Of a DNA stretch of 64,000 nt, positions 1 to 64,000 are shown piece by piece. The notes beneath the pieces are model-generated. The model saw only the letters and a program-made list of their open reading frames with translations. It was not told where the DNA came from and made no database searches. Positions within the stretch are counted from its first letter, which is position 1. Each line of letters starts with the position of its first letter. Origin of the DNA: Hemileia vastatrix (lineage: Eukaryota > Basidiomycota > Pucciniomycetes > Pucciniales > Zaghouaniaceae); the NCBI GenBank assembly GCA_030280995.1, contig JASXTE010000005.1, positions 22,933,001 to 22,997,000 of the forward strand. The letters run 5' to 3'. Made by a program: the position numbers and the translations under genes.

Positions 1-1308
1 AATAGATTATTTAATTCAGATACTATTCAAAAGTCTTATAAAAGTACTAATTGATATGTATTGTAATTTATTTGGTTATATTGGTTGAATTGTAATGATA
101 AAGAATGAAGAAATACAACCCAAAAACCCCCTCCTTTTATACACACTGAGTTCCCTAATGATTCCCTTGATGTACCACCCAATACACAGTTAATCACGCC
201 TCTAAACAACTAATAGACATTCCCATCAACATTCCCAGTGACCCATGACATAATTAGAAGAGTAATAACCGCCAAAATCCTGAAATAATAAGGGAAATCC
301 ATCAAAATTAAAGAACAAGACAAAAAGAGAGTATATGCGTATAAAACAATAATATTAAAGACTAAAGGAGACTTTTTAAGGTTAATAATAGCTTAATAAT
401 CAGGGGGATTGACTGTAGAAATAATGGGGCTAATCCTGACATTATACTACGTGAAATTCCCATTCAAAAATAACCAAAATTGACTGAGAAACCACCCAAA
501 AACTTAAAAAAGAGCGTGAGATGTGGGGTGACTACATGCAGTTCTTGGCAGGCGCTTGCACGGGTAAATCCTTGACTAAAATTAGGCGAATTTAAGCGTA
601 GTGATGAAATAAAGTGCCAAGAGTGAGGTTATTAATGAAATTAGTGCATATAAACAGGGTCAATGCATTATTAATTAAGCTAGGACACTAAATAAGCGCC
701 TGTCGCCTATTTTAGTGTGTTTCCCCACAGTGGGCGTAGAATGTGGGGTAATTATAGTGTGAAAAAGCTAACTTTGCTAAAAATGAAGCTATTCACACGG
801 GAAAAAAGCAGGCAGTATGTGGCCAGTACACAGAAGCCATTTCTGGCATAAAAAACACCAAATTTGAAAAGTGTTATTTTTATGCATTTAAATAGCCAAA
901 TCAATAGTTCTAAATGAGCCCAATTGATCTGTCAAAGCGCAATTTTGATATTCTCAATTTTATAGCGCATATAGTCAACTTTTAAGTGAAATAAAGCGCA
1001 TTTCTTGTTTTTTGCATAAAACAATGAATATAACAGCTTTAAGTGTACTTAAAAATTATGCAGCCTTATACTTAAGGTTCTTAAGATTACCCTAACATAT
1101 TCCAACTTAATATTAAGTACATAAGACCTATAAAAGGTGGATATATGCGTGTATATAAGGTGTTATAATGGCATTTTTTGTGTATTATCATAATTTTACT
1201 TATGTATACTATTTGTGTACTCTTATTTATTATTCCCATGTATAGTTCATGTGTTTAACATAACTTATAAGTACTTTTTACTCAGTCCTGGAGATATACA
1301 GGCTGACA
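1..1308 (-). repeat. LTR-alpha, reverse orientation, cut by window start
   Basis: Read on the minus strand it starts TGTCAGCCTG at 1308 and matches the LTR at 29879-31356 along its length; roughly the last 170 bases lie outside the window. No polypurine tract sits to its right, so it is a solo LTR or the 5' LTR of an element lying to the left, not a 3' LTR. Short ORFs inside it are not genes. Confidence 0.85.
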
Positions 1309-2436
1309 ATATGTGACTCATGCACAGCATGGGTTTTTAGTGAAATTAAGAATCAGTGTGAGATTTAGGGGTAAATGTAGATTTCTGGTGGTGGCTTCTG
1401 CATCTAGAAACATGCAGGCTGTGTTTTTGAGATCAGTTAGGGTGGGGGCTCAAATTCCAGAAAATAGAAAAGTTATATTATAGGAATTCATTCATTATAT
1501 AGAATTTAAATAGTAATTATTTTCACCTACTCAATGTATGTGTGTAGGAATATGTATACATCACTTACAATTTTTCTAATAGTGCTTACTCAAATGAAAT
1601 GAAATTATTATATATGATTAATTTTGATTCCTAGATTCCTAATATCATATCAAAACATGAAAATTAGCAATACACTTTTTATACTAATTAATTTTTGTAG
1701 AAATTTTGAAATTTGACCTTAGAAACTAGTATTTGTAAAAAAAATGAGATGAGGCATATTGGAAAGAGAAGGTAAAATATAGTCATATTTTTCAAAAAAA
1801 AAATATCAAAAAATATGTGATTAAAAAAATATTTTTATTTTTGGGAAAAATAAATGACATTCTTTGAAGCTCATTTTCTTTTGATTTTTCTGTTTATGGG
1901 TAAATATACTAACTAAACAAATCAAAAAATATTTTTGTTAATAAGTTTTTTATATGACTATATTTTAATCTCATTTCTTCTAATGGTGCTAGTTTAGTCT
2001 CATTGAAGTACAATCACTAGTTTTAAAGTTCAAATTTACAATTTAAATGAGATTTAATTTCATGAAAAGAATAATTAATATTCTTTATTTTGATATTATA
2101 TCATGAATCTAGAACTATGAATTTATCATACTCAAAAGTTTCAGCTTATTGGAGTCATGGGTTTGCATTCAAGTAAATTTTTTAAAGTGATGAAGATATA
2201 GATTACTAGGGAGCTGAACATTAAAGAAAAATTCAACAGTTATTGTAAAAATAAATTACACAATAAATGCCAGCCAGGCAATGCTAAAATTCCAGTAAAC
2301 CTTATATTAATTTACTTGAACACATATATGAGACAAAATGTATTTAAATTATAGATACAAATTAATATTATACTAGACAAAATTATATAACAATTTTTAA
2401 TATATTTAAAATAAGTGCTATATTAATTTTATTATT
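1309..2436. other. AT-rich spacer, nothing recognised
   Basis: I see no coding region, terminal repeat or RNA gene here. It is AT-rich sequence with homopolymer runs between the LTR-alpha copy and the left end of element D. Confidence 0.6.
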
Positions 2437-2739
2437 AGGGGGTATCAATGTTGACCAATAAGAAATTAAATTAATTGCGGAAAAAATCATTACACCCCAA
2501 TTATCTTCTGAAATTATTTTTGATTTTAATTTGGGTTATTAGACCTTTTACGTGTCAATTTTCACCTCTATCTGACATTTTTATCCTAAATTTTTCATAA
2601 CCACATCTTGGACAAATTTCTGGATATTCCAGCCTACCTACCTTGCTGCGCACTCCCATCCTGTTTATTCATTTCCATTTAAAACCCCTCCCCATCTCAT
2701 CTGTTTTTTCTTCTCCTTGTCATCTTCAAATATCTCAAC

Positions 2740-4116
2740 ATGCCCTGTCATTATAGATCTTCTCAATGGCAGCCTTCCCCCAGTTGTTCTTCAAATCCCA
2801 TTACTCCCTCTTTCCCCTGCTCAGCCGAGAAATCAAAGACTTTTCAACTAAAAAATGATGATCATCTCATACTTATTAACTGGCTGAAAATATAAACTAA
2901 TTATGATTCTGGTTTTGGTACTGAGAATGCAACTAAATTAGGACAGCCCCCTGCATCAAAAGTCAATATCTATCTTCTAATGGCTAATAAATTACAAAAT
3001 GAGAGAAAGGGAAGGATTTATCTTTTATGTAAACCAATGTCTGAACATTTCAAGCATTACCAAGCCAAATACAAGAAGGCAAAGACTCTTTCATTTTCTA
3101 CTGTTTTTGGTATTACTGACATTGATTTCAGTAAGGGCATAAAATCCATAGATGATAAACTTGAATCTCTATGTCCATACTTTAAAGAGATGGACGCTAT
3201 TTTTGGAGAGCTAGCTGATGTTAATCCTGAAAAAATTTTGGATGGTGAAGATGCTATCTCCAAACATGATTTCAAAACAAATCTTTTCCCATCCTCTTCC
3301 TCCACTCAAGCCTCCCCTGTTCTAAATTCAACTAATCTAGAAAGCTTTCTTATAGATCCTTTTGGTGATATAAACAATGTGATTCCACTCCAATAAGTTT
3401 TTATTTCTTGCCTAGTTGTTTTATTTTTTTTATTTCTAAAAAGGCTAATGAACAAAACCAGGATCCTCAAGCAAGTGAGTCTGAAGCTAGCATCAATGAT
3501 GAAGAGGAAAATTTTACCTGCAAAATAAAGAAAAGACTAACAACTACTTTCAATTTCAAAAGTCAAAGAAAGCGAAACAGAGATAGTTTTTCCCAAACCC
3601 CTTTTTCTTCCATTGATGATTTTCTGGAGAAATGTGAATCTGGTAAGTGATAGCATACCTCTTAATAAATAAGTGAGCTTTTCTTTTCTTTTGTTAATAT
3701 TCCTTTTCACTCTAGGTAAAGTTGAAGTTGCAAGAGATACTCTCAACTTTCAAAATAATCAATACAAGCTCTCTTTACAAAGAGATGATAGGGCACAAGA
3801 CTTGGAGGAGAAGAAATTCAAGCTTTCTTTACAGAGAGATGTAAGGGTACAAGCCTTGGAGGAGTAGAATTTTGAGCTTTCTTTAAAGAGGGATGAGAGG
3901 GAACATGAATTGGAAGAGAAGAAATTCAAGATATCAAAAGAGGAGAAGACTCTTGAGTACAATTTCCTATTGGATCAAATGAAACTCAAGTATCAACTTG
4001 AAGATGGTTCAAAAAAGAAAGATTTCTTGAGAAAATATTTTAAAGCTAATAAATCTATTGAGGAAATTGAATGCTTAAGGAAAATTTTGATAACTAGTTT
4101 TTTTTATTTTGTTTAG
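2740..4116 (+). pseudogene. SANT/NAM-like transposon protein, D subfamily
   Basis: Partner protein of the Harbinger type: a Myb/SANT-like DNA-binding region followed by a charged coiled coil resembling the NAM-associated C-terminal domain found in rust transposons. The ATG at 2740 opens a frame reaching 3396 apart from one TAA near 2893. A second exon follows (about 3445-3642), then an intron 3643-3715 (GT...AG), then a third exon. Exon 3 holds three copies of a heptad block of the form LSLQRDxRxxxLEEKKF, the middle one broken by a TAG near 3865. Motifs shared with the A/B/C proteins include KSKTFQLKNDDHLILIN, PPASKVN and CPYFKEMD. Divergence from those copies is large. Intron 1 boundaries are uncertain. 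Confidence 0.75.
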
Positions 4117-4642
4117 AAATGTTTCTTGATAGAATTCATTAAAGCTAATTATCAATCCTTGGAACACACTCCTCACTGGGATGTGAAACATTTTATTGCA
4201 ACATTTTAGATTATTTGCTTGTTTGGTTAAAAAAATTTTGTTTTATTTATTTTTGGTGATAATTTCATATATGCTGACTTTTAAAAGAAGTTGTTTCATT
4301 CACAATCAAAGAAAGAATAATTTTTAGAAATTAAGAAAGATTGTTAATAGGGGGTGTCAGTTCTGGCAAATCCGCACTTAAATTTGACCAAATCCGCACT
4401 TAAATAAGTGCGGATTTCCAAAACACACTAGCCCCAATACTGATGGATTTCAAAAAGAAATAAGTCACTTATTTCACTCAAATCCGCACTTTCTCAACCA
4501 AAAGTGCTGATTTCACCATCAAGTCCCATTTCACTGATTTGTCAGCATCATCCCATTCATACGCAGCACTCCGCAGAATAACACTTCATAACTCAAAACA
4601 TCGTACATCACTTACATCTTCATATCATATCATATAAGAGTC

Positions 4643-5130
4643 ATGCCTTCCTCACTTTCAAATCTTGATAAATTACATAAAGCAATGACTTTCATGGCGC
4701 TTGAACTGCTCTTGGACTCTGATTCCGATTCTGATCTAGAAGAAGATTTTGTCGTTTTATCAAAAATGGCCAGGAAACGTTACCTTCTTCCCAGAAAGCC
4801 TCAAGTACTTCATACCCCCAAGTACACCATCCAAACACTTCTTAACCTATCTACACCCAGTTTTAGACAGCTGTTCAGGACTTCTCAGGAATTTTTCCTT
4901 AAATTGCTTGAGCTTATTCAGGATCATCCCATATTTCACAATAATTCTCAAAAAGAACAACGACATCCTTCAATTCAATTGGCCATCACACTATGCCGTT
5001 TGGGTTCAAATGGTAATGGAGCCGCTTTGAAACGTTTAGAAAATGTCTTTGATTTAGGGTATGGTTCAGTTAACACTTATACCAAACAATGTATCACTGC
5101 CATCAACTCCTTGGAATCATCCCCCTTTTC
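4643..5130 (+). pseudogene. Harbinger-type transposase, N-terminal half (A)
   Basis: The N-terminal helical region of a PIF/Harbinger transposase. From ATG 4643 an acidic stretch (DSDSDSDLEEDF) is followed by a helix-turn-helix-like region ending in GYGSVNTYTKQCITAINSLE. At 5111-5117 (TTGGAAT) the frame runs into the pyrimidine-rich tract that in C lies 1.7 kb further on, so the DDE catalytic domain is absent. The last residues of the open frame, to 5173, are translation of that tract and not transposase. It cannot be catalytic and could at most bind DNA. Confidence 0.85.
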
Positions 5131-5424
5131 CCCCCTTTGGCTGCCTCATTCACCCCTCCTTGGCTCACTCTAACCTCCCTTTTCTCCCTCTTTGGTCTCA
5201 TCTCTCCCTTTCTCCCCCTTCTTGGTCTCCTCATATCTTCCCCTCATTCCACTCCACCCCCCACCAAATCCCCCAAATCCTCCCTCCAAATCCCCACCAA
5301 ACCCGCCTCTAACCCCCCCTCCAAACCCCCCCTCCAAACCCCCCCTCCAAACCCCCCTCCTATCCCCCTCAAAACTCCCCCAAATCCTCCCTCATATCCC
5401 TCCTACCCCCCCTTAAACTTCACT
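5128..5424 (+). repeat. Pyrimidine-rich tract of element A
   Basis: C/T-rich low-complexity DNA with many CCCCC and CCTCCAAA runs, homologous to 34870-35225 in C. The proline-rich ORFs in all three frames here reflect base composition, not genes. Confidence 0.85.
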
Positions 5425-5522
5425 TAACAATTCGTTAACGAATCGTTAAGTTATTGAACGATTGCAGCTAATCGTTCATTAACACCATGCAATATGGGGG
5501 GCGGACTTGCTAGCAAGTCCGC
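5423..5522. other. Palindrome cluster and H-type TIR end
   Basis: Three palindromic elements in succession: an imperfect 28-nt palindrome around CGTTAACG (about 5423-5450), arms GAACGATT/AATCGTTC around 5456-5477, and a perfect 22-bp palindrome at 5501-5522 starting GCGGACTTGC. The sequence CACCATGCAATATGGGGGG beginning at 5483 matches both ends of element G, so an H-type insertion starts here; its other end is missing from A. Confidence 0.7.
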
Positions 5523-5661
5523 CGAGAGGTTGAGAGGGGTGAAATGGGGATCAAAAGAGGATGGCATACAATGGGGCTGGGAGGATAGCGAAAGGCATGG
5601 GGAAGGAAGACAAGCATGTGTTGATAGAATTGAAAGGGATGGAGATTGGTGCAAACAGAGT

Positions 5662-6208
5662 GTGAAAATAGGAGGATGAACTCTGTTCTTCGGGCAAAGA
5701 ACAGAGTTCACTTCCATTCACTTATATTTCTTTTTTCTCAACTCATCTCTCCAGGTAAGTCATTTTATTCTTTTTAAACAGATAGTGAAAATAGGAGGAT
5801 GAACTCTGTTCTTCGGGCGAAGAACAGAGTTCACTTCCATTCACTTATATTTCTTTTTTCTCAACTCATCTCTCCAGGTAAGTCATTTTATTCTTTTTAA
5901 ACAGAGTGTGAAAATAGGAGGATGAACTCTGTTCTTCGGGCGAAGAACAGAGTTCACTTCCATTCACTTATATTTCTTTTTTCTCAACTCATCTCTCCAG
6001 GTAAGTCATTTTATTCTTTTTAAACAGAGTGTGAAAATAGGAGGATGAACTCTGTTCTTCGGGCGAAGAACAGAGTTCACTTCCATTCACTTATATTTCT
6101 TTTTTCTAAACTCATCTCTCCAGGTAAGTCATTTTATTCTTTTTAAACAGAGTGTGAAAATAGGAGGATGAACTCTGTTCTTCGGGCGAAGAACAGAGTT
6201 CACTTCCA
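5662..6208 (+). repeat. 123-bp tandem array, each unit with a hairpin
   Basis: Units begin at 5662, 5785, 5908, 6031 and 6154, an exact 123-bp period; the fifth stops near 6208. Each unit holds a near-perfect hairpin (GAACTCTGTTCTTCG, 2-3 nt loop, complement), then a pyrimidine-rich stretch ending CTCTCCAGGTAAGT, then an A/T stretch. Units differ at only a few positions, so the amplification is recent. 6209-6418 is AT-rich sequence I cannot assign; homology to C resumes near 6419. Confidence 0.9.
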
Positions 6209-6540
6209 TAAAATATTAGCTGAAACATAGTTTTCAATTCTGTAAAAACAGTTGTAAGTAATAGAAAAAGTCACTGATTTTTTTTATATGTAATCTGAAA
6301 TTTTTTAATAAAATTATTGTATTTAAGAATTGCAATATTGTCAATCAATCTTTATTGATCAACTTAATTTAATAAAGTATTATTTAAATAAGTTGCTTCA
6401 AAAAATACTTTGCATTGAACCTAGTTTCTAGACTTGATCTGCATTTTGGCTTAAGGAATTGTCATTTCTTTAAAAGTAGTATACTTGACATATCTTATTT
6501 ATATATTAATTAATTTATGTAATTATATTGTATTTTGATG

Positions 6541-6730
6541 ACTTTCACCCTTTACTTCAATAAAATGCAGGGGAGGGTATTGCCAATTTTTTAAATCTGA
6601 CATGTGAAATTGATGACTTAGAAAAATTTGGTGGTACCCACCCCTTGTTTCAATAAAATGCAGGGGAGGGCATTGCCAATTTTTTAAATCTGACATGTGA
6701 AATTGATGACTTAGAAAAATTTAGATAAGC
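6541..6730. repeat. Minisatellite between gene ends (A)
   Basis: Two copies of a unit of about 94 bp containing TGCAGGGGAGGG and GGTGGTACCCACCCCTTG, the same repeat found at 13693-13900 in B and 37200-37345 in C, in the gap downstream of the SANT gene. Confidence 0.75.
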
Positions 6731-6876
6731 AAACTTATTGACTAGAAAGTAAAGATAGAAAATTTTTATTATACATTCAAATTTTTGTCAAAAATAACGT
6801 ACTATATTCTTTTCCTTTTATAAGTCAGAATATAAGAAAATATTACCAAAATTAAATTAACTAGAAAAACAATTTA

Positions 6877-8190
6877 TCAATTGAAAAGGTCAAGTAATTT
6901 TTTAATGTCCTCATAAGATTGGCCATTTTTAACACATTCCATAATGAAATCTTTTTTTTTAAAACTCTCTTGTTTTTCCAATTCACAAGTAGCCATTTCT
7001 CTTTGAAATTGACGGTCATTTACTCTTTCCATCTGCTCTACCTCAAATTTTTTTTCTTCCAAATCTAAGGCTTGCTGATCTTTCCTTAGCATATGATCAA
7101 ACTTCATCTTCTCAAAGTCAAGGGCATTATTTGCAATAGTTGATTTCGCTGAGAAAATTAAATTGAAATAAATAAATAAATGAGTTAATGATTAAGATAT
7201 ATAGTAAACAAAACTTACTTATATCTTTTTTTTCAAAATAATCCTCAAGGGAGCCAAATGAGCTTGTTGAAGTATTACCACGTTTTAATAGATGGTTCAA
7301 GTTCATTGAAGTTGAGGCTCGACGCTTTAGTTTGGAGTTTGAACAAGAGGCTTCAGGAAGTTCTTCTAAAGCAGCTTCTAAAGAGGTATTCACATTTCCA
7401 GAATCGAGATTATTTAATGGAGTTTGAGTTTGAGTAGGAGGAGACTAGAAAGAAAGAGAAATTCAGAGAAGAATTGAAGAAAAAACAAAAAGTAAACATA
7501 CATTTAAATTTTGGGCCTCTGAGGATTCAGATCTTCTGCGATATAATTGTTCTGCTTGATAGTTGGGATCATCTTCAGCTGAACTATGGTTAGAAGGTGG
7601 AGGGGATTGATCTTCTTCAAGTAAAGGTGTGTTGGGAGGATTATAGGAAGGTTTGGATCCAGAGGGTATATGCTTAGTAGTATCGTGTAGAAACCAAGGG
7701 TTTACATCAACTCGGGTGCCAAAAAGATTATCCATTTCCTCATAGAAAGACACATGACATTGAGCTTTTCGGAAACAGTAGTAATTCCAATCTCCAAATC
7801 ATCATCGTCAATACCAAAGCCAGTTTCATTTACAGCATGATGAGTCTTTTTATATTTTGAATGGTAACTCTTAAATCTCTCCTTCATTTGTTTAGGATTG
7901 ATATCAATTCTCCCCCTTGTTTTCTTCCTTACTTCATTGGCCATCAACAAGTAGCCATTAACCTTTGAAGAAGGTGGACGTCCAATACGAGTGGACTTTT
8001 CACATCCAAAACATGCTTCAAAATTTGATTTTATTTTAAGGAAGTTGATTATGATGAGATAATCATCCTTTTTAAGCTGACCTGAACCTGCCTTTGATTT
8101 TTCAGGTGTAGGGCTTGCTTTACGAGGAGACTTTTGTGACGAAGCAGATTTTTGAGTTACCTTTTGAGATTTGGAATGTCTGGGAGGCAT
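6877..8190 (-). pseudogene. SANT/NAM-like transposon protein (A)
   Basis: Three-exon gene on the minus strand: start MPPRHSKSQK at 8190, stop at 6877. Exon 1 carries a lysine/serine-rich N-terminus, a Myb/SANT-like region (LKKDDYLIIINFLKIKSN to about residue 130) and the motif GFGIDDDDLE. Intron 1 ends CTTTCTAG and intron 2 lies near 7150-7215. Exon 3 encodes a charged coiled coil (DFEKMKFDHMLRKDQQ onward, ending IKKLLDLFN) like the NAM-associated C-terminal domain. A 1-nt deletion near 7752 (GTGTCTTTC where B has GTGTCCTTTC) shifts the frame within exon 1. In Harbinger systems such a protein binds DNA and helps bring the transposase to the nucleus and the TIRs. It is otherwise well preserved. 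Confidence 0.85.
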
Positions 8191-8566
8191 TATGAAACTG
8201 GCACATAACAAGAAAAAAGATTAAAAAGTAGAAGAAATAAGTAAAAAAGAATGTAAACATGCCTGGTCAAAATATTGAAAATGTCAGGAAGGGGTGTGTG
8301 CCGAGGATTGATGGGTAGGTAGCGAGGAAGGTCAGTGTGTCACATGTGACAGGGATGGGGTAAGAAAGGAAGGGATGTTTTGTGGCCAAAATGTGGTTGT
8401 GAAAAAAAACGGGAAAAAAGTGCTGATTTGAGGTCATAACTGACACCCTTTTTTGAAATAAGTGACTTTTTTGCAAAATTTAAGTGCTGATTTGTAAGTG
8501 CTGATTTGGTTTGAAATCCGCACTTAATTTAAGTGCGGATTTGCCAGAACTGACACCCCCTAATAT

Positions 8567-8700
8567 TTGGAGAGGGAGAAGGTTGAGATTCAAAGAGATA
8601 ATGATGAAAAATTTAAAAATAATCAATTTCAATTGGAAAACACCCAAATTCAGTTAAAAGCCAATGAATTAAAAATGATTTATGTCAAAAATATTTTTTT
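8567..8700 (+). pseudogene. Coiled-coil relic in element D
   Basis: A short open stretch rich in E, K, Q and N (EREKVEIQRDNDEKFKNNQF onward) resembles the coiled-coil C-terminus of the SANT/NAM-like proteins. It begins immediately right of nested element A and is followed by a decayed copy of the 94-bp minisatellite (around 8710-8830). I take it as a remnant of the SANT gene of D or of a second such gene. Confidence 0.45.
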
Positions 8701-9319
8701 AGAAATACCCTTCCCTAATTTTTACCATAAAGGGAGGTGGGAATCACCATTTTTTTTCTAAGTCAGAAAAAAATTTATGAAAAAAAAATGGAAATACCCT
8801 CCCCTGTGTATTATTGAAGTAGGGGCATAGATTGTCAATATTTATGCTCATTGCATAAATTAGCATGTAAAAAAGTCTTATAAGATAATTTACAAGCCTA
8901 TGTTAATGACAATTCAAGTAAAAATGTGTGTGGAAATTGTCTATGACCAAAGTCAATGAAATCAAACATAAATTTATACATGAACCTCATGAGAAAAACA
9001 AATTTCCTCATGATTACTGTTATAAAACACACAGCCAATGGCTCATTAATTTAGGTAATTAGAGTATCATATATGACTTGTAAAAATTTAATTGGTGAAA
9101 TAAAAATAAAATTTTACAACCTATATTACACCCCATACTTTTTTTTTCTATTTAATGTTTTTTGTTTTACCTCACCTTTTTCTCATACCTTATCAATCCT
9201 ATTAATCAGCTCCCTATTGATTTGAAAAGAACAGCCAAAGTAAGTAAATTCTTCAAAGGATTTTTAAAGATTTTTTATATCTGTTTAATTTACCTTCTTT
9301 TTTTACCTTGTTTATTCTG

Positions 9320-9420
9320 TGGATTAATTTTTGACTGATTTGAAATATACATCCAAACTGTGTGAACTCTTGACAAGATTCCAAGCCATGTGGAGCTTTG
9401 TCATTCAGTGATTAACTTGA
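9320..9420 (-). pseudogene. TET/JBP-like oxygenase, C-terminal tail relic (D)
   Basis: On the minus strand this encodes a tail of the form LESCQEFTQFGCIFQISQKL, matching the segment that follows the last catalytic histidine in C and, past a stop, in B. A trace of N-H-x-x-T lies just upstream. The rest of the gene is not recognisable. It shows that the D subfamily carried the oxygenase too. Confidence 0.6.
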
Positions 9421-9544
9421 GAAACTTCTTTTAGGTAAAGAATAGATGCCTATTAAAATAAAATGAGTGACATGATTTTAAGAATGAAGCATATATTATC
9501 AGACATACCAAGAGAATAGCTTTTAAAAAATCCTGGTCTAAACA

Positions 9545-10165
9545 TGAAATAAATTAAATGAAATTTAGAAAAAAGGCTCAAATTTAAAGGTCAATATCTC
9601 AGCAACCACTGAACTTAATTCAAATCCATTTATGGAAAATGAAAGATAGGCTTCAGAAGAATCTTCAGCTAAAATAACGTAAGATTTTAATAAACCTAAC
9701 ACTAATTTTGACTCTGATTTTCAAAATTGCACAAAAATTTAAAAATTGATGATGAAATTTTTAACAAGATGGAGATATAAGCCTAGATAATAATCAGATA
9801 AGATTTTAGAAGCCTGGTTCTCTAATTATGAAATATAAAAACATAAAATAAATTAAGTAACATTCGGAAAAAAATGCTCCACTTTTAAGGTCAAAATCTT
9901 AGCAACCACTGATCCAAATTCAAACCTGTTTGTGTGAAATGAAAGATAGGCTTCAGGAGAATCTTAAGTTAAAGGACATGTGATTTAAAAAACCTAAACA
10001 TAATTTATTACATAAAAATATGAAATAAATAAAATTAAAATGGGAAAAAAAGGCTCAAATATAAAGGTCAATATCTCAAAAAACACTGGACTAAATTCAA
10101 ATCTTTTTATGGAAAATGAAAGGTAGCCTTCAGAAGAATCTTCAGTAAAAATAAAATTAGATTCA
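9545..10165. repeat. Three diverged repeats of about 150 bp (D)
   Basis: Segments at about 9545-9695, 9840-9985 and 10012-10165 share AAGGTCAATATCTCAGCAAC-like and GAAAGATAGGCTTCAG-like blocks in the same order and orientation. No coding meaning is visible. Confidence 0.7.
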
Positions 10166-10689
10166 AATAAACATAACCCTAATTCCAAGTCTGATTTTCA
10201 AAATTTCACAAAAACTTGAAAAGTGGTAATGGAGATGAGAACAAGAAGAGTTTAAAAAGTCCACTTTTATCCAGATAAGAGTCATGCATATATTTAAGTA
10301 TGAAATTTTTATAGAAGGAAAGAGATATCATTTAGTTATAAAGAAAGGAGATGAACCTTACCTTTATTGAAAAGTAGTAAAAATAGAGCAAGAGAGAATG
10401 ATGTTGGATTTTGGGCTTAATTGAATATTGAGTAAGTGAAATATATAAAGAATGTGCAACATATGTGTTTTAATTACATGGAGCCAAAAAAAAAGTGAAA
10501 TAGGGGAAAGGAGGATAATGACCATGCCAAGGAGGAATGATGAGTAGGGTGATGGAGCTAAAAAAGAAAGAAAAGAGAGAGAGAAAAAATGTTAATTTTA
10601 CAATAAAAATCAAAAATGACCACTTACAAAAAGAATTTAGATAAAAAAGAAAGTAAAACAGAAAAAAAACAAAAAAGATTTAATTAGCA

Positions 10690-11135
10690 ATCAAAAAATT
10701 AATAAAATGAGTTACCTGGAGAGATGAGACGAGAAAATAAATGAAACAAAATTGTTTGAGGGATGTTGGAGGAGAAGAGGAAAAGGATATGATGGATGAA
10801 CTAAAAAAAGAAACAGTGAAAAATTATTCAATCACAGAAAATATGTGATTTCATGTTGAGCTGGTAAATGAAAACAAATGAGACATCCAAAAAAGAGACA
10901 TTCAGTTTAAATTCAAAATAAAAATGAATATGCAAAATAAAAACACCAAACCAAGTGAATAAAGCACAGAATTTAAACATTTGGAGAGTATGAAAAAAAA
11001 TAAAAGGGTTGTGTCTCAAAATGTTGGAGGGTGGTTTGCATAATGACAGAGCGTATGCTGGTGGAAAGAATGTTTTATGATTCAAGGGAGGGGAGAGCTG
11101 GTTCAGGTATGGGATCCTCTTCTTCATAAAAATCA
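10690..11135. other. Decayed promoter-like interior of D
   Basis: Near 10710 the minus strand reads CTCATCTCTCCAGGTAAC, matching the CAG/GTAAGT motif duplicated in C (34330, 34673) and amplified in A. Otherwise this is AT-rich decayed sequence; the ORFs here are not supported. Confidence 0.45.
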
Positions 11136-11220
11136 TTGAAAAGACATATAATCTAAAATGTCTTCCAACCCAGAGTCACAGTCAGAGTTGGTGTCTAAAA
11201 TTATAGTTATAGCACTCATA
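11135..11220 (-). pseudogene. Transposase N-terminus relic (D)
   Basis: The minus strand from about 11219 encodes ILDTNSDCDSGLEDI, resembling the acidic N-terminal stretch LLDSDSDSDLEEDF of the A and C transposases, at the expected distance from the right TIR and in the expected orientation. Only the first tens of residues are recognisable. Confidence 0.45.
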
Positions 11221-12062
11221 GCTGTGTGAAGTTGCTTCCTAGTAGAGAGGTGCTTCATTATTGTTGGTAGAAAAGGTTGTTAGTAGAAGGCTTAGGTGAT
11301 GAGAAGGAAGTGGGAATTTTCCACCAAATGAGCAGGTGGGGTGTGTAGATAGAAAAAATGTTATTTTTTTGCCATAAAGATTAAGTATCATAGAGTGAAG
11401 AGATGCATAAAGATGAGAAATAATGTTATGTGTTTGCCACCAAAATTGAGTATCATAGAGTGATGAGATAAATAAGGATGGCATCCACAATTATTTGTCA
11501 TTTTACTTACTTACAAATCAATTATGGATGTGATGAGTTTGAGATCAGGAATTAGGAACAGAAATAGTGGTATAAGAGGCAGGATAATGCATTATTGTGG
11601 ATTTTTTATCCACTAGCCCTGGGGCCAGTGGATAAGAATCTTCTGCAATTAATATTGTCTGATCCCGGGAAAAAAAATTCCTGATCCCTAATTTCAGATT
11701 CCTGAACATTGATACCCCCTATTAGGGGGTGTCAGTTCTGGAAAGTCCGCACTTAACTTAAGTGCAGATTTCAAACCAAATCAGCACCTAAATTTTTCAA
11801 AAATGGGTGTCAGTTCTGACCTCAAATCAGCACTTTTTTTGTGATTTTTTTTTCAAAACCACATGTTGGCCAAATCATCCCTTTCTTTCATATACCATCC
11901 CTATAACATGTGATACACTGACCTTCCTCACTACCTACCCATCAATCCTCAGCACACACCCCTTCCTGAAATTTTCAACATTTTGACCAGGCATGTTTAC
12001 ATTCTTTTTTACTTATTTCTTCTACCTCTTATTCTTTTTTCTTGTTATGTGCCAGTTTCACA

Positions 12063-13397
12063 ATGCCTCCCAGACATTCCAAATCTCAAAAGCTAACTCA
12101 AAAATCTGCTTCATCACAAAAGTCTCCTTGTAAAGCAAGCCCTACACCTGAAAAATCAAAGTCAGGTTCAGGTCATCTTAAAAAGGATGATTATCTCATC
12201 ATAATAAACTTCCTTAAAATAAAATCAAACTTTGAAGCATGTTTTGGATGTGAAAAGTCCACTCGTATTGGACATCCACCTTCTTCAAAGGTTAATGGCC
12301 ACTTATTGATGGCCAATGAAGTAAGGAAGAAAACAAGTAGGAGAATCAATATCAATCCTACACAAATGAAGGTGAGATTTAAGAGTTCCCAATCAAAATA
12401 TAAAAAGGCTCATCATGCTGCAAATGGAACTGGCTTTGGTATTGACGATGATGATTTAGAGATTAGAATTACTACTGTTTCCAAAAAGCTCAATGCCATG
12501 TGTCCTTTCTATGAGGAAATGGATAATATTTTTGGCTCCTGAGTTGATGTAAACCCTTGGTTTCTACACAATTCTACTAAGGATATACCCTCTGGATCTA
12601 AACCTTCCTATAATCCTCCCGGCACACTTTACTTGAAGGAGATCAATCCCCTCCACCTTCTAACCATAGTTCAGCTGAAGATGATCCCGACTATCAAGCA
12701 GAACAATTATATCGCAGCAGATATGAATCCTCAGAGGCCCAAAATTTAAATGTATTTTTACTTTTTGTTTTCTCTTCAATTCTTATCTGAATTTCTCTTT
12801 CATTCTAGTCTCCTCCTACTCAAACTCAAACTCCATTAAATAATCTCGATTCTGGAAATGTGAATCCCACTTTAGAAGCTGCTTTAGATGAACTTCCTGA
12901 AGCCTCTTGCTCAAGCTCCAAACTAAAGCGTCAAGCCTCAACTTCAATGAAATTTAACCATCTATTAAAACGTGGTAATACTTCAACAAGCTCATTTGGC
13001 TCCCTTGATTATTATTTTGAAAAAAAAGATATAAGTAAGATTTGTTTACTATATATCTTAATCATTAACTCATTTATTTATTTATTTCAATTTAATTTTC
13101 TCAGCAAAATCAACTATTTCAAAAAATGCCCTTGACTTTGAGAAGATGAAGTTTGATCATATGCTAAGGAAAGATCAGCAAGCCTTAGATTTGGAAGAAA
13201 AAAAATTTGAGGCAGAGCAGATGGAAAGAGTAAATGACAGTCAATTTCAAAGAGAAGACCGTCAATTTCAAAGAGAAATGGCTGCATGTGAATTGGAAAA
13301 ACAAGAGAGTTTTTAAAAAAAAGATTTCATTATGGAATGTGTAAAAAATGGCCAATCTTATGAGGACATTAAAAAATTACTTGACCTTTTCAATTGA
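12063..13397 (+). pseudogene. SANT/NAM-like transposon protein (B)
   Basis: Best-preserved reading of exon 1 of this family: MPPRHSKSQK at 12063, Myb/SANT-like region, then NAMCPFYEEMDNIFGS without the frameshift seen in A and C. A TGA at 12540 replaces the CGA (Arg) codon of A, and a 1-nt deletion near 12622 shifts the frame again. Intron 1 is 12752-12808 (57 nt) and intron 2 is 13035-13104 (70 nt), both GT...AG; exon 3 runs 13105-13397. A further stop (AAA to TAA) interrupts exon 3 after KQESF. The role is as for the A copy: DNA-binding partner of the transposase. Not functional as it stands. Confidence 0.85.
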
Positions 13398-13692
13398 TAA
13401 ATTATTTTTCTAGTTAATTTAATTTTGTTTGATTTATTTTTGGTAATATTTCTTATATGCTGACTTATAAAAGGTCTTGAATATAGTACGTTATTTTTGA
13501 CAAATTTTTGAAAATATCATACAATATTTCTATCTTTACATTCAAGTCAATAAGTTTGCTTATACTTTTATTTTGACCAAAATTTGAAAATATAATAAAA
13601 ATTTTCTATCTTTACTTTCAAGTCAATAAGTTTGCTTATCTAAATACTTTTAAGTCAATAAAATTCAATATCTCTTTTGAAATTTTGACAAT

Positions 13693-13900
13693 ACCTCCCC
13701 TTGAATTTTATTGAAACAAGGGGTGGGTACCACCAAATTTTTCTAAGTCATCAATTTCACATGTAAAATTTAAAAAATTGGCAATACCCTCCCCTGCATT
13801 TTATTGAAACAAGGGGTGGGTACCACCAAATTTTTCTAAGTCATCAATTTCACATGTCAGATTTAAAAAATTGGCAATACCCTCCCCTGCATTTTATTGA
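13693..13900 (+). repeat. 94-bp minisatellite between convergent genes (B)
   Basis: Two full copies and part of a third (CCTCCCCT at about 13693, 13787 and 13881), each with GGGGTGGGTACCACC. It lies between the ends of the converging SANT and oxygenase genes, where copy number differs among A, B and C. Confidence 0.85.
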
Positions 13901-14353
13901 AGTAAAGGGTGAAAGTCATCAAAATTTAATATAATTACATAAATTAATTAATATATAAATAAGATATGTCAATTTACTACTTTTTAAAGTAATGATAATT
14001 GCTCATGCCAAAATGCAGATCAAGTCTATAAACTAGGTTTGAGACTTTCCACAGGTATAGGCTAGAGGAACCCCATGAAACAAATTAATGTTATCATGAT
14101 TACCTTTTATACAACACATGGTCATTGGCCCATTACTTTAATTTCATAAATTGAAATATAATATATATTAATTAAAAATTTATGGAAGAATATTAAATAT
14201 TTGGTGACTCTACGAATCCCCATACTTTTTAGATCTACCTAAAGAATTTTTAAATTTATTACTTTTTTCTTATTTTTTTAACTTTTATATTTGTTGGATT
14301 AACTTTTGACTGATCTGAAAAGAGCAACCGAAATGCGTGAAGTCTTGACAAGA

Positions 14354-15169
14354 TTACAAACCTGGAGGAGCCTTTGTGGTTTGGTGATTATCATAAGAAG
14401 AATTCCAAACTGTTTTGATGATTCCATTTCCTAATCCAAAATTGATTATACATCTATGATCTGGGAAATATAATCCATGTCCTTTAATTTTTACAGGTGA
14501 CGGAATAGGTTGTCCAGTGATAGGATTAATATATGTGAAAATTCCATAAGTGAGGTAATTGGCATCATTTGAGTCAGTGTGAATTCGGTTATGAAATCCA
14601 GAATGAGTGATTATAAAATTTGAAAACATTAGATAATCACTGCTAATATCTTCCCATTCAAAGTCGCACCAATTTGGTATTCCAAGTCTCGTAGCAACTT
14701 CATGATTTGTTTCAAAAGCTTTATTACAGAGTTTTTTAAGTCGAAGAGCAAGAAATGAATTAAATGAAGGTAAAGTATTCCATTTTTGAAAATCATTATC
14801 TAATTCAGCTTTAGATAAAGATCTGAGTAAAGAATATATGACTATTTGAATTAAATTCAGTAAAATGATATTAAAAAATCCAGAAATATTTTTAAAGATA
14901 CCAAGAGAAAAACCTTTATCAAATCCTGGTCTCCATCCAAAACCAATCATGATTCCACCCAACAAATTCTTATTCCTTAAAGTTAAGCAAACCAAAGCCA
15001 TTTGATAGAGTGTTATGATGAGATCACAGAGTTGATTAAATGATTCATCTTTTAAACCATTAAAAGAATGGTTTTCGTAAATAAATTGAGGTTTGAAAGT
15101 ATTATTAATAACAGCTTTAACTTCATCACCTCCAGTTTCAGTTAAATAATGTATATTCTCAGGTAACAT
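14354..15169 (-). CDS. TET/JBP-like 2OG-Fe(II) oxygenase (element B)
   Basis: 271-residue open frame starting MLPENIHYL. The C-terminal third has the double-stranded beta-helix signature of the fungal Tet-like dioxygenases: ITHSGFHNRIHTDSND with the metal-binding HxD (His197, Asp199), then YLTYGIFTYINPITGQP, FPDHRCIINFGLGNG and VWNSSYDNHQTT with the distal metal-binding His near 262. TET/JBP enzymes hydroxylate thymine or 5-methylcytosine in DNA using Fe(II) and 2-oxoglutarate. A TAA ends the frame at PPGL, but homology continues to 14285 (FTHFGCSFQISQKL), and C has a Glu codon there, so about 23 residues are lost. Family members often have Arg in this tail; here it is His. A Ser/Thr-rich segment conserved with C starts at 15395, upstream in another frame, and may be a first exon. 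Substrate and activity are inferred. Confidence 0.75.
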   Translation of the reverse strand: MLPENIHYLTETGGDEVKAVINNTFKPQFIYENHSFNGLKDESFNQLCDLIITLYQMALVCLTLRNKNLLGGIMIGFGWRPGFDKGFSLGIFKNISGFFNIILLNLIQIVIYSLLRSLSKAELDNDFQKWNTLPSFNSFLALRLKKLCNKAFETNHEVATRLGIPNWCDFEWEDISSDYLMFSNFIITHSGFHNRIHTDSNDANYLTYGIFTYINPITGQPIPSPVKIKGHGLYFPDHRCIINFGLGNGIIKTVWNSSYDNHQTTKAPPGL

Positions 15170-15715
15170 TTTCAGATATTGTTAGATTTTTCAACTTTAG
15201 TTTTATAGTACTTGATTTTTGAAATATGGCCAAATATTTGATCCAAGTGATTTTTTTTAAATTTCTTTTATTTGGATACTGTTCATTTTTTGTCAATGTT
15301 TTGGATGATGATTGAAAAGAAGTTGAATTTGAAGAGGATCATGAAGTTAAAGAAGATGAGAGTGAGGTAAGTGGTGAATCTGAAGTTAAAGACATGTATT
15401 TTTCTACTTTTGGGTGTTGTTACTTTTCAAACACCCAAAATTATACATTAAAAAAAACTCACTTAATTTAAATTAAACAAATAAAAATCCTCAAAAGACT
15501 AATAAGAATTTTTTTGTTTCACTTGAAATTGATGAATATTTTTCTCTAAAATTAAAAATAACAAAAAAAAAATTCAAAAAACTGTGAAATTTTTTTATCA
15601 CTTCCACATTCCCCTAAATTCCCTGCTCTAAACCCCTCTCCCACCCCCCCAAAACCCTTGTACAAACCCCCCCTCCAACCTATTCACATCCCCTTTTAAA
15701 CCCCTCCAAACCCCC

Positions 15716-16514
15716 TGTCAAGGTACGCTTTTGGTCTAGAAGATTTGGTATGAAGTTTTACGAGGATTTTAAGGGTTAAAATGGATTCTCAACAAGTTGG
15801 TCGGTATTTCTTAATCTAAGTGATTTAATTACTCAAATAAAAGAGGAAGATTTAAAATATTGATATTAGTTATAGATCAGAGTTACGTTATTGTAAATAC
15901 TAATGTTATAGAATATAAGAATAAGTTTGATGTTTGTAATTGTAATAAAATAATGTAGTAAAGGAATGAATAAAAAACAACCAAAAGAGAGGCCTTATAT
16001 AGGCAAAGGAGGGACAAAGCACGGCAATCAAATTCTGAAAACAGTAGTATGAGAGAGAGAGAAAAAGAATATTCCAGAAGGAGTATTTTCAAATAATAAA
16101 GTTGTTCTAAAAAGAAGGCATCAAAAAGATGTATTTACAGAGTATGTCAGAAATACATCAATTTATTTAATATTTACTGTAGAAGTCAATTCTAAATAAG
16201 AAATTTGAATTTTTGTATATATTTAATATTATTTGAATATTAAAATCTTATTTTAATTTAAAATCTATTTTTTAATATAAATCTTTATTTCTTCCAACCT
16301 GTCAAATGAGCACAGTGTTAGAGAAAAAATATAAGGGACAATTTTATATTTAATTTTAATTATTCATTTAATTTATCATTCTGTAATTAGTTAATTTATT
16401 ATAAGTAATTTTAATGTAACTAATTTATAATTAAATAATTAAAATGATAAGGTGCGGCTTCATCCAGTAAATAATTAATTATTTCACTGGGTAAGTCTAG
16501 TAGCCTAGCTGACA
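15716..16514 (-). repeat. LTR-gamma, 3' LTR of Gypsy-1
   Basis: Read on the minus strand it runs from TGTCAGCTAGGCTACTAG to ACCTTGACA, 799 bp, with the TGTCA/TGACA terminal inverted repeat. It is related to the solo LTR at 23266-23994. The left flank is CCCCC; the partner duplication is lost with the 5' end. Confidence 0.9.
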
Positions 16515-16548
16515 CTCCCTCACTCTAAAAAAAACAATAAAAAAAATG

Positions 16549-18066
16549 CTATGATTTTTTCTTTTTATACTTTTTTAGTAGAGTAGGAAGATTAGATATT
16601 TCCTTCCCAGGTATCCAAGAATCATATTCAGGTGATTTATTCTTGAATCTCAATAAGTATTCTGTACCTTTTTCAGCAGTGACTATTCTGTCATTTAGAA
16701 TTTTTTCAATTTCTACTGTTTCAGTGATTTCATTTGGGGTTTTCTTTGGTCTACCCCTCCTTTTTGGAAATAAATCACTATTGGATGTGTAAGGTTTCAA
16801 AAGAGATATTGGAAAAACAGGATGTTTTCTGTCATATGGGGAATACAGAATAACTTCAACTGCATTATCTCCAATCATTCTTCTGACAACAAATGGACCA
16901 ACAAATGGATCTTTCAATTTGTTATTACCTTGTAAGTTGAAGTGGACTGTAGAAATCAACACTTCATCACCCTTTTTAAAAGTGTATTCTTTATGGTATT
17001 TGTCCCATCTTTTCTTCTCATATTCAAAAGATTTTTCAATACATTTTTGAGCATGATTTCTACATAGTTGTTGCATTTCAAGAAAAGATTTTACACCAGG
17101 ATGTATATCCAATTTAGGTATTTTGTTATTGAGAATTTGGGCTGGAGTATTGGGAACATATCCAAGCCAGAGCTCAAAAGGCTTTCTTTGAGTAACAGAA
17201 TGAACAGTGCTATTATAAGCAAATTCTAACCCAGGAAGTAAGGTAACCCAATCATGAGTGAATCTGTCATTATCTTTATACTCAAGGCCAAAGGCACAAT
17301 ATCTTCTTATCATGTCCTCTAAAGTCTGAATCATTCTTTCAGCTAAACCATCAGTCTGAGGGTGATGGGCAGTAGAAAGTTTCAGATCACAACCACAAAC
17401 ATCCATCAGAGACATCCAAAATTCAGAAGTAAATTTTGGGTCTCTGTCAGAAATTATGGCTTTAGGAAAACCAGCAGTATTAAACATATGAGACCAACAT
17501 AAGAAATCTAATTCTTTAGTGGAAACATCCTTGTGGGTAGGGATAAATTTACACATTTTTGTGAATCTTTCCACAATAACCCAACAAGAGTTATAACTGT
17601 CTTTACCAGCAATAGGTAATCCTGTTACAAAATCCATGTTTATTATTTGCCATGGAGCATCAGGAGGTTCAATATGTTGCATTAATCCTGCTCTTTTACC
17701 AGTTAATCTTTTTGATTTTTGGAAAGAATCACAAGATTCAACATATAATTTTGTGTCTTCAGACATATTAGCCCACCAAGCAGTGTTCTTAATTCTGATC
17801 ATTGTTTTGTCAAGATCAAAATGTCCAGCTAATATGTCATCATGACAAATTTTCAAGATGATTTCTTTCATAGAAGGAGGAATAACAATAACATTACTCA
17901 ACTTTCTTCTATAATATAGATATCCTTCATCAATTGAAAATTTACCTTTTTCCAAAGCTTTTTGGTACTTTGGTGGAAGGGTTTTAATTAATGCTTGTAT
18001 TGAAGCATTCTTTGGATCATTTAATATGGTGCATAACTTTTTCAAGTCAGTGTCCTTATCATATGA
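16549..18066 (-). pseudogene. Gypsy-1 integrase with chromodomain
   Basis: Continues the pol frame after one TAA (18067-18069). A zinc-finger HHCC region comes first, but the last Cys is Phe (CDSFQ where Gypsy-4 has CDACQ). Then the catalytic D-D-E core: NMDFVTGL, IISDRDPKF and TDGLAERMIQ. The C-terminal 55 residues (EIEKILNDR to LKKYKKKK) form a chromodomain, placing the element among chromoviruses, whose integrases target heterochromatin. Apart from the upstream stop and the Cys change it is open throughout. Confidence 0.9.
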
Positions 18067-20095
18067 TTACAGAATAAGCTGTAATAGCTCTTCCTCCATA
18101 TCAACCACATATATCCCATGTATATGAATAATTTCGTCCTCAGGATCATACGCAGGATCAGAGTCATTATTTGGAAAAGGTAACCTAGATAACATATCCA
18201 CATTTGAGTGAACAATACCAGCCCTATGAATAATTGTCATTCTCCCTCTGTACTCTTGAACAGCCAGCTGCCATCTGAACATATGTCTGTTAGGTGTTTT
18301 CAAGTTTAAAAGGGATTTAACTGCACTGCAGTCAGTGACAAGTTCAAATTTCTGGTCATCTAGGTAATAATGAAGCTTTTCTAGAGCCCATACTACAGCT
18401 AAACACTCTAATTGAGTAGCACCATATTTCAATTCACTATTTCTCAAGGTTCTTGAAATATAACAAATTACTACTTCTGAAACTTTATCATTTATCACTT
18501 GTTTTTGATGGAGGGAAGCACCAAGACCAATGAAACTGGCATCAGTGTACAAAACAAATGGTTGATTAAAGTCAGGTAAAGCAAGAATTGGTGCTGACAT
18601 CAAACAGTGTTTCATAGTGTCAAAGGCTCTTTGTCTTTCACTATTCCAGACAAAAGCAACATCCTTTCTAGTTAATTGGGTAAGGGGTAAAGCTAAGACT
18701 TGGTAATTTTTAATATACTGTCTATAGTATCCACACATTCCCAAAAAAGTTTGGAGCTCTCTCACTGTTGTAGGAGCCTTCACCTGTTGTATGGCTGCCA
18801 CTTTGTTCTGGTCAACACATATCTGTAAGCCTGAAACAACATGACCAAGAACTTTTAAAGAATGGAAACCAAATTTACATTTCTTCAAAGCAAGTGTCAT
18901 ATTTATTTCATCCATTTTCTGGAATACTTTACACAGGTGTTTAAGATGGTCCTCAATTTTTTTTGAGAATATAATGATATCATCAATAAAAACCATCAGC
19001 CATCTTTCAATTATCTCTTGATGGAATGTGTTATCCATTACTTTTTGGAAAACTGAAGGGGAATTTTTAGGGCCAAATGGCATCCTAATATACTTATAAA
19101 TACCCATATGAGTGGCAATCATCAGAAAGTTCTGAGAATTTTTCTCAACAGGTACCTGGTGATATCCTTTATTACCATCCAAACAGCTGATATATTTAGC
19201 AACCTGTAAAGTAGCATGTATAGAGCTGATTCTAGGTAAAGGGTAGATATCATCAACAGTATAAGTGTTTAGTGCTCTATAATCACCACATAACCTGGCT
19301 TTATCTTTCTCATAAGAAATTAGGACAGGTGAGATAACACAATATTTAGGTGTTTCTACTACCTTTTCAATAATATTCATTTTTAAAAGGGTAGTGATAT
19401 TGTCTTCAATATCTTTTCTCTTTGTGGGAGAAGCAGGATAAGGCTTCTTCTTTAAACTAGGTGGTATATCAGTTAATGGGCAAGACAATGAAAGTTTCAT
19501 TTCCTCTTTAACTAATCCCAGTTCGTGTGACCCATGAGCAAAGGCCATAGGAAAAGATTTTATCAAGTTAATGATGGAATCTTTATCCTCACCAGAAATT
19601 TGTTCTCCAAAAGAAGCATTGTCAATTTCAGACATAAGGGCATGCATTTCCTTTGTAGATCTTCCTTTATATTGAACAACAGAATTAAATGTGTTCAATT
19701 CTGGTTTTACTAATTTTTTAGGGGAGGAAATCTTAAATTTTCTCTTCCCATTCATCCCCATTGTGAAACATTGGTTTGAAGGATCCAATTTTATGCCATA
19801 CTTGGTTGAAATATCATTCCCTACAATAAACCAATTGCTCAACTTATCATTTTTCATGACTCCAAAATCACAAATAGCTCTTACAAAACCATGGTTATAT
19901 TTAAAAAACACTGTGGCTTGGTATTTCCCAATGGGGGACAAAACAGAGCCATACCCTCTCCAATTTTCAGAAATGATAGGCATCAGTTTAGATTTATAGC
20001 CTTGATCTACTGAAGCAAGTGCTCTTTCAGATACTACACTTCCTCCAGCTCCAGAATCCAGAACAACTTCAATGCTGGTTCCAATATAAGGCTAT
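18067..20095 (-). CDS. Gypsy-1 protease, reverse transcriptase, RNase H
   Basis: The open frame reaches upstream of the Met at 19983 to the truncation point and includes the aspartic protease motif LDSGAGGS near 20045. Reverse transcriptase follows with ARLCGDYRALN, SCLDGNKGYHQ and the catalytic FIDD (about 333 residues from the 19983 Met). RNase H has the acidic residues in LYTDAS, LECLAV, LVTDCS and SNVDMLS. It ends at a TAA directly before integrase, in the same frame, where Gypsy-4 reads through, so this is one pol polyprotein broken by a single stop. The protease N-terminus is missing. Confidence 0.92.
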
Positions 20096-21339
20096 CAAAT
20101 TTTTAAGTAGACTTGAAGCTCTTGTTTTCATTGTTTTATGTGAAAAACAAGAAATGCACTTTAAATCACTTAAAATTTTAATATATGCGCTATAAAATTA
20201 ATAATATTAAAAATGCGCTTTGAAAGATCAATTTTTCTTAATTAGGAGTTTTTGAATTAGCTACACAAATGCATAAAAATAACACTTTTTAAATTTTGTG
20301 TTTTTTATGCCAGAAATGGCTTCTGTGTACTGGCCACATATTGCTTGCATTTTTCCTACGTGAATAGCTTCATTTTTAGCAAATTTAGCTTTTTCACACT
20401 ATAATTATCCCACATTCTACACCCACTGTGGGGAAACCCACTAAAATAGGCAACAGGTGCTTATTTTGTGTCCTAATTTAATTATAGGTGCATTGACCTT
20501 GTTATATGCACTAATTTCATTAACAACCTCAAGCTTGGTGCCTTTAATTAACTACCACGCTTAAATGTGCCTAAATTAGTCAATGATTTACCCATGCAAG
20601 TATCTTCCAAGGTTTCCATGTTGTTACCCACATCTCACACCCATTTTAGGGTTTCTCAGTGGTTTCTCAGCCAATATTGGTCATTTTTGGTTGGGATTTC
20701 ATGTAGATAAATTGAAATAATTAGCTCCATCATTTCTACTGTTAAACCCCCTAAATAATTTGTAATATTTAGTTTTATTCTTTCTTTTTTTAATCTTTTA
20801 TAGTAAGATATTACACACATATACTCTCTTTTTTGCTTATTCTTTTATTTTGATGGATTATCCCTATCACTCCAGGATTTTGGTGGGTGATATCAGTCTA
20901 ATTATTTTATTGGTCATTCTTTATGTTTTTGGACAGGTTTAATAGCTAGAATGAGGTTTCATTACCCATGTATAAGACTGGTAAATCAAGGGGGCTCATT
21001 GGAGAATTATTGGGTATAAAAGGAGGGGGTTTTTCTTTTTGTTTTCTGCATTCTTTATTATTACAATCAAAATATATAACCAATACAATTACAATTCATA
21101 TCAATAGTACTTGTAAAGTCTTTGAATAGTATTTGAATTATTAAAACTATTGATCTACCAACTATAAGATTGTAACCCATTTATAATTAGTGAGATTAAA
21201 ATTAATGAGACCCTTATATTGAGTTATATTTTAATACTTATTGGATTTGTACTACAATATTCACATAGGAACATCAAAATCTTCATTAAAACTGAATAAT
21301 CAGGCTATTCACATCTCTTCACTTGAACTCAGCCTGAAA
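20096..21339 (+). repeat. LTR-alpha, 5' LTR of Gypsy-2, 5' truncated
   Basis: Matches 30133-31356 in order, starting abruptly inside the LTR at the junction with Gypsy-1 and ending at CAGCCTGAAA, a mutated form of the CCTGACA end of the 3' LTR. Confidence 0.85.
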
Positions 21340-22185
21340 ATTGGTGGCCTTTCCTCAAGAATTATGTTGGTTATCTCCAGTAAGTAAAAATTCAAAAGAG
21401 GATAAAAGTAAATAAAATCCCTTTAGAAATATTTGGATAATTAAAACAGGTTAGGGTCACTTAAATAGTTATTTCAGAAAATGAAGCCCTGTTATATAAT
21501 AAAATTATGATATAGAATCCTCAATTTTACCACTAATTGAACATATAATTGTTCTTATTGGAAGTCTGTCAAAAGTCCAATTATTTTTGTGATCTTTGCA
21601 GATAATAAACCAGATAATAAAAACTGATTTATTGATTCTTTTAACAGGACTTTTGATCCCTTTTTCCTAGTTTTTAAAACTCATTTAATATTTAAAAGAA
21701 TATTACTGAAAAATTTTCATTTTTAAATATAAAAACACAGCTAAATATTGTAGACCAGTTATATTAAGTAACCATTTAAAAGAATATTTGACCTTTGGCA
21801 CTTACAAATTCACTTAAAACCTGCAATTTAGCAATCAATTTGTATTCATTAGTGTTAAATAATATTTATTAAGCTCCTTTTTGAAGTCTTAATAATTCAT
21901 ATTTCAATTTTTTTGATTTAAATTCCATGTGAAAATGTGTGAAAATGTAAACAATGTGATTAATAAGGTAAAAACTTATAATCTAAGACCTTGAACCTAA
22001 AAAACTGTTGCAGACACTCAAATGGAGGATTTCTCTTCTACAAACAGCAACTTCCAACAGATTTCTCTGGAAGAAAGTGAAAGGCTTTTAAGCAAGTATA
22101 AATAAAGAAAACAAAAAATACCTTACAAGAACAAATTCACTCCTTCTCAATCCTTCTAAATACCCTAACAATAAAATTCAACAAC
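21340..22185 (+). other. Gypsy-2 leader, no gene
   Basis: Untranslated leader between the 5' LTR and the gag start near 22186. AT-rich, with nothing else recognised. Confidence 0.55.
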
Positions 22186-23260
22186 ATGTTGGACCAGATT
22201 AACAATTTGGAAAAAAGAGTAGAACAGGGTTTTATAGAAGTCAATCAAGCTCTAGTAGGATTAAAAGCCTAACCAACAACATTAGTTTTGAACCCTTCCA
22301 CAGTGGCAACAGCAGCACCTCCAACCCAAGAAGAGGATAAAAAGATCACAGTTAGCAAATGGAAATGGGACTTTTATGCCCCAAACTACAACAACCCTTC
22401 ACAGCAGGGTTCTAGCAGTCACACTTACAATGAAAAAGTAAGGAGAGGCAGGGAAATGGAATAAGAGCTTGGTAATTCATCCATCTTCTTATGATCAATT
22501 ATATGACACTAACTATGAGTTACTCATAGGTAATGAGATTGATAGGGATCTACTGAATATAATTTCTAAGGATTTAAAAGATTATTCATTTGAAAATAGC
22601 ATTTTAAATTTTTCTTTACATGATGACAATGTACATAGTTTTATTGATCACAAAGATAATACTAGTATTATTAAAGTAAAGCCAACTGAAGTGAGTCTTG
22701 AGCCTGATGATGAGTCTTCTGAGTTGGACACGGAAAAAATTGAATATTTTTTTTAAAAAAATCCAATGGAATAAAAAATCATTAACAAATTGTTATTAAG
22801 AATTGAAAAATTGGTCTAATTCTCTAGAGAGTTGAACAATAGTACAGAAAGTGTATTATTAAACCTTACACAATCAATGAGTACTACAGCCAATAGATTA
22901 AAAGTCATTGAAAATTCAAATAATGATTTAATAAATGAAAATAAAATATTAAACTCTGAGATTAAGAATTTACAAGATGAATTAGAGCATTTTCAGAATA
23001 TTATGGCTACCATAGAGGGACATGTAAAATTGTCTTTTTCAAATGTGAATGATGCTTTAACTCATGTACCTGTGATAAAGAATAGGTTACAAAGAGTGGA
23101 AATTGAAGTAAAAAATATTTTGAAAAATACTGTAAAAATAAATGACAACATCTCTTATGTGGGAAATATACCACTTCATTTGAAAATTCATTAGAAAAAC
23201 AAACAATTGAAAAATAAAATAGTTTCATGGGCTCTGAGAGTAAAATATCTGTTAAACATG
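22186..23260 (+). pseudogene. Gypsy-2 gag, N-terminal coiled-coil part
   Basis: The frame from ATG 22186 begins MLDQINNLEKRVEQGF and is soon broken by stops; further pieces are open at 22469-22756 (acidic) and 22832-23194. The last is a clear coiled coil (RLKVIENSNNDLINENKIL onward). These correspond to the N-terminal part of a Gypsy gag polyprotein. Gag continues after the solo LTR at 23266-23994. Confidence 0.6.
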
Positions 23261-23265
23261 AAATA

Positions 23266-23994
23266 TGTCAGCCAGGCTACTAAACTTACCCAACAAATAA
23301 TTAATTATTTAGTAGAGTAGAGATACACCTTTACCTCTCATTTAATAAATTATACTTACTTTATAAACTACTTATACAATTTAGACTAATTAATAGATAA
23401 AAATAAGTAAAGATATAATTCTATTGTTTCCTCATATATTTTATTCTGTGAAAGTGTCCTCATGACAGCTAAAGAAAAAACTAAAAATACTAAATATTTA
23501 ATCAAATATTTTTATTTAATTCTTTACCTTGAAATTTACAGAAAATTAAAATAAATAAAATAAAATGGAAATATGCAGATAAATACAGTATATGGGTACA
23601 TTCTTTATAGAACAACTTTAATATTTGAAATTTCTAATTGTGGAATTTTACTTTCTCTGATACTCATGTATATGGAGTTTTGATTCCATAGCTTCTCTCC
23701 TTTTTACCTATATAAGGAATCTCAATCTGGCTATTTTCATTAATTCAATTCTTACCTTACAAATTTATTATATATACGCAAATCATATCTTTTACTACTG
23801 TTACTACCTTAGTATCTACATTTCCGTACTTCTAAGTTTTTAGGGAAATAATAATAAGAATTCTTTATCTTTTCATTTAGTTTTAAAATATAAAAGAAAA
23901 AATATGTACCTCTTTTTGAAATCTTTAGCTTTCCTCACCTTTCATTGTTGTTGGACTTCCATTAAATCTTCTAGACCAAAAGCACCCCTTGACA
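23266..23994 (+). mobile_element. Solo LTR-gamma inside Gypsy-2 gag
   Basis: TGTCAGCCAGGCTACTAAAC to CACCCCTTGACA, 729 bp, flanked on both sides by AAATA (23261-23265 and 23995-23999). A perfect 5-bp duplication without an internal region marks a solo LTR left by LTR-LTR recombination. It belongs to the same family as the LTR of Gypsy-1. Confidence 0.95.
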
Positions 23995-24054
23995 AAATAC
24001 ATGGACATCTATCAAAAATATGTGAATTACTTAATATTCCTCAGGTTAATGAAG

Positions 24055-24765
24055 TAAAACTGACCAAAAAAAACCTTGCCTAAGTTAGATCAGTAAGCTT
24101 CTTTTGATGGGGATTCAAAATCTGATTGGAAACAATTCATTCAGAGAATTGATAGCTTGAAATTTTCATACAAAGTATCTGATGAAGAAATTACATCAAA
24201 ATTGACATCTTTATTTACAGATGTGGCCTTATTATGGTTTGAATATGTATTTAGTGAGGGAATAAAATACTCCTGGACTGAATGGAAGGCACTAATTGAA
24301 AGGAAATTTGGTGGCTTAAAATTTAGAATCACTCAACAAAGATTGTATGAAAAAAATAAATATAATCCAAATGCTGGGGATAAACCAATGGTATTTTAAA
24401 TGAATTTAATAAAAAACATGAAAGCTATGGATCCAAAAATGGATGCTGAGGAGTGGAAAGAAAATATAATGTATAAATTTCCTATATCAATCAAAGACAT
24501 TATTGTAGCTAGAACTGAAACCATCAGAGATACTTCTGGGTTTATTAAGATATTTAATGAAATATTATTGAGCCACAAATATGAAACAATGTATAATCAT
24601 TATGAGCAAAATGTTGAGGTAGTAAAACCTACTACAAATAAGTTACCAGTGGAGAAGAAAAAACCTTCAGCTCCCCTTGTCCCTAGGAGACAAAAAAGTA
24701 ACACTTTCTACAAATGTAATAAGCCTTGGTTTATAGGTCATACTTGTGAGAATAAATCTTATTGA
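24055..24765 (+). pseudogene. Gypsy-2 gag, capsid and zinc-knuckle part
   Basis: Encodes a retrotransposon gag domain (DGDSKSDWKQFIQRIDSL, then SWTEWKALIERKFG) followed by a basic region and a degenerate zinc knuckle. The pattern reads FYKCNKPWFIGHTC, where the first Cys and the His of Cx2Cx4Hx4C are both Phe. Stops lie near 24090 and at 24397-24399. Nucleic-acid binding would be lost. Confidence 0.8.
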
Positions 24766-24879
24766 AAACTCACAAGATTATGAACCAAGTAATCATGAAG
24801 ATAAAAAGGAGGATTCTAGTAAGGATTGTAAAAGTAGCATTTCTTACAGTGATGATAAAAATGAGATATATGTATTATA

Positions 24880-26098
24880 ACAGGATATTATTTTCCTGAA
24901 TGATGAAATACCTCAAACAGCTACATCTTTAACTTCCATTGAGGAAGCTGAAATAATTAAATATGTAGCTCATGATACTTACAAAATCACATCTATTAGA
25001 GAACCTGCTATTATATGTGGAATAAAAATGAATGACATTCTTGACACTAGGGCTTCAGGTAGTGTAATTTCTGTTGATACACTAATGAAACTTGATAGTA
25101 AGTATAAAAAAAACTGGAACCTGTAGAGACAAAGAACTGGAGAGGTTTTGGTTCAGTATTACATCCAATTGGTAAATACAAAACTTCTGTATTCTTTAAA
25201 TATAATAATAGATATGTAAGAGCAGTATGTAAACTTTTAGTAATGAATAATAATAGTTTTAGTGATTGGTTTATTATTGGAAATGACTTGTTTACCAAAT
25301 AAGGCATCAAAATAGATCCTGAAAATAGTTGCTTCACTATAGGTGTGAATGGAAAAAGAAAATTCAAGATTTGCTCTGAAAATTCAGTTTATCCTATTTC
25401 CTCTAAAGAAGAGCAACTCCTAGGTGGAATAGCCACCTCTGAAGTGGTTGAATTGGATAATAAAATCCAGCAATCCTCTTTCAGTCCTCAACTCTCAAAA
25501 ATTGAAGTAAACCATATTTTGAGATTGATAAAATCTTACCTATGGAATTTGCTCATGGTTCAAATGAACTAGGTTTTTTCAAAGACCATGAGATGAAAAT
25601 CTCTTCAAGTTGTGATTTAGATAATATTCCTTGAAGCTTGAAAAAGGAACATTACCCAGATTTTCCTGTAAAAAGGAAAGACATTGAAGACATCATTAAG
25701 ATGTTTTTAGAAATGAGCATTTTTTAAAAAGTGGACACAACACCTAAGTATGGTGTTATTTCATCAGTTTCAATCTCTTATGAAAAAGACAAGGCAAGAT
25801 TGTGTGGTGATTCCAGAGCTCTGACTATATTCACTGTAGATGATATTTACCCTCTACCAAGGATAGCTTCTATCCATGCTACCTTACAAGGAGCAAAATA
25901 TATTTCCAGTCTGGATGGAAACAAAGGTTACCACCATATTCCTGTGGAAATGAATTCCCAAAATTTCTTCCTCATAACCACACACATGGGGATATATAAA
26001 TATGTGAGAATGCCTTTTGGCCCAAAAAATTCCCATTTAGCCATCCAAAAATTAATGGATAGTGTTTTTCATCAGGAAATGGTTGAAGGATGGCTTTT
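24880..26098 (+). pseudogene. Gypsy-2 protease and RT, first part
   Basis: The aspartic protease region carries ILDTRASGS, the usual DSG/DTG triad damaged to DTR. Pieces of the protease-RT linker and the RT fingers follow (ARLCGDSRAL, SSLDGNKGYHHIPVE), interrupted by several stops and frameshifts. The gene is cut at 26098 by a solo LTR-beta just before the catalytic YxDD region and resumes at 27280. Confidence 0.85.
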
Positions 26099-27274
26099 TG
26101 TCAGTGTATGCTAGTATCTGTGTATTATTTAATAGTAAATATTAATTGTCCTACTACTTATTGATAAATTATTTAGTGATTAAACCTCAGGGGAAGACTA
26201 ATTAATAATTATTCTCAATATAAACTCACAATACTTGGATTTTATGCGTGCTAGTGGTGGAAAATAGATAAATAAAATATAGTTATAGCTTATATAAAGA
26301 TAATATAAATTTATAAATGCTTTATAATATTTTTATATATGATAAGAGTTGTTTTTAAGTGTTTATTTGAAGTTTAGTAAGTAAGTGATGTCCAATAAGC
26401 TGTCAAATCCTCCCTTTCTTATACCAAATTCCACTGGAGTGCACAGACCTTCAATCCAGATGATGTCACTTCTATCCCTGGAAATTAAATCACTGTGAGG
26501 GCCCATCACTTCCACATGGCATCCACTTCAAGAAGGTTCAACACCCATACCTCCAGTAAGGACCCTCCATCACAATTAATGATAAAACAGATCCATACCA
26601 TAACTAGAATAAACAGATAAAAGCAGATACCATAAAGAAACAGGTTAAATAACTCATCCAAAGAGTATATAATGAAACACAAAGCATATAAAGGGAAAAA
26701 ATTAACTGTCTAAGCCCCCAATAACATCCCCAAGAATCTATATTAACCCAGTAATCATATCCCAACCCATAAATCTGTGAAAATCTATCAAAGGAAGCAG
26801 ATTAAGTTGTCCAAACTGGATATATGCACCTGAAAAAGGAGTATATGCTTGTGTAGGCGTTTTGAGTCTGCTGAATACATCCATATGGCCTAAAATAAGC
26901 ATAAATAGAAATGTGATAGGCTATTAAGAGGTTAAAACCCACTTATAGAACTAAATATACATATTATAGCTACATATTTCACTGAATATGAGGCTTATGT
27001 ATACATATAAGCTTATGTATGTCTATAGTTACTTAATATTACTTAAGATAATTATATTATGACTCCATTAACACCTTAATAAGTATTATAAGGCTATGGT
27101 TTAGCTATTTAAATTACTTTTTGTCATATAATAGTGTAATAATTATATATATATGTATTATAACCATATATATAAGTATTATACCATAAATTTTAAGTTA
27201 TAAGCTTAATGTAATTAAGGTTATCTTATTTTAAACATAAGAATTACTCATTCCTAGGGACACCTATGCCGACA
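26099..27274 (+). mobile_element. Solo LTR-beta inside Gypsy-2 RT
   Basis: TGTCAGTGTATGCTAG to CACCTATGCCGACA, 1176 bp, with CTTTT on both sides (26094-26098 and 27275-27279). A second copy of this LTR lies at 44117-56087, where it is split by Gypsy-3. Confidence 0.95.
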
Positions 27275-27279
27275 CTTTT

Positions 27280-29709
27280 AGTCCATCTGATGACATCATA
27301 GTCTTTTCAAAAACATATGATGAACATTTAAATCACCTGAAAAGAGTATTTCAAAAAATGGATGAAATTAATATGAAAATTGCATTAAAGAAATGTAAGT
27401 TTGGGTTTCAATCCTTGAAAGTACTTGAAAATTTTGTACCTGGATTTCAAATTTATGTTGACCAGTATAAAGTAGCAGCAATAAAAAACATTAGTATACC
27501 TAAAAATGTGAAAGATGTTCAAAGTTTTCTAGATATGTGTGGATATTATAAGCAGTATATTAAAAACTAACAATCAATTTCAGCTCCTTTAAAAACTTTA
27601 ATCAGGAAAAATGAGGCTTTCATTTGGAATAATAAAATACAACATGCCTTTGATAAATTAAAGGAATGTTTAATTTCAGCTCTAATATTGGGACTTCCAG
27701 ATTTTAACCTCCCTTTTATCTTGTATACAGATGCAAGATTTACAGTGTTATTTTCTGCTTTACAGAAAAAACAGATAATAAATGTTAAATTATCTGAAGT
27801 AGTTATCTGTTATATATCCAGACCCTTAAGAAAGACATAATTAAGGTATGGTGCCACCCATCTGGAATGTTTAGCCATTGTGTGGGCCCTGGAGAAACTT
27901 CATTACAATTTGGAAGATCAGAATTTTGAATTAATGACAGATTGCACTGCAGTAAGATCATTACTAAACATGAAAACACCTAATAAACACATGTTTAGAT
28001 GAAAACTAGCTGTACAATAATACAGATGAAGTATGAAAATCACTCATAGAGCAGGAACATTTCATTTTAACGTGGATTTGTTATCCAGAAGTTATTTTCC
28101 AAATGATATTGACAACCCAGCTTATGTGCCTGAAAATGAGTTAATACATATATTTTGGATTTATATAGTGTATTTAGAGGAAGAATTAGTGCAAAAAGTA
28201 TCAGAAAATTATTCATCTGATATATATTTGTCTAAATTATCAACTATCTTCAATGATTCAACTAATTCCTCAATGAGTGCATTAATTAAAACTTTACCTC
28301 CAAAGTATAAAAATGCGTTGGAAAAAGGTAAACTTTCAATTGAATATGGATACATGTATTACTGAAAAAAGCTAAGTAATGTAATAGCTATACTACCTTC
28401 TATAAAAGAGTTAATTTTAATTACTTGTCATGATGACATGTTAGCTGGTAATGTTGACTTTAACAAAACATTAAGTTAAAAATACAGCCTGGTGAATAAA
28501 TATGAAAGAATATGTACAAGAATACATTGACACATGTGACTCTTGTCAAAATCTAAAAGATTGAATGAAAAGATAGCTGGGTTGTTACAACAAATAGAGC
28601 AGCCAAAAGCTCCATAGAAAATTATAAACATGGACTTTGTCACTGGCTTGATATTAGCAGAAAAGAAAGTTTTAATTCTTTCTGGGTAGTTGTGTATAGA
28701 CTAACAAAAGTGTTTAAGTTTATCCCTACCCATAAAGATGTATCTGAAAAAGACTTGGTATTACTATGGTGGACTCAAATGATAAATACTTCTGGGTTCC
28801 CCAAAGCCATAATCTTTGATAAAGACCCTAAATTTAATTCAGAGTTCTGGACATCTTTGATAAACGTTTCAGGTTGTCAATTGAAATTGTCTACAGCACA
28901 CCATCCACAAACTGATGGGCTGGCTGAGAAAATGATACAACATCTTTAATACATTATCAGAAGATATTGTGCCTTTGGATTAGAATACAAAGAAAATGAG
29001 AAATTCACCCATGACTGGTTAACATTAAATCCTGGCCTTGAATTTGCTTATAATAGCACAAATCATTCTGTAACAGAAGAAAAACCATTTTAACCCTGGC
29101 TAGCATATGTATCAAATACCCCAGTAAAACATTTAAATAAATTACCAAGGTTAGATATACACCCCGGTACTAAATCCTTTATTCATAAGTAATAAATTTT
29201 TACAAAGCATGCAGAAGAATCATCCAAAGAGCTATTGAATATGAAAAGAAAAGGTAGGATAAATCTCATAAAGAATTTGATTTCAAAAAAGGAGATGAAG
29301 TCCTAATTAAAACACTACATTTTAACTTACAAGGTAATTTTAAATTGAAGAATCTTTTTTATAACCTTTTTTAGTCAGAAAAATGGTTTGTAATAATGCT
29401 GTGGAAGTCATATTATATGCCCCATATGATAGGAAACATCCAGTTTTCCCTATCTCATTATCAAAACCTTACCATGCAAATGATCCTGACTTATTTCCAA
29501 AAAGAAGAGGAAGGCCTAAAAAGCAACCTGAAGAAATTGTTGAAAAATTAGAGATTAAAACAATACTCAAGAAAATAATCCTTAATATAGAGAAAGCAAC
29601 TGAGTATATATTAAGATATAAGGTAAAATCAAATGAATTTGATAAGTGGATACCTGAAAAAGAAATTTCAAACCAATACTTTCTTCTTAAAAAATTTAAA
29701 CATAAATAA
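27280..29709 (+). pseudogene. Gypsy-2 RT end, RNase H, integrase, chromodomain
   Basis: Resumes with DDIIVFSKTYDEHL directly after the catalytic Asp pair. RNase H is recognisable (LYTDAR, HLECLAIVWAL, LMTDCTAV, FNVDLLSRS). Integrase keeps KAIIFDKDPKFNSEFW and TDGLAEKMIQ, and the C-terminus is a chromodomain (LEIKTILKK to LLKKFKHK). More than ten stops and frameshifts break it; many are W-to-stop or R-to-stop changes consistent with C-to-T transitions. Confidence 0.9.
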
Positions 29710-29878
29710 AATTCTTTTCAACCATCTGAGGGGTTAGAAACCAGTACTCATAATATTTTATTATGTCTTATTTCTTTAAAGAATTAATCTTTAATGCTAA
29801 AGATTTTCTGAATACCTGAAAAATGAATAAAATAAAATGAATAACTTATCATTTTTTATTTTTTTTGTGGGGGCGAGT

Positions 29879-31356
29879 GTCAGGCTGGATATTACCAAGA
29901 CTGAGTAAAAAGTACCTATAAATTATTTTAGACACATAGATTATACATGGGAACAATAAATAAAGGTGCACAAGTTTTATACATAAGTGAAATTTATGAC
30001 AAAATACAATAAATGCCATTATAATGCCTTATATACACACATATATCCACCATTTATAAGTCTTATGTACTTAATATTAAGCTATATTATTCTAGGATAA
30101 CCTTAAAAACCTTAAACATAAGGCTAAAAAATCTTTAAGTAGACTTAAAGCTGTTGTTTTCATTGTTTTATGTGAAAAACAAGAAATGTGCACTAAATCA
30201 CTTAAAAGTTGAATATATGTGCTGTAAATTTAATAATATTAAAAATGCACCTTGAAAGTCAATTTATCTAAATTAGGACTATTTATTTGGCTACTCAAAT
30301 GAATAAAAATAACTCTTTTCAAATTTGGTGTTTTTATGCCAGAAATGGCTTCTGTGTACTGGCCACATACTGCCTGCATTTTTCCCATGTCAATAGCTTA
30401 ATTTTTAGCAAATTTAGATTTTTTACACTACAATTACCCCATATTATATGCCCAATATGGGGAAACACACTAAAATAGGCCACAGGTGCTTATTTAGTGT
30501 CCTAATTTAATTATAGGTGCATTGACCTTGTTATATGCATTAATTTATTAATAACCTCAAGCTTAGCATCTTTAATTCACGACCAAACTTAAATTTGCCT
30601 AAATTAGTCAAGGATTGACCTGTGCAAGGGCCTTCCAAGGACTGCATGTTGGTACCCCAAATCTCATGTCCTTTTTTGGGTTTCTCAGCCAATATTGGTC
30701 ATTTTTGGATGGGGTATTCACATAGTAAAATAGAATAATTAGCCCCATAATTTCTACTATTAATCTTTTTTAATATTTTGTAATAATTATTGTTATTCTT
30801 TCTTTTTTTAGTCTTTTATTTTAAGATATTACACACATATACTTTCTTTTTTGCTTATTCTTTTACTTTGATGGATTATCCCTATTACTCCAGAATTTTG
30901 GCAGGTGACATCATTCTAATTATGTTATTGGTCATTCTTTATATTTTTGGACAGGTCTATTAGCTAGAATGAGGCGTAATTATTTGTTTATAAGACTGGT
31001 AAATCAAGGGTGTTCATAGGAGAATTATTGGGTATAAAAGAGGGAATTTTTGGTCTTGTTTTCTACATTATTTATAATTACAATAAAAATATATAACCAA
31101 TACAATTACAAAACATATCAATAGTAATTTTAAAGTCTTTGAATAGTATCTGAATTATCACATCTATTTTTCTGTAAACTATAAGATTTCAACCCATTTA
31201 TAATTAGTGAGATTAAAATTACTGAGACCCTTATGTTGAGTTAAATTTTAATACTTATTGGATTTGTACTACAGTATTAATATAGGACCATTTAAATATT
31301 CTAGAAAACTGACTAATCAAGCTATTCACGTCTCTCTTCTTGAACTTAACCTGACA
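29879..31356 (+). repeat. LTR-alpha, 3' LTR of Gypsy-2
   Basis: TGTCAGGCTGGATATTACC to AACTTAACCTGACA, 1478 bp. It shares its start with 1308 (reverse) and the relic at 59840, and its end with 21339. The flank after it is AGTAT. Confidence 0.9.
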
Positions 31357-32421
31357 AGTATTACATTGTTTAAGGGATTAATGGGTGGATACATAGGGTT
31401 TTATTTCTATTTTGGTAAATTGTTTCATGGAAAGTCTATAATATTTGTTACACTTATCTTTTTTTCTTTTGTATTCTTTTCACCCTGTATCTACATCTGA
31501 GTTACATTATAGTAGGTCTTACTTGCCTATAAAAAGGCCTTGTTTCCTCTCTTGTAGTCAGAATTACTCACATTTCTTTACATTTTTAAATAGCAACTAT
31601 TGGTTACAATTATACTTATTTTTCTAAAAAAATTTATTGTATTTCTTAAATACCACTAGAATTTAGGAAATGTTTATATATACAAGTTTGATTTAAGAGA
31701 GTTTCTATTTCTATTTGTTGTCTTGCTAACTTCAGAGAGAAATTATAACTTACCTAGTAATTTTAGTATAGATCCCCTACAAGTCACTTTTTGTTATCTT
31801 CTTTCCCTTTTACTTGTTGTTCTTTTCCTTTATTTTATTTATTTTCCATATTTTATTCCTTCTTCTTCTTCTTCTTCTTCTTCTGTGCATTTTTTCACGC
31901 TACTAGACAACTGGGTGACAGTATATCATAGAAAACTTAAACATTGTTATCTTGTGACAATACATTTAAATGACTCTAAAAGCCACCCCTATATCAGTTA
32001 GAAGACCACTAATAAAAGTTTAGAAAAATTTGATAGATGTTTCCGTAATCAATAAGTGACAAGAATACATTATATAACAAGAATTTAAACTTTTTTTTTC
32101 AATTTTTTAAAAAAACTAATATTGTTCTTCATATTCACCTTTTGTTTGTAACTATTTAACTTCTGGTTAGTCAGAAAGAAAATTGTGCCATTCTAGTTTT
32201 GCTTGATTGATATGTTTACTTTAATTTTATTTAGATAAACAGGAAGTACTCACTGTTTTCATACCATGTATATGTCTACTAAAAGCTTCTCAATGCAGAT
32301 GAAAAAGATGAAAAACATAATGGAGTCAATTTTTTTAGTTTTTTTTGCCTCTCTTCTTAGTCCAATGTTTAATCAAATATGAAAATGAAACAATAACTGC
32401 TCTTGATCATATTCCTCCAAT
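31357..32421. other. AT-rich spacer, no gene
   Basis: Between Gypsy-2 and element C. It contains a (TTC)n microsatellite near 31859-31884 and short hydrophobic ORFs with no recognisable domains. AAT before element C is at 32419-32421. Confidence 0.55.
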
Positions 32422-32729
32422 AGGGGGTGTCAGTTCTGGAAAATTTGCACTTACAAACCTGCACTTAAATTTGACCAAATCCACACTTATTTAAGTGTGG
32501 ATTTCCAAAACACACTAGCCCCAATACTGGTGGATTTCAAAATGAAATAAGTCACTTATTTCACTCAAATCCGCACTATCTCAACCAAAAGTTCTGATTT
32601 CACCATCATGTCCCATTTCATTGATTTGTCAGCATCATCCCAATCATACACAGCACTCTGCAGCATAACACTTCATAACTCAAAACATTGTACATCATTT
32701 ACATTTTCATATCATATCATATAAGAGTC

Positions 32730-33914
32730 ATGCCTTCCTCACTTTCAAATCGTGATAAATTACATAAAGCAATGACTTTCATGGCTCTTGAACTGCTCTT
32801 GGACTCTGATCTAGAGGAAGATTTTGTCTTTTTATCAAAAATGGCCACAAAACATTACCTTCTTCCCAGAAAGCCCCAAGTACTTAATACCCCCAAGTAC
32901 ACCATCCAAACACTCCTAAACTTATCTGAAACCAGTTTTAAACAGCTATTCAAGACTTTTTCAGGAGTATTTCCTTAAATTGCTTGAGCTTATTCAGGAT
33001 CAGCCCATGCTTCACAATAATTCTCAAAAAACAACAATGTGATCCTTCGATTCAATTGGCCATCACACAATGTTTTTTGGGTTCCAATAGTAATGGAGCT
33101 GCCTTGAAATGTTTGGAAAAAGGTATTTAATTTAGGGTATGGTTCTGTTAACACTTATACAAAACAATGCATCACTTCTATCAACTCTTTGGAATCTCAA
33201 CTTCTCACCTTGCCAACAAAAGAAGAGCAACTTGAATCATCTCAGGTTATGCAAGCAGAAGGCTTCCAAGGATTTATTGGTTTTGTTGACGGAACTACTA
33301 TTCTTTTGAGCCAGAAACCTGCTCAAGGTGGAAACAATTACTTTGACCATAAAAAGAGGTAGATTATTTTCAACTCTTTTCATTCTCTATTAAACTAACA
33401 CAAACAACTGTATCTTCTTTATATATATTCAATTTCTGCTCAGCTTTTATGTGACGTTAACAAAAAATTTATATCATTCTTTGCTGGCTATCCTGGCTCA
33501 TGTCATGACTCCTACATCTTCCAAAGAGTGCAAATTTCAAATGAACCTGAAAAATTCTTTGATGAAGATCAGTATCTTCTTGCAGATTCTTCTTATGTAA
33601 ATGGAAAGTATGTACTTCCTGCTTTTTGGGGAGCAGCTTCAGAAGACAGTCAAAATTTCAAGTTCAACTATCATTTGGCAAAGTCAAGAGTCCGTATTGA
33701 GCATTCTATTGGAATCTTGAAAGGCCGTTTTTCTAGTTTAAGGGAATTAAGAAGTCCTATTAGAAATCAATCTGAAATGGAGGTGGTGATCAACTGGATT
33801 CTGTGTTGCACTATACTTCATAACCTACTTGCTGACCTCAAAGATCAATGGTTAGAGCTGTATGAAGATGAACAAGTTGATTCACCTCCAACTATATCCA
33901 ACACTTGGAGGTGA
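32730..33914 (+). pseudogene. PIF/Harbinger-type DDE transposase (C)
   Basis: Nuclease that would cut and paste the element. The N-terminus (MPSSLSNRDKLHKAMTFMAL) is followed by the HTH-like region with frameshifts near 32955, 33035 and 33120. The catalytic domain shows GFIGFVDGTT (first Asp), AGYPGSCHDSYIF, YLLADSSYVNGKY (second Asp) and VRIEHSIGILKGRF (Glu): the DDE triad with the Harbinger-type GCHD and LKGRF motifs. An intron-like gap at 33359-33424 separates NNYFDHKKR from YSISAQLLCDVNKKF; the donor is GT but no AG precedes the second exon. The C-terminus runs into hairpin sequence at 33871. Frameshifts make it inactive. Confidence 0.87.
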
Positions 33915-33987
33915 ATCAACTTGTTACTCTTGATACAGCTCTTTGATTGAGAAATAGAACTATATCCAACACTTCTATTTCTCAACC
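33871..33987. repeat. Two successive hairpins with identical loops
   Basis: First hairpin: 21-bp perfect arms 33871-33891 and 33905-33925. Second: arms 33947-33959 and 33973-33985. Both enclose the same 13-nt loop CTATATCCAACAC. They overlap the end of the transposase frame, whose last residues are translated from the first hairpin. Confidence 0.85.
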
Positions 33988-34070
33988 AACTAGTATAAGG
34001 GCAAAAATTCTTCCAATAACACTTCAACATTTTTCAACACAATTTTAATTTTTTTTTCATACTCTTCAAA

Positions 34071-34740
34071 TGATCAATTCGCATGTTTTATTCACTGAGA
34101 ATGGTAATTTTTTTTTCCATATTTAATTTTTTTTGAATTTGCTGTTAAAGTATTATTTTTTTATCTCTCTGTGTTTTCTTTCATCAACTCAACATGAAAT
34201 CAAATATTTTCTGAAAATTCATATTTTTTCAGTCGCTCTCTTTTTTTTCTTCACTCATATCCGTTTCCTCCTCTCTTCTTACATCACTCAAACAATTTCA
34301 ATTCTATTTCTTTTTTCTCAACTCATCTCTCCAGGTAAGTCATTTTTTCTTTTTTACTTAATTTTTTGCTAATTTTTTTTTGTAAGTGCCTTTTTTTAAA
34401 ATTATTGGTAAAATGATCAGTTTGCATGTTTTATTCACTGAGAACAGTAATTTTTTTTGCATATTTATTTTGTTTTTTAATTTGTTGTTAAAGTCTAATT
34501 TTTTATCTCTCTGTGTTTTCTTTCATCAACTCAAGATGAAATCGCATATTTTCTGAAAATTCATATTTTTTCAGCTTCTCTCTTTTTTTTCTTCACTCAT
34601 ATCTGTTTCCTCCTCTCTTCTTACATCACTCAAAAAAATTCAATTCTATTTCTTTTCTCTCAACTCATCTCTCCAGGTAAGTCTTTTTTTCTTTTTTACT
34701 TAATTTTTTGCTAATTTTTTTTTTTGGTTTTTTTTTGTAA
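34071..34740 (+). repeat. Tandem duplication of about 341 bp, promoter-like
   Basis: A segment beginning TGATCAATTCGCATGTTTTA at 34072 is repeated from 34413. Each copy ends in a long pyrimidine tract and CTCTCCAGGTAAGT (34330-34340 and 34671-34682). It lies upstream of the oxygenase gene and may hold its promoter and leader, or a splice signal; it encodes nothing recognisable. Confidence 0.65.
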
Positions 34741-34789
34741 GTGCTTTTTTTAAATTTATAGGTAAAATTAACCTTTTTTTTTCTCTCTC

Positions 34790-35210
34790 CCTTCCCTCTT
34801 TTCTCTCATTCATCCTATTCTTATTCCCCCCTTTTCCTGGGCTTTTTCCCACCTTTACCCTCTCCTTGGAATGGATATATCCCCCTTTTCCGCCCTTTGG
34901 CTGCCTTATTCCCCCCTCCTTGGCTCACTCTAACCTCCCTTTTCTCCTTCTTTGGTCTCATCTCTCCCTTTCTCCCCCTTGTTGGTGTCCTCATTTCCTC
35001 CCCTCATTCATTCCTCTCCAACCCCCCTTCAAATCACCCAAATCCCCCCTCCAAATAACCCCCAATCCCCCCCTCCTATCCCCCTCAGAACCCCCCTATC
35101 ACCCCCTCCTTTCCCCCTCAGAACCCCACCAAACCCCCCCCTTTCCCCCTCAGAACCCCACCAAACCCCCCCCCTCTGCAATCCCCCCCTCAAAACCCCC
35201 CCACCCCCCC
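34790..35210 (+). repeat. Pyrimidine-rich tract of element C
   Basis: Strand-asymmetric C/T-rich DNA with runs of up to ten C. Proline-rich ORFs here are artefacts of composition. Confidence 0.85.
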
Positions 35211-35336
35211 CCCCTCATTCCTCCTTAACAATTTGCTAACGAATCGTTTAGCAAATCATTAAGTTAATGAATGATTACAATTAACCGTTCAGTAACTTAA
35301 AGATTCGTTAGTGAATTGTTAAGGAGGAATGAGGGG
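35211..35336. repeat. Large internal palindrome of element C
   Basis: Arms of 35 nt (35211-35245 and 35302-35336, two mismatches) around a 56-nt centre with further short inverted repeats such as TTAACGAATC-like steps. The arms continue into the pyrimidine tract on the left and the purine tract (35337-35530) on the right, so the potential hairpin is much longer. It is the centre of the element, between the transposase and oxygenase genes. Confidence 0.8.
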
Positions 35337-35725
35337 GAGGGGGTAGGGGGGTTGGGGGTTCTGATGGGGATTGGAGGGGGGGTTGGGGGGGTTCTGAGGG
35401 GGATTGGGGGGGATTGGGGGGTTATGAGGGGGATTGTGGGGGATGTGGGGGATGTGGGGAGGTTTGAGGGGGGGTTTGTACAAGGTTTTAGGGGAGGTGG
35501 GAGGGGGAATTGAGGGGAATGGGGAAGGGATAAAAAAAATTTCACAGTTTTTTAAAATATTTTGTTTCTGAATTTTAAAGAAAAATATTCATCAAGCTCA
35601 AGTGAAATAAAAAAATTCTTATTCATCTTTTGAGGAATTTTTTTTAAATTTAAATTAAGTGAGTTTTTTTTTAATGTATAATTTTGGGTATTTGAAAAGT
35701 AACAAATTTTTATGTAGAAAAATAT

Positions 35726-36821
35726 ATGTCTTTAACTTCAGATTCATCACTTACCTCACTCTCTTCTTTTTTAACTTCATTATCATCTTCAAATTCAACT
35801 TCTTTTCAATCATCATCTAAAACATGGACAAAAAATGAAGAGTATCAAAATAAAAGATATTTTAAAACAATTCACTTGGATCAAATATTTGGCCATATTT
35901 CAAAAATCAAGTACTATAAAACTAAAGTTGAAAAAAGAACAATTTTCCAAAAATGTTACCTGAAAATATACATCATTTAACTGAAATTGGAGGTGATGAA
36001 GTTAAAGCTGTTATTAATAATAATTTCAAACCTCAATTTATTTACGAAAACCATTTTTTTAATGGTTTAAAAGATGAATCATTTAATCAACTCTGAAATC
36101 TCATCATAACACTCTATCAAATGGCTTTGGCTTGCTTACCTTTAAGGAATAAGAATTTGTTGGGTGGTATTATGATTGGTATTGGATGGAGACCTGAATT
36201 TGATAAAGGAGTTTCTCTTGGTATGTTTAAAAAAATTTCTGGATGTTTTAATATCATATTACTGAATTAAATTATATAGGCATATATTCTTTACTCAGAT
36301 CTTTATCTAAAGATGAATTAGATAATGATTTTCAAAAATGGAATACATTACCTTCATTTAATTCATTTCTTGCTCTTTGACTTAAAAAACTCTTCAATAA
36401 AGCTTTTGAAAAAAATCATGAACTTGCTACGAGACTTAGAATACCAAATTGGTGTGACTCTGAATGGGAAGATATTAGCAGTGATTATCTAATGTTTTCA
36501 AATGTTATAATCACTCATTCTGGATTTCATAACCGAATTCACACCAACTCAAATGATGCCAATTACCTTACTTATGGAATTTTTTCATATATTAATCCTA
36601 TCACTGGACAACCTATTCCGTCACCTGCTAAAATTAAAGGACATGGATTATATTTCCCAGATCATAGATGTATAATTGATTTTGTATTAGGAAATGGAAT
36701 CATCGAAACAGTTTGGAATTCTTCTTAAAATAATCACCAAACCACAGAGGCTCCTCCAGGTTTGGAATCTTGTCAAGACTTCACGCATTATGGTTGCTCT
36801 TTCCAGATCAGTCAAAATTAA
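35726..36821 (+). pseudogene. TET/JBP-like 2OG-Fe(II) oxygenase (C)
   Basis: Homologous along its whole length to the B gene. A Ser/Thr-rich N-terminal segment opens at 35726 (MSLTSDSSLTSLSSFLTS). The main domain begins MLPENIHHL at 35953 in another frame, so either an intron or a frameshift lies between. Stops: TGA near 36095, a frame break near 36270, a TGA replacing Arg near 36378 and a TAA after VWNSS near 36728. The C-terminal piece keeps FPDHRCIIDF and NHQTT, but the metal motif reads HTN instead of HTD, so one iron ligand is lost. The tail PPGLESCQDFTHYGCSFQIS ends at 36821 without the stop seen in B. Confidence 0.8.
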
Positions 36822-37199
36822 TTCAACCAAAAAACAAGTTAAAAAAAGAAGAAAAAGGTAATAAATTTAAAAATTCTTTAGGTAGATCTAAAAATTATGG
36901 GGATTTGTAGAATCACCAAATATTTAATATTATTCCATAAATGTTTAATAAATAAATCTGATATGTCACTTTACCAAACTAAAGTAATGAGCCAATGACC
37001 TTGGGTTGTATAAAAGGTAATCATGACAACATTAATTTGCTTCATGGGGTTCCTCTAGTCTATACCTATGGAAATTCTCAAAATTAGTTTCTAGACTTGA
37101 TCTGCATTTTGGCATGAGGAATTGTCATTACTTTAAAAGTAGTAGATTTGACATATCTTATTTATATATTAATTAATTTATGTAATTATATTAAATTTT

Positions 37200-37345
37200 G
37201 GAGACTTTCACCCTTTACTTCAATAAAATGCAGGGGAGGGTATTGCCAAATTTTTAAATCTGACATGTGAAATTGATGACTCAGAAAAATTTGGTGGTAC
37301 CCACCACCCCTTGTTTCAATAAAATTCAAGGGGAGGTATTTCCAA
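37200..37345. repeat. Minisatellite between convergent genes (C)
   Basis: About one and a half copies of the 94-bp unit with GGTGGTACCCACC, between the oxygenase and SANT gene ends. Confidence 0.75.
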
Positions 37346-37628
37346 ATTTTCAAAAGTGATATAGAGCTTTAATGAATTAGCAGTATTTAGATAAGAAAAC
37401 TTATTGACTTGAAAGTAAAGATAGAAAAATGGTATTATATTTTCAAATTTTTGTCAAAAAAAAGTATAAGCAAACTTATTGACTTGAATGTAAAGATAGA
37501 AAAATTGTATGATATTTTTGAAAATCCATCAAAAAAAAGTAGTATATTCAAGACCTTTTATAAGTCAGAATATAAGAAATTATTACCAAAAAGAAATCAA
37601 ACATAATTAATTTAACTAGAAAAACAAT

Positions 37629-38937
37629 TTATTGATTGAAAAGGTCAAGCAATTTTTTAATGTCCTCATAAGATTGGCTATTTTTTACACATTCGATAAT
37701 GAAATCTTTTTTCAAAACTTTCTTGTTTTTCCAATTCACAAGTAGCCATTTCTCTTTGAAATTGATGGTCATTTACTCTTTCCATCTTCTCTGCCTCAAA
37801 TTTTTTTTCTTCCAAATATAAGGCTTGCTGATCTTTCCTTAGCATATGATCAAACTTCATCTTCTCAAAGTCAAGGGCATTTTTTACAATATTTTATTTT
37901 TCTGAGAAAATTAAATAGAAATAAATAAATAAATAATTTAATGAATAAGATATATAGTAAAAAAATCTTACTTATATCCTTTTTTTCAAAATAATCCTCA
38001 AGGGAGCCAATTGAGCTTGTTGAAGTATTACCACGTTTTAAAATATGGTTCAATTTCATTGAAGTTGAGGGCCGTTTCTTTAATTTGGAGTTTTAAAAGG
38101 AGGCTTCAGGAAGTTAATCTAAAGCAGCTTCTAAAGCAGGATTCACATTTCCAGAATCGAGATTATTTAATGGAGTTTGGGTTTGAGTAGGAGGAGACTA
38201 GAAAGAAAGAGAAATTTAGAGAAGAATTGAAGAAAAAAGAAAAAGTTAACATACATTTAAATTTTGGGGCTCTGAGGATTTAAATCTGCTGCAATTTAAT
38301 TGTTCTTCTTGATAGTTGGGATAATCTTCTGCTGAACTATGGTTAGAAGGTGGAGGGGATTGATTTTCTTCAAGTAAAGGTGTGTCAGGAGGATTATTGG
38401 AAGGTTTGGATCCAGAGGGTATATCCTTAGTATTATCATGTAGAAACCAAGGGTTTACATCAACTCGGGAGCCAAAAAGATTATTCATTTCCTCATAGAA
38501 AGACACATGACATTGAGCTTTTTGTAAACAGTAGTAATTCTAATCTCCAAATCATCATTTTCAATACCAAAGCTAATTTCATTTGCAGCATGATGAGCCT
38601 TTTTATATTTTGATTGATAACTCTTAAATCTCTCCTTCATTTGTTTGGGATTGACATCAATTCTCCCCCTTGTTTTCTTCCTTACTTCATTGTCCATCAA
38701 TAAGTAGCCATTAACCTTTGAAGAAGGTGGATGTCCAATACAAGTGGAATTTTCACATCCAAAACACACATCATAATTTGATTTTATTTTCAGGAAGTTG
38801 ATTATAATGAGATAATCATCCTATTCTAGCTGACTTGACTTTGATTTTTCAGGTGTGGGGCTTGCTTTATGAGGAGACTTTTGTGACAAAGAAGATTTTT
38901 GAGTTACATTTTGAGATTTGGAATGTCTGGGAGGCAT
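37629..38937 (-). pseudogene. SANT/NAM-like transposon protein (C)
   Basis: Minus-strand three-exon gene with the same layout as A and B: start at 38937, Myb/SANT-like region (EVRKKTRGRIDVNPKQMKER), acidic and proline-rich linker, intron, exon 2, intron, coiled-coil exon 3 ending at 37629. It carries the same 1-nt deletion as A after LNVMC (near 38510) and several further stops and shifts, including one near 38095 in exon 2 and a frameshift before the last helix. Confidence 0.82.
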
Positions 38938-39587
38938 TATAAAACTGGTACATAACGAGAAAAGAGATTAAGAGGCAGAAGAAATAAGTGAAAAAGAATG
39001 TAAACATGCCTGGTAAAAATTTTGTAATAAAATGTTGAAAATGCTAGAAAGGGGTGTGCTGAGGATTGATGGGTAGGGAGCAAGGAAGGTCAGTGTGTCA
39101 CATATGACAGGGATGGGGTAAGAAATGAAAGGATGTTGTGGCCAACATGTGATTTTGAAAAAAAATGGGAAAAAAGTGCTGATTTGAGGTCATAACTGAC
39201 ACCCTTTTTTTAAATAAGTGACTTTTTTGCAAAATTTAAGTGCTGATTTGGTTTGAAATCCACACTTAAGTTAAGTGCGTATTTTACAGAACTGACACCC
39301 CCTAATATATATATAGATAAAGAATTTGGAAAACAAAATGTTTGAAACATCTAAAAGTCTTCTGATAAAGCTGAAATTAATTCTCTTCCTCCTCATTCTC
39401 CCTTTTTTTTAAAAACAAAATACAATGGAGCTACATTTATATACACTTTAAATAAAGATTTCATTAAAAGAAAAAAAAATTTAATATAAGGCTAACTATT
39501 CAATCTAATAAAAAACGAAAAGAAGAAAAAAAAATTGTAATCAAGAGGTGATAACCTCATATTATTGTATTAAATGTTACATACATT

Positions 39588-39874
39588 AAGGGGTTTCTGT
39601 TTGAGAAAATAAGCACGGAAATTAAGTGAAGATTTCAAATCAAATCAGCACATTAGTTTTTTTCAAAAAAGTCATTTATTTCAAAGATGGGAGACAGTTC
39701 TGATCTCAAATAAGCACTTTTTTCATGATTTTTTTTCACAGCCACACTTTGGCCACAACATCCCTTCCTTACTCACCTCATCCCTGTCACAGGTGAGGTA
39801 CTGACCTCCCTCCCTACCCACCAATCCTTGGCAAAAATTTCTCAATGTGATTCACAAAATTTTTATGTGACATT
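39588..39874 (+). mobile_element. Relic F, SANT-side end
   Basis: A diverged version of the SANT-side terminus of B and C: AAGGGGTTTCTGTTTG in the TIR position, then AAGATTTCAAATCAAATCAG, and the promoter stretch with CCCTACCCACCAATCC. It stops at GTGACATT, where element G begins, and continues at 57577. 39307-39587 to its left is AT-rich with nothing recognised. Confidence 0.75.
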
Positions 39875-39887
39875 CACCATGCAATAT

Positions 39888-41836
39888 TTGGGGGGGTACT
39901 TGCTAGATAGTCTTGAACTTGAATTCAGATGGAACTCAGATGCAACTCAGAATGAACTCACACTGAACTCAGACTGAAATCTTCCTGAAATAAGCTTGAA
40001 ATATTCACAAAACATGGGTGATTATTTATTGAAAGCATAATGAAAAACTTTTCAAATCTAAATGGAAATAATGATATAAAATCTTTTGAAATCTTCTCAA
40101 TAAACAATACTTTTTGATGAAATGTAATCAGATGATCTTTTTGAATTAAAATTTAAGAATAAAAATACATGAAATTACATTCTTTTTTCTTAAGTATAAA
40201 TTTTAATCATTCTAAGAAATATACTACATATTTTAGAAAAAAATTAAAAAATTATTTTATGACTTCTTAATGTAGAAAACATTCATAATTTCATAATACA
40301 AAACTTTCATTTTTATAGAGACCATGTAAACTGAATTATTCTCAATTTTTTTTCAGAATTTTAAGCTTATTCAATAAGTTTTTTTTATAAAAATTAATTA
40401 TATAACTAAAAAATTAAGCCATATTTCCTATCCCATATTATATTCTAAAGTTCTGTATAAAAGACACAAAATTATAAAAATTAAATGAAGTAATATTTTA
40501 TTTTCAAAAGATGGAAATGATGAAGCACCCTCATTTCTCTTTTCTCCAAATAAATAAAAATTGAAGAATAAGATTATATATGTTAAACAAACCCAAAATT
40601 CTTCAAGTGGTAAAGTCTTATATTTTTTTAAAAAATTCAAAAATGCAAGAAAATGATACAAACAGTAAGTAAAGTATTTTGGTGTTTTTTAGCATAAAAT
40701 GTGGTCAAATTCGAAAGCATTTTTCTGTTAGATTATTAGTAAATCCAATATTTTCATAATTATGAAGCAATTTTTATCAAATACATAAATATTCTATAGG
40801 TCAATTTTCATTCTTTAAATTAATTTGATCAAGTCACAAAAATTAATTCTACTCAGTGAAATTTTGCTCTTAAAATCATTTAACTAAAAGAAATACAAAA
40901 TATCAATGGGAAAATTAATATAAATCACCAAATATTTTTTAGAAATGTAAGTTGAATGCTTTATTTTTCTTGAATTCAATAATGGAAGATATCAGTATTT
41001 TTCACCTGGGAATACACAGCACAAACTAAACATATTTCTATCATGCACTATGAGAGTTTTTGAATTTAAATATCAGGCTCTACAATTTTTCACAGACTCT
41101 ATATTATGTATTAAAGTGAATTTTTATGTATCAATGAATTATTATATTTATAGAAGAATCAATATATGAGAGTATAGTTTTAAATGAGAAAAATTATATA
41201 TTTATAGTGATACTCATAGAAAAGGCTAATATTAGAATAATTCAATTTTTATTAATTAAAAAGTTAGAAAATATTTTAAATAAAAGCATGAAATATTTAA
41301 ATTTTCCCTTTTTGTCCTTTAAATTGAGTATAGTAGTGCAGAAATATCTCCTTTTTTTCAAGAACAAGAGTATTGACCATGTTAATTTACAATACAAAAT
41401 GCAAACATTATAGTCAAGTGAAAAATTACAGATTAATAATTTATTGATGCTTTGTTAGTAATATGATTTTAACACTAATTTTAAAAAAATAAAAACATGT
41501 TCTTTATTAACAAATATATGAAAAATAAAAATAATTTGAGATTTTATTGAACAGTAAAAATTCATGCATCTTCTAAGTTATCTTCCTTATTAAGAATATA
41601 TACTTAACTAAATTCATTTTTATAAAAATGAATTTTAATGGAATAGGTTTTTACATTTTTATTTAATTTCAAAAGAACAATTTAAGGGTGTATGTTGAAA
41701 TCATCTTCAAGCTCAAATTGATGAAAAATATTTTTTTCACATTATTAAACTATCTGAATTCATAACTTGAGGTTTTATATAAAATTTGAAGTAAAAATCT
41801 AAGAAAAAAGATTTTTATAATCAAAAGGAGCTAAAT
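39888..41836. other. Interior of G, left part, no gene
   Basis: AT-rich. Near 39910-39990 short direct repeats of AACTCAGA-type occur. ORFs up to about 77 residues are not supported by any motif. Confidence 0.5.
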
Positions 41837-42965
41837 TGTCGGTCAGCCGTCTAGAAGAGATAAGAAAAGAGGGAAGAAAAGAGAGGAAGACAAGAAGGTA
41901 ATAGTGATTGAGAAATAAAAGAAATAAAATCAAATGAAATTATTTAATCTATTGAAGAGAAAGCAACGACGAGTGATTTGAGAGGTGACACAAAATTGGT
42001 TTTATTATTAATAATATTATTTCAAGTAAGGGTTCTGCGCGGCAAACACTTTAATTACTATCAGACTTAAGGCAACCTTTTAATTGTTATATAGAATTTT
42101 TAATTAGATTGTAATACTAATAAAAAATACTAATAAACGTAATAAAATTATATTTAAATTGTTGAGTGTATAGTAAGTGATGAGGCTACAGGGGATTATC
42201 CAAGGCCCTTTTATAGGCAATGGGTCCTCTGAAGCGCCACTATATTTGTAAATACAAGAATTATAATAGAATAAAACAAGAATTTAAAAGAATAAGTGAA
42301 ACATAACAATCTAGAGAAAAATATGAAACAAATAATTAAAAACCCCAATTAAGAATCCAATTTTCCCACAATTAATTCCCAAATCAGTAAGTAAAAATAG
42401 TGAATAACTAAACAAGCCTGGAACATAGGAACTATGAGAAAAATCATTCAAAACAGATGGTACAGTCTGATTTAAGGATTTTTAAGTGAAACAAAAAATA
42501 TTCTGATGCAACAAAATATGTAATTTATTTCAATTTAGTATTAATTAGTTTTTCCTGACACAATTATGGGTCAAAAGAAGCGTCATTATTTATTGTTTAA
42601 TACTATAAAAAATGATATTTAATATATAAATATAAATAATTAATTTAATTATATTATAAGTAAATTTTACACTTATAATTATAATATATGTTTTTAATTA
42701 ATTAAATATAAATTTATAATTATTAAATACATAAAAAATGCGCCATTATTTGTAGAATATAATATATTATGTTTAATTTAAATGTATAAAAAATTTATAT
42801 AACCAATAAAATTAATATAACACTTATATGTAATAAGATACTTATATAATTTTATTATGCAATAAAATATTAATTTATATACATTAAATACAATTCTTGC
42901 ACCCTCTTTCAGGTCCTATAAGTTAACATATCATTTACTGGGCGCCTGGAATAGCCTGGCTGAGA
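41837..42965 (-). mobile_element. Solo LTR-gamma, old
   Basis: On the plus strand it begins TGTCGGTCAGCCGTCTAGAAG and ends TAGCCTGGCTGAGA, which are decayed versions of the ends of 15716-16514. TAAAT flanks both sides (41832-41836 and 42966-42970). Length 1129 bp. Confidence 0.85.
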
Positions 42966-42970
42966 TAAAT

Positions 42971-44116
42971 AATGTTTAATATATACAAAAATAATATTCC
43001 TCAAATTTAGTTTAAATAAAAAAAGAAAAATTTTGTCTTTTCATGTGCATTGTAGATAAAAACAATGAAATACAGAAGCTTTTTTAATCTATCATATGAG
43101 AAAACTCACATTATAATAATTAAGAATGAAATTAGAGATTTTATTTTTAAAACAAAAATGAGAATAATTCAAAAAATTTATTTATGTTCAGAATTTCTTA
43201 GTATTTGTTATAAATCTTTTCAATAAAAAGATAAACCTGGGCATGCATTAAGGAATTTAGAATCAAATTTTAAATAAAATTCTCACAGATTAACTTATCT
43301 TGAACAGTGGCCAGGAACAGAATCTCATTGGGAGCTCAATCCAAGTCCCATCACAACTAAGATTTTTATGTTTATAAAATTGTATATAATTCTTTGTGTG
43401 AAAAAATTTAAGCAATGAAAGGGCTCAAGGGGCTTTTTATTTTACTAAATCAATATCAGTAAATATATTGGAAAATCTTTATTATTTAATTTTCTTAAAC
43501 TTTTATTTATTAATTACAATTATTCAGATATTTATATTAATGATAGAACAAACAAAAAAATATAAAAGGTAAAATATAGCAATAAATTTTTTGTTCAAGT
43601 CTCACCTGCACTTTATTAGGAAAGCCATAGCTATTTTTCATCTCTTCAACAGCATTTAATATTAAATTAAAGGATAAATATTTTAACTTCATAATATAGA
43701 AAAGAGATTTTTATTTTTAATATCATAGGTGCTTTTTTCCATTTTTCAGTTTTTTTCTAAAATTTACCTGTAAAATTCATTTTATATCTTATGTATAACT
43801 ATCACAATTATTCCATGAAATGATTTTCTATAAAATGTACTAGGGCTTTATGGCTATTTTTTATATTTTTATAATTCTTATACTTCAAATACAAGTATTT
43901 ATTACAAACAGCCAATATATGTGTATTTTGAATTGATCAAGGATGTAAAATGGCCATACAACAGGTTTAAAAATTGTTTTAATAAGTGGAAGCAAAACAT
44001 CATATTATTTCAGGGTGGACTCTATCCTTCGGCTGAAAGATAGAGTTCATCTTTTTTTTTTCACCACCTTTTTTGATACTCACTCAACCCTTTGTACATA
44101 CTTTTCTGACTCTTCA
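42971..44116. other. Interior of G, middle part, with one hairpin
   Basis: AT-rich without a gene. Near 44018-44048 a hairpin with arms like GACTCTATCCTTCGG / TGAAAGATAGAGTTC resembles, in opposite orientation, the hairpin amplified in element A. Confidence 0.55.
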
Positions 44117-44883
44117 TGTCAGTGTATCTAGTATATAAGTATGATTTAATAGTATTTATTAATGGTCCTACTACTTATTTATAAATTATTAATGATTAAA
44201 CCTCAGTGGAATACTAATAAAATAGTTATACTCAAATAAAAACTCACAATACTTGGATTTAAATGTGTGCTAGTGGTGGAAAATAGATAAATAGAATATA
44301 GTTATAGCTTATATAATGATAATATCAATTTATAAAGGCTTTATATTATATTTATAAATAAAAATAATTGTGTTTAAATTTTTAATTGAATTTTAGTAAG
44401 TAAGTGATGTCTAATAACCATCAAAATCCTCCCTTACTTATACCAAAATCCACTGGAGTGCACAGACCTTCAATCCAGATGATGTCACTGCTATCCCCGG
44501 CAATTACAGCACTGTGAGGGCCCATCACCTCCCCATGGAGTCCACTTCAAGCATATTCAACACCTAGACATCCAGTAAGGACCCTCCATCACAATTAATG
44601 ATAACACAGACCCATACCATAAATAGAAAATCCAGATAAAAGCAGATACCATAAAGAAACAGGTAAAATAACTCATCCAAAGAGTATATAACGAAACCCA
44701 AAGCATATAAAGGAACCAAATTAACAGTCCAAGCATCCATATTAGCCCAGTAATCATATCCCAACCCATAAATCCATGAAAATCCATCCAAGGAAGCAGA
44801 TTAAGTTGTCCAAACTGGATATATGCACCAGAAATAGGTGTATATGCTTGTGTAGGCTTTGTGAGTTCACTTGATACGTACAT

Positions 44884-46048
44884 TATGGTAAGGTAAACTC
44901 TTACAGTCGCCTTGCTGTAAGCAGAATCCGGAGGAGATATGTGGATTTAGCTGAAAACCCCGTCCTTCCAATAAAAATAACAAAATGGGAATTCTAAATC
45001 ACTAAGCTAACCAATCTACTTGAATCTGATTGATAAAATAATGAAACTCTAAAATAATTAACGCTTATTGAGATTTAAAGAAAGTGGCTGTTGATAAAAG
45101 AAATACTGATAACAACAATTAAGGTGTACCAGTGAAAGATCTGAAAAGATTGACTTTTATGTTTTTATAATAATTTGAATTTTTATGAGACAGCAATAAT
45201 CAAGTCCCAGCGATGAAGACCTTTCTAAAGATACCCTATATGAAGTGTGATTTAAATTGTTGAATTGTATTTCTAAAATGTTATGTAAAAATAATAAATG
45301 TTATAAGGGTATTACAAATTTATTTAATTTGTTGAGTAATAAAAAATGAGACTGTGGTAGTTAATGATTAAGCTGTATGATCTGTCCCCTCTTCTCAATT
45401 TTGAGTTTGAGAAGCGCTTAAGTATTCCTAGTCACGTGCCTAAGTTTTCCCCTCCAGAGCTCTTCCAGAGTCAATCCGGAGCCCGTACGGAGTCCGTACG
45501 GAGCCGGAACGGAGTCCGAACGGAGCCGGAACGGAGTCCGAACGGAGTCCGTACGGAGCCAAAGCGGAGTCCGTCCGGACTTCCGGACTCAATTTAGAAC
45601 CTTAAAACTATAATAAAAAATCTAGAAAAATTACACATAATAGAGCTACTTCCCCTTTACATACCAAACTAATTTTCGTAGTCTGCGCAGCTCTAATTAC
45701 CCCGTGAAAATTCATCAAAGTTAAGTAATTTTTGAAAACGTAAATATTTCTATAAAACTTTAAAATTCATTTAAAAATATAAGAAAAATAGTAAAAATTC
45801 TGGGAAAATTTCCCAAGGTTCTTGAGTGACTTGACTTGATACTTAGAAATTTTCAGACCGTAAAAATAAGTTTTCTTAGTAAAATAAATTGTTTTTGTGT
45901 AGGCATTCGCTCGTGACCAATTTCTTCATATTTTAAATTCCAATAAATTAAATAAAACCCTTTTATAAAAAATAATAACACCAATCTTGCATGCCGTGAT
46001 AACTCCATTTACATACTTAGGTGCCGTACTAAACTTTAGGCTACCACA
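44884..46048 (-). repeat. LTR-delta, 3' LTR of Gypsy-3
   Basis: On the minus strand it runs TGTGGTAGCC to CCTTACCATA. At 45478-45576 it holds nine units of an 11-bp CpG-rich minisatellite (GGAGTCCGTAC and variants). The ORF at 45364-45597 is a translation of this array. Confidence 0.92.
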
Positions 46049-46060
46049 TCCTCCCTCCAA
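46049..46060 (-). promoter_or_regulatory. Gypsy-3 polypurine tract
   Basis: On the minus strand TTGGAGGGAGGA abuts the 3' LTR start; this is the usual position and composition of the plus-strand primer for reverse transcription. Confidence 0.8.
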
Positions 46061-46721
46061 TCGAGAATGTCCCCATTCTTATAACTTTGCATAAGTGGTT
46101 GAGCAATTCCAAAAGAATTATCTTCTCTAATAAAATAATTTTATAAATTTGTTTTAGCTGGTCTTCTTTTAAATCTTTATAATAAAAACGTTCTTTCTTC
46201 TTCTCTGGCTTGATATAACATAAAATAAAATAATATAAATCTTGTGATGATTCCACTACTGAGAGCAAGGTTTGAATCCCTTCAGACTCCCATATACCAG
46301 TCTTCCTTCTTGTCACAGCATTGAGAGAGTGGATCTTCCTATGAGCCGAATACTCCTGATTCCAACCTCATAGGGCCCCCCACTGAGCCGAATTCTATGA
46401 TTCCAATCTCGCCATAAGGTCCTCCAAGCTTCACACCAAAAAAAAAATGGCCTAACTATGAGGCACTAAAAAAAAAATCATTCCTAAAATCCAACTACCA
46501 TCCTAACTTCTGATTCCTTCATCACAATTTTCAAACTTTGCTTTACAGCAAACCCATAAAATACTTTTGCCAGGCTTCCAATAATAATATTAACTTTAGA
46601 CCATGTTAAAGCGCCACAAATTTCACCTAATTAACCATTATGCTTTCTTTAGCATCATCACCACCTAAAATTTTAGCCTCCTAAAGCTTTTCAACACCCA
46701 ATTCCAAAAATAATTGAATAA

Positions 46722-47741
46722 CCAGTTTAGAGTCTTAGGGGACAGTGATAAATTAAAAGATTGAATTGAGTTATCCAAACAAGATTGACATTCCAATTTA
46801 AAGTCTTGGTAGACCAAACATATAATCGATTGCCAGTTTATGGTCTTGGTGGACCAAAGATCGTTTAAGTGCATAAATAACTTGATAAATTCCTAAGTAA
46901 GGCCTAGGCTTGACCAAAGATTGAATAAATTTGATAATCCAGTTTAATGTCATAGTGGACCAATGAATGTTGAATTATCCTGCAGAAATTAATTTTCCAG
47001 TTTAAAGTCATAGTGGACTAAACAATGAATGAACTACCAGTTTAAAGTCATGGTGGACCAAACATTTAATCAATAAGAAATCCAGTTTAAGGTCATGGTG
47101 GACCTAACACTTGATAATAGTCCAGTTTAAGGTCTTGGTGGACCTAACAAATCCAAAAAAAATTTTAACGATAGTCTTGAAAATTAGCCAGTTTAAAGTC
47201 TTGGAGGACTAACAGCTCCAAAATTCATATAAAACCCTTAAGGAAAGTCTTGAACAGTAGCCAGTTTAAAGTCTTGGAGGACTAACAGATCCAAAATATG
47301 TATAAAAAAACCTTAAAGAATGTCTTGAAAAGTAGCCAGTTTAAAGTCTTGGAGGACTAAACAGATCCAAAATACGTGTAAAAAAAACCTTAAAAAACGT
47401 TTTGAACAGTAGCCAGTTTAAAGTCTTGGAGGACTAAAAGATCCAAAATACTTATAAAAACCTTAAAGAACGTCTTGAACAGAAGCCAGTTTAAAGTCTT
47501 GGAGGACTAAAAGATCCAAAATATGTATAAAAACCTTAAAGAACGTCTTGAACAGAAGCCAGTTTAAAGTCTTGGTGGACTAACAGATATCTTGAAGTAA
47601 AATCCCATTGGTATTGAGTTCTCCTAGACCCTGTTTCCTGTCTAAACTAAATGAATAAAACTAAAAAAAATAAAACTAAGAAATATAATAATGATTTTGA
47701 TTTAATTAATTAATTTTAATTTTAATTTTAATTTTAATTTT

Positions 47742-47774
<33 letters not shown>

Positions 47775-48349
47775 TTAATTTATTTTTATTTTATTTTTAT
47801 ATTTATTTTTATTATTATTAATTTTAATTTTTTAATTTTTTTTTTTTTTTTTTTGATTTTTAAATTTAAAATAAAAGATTTTAGAAAAGATAGTTTTGAA
47901 ATAAAAGTTAAAATTTAATTTTTAAAGAAAGATAAATGAGTGTGAAAAGAAAGATAAAAAAGTAATAAAAATTTTAAAATAAAATTTTAAAAGATGCCCC
48001 CCGGCCATTTGATGAGCCGTACCCTCGACATCATACCCACATCCAAGTGCAACTTGATGTGGTTACACAATTTTGAGAAATTGAAAAGAAAAGAAAATAA
48101 ATGAAAGTTTTTTTTAAAAGATAATTTTTATAATGATGATCACTGGGTGGGCTCCCTCCAATTTATAAAAATGATTAGAGACCACCAGTGAGCATCCCCT
48201 TTACAATAATTCATAATATATATTAAAGAAAAGAAATCACAATCTAACATAAAAAAAATCAAAAACAAAATGAAATATAAAAAAAATCTTGAATCCGGCG
48301 TTGAGAGCGGTGTCTCTTGATTCGTTCCAGTTTATAGTCTTAGTGGACT
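46722..48349 (-). repeat. Covarying hairpin repeats, 3' region of Gypsy-3 (15 copies)
   Basis: Fifteen same-orientation copies of a 4-bp stem, 6-nt loop hairpin followed by TTTAAACTGG-like sequence on the sense (minus) strand, at 46722, 46793, 46833, 46939, 46997, 47037, 47082, 47122, 47188, 47261, 47336, 47413, 47486, 47559 and 48327. Stems are AGTC/GACT or GGTC/GACC with loops such as CACCAA, CTCCAA and CACTAT. From 47188 to 47581 they form a tandem array with a period near 74 bp. Poly-T and TTTTAA tracts (about 47700-47870) follow. Confidence 0.9.
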
Positions 48350-48680
48350 TCCTAAAATTAAAAGACAAAGCCAGGATTCAACTAGAAACAGGGAAAATTT
48401 TGGAAACGAACATTATGGGGTAATTGTGTATAGAGCAGCCAGCCCATCAATTACCCCCACACTTTCCAATATTAAATTAAGAAGGTTCCCCTTTGAACAC
48501 TTCTTCCAATAAATTTTAAAAAAAAAAAATTTCCAACACTATCTTCACCCATATTTTAAGAATTTTAAGTTTTTGAAAATTTCAAAGAAGATCTTCTTGA
48601 ATTTCGTTAAGTTTCATCATAGTTTCGTCGACCATATACAGTGTAACGATAGTAAAGTATTTTGATAAAAAAAAGAAGAT

Positions 48681-48947
48681 AGTTTATCCTCGTTGCAAAG
48701 GTATAAAATTTGATAAATGTCATTTAAAATTGTAGTTTATCCTCATTTCGGAGTTCGTCCATATAATTTCATAAATGTCATAGTTTATCCTCATTGTGGA
48801 GGTCGATAAGAGATTTTTTTTATAAACATCATAGTTTATCCTCATTGCGGAGGAATCCATAAAGTTTCATTGATATCATAGTTTATCCTCATTGCGGAGG
48901 AATCCATAAAATTTCATCAATATCATAGTTTATCCTCATTGCGGAGG
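48681..48947 (-). repeat. Covarying hairpin repeats near integrase end (6 copies)
   Basis: Six copies at 48681, 48733, 48782, 48832, 48880 and 48927 with the other stem class, CCTC/GAGG, loops such as CGCAAT, followed by ATAAACTA. The last overlaps the final codons of the integrase frame (RNEDKL, stop). Confidence 0.9.
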
Positions 48948-49984
48948 AATACTTCGGCACTCCTGGTGCCTCTAGGATAGAACCGTTTCACTTGATCGGC
49001 CGCTACCCTCTTCTTCAATACAACTCCATCCAACTCTTCTAGCACATATGAACCGCCGGAAACTTGCTCCTTGATTTTATACGGTCCATTCCACCTATCT
49101 GCAAACATCTTTCCCCATTGACTTTCCAAACTCCTATTATACACCAGGACCATATCACCTGGGTTCAAAGGTTTCCTTAATCGATGTGCCAACCGCTCAT
49201 CCCAATATTTGACTGATTGATTTTGGATCTTCATCATCCGCGAATATGCCTTTTCTAAATATTCTTCTTTCTTTTCTAGCTGCATCATTCTTGCACACAA
49301 TAATTCTTCAGTAGTTTTGACCGTGTCCCAGTCAACTCCAAGATATGATTCAGCTTCTAAATCAACCGGTAAAACTGCTTTCTGTCCAAAAACAAGTTCA
49401 TAAGGTGAAAATCCGGTCGTCCTTTTGGCAGTGATTCGATCAGCAAATAAAACTAAAGGTAAATAGTGCCTCCACTTTTCGGCACTTGTCCCACACATTT
49501 TAACTAAAGCATCCTTAATAACTTGATGCCCTCTTTCAACCATGCCTTCAGCTTCAGGATAATATGGGGTTGCTACCCTAACCTTTGATCCAACTTTCAA
49601 TACGGCCTCTTTAAACTCTGTCCCAAATTCAGAACCTCCATCTACCGTCACCAACTTCATCACCCCATACCTATATACCCAATTATTCAAGAAAAATTCT
49701 GCCACATTTTTGGCAGTTAAATTAATAAGAGGCGCTGCCTCTACCCAACCAGATAAATCATCTCTGGCCACAATTAAATATTTATACCTTCCCTCTTTTA
49801 TATGAACGGCATCTAAACTAACTCTTCCAAAGAGCGTATATTCACCGGTCGCGCGTCCAGGTTCTTTTGGCCTTAAATAACTTCGTCTTTGACATTCTTC
49901 GCATGACTGAACCCACTGTTTAACAGCCATCTTCATGCCAGGCCACCAAAATCGATCAGAAATTCTTCTAAATGTTTTTCCAAC
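48923..49984 (-). CDS. Gypsy-3 integrase (end of pol)
   Basis: In frame with the upstream pol segment, from which a single TGA (49988-49990) separates it; the expected residue there is Arg, so CGA to TGA is likely. Seventeen codons after the stop lead into WWPGMKMAVKQWVQSCEECQ, the Cys pair of the HHCC zinc finger whose His residues lie before the stop. The catalytic core has VSLDAVHI, LVTVDGGSEFG and YYPEAEGMVERGHQVIKD (D, D, E). The C-terminal part (KPLNPGDMVLVYNRS, ADRWNGPYKI) is the SH3-like domain; no chromodomain follows. It joins a cDNA copy into the genome. Expression needs readthrough of the stop. Confidence 0.92.
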   Translation of the reverse strand, partial: VGKTFRRISDRFWWPGMKMAVKQWVQSCEECQRRSYLRPKEPGRATGEYTLFGRVSLDAVHIKEGRYKYLIVARDDLSGWVEAAPLINLTAKNVAEFFLNNWVYRYGVMKLVTVDGGSEFGTEFKEAVLKVGSKVRVATPYYPEAEGMVERGHQVIKDALVKMCGTSAEKWRHYLPLVLFADRITAKRTTGFSPYELVFGQKAVLPVDLEAESYLGVDWDTVKTTEELLCARMMQLEKKEEYLEKAYSRMMKIQNQSVKYWDERLAHRLRKPLNPGDMVLVYNRSLESQWGKMFADRWNGPYKIKEQVSGGSYVLEELDGVVLKKRVAADQVKRFYPRGTRSAEVFLRNEDKL

Positions 49985-49987
49985 GCC

Positions 49988-52900
49988 TCAATCCCCGAGA
50001 TCTTCATGCAGTGATTTCAAAACTAATTCTTGCCCCTTCTGTTGAGTTATAACTACTTGAGGATTTGGATACCTTCTCCTCATTAAACGTCGACCAGATA
50101 GGTAAAACGTAGATGACTTCCTCTTGATAGCCACCCATTCATCGTCTTCACAATCTTCTGGCCTCTCTAAAGTCAACAAATATTTGACTAACAAAAAATA
50201 AAAACCAGTCTGACCCCAGACTTCATCTTGAAAATCGATTAATATAACATCAATAGGGACTTCTCTATCACCAATATCACCTGCACATGAATGAGCCAAT
50301 AATTGTTGACCCCTAAATAAATCTTTAATTGAGCTATGTCGTCGTTTTTCTTCTGAACCTTTGGATCCTTCGAAAACTGTATTTGAAAATACCTCTTTCT
50401 CTTTATCCACCCTTTTATTTAAATTCTCTAATTCTCCAACATATACACCATTCCTTAATTTACTACTATCCCACACTACCAATCCATCTTCCTCTACATA
50501 CACCACATCTTCTTCTACCTCCTCTCTGCCGAATTTATCTACACCTTTTTCAACACCTTTTTTAACATAAAAACTATTTTCCAGTTTATCCTCTTGGTGG
50601 AGGTCATCATCATCATAATCTAAACACAATAGTCCTGCCAGTTTAACCTCATGGGGGAGGTATGGAAAGTCTTCAGCTCCTTTAGTGCTGGCTTTGATAA
50701 TAGGTATATCTTCATCGAACTCTTCTGAGTCTGAATCTTCTTCAGTGGGTGGTCTCCTTGATAAACCATCTGGCATAGTAAAAGTTTTGCCAGGCTTATG
50801 AACTAAATCAAATGAAAAATGTTGAATAAAAGCTACCCATCTCGTCATGGGTGCATTCGGTAAACTTGGGGAATTAATCATCTGGATTAACGATTTCGCA
50901 TCCACTTGCAACTCAAAATGTTGCCCCCACAAAAGATGCTGAAGTTTCTTCAGTATTTTCGCCACACCACATAATTCCAATTTCGGTTGAGAATATCTTG
51001 ATTCGACCTCAGTAAATACTACAGATTCATACCTAACTGGCCTGATGTAACCAGCTTTATCCATCTGAGACAAAACCGCCCCAGCTGCAATCTGACTTGA
51101 ATCAATTGCTAAATAAATTCTGCCAGCATCTTTTCCATAATCCAACTTGTGCAGGACTAAATCCTTCCCCACAACCTCCTTCAACTTCACAAACGCCTTC
51201 TCACACTCTTCATCCCACTCCCAGTCTGCATCCTTTCTCGTTAACCGTCTCAATGGAGCTGCCAATGAAGAAAAGTCCTTGATAAACATTCTAACATATA
51301 CGCAAACGCCTAAAAACCCTCTAACTTCGGTCGTATTCTTGGGTCTTGGCCAGGACTGAATTTTGTTAACTTTCTTCTTGGACATAATCCTACCCTCTCT
51401 ACATACCACATGGCCTAATATTTCTAAGGCTGGCACACAACATGAAAATTTTGAACCTGAAATAGTTAAACCAGCCTCTTCAATTCGAAACAAGATTCTT
51501 TCTAATGTAATTGCAAATTCCCAAATGAATTTGCGTATCCCGGGATTCTCTTCCAACACCTGGTTATCATAGTCGGTTGTTGGTCCCTTAATTCCTCCAT
51601 CATCTATAAAGATTCCAGCATATTGTGGAATTTCGTCTTGAAGGATCCAAGCCATCTGAGCTTGATAAACTGCAACCGAATTTGTTGCTCCTTGAGGTAA
51701 TCTTGTTAACTGTAAGCGTCCAAGTGGCGTATCGAATGTAGTGAGAGGTCTTGAGTCCGGATGTAACTCTCTCTCATCATATCCACCCATAATATCTCCC
51801 AAACCATAACACACTCTCCCTGCAAACGCTTCAACAAACTCCTCAGCACTAGGTGGTATCCCAGCATCCTTTATTGTAACCCTATTTAATTCCCTAAGAT
51901 CATGAACAACTCTAAGCTTGCCATTTGGTTTCTTGATACAAAATACCGGACTAGAATAACTTGACGTTGATTGCTCATACAGTCCAGTGCGTATCCGTTC
52001 TCTGACAACTTCAATATAAGCTTCTTTTAATGCAGCTGGAATAGGAATCGGTTTCTGCTGCCACGGTTCATGACATACCACAGGAATCTTGTAAGGCTCC
52101 CCATAGGAATGCTTCAACACACCCCTCTCCTCTTCTTCAAAAGCAATGGCCTTCTCTCGCTTGACCATCACATCCAACAACAACTTCTTCTCTTCTCCAG
52201 ACAACCAACCATCAGGTCCAAAATTAACAACACCCAGTCTCTCAAAAGTGATTCTTGACGTCTCAGAAAATTCAGGCGGATTCTTTACCAAGGGACTTTC
52301 ATAAGGATCTCTTGATAACCTTGGTCTTCTCAAAGGTGGATTTAATTCAGCAGGTAGTGGTTCATTAATAGGTCGAACTTTATTTGCTACCTTCTTATAT
52401 TTAGCTGCGTCCACATCTAAATAAACTTGAGGTAAAACATCGCCATTAAAACTTTCATCAAATGAATCTTCTTCATCGTCAGAATCGGAATAAGAAAAAT
52501 TAGAAAAATATTTTATTTCGTTTTTAAATTTTACCCTTTTCTCCTTTCCCTCGTCTAATTTATAAACAGATTTTTCAACACCTTTGCTTCCCTTATCCAA
52601 CAGTAAATCACCCGTAAAGAAAGTCGGCAGTTTAACCTCTTGCTGGAGGACCGGAATTGAATTTTCACAAAAATTATTTTTTTGAGTTTTAATTATACTG
52701 AGATTTTTTATCGGATTTTGATGTAATATTTGCAGTTTACCCTCTTGCTGGAGGTCCAAAATAGAAGGAGATAATTGCAGTTTAACCTCTTGCTGGAGGT
52801 CCATAAACATACCCTTCCAATTTTTATCCAACCTAATTTGGCCCATTTTGCCTTTTTCACCGTTTTTAAATTTAATAGAAAAACCGGGTAAATCCAATAA

Positions 52901-53077
52901 ACATATAGAAAAGTCCAAAACGTATTTGCACTCCAAAGTAATATTAACAGAAAATAATTGAGAATCCACTTGAATTATCTCCAAGTGAGCTGACCTATTG
53001 CAATCCGGGATCTCATCCTGAGGAGAGATTACAACATTAGAGCGATCAGCCCCTGCTACCCCAAAAAATGAGGGCAT
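49988..53077 (-). CDS. Gypsy-3 pol: RT and RNase H
   Basis: 1029 residues from Met 53077. The N-terminal 300 residues are not recognisable as an aspartic protease: I see no DSG/DTG. They contain three LQQE(V/G)KL repeats near residues 94, 108 and 144 that are encoded by the hairpin repeat. RT spans about 330-560 with SSPVFCIKKPNGKLRVVHDL, LTRLPQGATNS and the catalytic FIDD near 490. RNase H follows with LAIDSS (about 655), KLELCGVAK, LQVDAKSL and MPDGLSRRP (about 770). Two more hairpin-encoded stretches (PHEVKL, HQEDKL) follow in an acidic linker. The frame ends at SLHEDLGD, at the in-frame TGA inside the integrase zinc finger. Confidence 0.92.
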   Translation of the reverse strand: MPSFFGVAGADRSNVVISPQDEIPDCNRSAHLEIIQVDSQLFSVNITLECKYVLDFSICLLDLPGFSIKFKNGEKGKMGQIRLDKNWKGMFMDLQQEVKLQLSPSILDLQQEGKLQILHQNPIKNLSIIKTQKNNFCENSIPVLQQEVKLPTFFTGDLLLDKGSKGVEKSVYKLDEGKEKRVKFKNEIKYFSNFSYSDSDDEEDSFDESFNGDVLPQVYLDVDAAKYKKVANKVRPINEPLPAELNPPLRRPRLSRDPYESPLVKNPPEFSETSRITFERLGVVNFGPDGWLSGEEKKLLLDVMVKREKAIAFEEEERGVLKHSYGEPYKIPVVCHEPWQQKPIPIPAALKEAYIEVVRERIRTGLYEQSTSSYSSPVFCIKKPNGKLRVVHDLRELNRVTIKDAGIPPSAEEFVEAFAGRVCYGLGDIMGGYDERELHPDSRPLTTFDTPLGRLQLTRLPQGATNSVAVYQAQMAWILQDEIPQYAGIFIDDGGIKGPTTDYDNQVLEENPGIRKFIWEFAITLERILFRIEEAGLTISGSKFSCCVPALEILGHVVCREGRIMSKKKVNKIQSWPRPKNTTEVRGFLGVCVYVRMFIKDFSSLAAPLRRLTRKDADWEWDEECEKAFVKLKEVVGKDLVLHKLDYGKDAGRIYLAIDSSQIAAGAVLSQMDKAGYIRPVRYESVVFTEVESRYSQPKLELCGVAKILKKLQHLLWGQHFELQVDAKSLIQMINSPSLPNAPMTRWVAFIQHFSFDLVHKPGKTFTMPDGLSRRPPTEEDSDSEEFDEDIPIIKASTKGAEDFPYLPHEVKLAGLLCLDYDDDDLHQEDKLENSFYVKKGVEKGVDKFGREEVEEDVVYVEEDGLVVWDSSKLRNGVYVGELENLNKRVDKEKEVFSNTVFEGSKGSEEKRRHSSIKDLFRGQQLLAHSCAGDIGDREVPIDVILIDFQDEVWGQTGFYFLLVKYLLTLERPEDCEDDEWVAIKRKSSTFYLSGRRLMRRRYPNPQVVITQQKGQELVLKSLHEDLGD

Positions 53078-53147
53078 CCATAATAATTTGAATCCTAAAA
53101 AAAATTGAAGACATAACGATAAAAGAAAATTTCAGCCCAGTTTAGGT

Positions 53148-53169
53148 AGTTTATCCTCATTTCGGAGGA
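53148..53169 (-). promoter_or_regulatory. Hairpin repeat at the gag/pol junction
   Basis: On the sense strand CCTC, CGAAAT, GAGG, then ATAAACTA, starting just after the gag stop codon. It is one of the 27 dispersed copies, and the only one I see between the two genes. Confidence 0.75.
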
Positions 53170-53170
53170 A

Positions 53171-54352
53171 TTATATTCTTGATATCCCCTGGAGATAATC
53201 CATAATTTTGCCCCAAGGGCTTATCCACCGATTCCATAAAACCCAAAAATAAACCCCCATAATTTGTCCTACCATTGGACATAAAAAATAAACAACCCTT
53301 TTCCAAAATATGAGTGCATCCAATTTATGCACTCTATTATCAAATACCACTACACTCTTTATTAGTGCAGGGAAAACCATATCCTCCTTAACAATCTCTC
53401 CCTGAGATTGTAACAAATCCACCATATCCATATCTTCATTGCAGACAGTCTCTGCTTCTGAAGACAAAAACTGAGGCGAAAAATCCTCTAAATCTGATTC
53501 CAAATCATTCAACACAAAATTATCCCCATCATCCAAAATTTTGTCATTAATGACAACAATATCTTCATCTTCAAAAATCTCTTCTTTCCAAACAGAAGAG
53601 TCAACAAAAATAATATCTTCAGGCTGGAAAAAATCTTCAGGAATGGCTGAATCCGAAATTTCATCAGTAACTAGTTCTTTTACACCATCCTCTTCTATCT
53701 CTTGAGCGACCTCAGTGTCTTCTCCAGAGTCCAAATCAACAGAATTATGAGTATCCAGATGTTCTAAAATAGCCTTCTTTAGCACCTCCATACCAGGAAT
53801 CCTAGTTTCTCCATCGGGAAGATCCTTCATTAAATTTGCATTAATAAGCACCATCAAAACATCTTTCTTAACCTTTTCCCCCATAGCATCCCAAAAAATA
53901 TACTTTGATGCATTATCATGAAATAAAATTTCATACTCCAACAAATAATCCAGAACCACCTGAAATTCAACCATAAACTGATGATACTGATGCAGAGATG
54001 TTACACCACCTTTTGATTCCCATTTCCTAGATATATCCTTTAGATCCTCCAATGAATAAACTTTTGGCCACCTTTTTTCCATTTCCATCTTGAGCTTTCT
54101 CCAATCTTGATCTTTATAACCATCCATAGAAATAACCTCCTTTTCCACCTCTCTGTCGAAAATAAAGAACCTAATCTGCTTCACCATATCCAAAGGTAAA
54201 GCACCATCAATCGCAGCTGCAGTTTCATACCTATGTAAAAATCCTTCTAAATCATCTCCAGAAAACTTGGGCCCAACCCAAGATACAATCCTTACTGATG
54301 CCCTAACAGGTACACCAGCAGCCAACACAGCAGTTCCACTAGTAGAAGACAT
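53171..54352 (-). CDS. Gypsy-3 gag
   Basis: 393 residues from MSSTSGTAV; an upstream Met at 54379 would add nine. The capsid-like region has SWVGPKFSGDDLEGFLHRYE, DWRKLKMEMEKRWPKVYSLE and LHQYHQFMVEFQ, typical of retrotransposon gag helices. The C-terminal half is very acidic, with a hydrophobic end. There is no Cx2Cx4Hx4C zinc knuckle, the usual RNA-packaging module. The stop TAA is followed after two bases by a copy of the hairpin repeat, and pol begins 96 nt downstream in the same frame, with one further TGA between. Intact and probably expressible. Confidence 0.88.
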   Translation of the reverse strand: MSSTSGTAVLAAGVPVRASVRIVSWVGPKFSGDDLEGFLHRYETAAAIDGALPLDMVKQIRFFIFDREVEKEVISMDGYKDQDWRKLKMEMEKRWPKVYSLEDLKDISRKWESKGGVTSLHQYHQFMVEFQVVLDYLLEYEILFHDNASKYIFWDAMGEKVKKDVLMVLINANLMKDLPDGETRIPGMEVLKKAILEHLDTHNSVDLDSGEDTEVAQEIEEDGVKELVTDEISDSAIPEDFFQPEDIIFVDSSVWKEEIFEDEDIVVINDKILDDGDNFVLNDLESDLEDFSPQFLSSEAETVCNEDMDMVDLLQSQGEIVKEDMVFPALIKSVVVFDNRVHKLDALIFWKRVVYFLCPMVGQIMGVYFWVLWNRWISPWGKIMDYLQGISRI

Positions 54353-54379
54353 CCCAAAACATAAGAAAAGCGTTAACAA

Positions 54380-54509
54380 CCGTTAAAATAACAAGCCTCT
54401 TGCAGGCCAATAACAAAAATCCAATTAGAGTTCCAGAAAATAAGCCTCTTGCAGGCTAAGAAAGTCCTAGATCCAAGTAAGTCTTTAAAGAAAGCTAGAG
54501 AATTCGAAA
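54380..54509 (-). other. Gypsy-3 leader with two small stem-loops
   Basis: Between the primer-binding site and gag. Two copies of a GCCTGCAAGAGGC-type stem-loop (near 54391-54403 and 54444-54458) resemble the CCTC/GAGG hairpins but lack the TAAACTG tail. Confidence 0.55.
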
Positions 54510-54526
54510 CCCCACGTTGGGCGCCA
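54510..54526 (-). promoter_or_regulatory. Gypsy-3 primer-binding site, tRNA-Lys type
   Basis: The sense strand reads TGGCGCCCAACGTGGGG two bases inside the 5' LTR. This is the known primer-binding sequence complementary to the 3' end of a lysine tRNA used by several retroviruses and retrotransposons. Confidence 0.8.
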
Positions 54527-54528
54527 AC

Positions 54529-55693
54529 TATGGTAAGGTAAACTCTTACAGTCGCCTTGCTGTAAGCAGAATCCGGAGGAGATATGTGGATTTAGCTGAA
54601 AACCCCGTCCTTCCAATAAAAATAACAAAATGGGAATTCTAAATCACTAAGCTAACCAATCTACTTGAATCTGATTGATAAAATAATGAAACTCTAAAAT
54701 AATTAACGCTTATTGAGATTTAAAGAAAGTGGCTGTTGATAAAAGAAATACTGATAACAACAATTAAGGTGTACCAGTGAAAGATCTGAAAAGATTGACT
54801 TTTATGTTTTTATAATAATTTGAATTTTTATGAGACAGCAATAATCAAGTCCCAGCGATGAAGACCTTTCTAAAGATACCCTATATGAAGTGTGATTTAA
54901 ATTGTTGAATTGTATTTCTAAAATGTTATGTAAAAATAATAAATGTTATAAGGGTATTACAAATTTATTTAATTTGTTGAGTAATAAAAAATGAGACTGT
55001 GGTAGTTAATGATTAAGCTGTATGATCTGTCCCCTCTTCTCAATTTTGAGTTTGAGAAGCGCTTAAGTATTCCTAGTCACGTGCCTAAGTTTTCCCCTCC
55101 AGAGCTCTTCCAGAGTCAATCCGGAGCCCGTACGGAGTCCGTACGGAGCCGGAACGGAGTCCGAACGGAGTCCGTACGGAGCCAAAGCGGAGTCCGTGCG
55201 GAGTCGAAACGGAGTCCGTCCGGACTTCCGGACTCAATTTAGAACCTTAAAACTATAATAAAAAATCTAGAAAAATTACACATAATAGAGCTACTTCCCC
55301 TTTACATACCAAACTAATTTTCGTAGTCTGCGCAGCTCTAATTACCCCGTGAAAATTCATCAAAGTTAAGTAATTTTTGAAAACGTAAATATTTCTATAA
55401 AACTTTAAAATTCATTTAAAAATATAAGAAAAATAGTAAAAATTCTGGGAAAATTTCCCAAGGTTCTTGAGTGACTTGACTTGATACTTAGAAATTTTCA
55501 GACCGTAAAAATAAGTTTTCTTAGTAAAATAAATTGTTTTTGTGTAGGCATTCGCTCGTGACCAATTTCTTCATATTTTAAACTCCAATAAATTAAATAA
55601 AACCCTTTTATAAAAAATAATAACATCAATCTTGCATGCCGTGATAACTCCATTTACATACTTAGGTGCCGTACTAAACTTTAGGCTACCACA
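54529..55693 (-). repeat. LTR-delta, 5' LTR of Gypsy-3
   Basis: Same length as the 3' LTR. The nine-unit 11-bp minisatellite is at 55123-55221 with a different unit order. Single-base differences from the 3' LTR are visible near 55580 and 55626. Confidence 0.92.
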
Positions 55694-56087
55694 ACATATG
55701 ACCTAAAATAAGCAGAAAAACAAAGTTTATAGGCTATTAAGAGGTTATAACCCACTTATAGACCTAAATATACATAATATAACTACATATTTCACTGAAT
55801 ATGAGGTTTATGTATACATATAAGCTTATGTATGTCTATAATTACTTAATATCACTTAGGATAAGTATATTATGACTCCATTAACACCTTAATAAGTATT
55901 ATTAGGCTATTGATAAGCTATTTAAACTACTATAAGCTATATAATAGTGTAATAATTATATATATATGTATTATAAACATATATATAAGTGTTTTAACCT
56001 TATTTTTAAGATATAAGCTTAATGTATTTAATGTTATCTTACTTTAAACATAAGAATGACTCATTTCTGGAGATACCTAGGCTGAAA

Positions 56088-57576
56088 ATTCACCTGTTTC
56101 ATTTCTATTCTCTCCCCTTTCCTTTTGCTCATCATCCTTTTAACTTTATTTGCTTTTGATTCCTTCAAACCTGAACTTTTACTCTTCTCACCCTTCCTCA
56201 CCTGTTTTGCTCACACTCCATCCTCTTCCCTTTCACTTTTCAGCACATTTCACCCCTTTATATCCAATCATGACCCTTCTAACTCTTTCTTTTTCCTCTT
56301 TCTAACCCACCCCACCCCTTCCGATTGCCACATTACTCCACCACATCCTTTGGCTCCCAGTCCACACCACCATACCTCACTCACTACCACTTCCACCCCC
56401 TTTCTAACCTTTTTTATCCCCCACCACCTCTTTTTCTTTTTGTCTCACCCTAACTCTATTGCTCTTCAATAAAATCCACCATCCACACTTTCCAACTCCT
56501 CCCTTTTACTTTCTACCTTACCTCTTTCACTCTAAAGTGAGTAAAAGAGTGAGTTCAAGGAAGGGAAGATGGAGAGGTGTGGAGAGGCAACCACAAAGTG
56601 TGAAGATGAAATATAACAGGTAAGAGAGAATTAAAATGAGTATAAGGGGGAAGATTTAACAGGGGAAGAACATGATATGGTCCAGAAATTGAAGGAAAAA
56701 ATATGGAAGGAGAATTTCAAAATAAATCAAATAATATATATATATATATATATATAACATAAGAAGGAATGGGAATGGGTTATATCCTGAAACCAAAAAA
56801 AATAAAACCCAAATTCTAGTGTACTAATTATTAGACATATGGTTCATCATCATAAAATTCCACCCTTAATATTTTGATTTATTGAAGAAGAAGGAAATTT
56901 ATTATTTAAAAATAATAGTGTCCATATCTTTTTTTCACTTTATTAAAAAAATGATATGTACTAATTATATAAATGAAACCTCTAAATTAATGTATTTTAA
57001 TTATATTTGAAAGAAATTTTTAGCTTTCAAAAATATTTTAAAGCTTGAAAAAATTGATAATTCCTCATCATAATATTAGAATAAATATATTTATTTACAA
57101 AAATTTTAATGATGAAATCCAATGAAAAAGATCAGTAAACTACATATTTTCTCTTCAAAAACTTCTTATGATATTAAGTAATCTCTCTATATATTGATAG
57201 CTCCACATACTTATGTGAATATGTAAAAAAGCTTTTGATTTGATTTACATGAGAAATTTACTATTACATATGAATTCATAAAGCAGAAGCACATTATTTT
57301 TAAAATCTTATCCATTATCCAGTCTGTTAATGTTATATACTTCACTCATATTAACATTCCTTTTATAATTAGAGTAAGTCAGACTACAAGACTTTTTGCA
57401 ATAATGATCAGCTGTGCTTCAATAAGTATTCAACTTGTCTTTGAGTTAATTTCAGAGAGGTTCCAAGCTTGATTGTTGGTTTTTTCATCACTGCCTCATT
57501 ATGTGCTCAATTAAATATGAATTCGGGTTCAAGGTTGCAAACTTTATAAAAAGTCTGCCCCCCATATTGCATGGTG
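56088..57576. other. Interior of G, right part, no gene
   Basis: 56100-56530 is pyrimidine-rich; its 115-residue ORF is Ser/Pro/His/Phe-rich low complexity without a domain. An (AT)n microsatellite lies near 56731-56755. The rest is AT-rich up to the right TIR of G. Confidence 0.5.
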
Positions 57577-57890
57577 ATTTACACTAGACATGCTTCCCAT
57601 TTTCTTTATTTATTATTTCAACCTCTTAATTTCTTTTCTTAAAACATACCAATTTTATAATGCATATCAGAAAATTCAAAAAAAAATGCTTCACCACAAA
57701 AAGCTTCTCATAAAGCAAGCCCCTCAGAAGAAAAAGCAAAGTGTGGACAGCTGAAAAAGTAAGATTATCTCATCATGATCAACTTCCTAAAAATCAAATT
57801 ATATTATGATTCATTTTTTAGGGGTGAGGAGTCCACTTTTATTGGATTTCTATCTTTTTCTAAGTTTAATTGCTTCTTAAACATGAAAAA
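57577..57890 (+). pseudogene. SANT/NAM-like relic of F
   Basis: Resumes exactly where B and C would continue: the sequence ACTAGACATGCTTCC matches the promoter of B, then decayed coding sequence from about 57665 with traces of KASSHKASP, KKxDYLIMINFLKIK and a weak GEESTFIG. Stops and shifts abound. Same gene as in A-C, much older. Confidence 0.65.
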
Positions 57891-59034
57891 AAGCTTTTGA
57901 ATATAATTAATGAGAATTTTGAAGGTATGATATCAGGATTAGGATGGAAGGTATTAGAGATTAGTGAATTAGTTATTGATGATTAACAAAAAGATATAAG
58001 TATGATTTTGAAAGAATTTCAAGAAGATGTCAAAGAGAAATATAGAAGGAATGATTCATACTTGTAGTAATAGTAGATTAAAACCAAATAAATTTCTCAA
58101 TAATTAAATACTAAATTTATGCTAAATTTTCGAATGTGCTATTGTGCTTGGATGGATCTTTACCCTTAATTCACACAGAATACAGTTAATTATTACCTTC
58201 ATTCAGGAATTTTTCCTTAAGAGGCCCTCTTACGTAACATAGTGTCACCAGAAAACCTACACACAAGGTTGAGGGTGTTCCTGAGTAAGTGAGATTGGGG
58301 ATTTATTTTGAAACTACTTTGACATACAGAGGAGTACCTTAAAGATGTGGTTTAAAGATATGTTGAAGGAAATTATCCTAATTTGAGAGATTTTTAAGGA
58401 GAATATTAATATAAATTTAAAGGTGATACTCATATTTGAAGAAATCTTAAAAAGGGTTGTAAACTTAATAATCAAGAGAAATGATTCAATAATTTAGGAT
58501 TGATTTAAAATAATTATTAAGAAAAGGAAGGAAACAATAATAACCCAACATACTACTATAAGTTTGATACTATCAAAATGATATTATAATTTAATTCTAG
58601 GGAATTTCAAATCAAAACCAGCACCATCTATATAGACAAGTCCACCTTGAATTGGCCCTTTTAATAAAAATACTTGCCATACCATAGACCCCTTATTATT
58701 TCCCCCTTTTCCTACTTAAAAACCCATTAACAGCCCTCAGACACACAATAACCTGCATTGGGAATATCATGTTGACCATACTACTAATCATACATCAATT
58801 TGTTTAAATTAAAAAGCATAAGCATGTAATTGAAATTAATAAACAATTTCAGATTTAGCATTTAGACAAGCAAAGTCAAATAAGTGATTCTGGATTGAGA
58901 ACACAAAGGAAATACAGTTGTTAAGCAAATTTTTCTTCTATTCTTTTCTTATGGATTTAGTTGAGACAATTGTGTCCTAGATTATGGACTTAGTTATCTG
59001 CTTTTGCTTTGAATGTCACACTTTGTGCGACACA
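57891..59034. other. Interior of relic F, unassigned
   Basis: AT-rich with no gene that I can support. The region where the oxygenase gene would be expected shows no recognisable HxD motif. A GC-richer stretch near 58620-58780 could be another small insertion. Confidence 0.4.
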
Positions 59035-59840
59035 AAGACTAGCAAATAAAACTTTTCAAGATTCAAATAGAATGTTCAATACAGAAACTAGACTTTTCTA
59101 AATGATATTTGAGCTTGGAATTCCATCTGTCTTCTGAAGCTGGTCACTGAAAATCTGGAAGTACATACTTTCCATTCACATAAACTGAATCTTACAGAAG
59201 ATAATGATCTTCATCAAAAAATTTCTCAGGTTCTTTTGAAATCTTCATTCTTTGGAAGATGTGGGAATCATGAAATGATTCAGGATAGCCATCAAATAAT
59301 GATATGAATTTTTTGTTGATGTCACTTTAAGCTTAATGAAAATTAAATACATATATAGATGATATAGTAGCTTGTGTTAGTATCAAAAAGAATGAATAGA
59401 TTAAAAAAATATGCTACCTCTTTTTTCTGTCAAAGTAATGGTTTCTACCTTCAGCAGAGTTCTGTCTAAACAAAATAGTTTTAACATAAAAAAAACCAGC
59501 ACATCCTAGTAAAACCTCTTCTTGAATAACATGAGATTATTCAAGTCATTCTTCTTTTTTTGGTCAAGTGAGAAGTTTGAATTCCATGGAAAGGATAGCA
59601 GTGATGCATTATTTTGTAATGCTATTAATTGAGCCATACTCTAAAGAAAAGACGGTTTTCAAATGTTTCAAAGCTGCTCCATTAATATTGGACCCCAATT
59701 GACATACTTCAATGGTCAATTAAATTGAAGGATCACATTGTTTTTTTTGTGAATTATTTTAAAACTTGGGGTGATCCTTAATAAGCTCAACCTATTTAGT
59801 TAAGATATCATTTGAAGTCCTGAATAGCTGTCTATAACTT
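59035..59840 (-). pseudogene. Harbinger-type transposase relic of F
   Basis: On the minus strand this aligns base for base, with many changes, to 32925-33740 of C: the HTH region, the intron-like gap (with the same donor AAAAGAG/GTA), the segment corresponding to AGYPxSxHDS, the ADSxYVNGKYVL region and the IEHSIxILK region. It shows that F had the transposase in the same relative position. The N-terminus and TIR are cut off by an LTR-alpha at about 59840. Confidence 0.7.
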
Positions 59841-60409
59841 TCAGTCTGGATATTCCTAGTAATGAGAAAAAACAACTTATAAATTTTTTTAAACAGATTT
59901 AGTACACATGGGAACAATAAATAAAGGTATACAAGTTTTATACATAAGTGAAATCAATTATTAAACACAATATATGCCATTATAATACCTTATATACACT
60001 TATATATCCACCTTTTATAACTCTTATGTACTTAATGTTAAGTTCAAATATTTCATGTTAATCTTAACAACCTTAAACATAAGGCTAAATAATATTTAAT
60101 TAGACTTTAAGCTGTTGTTTTCATTGTTTTATGTAAAAAACAAGAAATGCGCTTTAGATCACTTAAAAGTTGAATATATGCACTATAAATTTAATAATAC
60201 TAAAAATTCTCCTTTACAGATAAATTTTTCTTAATTAGGAATATTGATTTGGCTACTCAAATTCATAAAAAGAACACTTTTTAAATTTGGTCTTTTTTAT
60301 TCCAGAAATAGCTTCTGTGTACTGGCAACATACTGCCTGCATTTTTCCTATGTGAATAGCTTCATTTTTAGTAAATTTAGGTTTTTCACACTATAATTAC
60401 CCCCACATT
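59840..60409 (+). repeat. LTR-alpha relic, cut by Gypsy-4
   Basis: Decayed start of LTR-alpha (TCAGTCTGGATATTCCTAG) that follows 29879-30440 in order, up to the insertion point of Gypsy-4. Confidence 0.75.
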
Positions 60410-61162
60410 TGTCAGGGTGTGGACTAGAGGTATAGTAATTTGATGGTAACCCTGAACAAGATATTAGTTAATATAAAGGTGATATAACTAATCAATAGAA
60501 AATTTAGAGTGTAATAGTTATTTGAGAGGTAGTGACTTCTAAAGTAATGGGGATTTTAAATTAGAAGATTTTATTTTATTTGTTGAAACCCTTACAACAC
60601 GGTAATTAAATATTTGAAATTAGGCCTTTTTAAATTATAACTAATAATAGGATGTAAATTTAACACCTTATAAAGTAATAAAAAAGATGGCACGTTGGTA
60701 TTTGGATAAATGTGTGTAAAAAGGAATGATATTTCCACCAAATCTTCCCCCCCTTATATAGACCCAAGAAAGACTAGATACATAAAATAATTCCCATCAG
60801 GGGCAAAAGAGAAAGAACAAAGACGTGGAAATAAAGAGACTAAAAATGACAAGAGAAACAAATATAAAGTTTCCAGAGAAAAAAGAAATAAAAAGATAGA
60901 AAAGAAAAGAACAATACATCTCATGTGATGTATTTTCCCAGGGAAAAAACCCATGTCAGGTGAGAAAGAAATATATACTAATTTTAATGATTAGAATTTA
61001 TTCCCACTCCAGGATTTTCCCACTTTGGAGGGTAATTGGGACATTGGTTCACGCCCTCTTTTGGGCATTGTCATTACTGAACAATCCTCTGTAAGTTACT
61101 GATGTCCTTTACTTAGTTTTTATTATCATATTTACTAATACTTTCAAATCAGCTGGCTGACA
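60410..61162 (-). repeat. 3' LTR of Gypsy-4 (LTR-gamma-like)
   Basis: 753 bp. On the minus strand it begins TGTCAGCCAGCTGATTTG and ends CACCCTGACA. It shares the terminal TGTCA/TGACA repeat with the other LTRs but is diverged from 15716-16514 inside. Confidence 0.88.
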
Positions 61163-61202
61163 CTCCCTCACCTAAAAAAAAACAATAAAAAAAAATGCTG
61201 TT

Positions 61203-61898
61203 TCATTTTTTCTTTTTGAATTTTTTGAGAAGAGTTGCCAAATTGCTTATCTCCTTTCCAGGTATCCATCTGTCATGTTCAGTGGACTTGCCTTTATATC
61301 TCAATAAATACTCAACACCCTTCTCTTTTGTAAGGGTTCTTTCATTCAGGATTTTCTCTATTTCAGCAGTATTTTCTATTTCCAAAGGAGTTTTCTTAGG
61401 TCTCCCTCTTCTCTTTGGAAATAAGTCATTATTTGACTTGTAAGGCTTTATCAATGATATAGGAAAAACAGGATGTTTCCTATCATATGGTGCATACAGT
61501 ATCACTTCTACTGCATTTGTCCCTATCATTCTTTTAACAATAAATGGCCCAATGAATGGATCCTTCAATTTATTATTACCTTGTAAGTTAAAATGTACTG
61601 TTGAAATCAAAATTTCATCCCCCTCATTAAAAGTGCAATCTTTATGGGATTTATCCCATCTTTTCTTCTCATATTCAAAAGCTTTCTCCACACAATTATT
61701 AGCATGTTTTCTACATAATTGTTGCATTTGGAGGAAAGATTTAGCACCAGGGTGAATGTCAATTTTTGGTAAGTTATTATTGAGTAAATGAGCAGGAGTA
61801 TTTGGTACATATCCCAGCCATAGTTCAAAAGGCTTTCTTTCAGTAACTGAGTGGACAGTACTATTGTAGGCAAATTCCAAGCCAGGCAATAAAGTGAC
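61203..61898 (-). pseudogene. Gypsy-4 integrase C-terminus with chromodomain
   Basis: Continues the pol frame after a TGA at 61899-61901 that replaces the Trp codon seen in Gypsy-1 (RFTHDWVTLLPG). It contains LEFAYNSTVHSVT, the SH3-like region (FNEGDEILISTVHF) and a C-terminal chromodomain (EIEKILNERTLT to LLKKFKKKK). Confidence 0.92.
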
Positions 61899-64000
61899 TC
61901 AGTCATGTGTAAACCTTTCATTATCCTTATATTCAAGACCAAAAGCACAATATCTTCTAATCATGTCTTCTAATGTTTGAATCATTCTCTCAGCCAATCC
62001 ATCAGTTTGAGGATGGTGAGCAGTTGAAAATTTCAATTCACACCCACAAATATCCATCAAGGACATCCAGAATTCAGAAGTGAATTTTGGATCCCTATCA
62101 GAAATAATAGCTTTGGGAAAACCTGCAGTGTTGAACATATGTAACCACCACAGGAAAGCTAATTCTTTTGTGGAAACCTCTTTATGAGTAGGGATGAATT
62201 TACACATTTTGGTAAATCTATCCACAATCACCCAACAAGAATTGAAACTTTCTTTTCCTGCTGGTGGAAGGCCAGTGACAAAATCCATGTTAACAATCTG
62301 CCAAGGTTTTCCTGCCTTCTCAATATGTTGCATCAAACCTTCTCTCTTACCTGTCATTCTCTTAGATTTTTGGCAGGCATCACAGGTTTCAACATATGTC
62401 TTTGCATCTTCAGACATATTCATCCACCAGGCTGTATTCTTCAGTCTGATTAGTGTCTTTTCATAGTCAAAGTGACCTGCTAATATGTCATCATGGCAAA
62501 GTTTTAAAATTGTCTCTTTCATTGAAGGGGCTATTACAATTACATTGCTGAGCTTCCTCCTGTAATATAAATACCCATCTTCAATGGAGAATTTTCCTTT
62601 GTTAAGAGCATTCTGGTATTTCAGTGGCAATGTCTTAATTAAGGGCTGAATAGAGGCATTTTTTGGATCATTTAGGATAGTACAGAGTTTTTGTAACTCA
62701 GCATTTTCCTCATATGAAGCCAAAATTAATTGCATCAATTCCTTTTCCATATCCACAATATATACCCCAAATATGTGTGTCACCTCATCTTCTGGGACAT
62801 ATGCAGGATTGGAATCATTGTTTGGTAAGGGTAATCTTGATAGCATATCCACATTGGAATGCATATTTCCAGATCTATGGATAATTGTCATCCTCCCTCT
62901 GTATTCTTGTACTTCCAGCTGCCATCTAAACATGTGTCTGTTAGGAGTCTTCATGTTCAACAATGACTTCACTGCACTACAATCAGTGACCAGCTCAAAT
63001 TTTTGGTCCTCCAAATAGTAATGTAATTTATCCAGGGCCCACACAACTGCCAAACATTCCAGTTGTGTGGCTCCATATTTTAATTCACTGTTTCTCAAGG
63101 TTCTTGAAATATAACAGATTACTACTTCAGAGATTTTCTCATTGATGACTTGTTTTTGGTGGAGAGCAGCTCCTAGTCCAACAAAACTAGCATCAGTGTA
63201 TAAAAAAAATGGCTGGTTAAAATCTGGTAGGCCCAAGATTGGAGCAGAAACCAAACATTGTTTTAAGGCATCAAAGGCTCTTTGTCTCTCATTTGTCCAG
63301 ACAAAAGCCACTTCTTTTCTGATCAATTGTGTCAGAGGGGCTGCTATTACCTGATAATTTTTCATATATTGCCTGTAATAACCACACATCCCCAAAAAAC
63401 TCTGCACTTCTTTTACAGTGGTAGGTGCATTGACATGCTGTATGGCTGCCACCTTATTTTGGTCAACACATATTTGCAAACCTGATACAACATGCCCCAA
63501 AACCTTTAAGGAGTGGAATCCAAATTTACATTTCTTTAAGGCTAAGGTCATATTGATGGCATCCATTTTCTGGAACACTTTACTCAGGTGAACCAAATGA
63601 TCTTCAAAGGTTTTTGAAAAAATAATGATGTCATCAATGTACACCATCATCCATCCCTCCATAATTTCTTGATGAAAAGTATTGTCCATCACTTTTTGAA
63701 ACACTGAAGGGGCATTCTTAGGGCCAAAAGGCATCCTAATGTATTTGTAAATACCCAAGTGAGTTGCAATCATCAAATAATTTTGTGAGTCCTTCTCAAC
63801 AGGTATTTGGTGGTATCCCTTATTCCCATCCAAGCAACTGATATACTTGGCTCCCTGTAAGGTAGCATGTATTGAGTTTATTCTTGGTAGAGGATAAATA
63901 TCATCAATTGTGTGGGTATTAAGGGCTCTATAATCACCACACAACCTAGCCTTGTCCTTTTCATAAGAAATTAAGACTGGTGAGATTACACAATATTTAG
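61899..64000 (-). CDS. Gypsy-4 RT, RNase H and integrase core
   Basis: Open from the window edge to 61899. RT: ARLCGDYRALN, SCLDGNKGYHQIPVEKDSQN and the catalytic YIDD (VYIDDIIIFSK). RNase H: LYTDASFVGLG, LECLAVVWAL, LVTDCSAV, SNVDMLSR. Integrase: HDDILAGHFDYEKT with CDACQKSKR (intact HHCC), then NMDFVTGL, IISDRDPKF and TDGLAERMIQ, so all catalytic residues are present. A single TGG-to-TGA change ends it before the last domain. Protease and gag lie outside the window. Confidence 0.93.
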   Translation of the reverse strand, partial: KYCVISPVLISYEKDKARLCGDYRALNTHTIDDIYPLPRINSIHATLQGAKYISCLDGNKGYHQIPVEKDSQNYLMIATHLGIYKYIRMPFGPKNAPSVFQKVMDNTFHQEIMEGWMMVYIDDIIIFSKTFEDHLVHLSKVFQKMDAINMTLALKKCKFGFHSLKVLGHVVSGLQICVDQNKVAAIQHVNAPTTVKEVQSFLGMCGYYRQYMKNYQVIAAPLTQLIRKEVAFVWTNERQRAFDALKQCLVSAPILGLPDFNQPFFLYTDASFVGLGAALHQKQVINEKISEVVICYISRTLRNSELKYGATQLECLAVVWALDKLHYYLEDQKFELVTDCSAVKSLLNMKTPNRHMFRWQLEVQEYRGRMTIIHRSGNMHSNVDMLSRLPLPNNDSNPAYVPEDEVTHIFGVYIVDMEKELMQLILASYEENAELQKLCTILNDPKNASIQPLIKTLPLKYQNALNKGKFSIEDGYLYYRRKLSNVIVIAPSMKETILKLCHDDILAGHFDYEKTLIRLKNTAWWMNMSEDAKTYVETCDACQKSKRMTGKREGLMQHIEKAGKPWQIVNMDFVTGLPPAGKESFNSCWVIVDRFTKMCKFIPTHKEVSTKELAFLWWLHMFNTAGFPKAIISDRDPKFTSEFWMSLMDICGCELKFSTAHHPQTDGLAERMIQTLEDMIRRYCAFGLEYKDNERFTHD

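What the first reader, a model, noticed from the sequence alone, without database searches (positions are those of the whole stretch)
32422..39303. A Harbinger-type transposon carrying a TET/JBP-like DNA dioxygenase as a third gene
Seen: one TIR pair with AAT duplications encloses a DDE transposase, a SANT/NAM-like gene and an HxD-type oxygenase; B and D show the same order, so the oxygenase is a resident gene and not a chance insertion. Known: PIF/Harbinger elements normally have two genes, and fungal TET/JBP genes have been linked to KDZ-type DNA transposons (Iyer and colleagues, 2014). Inference: the enzyme could oxidise 5-methylcytosine on the element or its target and so counter silencing. 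A Harbinger link would be a separate capture from the KDZ one.
Basis: partly seen in the sequence, partly recalled or inferred. Interest (0 to 1): 0.87.

Follow-up and report, generated by a model that had tools for sequence, protein, structure and literature searches.

The report
Rust transposon carrying TET-like oxygenase gene
A decayed jumping gene, probably from a rust fungus, carries besides its own transposase a gene for a TET-like enzyme that may strip silencing marks off DNA; such elements were described in rusts in 2025, so this is a further example of a known kind.

Summary
The element at 32422-39303 is real: 17-nt perfect terminal inverted repeats, AAT on both sides, a Harbinger-type DDE transposase (PF13359), a Tet-like 2OG-Fe(II) oxygenase (PF20515) and a third gene on the other strand. 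In this copy the oxygenase is dead (HxN for HxD, in-frame stops). The copy at 11724-15712 has an open HxD oxygenase but no transposase. The copy at 4349-8561 lacks the oxygenase. The remnant near 57.6-59.9 kb shows none. A divergent element (2437-11720) holds an oxygenase remnant at the corresponding place, so one old capture is likely. The three oxygenase loci found in the window all lie in such elements. The idea is in print: Kojima 2025 (PMC12730594) reports TET-positive Harbinger elements ('PHISTA') in Puccinia and Austropuccinia psidii and proposes escape from methylation silencing. Possible additions: the target duplication reads better as 3-bp AAT (Pangu/IS5-like ANT) than as PHISTA's TA; two families seem to share one capture; CpG decay is visible. 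Copies beyond the window could not be counted (genome search did not complete).

The parts
32422..39303 (+). Harbinger/PHIS-type element (here called C), TIR to TIR, 6882 bp
   Evidence: inverted repeats and AAT flanks
32422..32453 (+). left terminal inverted repeat; preceded by AAT (32419-32421)
39272..39303 (-). right terminal inverted repeat; followed by AAT (39304-39306); a second GGTGTCAGTT starts 101 nt inside
32730..33911 (+). transposase gene, broken: N-terminal piece 32730-32975, DDE pieces 33108-33359 and 33399-33911; D, D, E codons at 33288, 33585, 33699 with 37 residues between the second D and E
   Evidence: PF13359 E 7.2e-23 on 33399-33911; motifs and spacing; frame loss after 32975 and a stop at 33360
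34068..34723 (+). 342-bp tandem duplication (1.9 units) between transposase and oxygenase, with CTCTCCAGGTAAGT twice (splice-donor-like; inference)
   Evidence: sequence
35009..35485 (.). C-rich/G-rich fold-back region
   Evidence: inverted repeats of 83 and 58 nt
35944..36764 (+). Tet-like 2OG-Fe(II) oxygenase, broken: HTN at 36540-36548 in place of HxD, stops at 36094 and 36378
   Evidence: PF20515 E 5.9e-19 on 36381-36725
37635..38967 (-). third gene (sub-threshold Myb/SANT-like stretch in its N-terminal half, charged C-terminal half), broken by stops
11724..15712 (-). copy B: right TIR at 11724, third gene, oxygenase; transposase side missing; the sequence at 15713-16514 is read as a Gypsy-type LTR (inference: TG...CA ends beside an integrase ORF; no second LTR found)
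14357..15181 (-). open oxygenase ORF of copy B, 275 codons, HTD at 14573-14581 and distal His in PDHRC
   Evidence: PF20515 E 4.2e-33, profile positions 8-211 of 211
4349..8561 (+). copy N: 36-nt perfect TIRs, AAT flanks, transposase N-terminus and third gene, no oxygenase match and no DDE-core match
2437..11720 (-). divergent element A (TIR AGGGGGTATCAATGTT, ATT flanks) with N nested in it; third gene within 2704-4077, oxygenase remnant within 9357-9557 lacking the catalytic core, possible transposase N-terminus 11160-11249 (E 0.06 only)
57577..59854 (-). remnant D: third-gene piece and transposase pieces, no oxygenase match, no TIR found

Best explanation
A PIF/Harbinger-superfamily (PHIS) DNA transposon, probably of a rust fungus, that carries a captured TET/JBP-type oxygenase as a third resident gene. 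Shown: one TIR pair with 3-bp flanking repeats encloses DDE transposase, PF20515 oxygenase and a third gene; a divergent relative keeps an oxygenase remnant at the corresponding place; the open oxygenase frame in copy B has the HxD...H iron ligands. Inferred: when the element was active the transposase moved it by its TIRs, the third protein acted as a DNA-binding accessory, and the oxygenase oxidised 5-methylcytosine on the element so that its genes stayed readable and fewer CpGs were lost to deamination. The copies seen here have since decayed, partly through CpG-to-TpG change.
For: TIRs and flanks. PF13359 and PF20515 hits. B and C are 90.8% identical over 3801 aligned sites. A against C on one strand: 12 matching rows; five fall on C's tandem duplication, and counted as one block with six further rows they make 7 blocks in one order, 1 row (E 2e-4) being out of order; four control segments, both strands, gave 0, 0, 1 (27 nt) and 0 rows. 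Of the 7, one lies in the oxygenase's first half (window 36190-36294) and one starts at its last codons and runs downstream (36722-36880). The oxygenase query gave five rows at E up to 1 in three loci (B, C, A), all inside elements; a sixth kind of evidence is not claimed, and of the five one (E 0.73, opposite strand, inside B) is dropped as chance, leaving four rows; A's row has E 0.005 and is backed by the DNA match E 6e-11. Oxygenase coding sites differ between B and C at 41 of 721, other aligned sites (third gene's N-terminal part set apart: 44 of 453) at 264 of 2627, Fisher p 0.0002. dN/dS 0.48 over 206 codons. Transitions at 8 of 63 CpG site-lineages against 65 of 2034 other C/G, p 0.001; the stop at 36378 is TGA where B has CGA. 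TET-positive Harbinger elements in Pucciniales are in print.
Against: The three-gene order is complete in only one element of the window, and its three genes are all broken. Copy N has no oxygenase, and it keeps the most CpG (observed/expected 0.39, against 0.24 in B, 0.26 in A with N inside, 0.16 in C), the opposite of what protection by an own oxygenase would give, although N also looks youngest by its TIRs. The permutation test for selection is not significant (24 nonsynonymous codons, 27.1 expected, p 0.13). Both AlphaFold models were useless (mean pLDDT 39.4 and 33.8), so the fold rests on the profile match. No homologue outside the window was found in the collections tried, which are prokaryotic, viral or metagenomic. 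Catalysis on 5mC and the anti-silencing role are untested here and, per Kojima 2025, not experimentally validated.
Confidence: 0.85

Rival explanations
1. The oxygenase is a partner of transposition itself (for example oxidising end or target cytosines to steer the transposase) rather than a lifter of silencing.
For: The gene is kept, at least as a remnant, in two families. Otherwise inference.
Against: No CpG lies in the first 17 nt of the TIR. Copy N may have moved without an own oxygenase, though help in trans or loss after insertion is possible.
Confidence: 0.1
2. The oxygenase is a passenger: a gene caught by the element and carried along without use.
For: Broken in C, absent in N, core lost in A; permutation test for purifying selection not significant.
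Against: Lower divergence of oxygenase coding sites; probably present before A and C split; open in B; Kojima 2025 states that the reading frames of transposon-borne TET genes are mostly not disrupted.
Confidence: 0.12
3. C is a chance composite: an oxygenase-bearing element of another superfamily inserted in a Harbinger element.
For: TET genes of the rust type sit in seven transposon lineages (abstract).
Against: Among the 25 longest of 184 inverted-repeat pairs listed, those that enclose the oxygenase besides the TIR pair are AT-rich or subterminal matches of 71-78% (the other 159 were not seen); the oxygenase sits at the corresponding place in B and A.
Confidence: 0.04

Closest known systems
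PHISTA, TET-positive Harbinger elements of Puccinia and Austropuccinia psidii (Kojima 2025, PMC12730594)
   Same: PHIS-type transposase, TET/JBP dioxygenase and a third protein without a recognised Myb/SANT domain, in rust fungi; TA adjoins the G-run on both sides here too
   Different: Kojima gives TA duplications; here the flanks agree over three bases (AAT) in 3 of 3 complete elements. Whether this family is one of his fifteen could not be checked (supplement not available here)
Pangu group of PHIS (Han 2015, PMC4482050, passages)
   Same: TSD ANT; TIRs usually starting AG or GG; second ORF in which the Results found no known motif (the Discussion of the same paper counts Pangu among groups with Myb/SANT)
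   Different: No TET gene in the passages seen; transposase clade not tested here
PIF/Harbinger proper
   Same: DDE_Tnp_4-type transposase, short TIR starting A or G, a second DNA-binding-like protein (weak)
   Different: TSD TWA expected, AAT found; an extra oxygenase gene; no HTH Pfam hit in the N-terminal transposase pieces
KDZ elements with TET/JBP (Iyer 2014, seen only as cited by Kojima 2025)
   Same: DNA transposon with a TET/JBP gene in basidiomycetes
   Different: Other transposase superfamily; 7-8 bp TSDs in the examples Kojima gives

Membership tests
PHIS / Harbinger superfamily | DDE transposase of the DDE_Tnp_4 type with all three catalytic residues | tested here: met
   PF13359 E 7.2e-23; D, D, E codons present in C although the gene is broken
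PIF/Harbinger proper | TWA target duplication | tested here: not met
   AAT (ATT in the other orientation) in 3 of 3 complete elements
PHISTA | TA target duplication | tested here: inconclusive
   TA adjoins the G-run on both sides in 3 of 3, but the flanks agree over 3 bp; a TA-only model without wider target preference gives that with about 0.033 per element. No empty site found
PHISTA | third protein without Myb/SANT domain | tested here: met
   Myb_DNA-bind_4 at 16.9-18.8 bits, below the cut-off of 27, in C, N and B; no hit in the one piece of A scanned
PHISTA | transposase groups with PHISTA in a tree | not testable with these tools
   no reference sequences held
Pangu | ANT target duplication and TIR starting AG or GG | tested here: met
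   AAT/ATT flanks, TIR starts AG; definition from passages of PMC4482050
Pangu | transposase groups with Pangu in a tree | not testable with these tools
   no reference sequences held
TET/JBP-type oxygenase (PF20515) | profile match over the whole domain | tested here: met
   copy B E 4.2e-33, positions 8-211 of 211
TET/JBP-type oxygenase (PF20515) | HxD...H iron ligands | tested here: met
   met in copy B (HTD, His of PDHRC); not met in copy C (HTN)
TET/JBP-type oxygenase (PF20515) | oxidation of 5-methylcytosine | not testable with these tools
   needs an enzyme assay

The most novel reading that the evidence does not exclude
These elements belong to the ANT-duplicating, IS5/Pangu-like branch of PHIS rather than to PHISTA, so that the oxygenase was taken up by yet another transposon branch; or else the TA duplication reported for PHISTA is, at least in this family, the visible core of a 3-bp ANT duplication next to an A...T terminus, which would redraw the boundary between the two groups.
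Probability: 0.3. Interest if true: 0.4.

Novelty: new member of a known kind. Interest (0 to 1): 0.33.

Why it matters
Transposons that carry a DNA-demethylating enzyme would be a direct weapon in the contest between mobile DNA and cytosine methylation. The window adds a case with an open and a dead oxygenase copy, a deletion derivative without it and CpG decay in one stretch, which makes the anti-silencing idea testable on one family. It does not add a new principle, since the association is published.

Tried and rejected
Structure prediction of the third protein (copy N's ORF with three relatives) and of the copy B oxygenase (with three pieces of C) gave mean pLDDT 39.4 and 33.8, so no fold search was run. 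PDB sequence searches with three queries gave 2, 0 and 2 chains, none better than E 0.49. The protein search with the copy B oxygenase found 441 word-sharing candidates, none with E up to 0.001. The TIR pattern gave 0 viral contigs; the oxygenase matched patterns in 10 viral and 7 genome stretches, none confirmed as a relative; the transposase piece matched none. A KDZ assignment was rejected for this element because the transposase matches PF13359. The TIR-like sites at 16520 and 61168 were set aside as probable retroelement boundaries; a second LTR for the first was sought and only partial inverted matches of 66-70% (one of 31 nt at 90%) near 23.3-24.0 kb were found. A TCG-context test was not attempted, with only 8 CpG transitions. 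An empty site was sought in the window and not found. A TIR for remnant D was not found. Host: low GC (21-40% per 2-kb block), CpG observed/expected 0.25 and Gypsy-like ORFs fit Austropuccinia psidii as described in PMC8063080 (passages), but the species was not established.

Print: searches (listings, cut at 8-20 rows where more papers matched; judged by title and start of abstract). Of what was listed, Kojima 2025 treats transposon-borne TET genes in rusts; a 2026 review (PMC13297926, passages) cites it in a sentence on Basidiomycota and Pezizomycetes. PMC12774611 was seen in passages. Iyer 2014 is not held and was seen only as cited.
Full report
What was checked. The element at 32422-39303 begins and ends with AGGGGGTGTCAGTTCTG; the arms are identical over 17 nt and at 27 of the first 30. 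AAT stands directly before the left and after the right end. The motif AGGGGGTGTC is found 9 times in the window with up to one mismatch, against a mean of 1.55 in 100 shuffles, the largest being 5. Seven of the nine are ends of four elements (C, B, N, A). The two at 16511-16520 and 61159-61168 leave the TIR sequence after 12 bases and lie beside Gypsy-like ORFs (Pfam only for the first).

Genes. The transposase piece 33399-33911 matches DDE_Tnp_4 (PF13359, E 7.2e-23); D, D and E are present with 37 residues between the last two. The gene is broken: the frame is lost after 32975, and the frame of the catalytic pieces is interrupted from 33360, perhaps at a decayed intron (inference). The oxygenase matches PF20515, Tet-like 2OG-Fe(II) oxygenase (E 5.9e-19 on one piece of C; E 4.2e-33 over positions 8-211 of 211 in B). 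In C the iron-binding HxD reads HTN, and there are stops at 36094 and 36378; in B it reads HTD, with the distal histidine present, in an open frame of 275 codons. The third gene runs on the minus strand. Myb_DNA-bind_4 matches it only below the cut-off (16.9, 17.6 and 18.8 bits against 27); in C a FUR profile scores as weakly (16.7 bits), and the one piece of element A that was scanned gave no family.

The other copies. B (11724-15712) has the right TIR, the third gene and the oxygenase, 90.8% identical to C over 3801 sites, and ends in the G-rich stretch next to what I read as a Gypsy-type LTR (inference; no second LTR found). No match to the DDE pieces at E up to 1 was found between there and C. 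N (4349-8561) has 36-nt perfect TIRs and AAT flanks, the transposase N-terminus and the third gene, but no match to DDE core or oxygenase. A (2437-11720), into which N has inserted, has its own TIR (AGGGGGTATCAATGTT) with ATT flanks, a third gene 49% identical over 106 residues, and a remnant of the oxygenase without its catalytic core (protein E 0.005; DNA E 6e-11). A and C, compared on one strand with N left out, give 12 rows: five over C's tandem duplication, six more in the same order, one out of order. The shared stretches are, in window coordinates of C, 34019-34861 upstream of the oxygenase, 36190-36294 in its first half, 36722-36880 from its last codons onward, and further ones towards the third gene; 34862-36189 is not shared. 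Four control segments gave one 27-nt row in all. I read this as one capture before the two families parted. A transposase trace in A (E 0.06) is too weak to count. The remnant at 57577-59854 has transposase and third-gene pieces, no oxygenase match and no TIR. With the oxygenase of B as query, five rows at E up to 1 fall in B, C and A; one of them (E 0.73, opposite strand within B) was dropped as chance.

Selection and decay. Between B and C the oxygenase coding sites differ at 41 of 721, the third gene's N-terminal part at 44 of 453, and the remaining aligned sites at 264 of 2627 (first against last: Fisher p 0.0002). dN/dS over 206 oxygenase codons is 0.48 (three segments, chosen to leave out stops and intron), but a permutation of the same 37 changes gives p 0.13, so purifying selection is suggested, not shown. 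For the third gene dN/dS is 0.59-0.95 in four comparisons. In the three-copy alignment (2093 columns, gapped ones left out) C/G transitions fall on 8 of 63 CpG site-lineages and on 65 of 2034 others (p 0.001); by copy 6 of 21 in C, 2 of 21 in B, 0 of 21 in N. The stop at 36378 is TGA in C and CGA in B. HTN in C (ACCAAC) and HTD in B (ACTGAC) could both descend from ACCGAC by loss of one CpG on either strand; this is an inference from two sequences. Against a protective role stands that N, without oxygenase, keeps the highest CpG ratio (0.39; C 0.16, B region 0.24); N also has the most alike TIRs and is probably youngest.

Target duplication. In 3 of 3 complete elements the flanks agree over three bases, AAT when all are turned as C is. 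The element ends in A and T, so an ANT duplication will always show TA on both sides of the G-run. Under a TA-only model the three-base agreement would arise by chance with about 0.033 per element, 4e-5 for three, if there is no wider target preference. ANT is the duplication of the Pangu group and of bacterial IS5 (PMC4482050, passages); TA is given for PHISTA (PMC12730594, section 3.1). With three sites and no empty site I leave this open.

What is known. Kojima 2025 (PMC12730594; abstract, sections 3.1 and 3.4, the first part of section 4 and figure legends read) reports fifteen TET-positive Harbinger families in six rust species including Austropuccinia psidii, names the lineage PHISTA, finds a third protein without Myb/SANT domain, finds TET genes passing between transposon superfamilies, and proposes escape from methylation-based silencing, stating that the function is not experimentally validated. 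The finding is therefore a further member, or one of the members, of a described kind. The supplement with the family list could not be looked at.

How it most likely works. Transposition by a TIR-binding DDE transposase follows from the family (established knowledge). That the third protein helps in DNA binding is inference by analogy with PIF/Harbinger. That the oxygenase oxidises 5mC on the element and so counters silencing and CpG decay is inference, supported by the family match, by CpG decay in these copies and by the reported hypermethylation of transposons in A. psidii (PMC12774611, passages), if that is the host. I hold the anatomy at about 0.9 and the anti-silencing role at about 0.6.

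Noticed in passing
window 5653-6209: Copy N holds a 123-bp tandem array (4.5 units, 98% matches) whose unit includes the splice-donor-like CTCTCCAGGTAAGT found twice in C at 34068-34723.
   Followed up: partly
window 39194-39203, 8438-8447, 11806-11815: A second GGTGTCAGTT starts 83-115 nt inside the right end in 3 of 3 right ends (B, C, N) and is absent from the first 200 nt of 2 of 2 left ends (C, N).
   Followed up: partly
window 39585-39828: A decayed right-end fragment of the same family lies in inverted orientation about 280 bp beyond element C.
   Followed up: no
window 35009-35485: Long C-rich and G-rich arms form a fold-back inside C; N matches part of it.
   Followed up: no
window 45477-45579 and 55122-55224: 11-bp tandem repeats (CGGAGTCCGTA-like) occur in two similar regions on either side of a Gypsy-like coding region, perhaps its LTRs.
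   Followed up: no
window 16552-18000: Gypsy-type integrase ORF ending in a chromodomain (PF00385).
   Followed up: no
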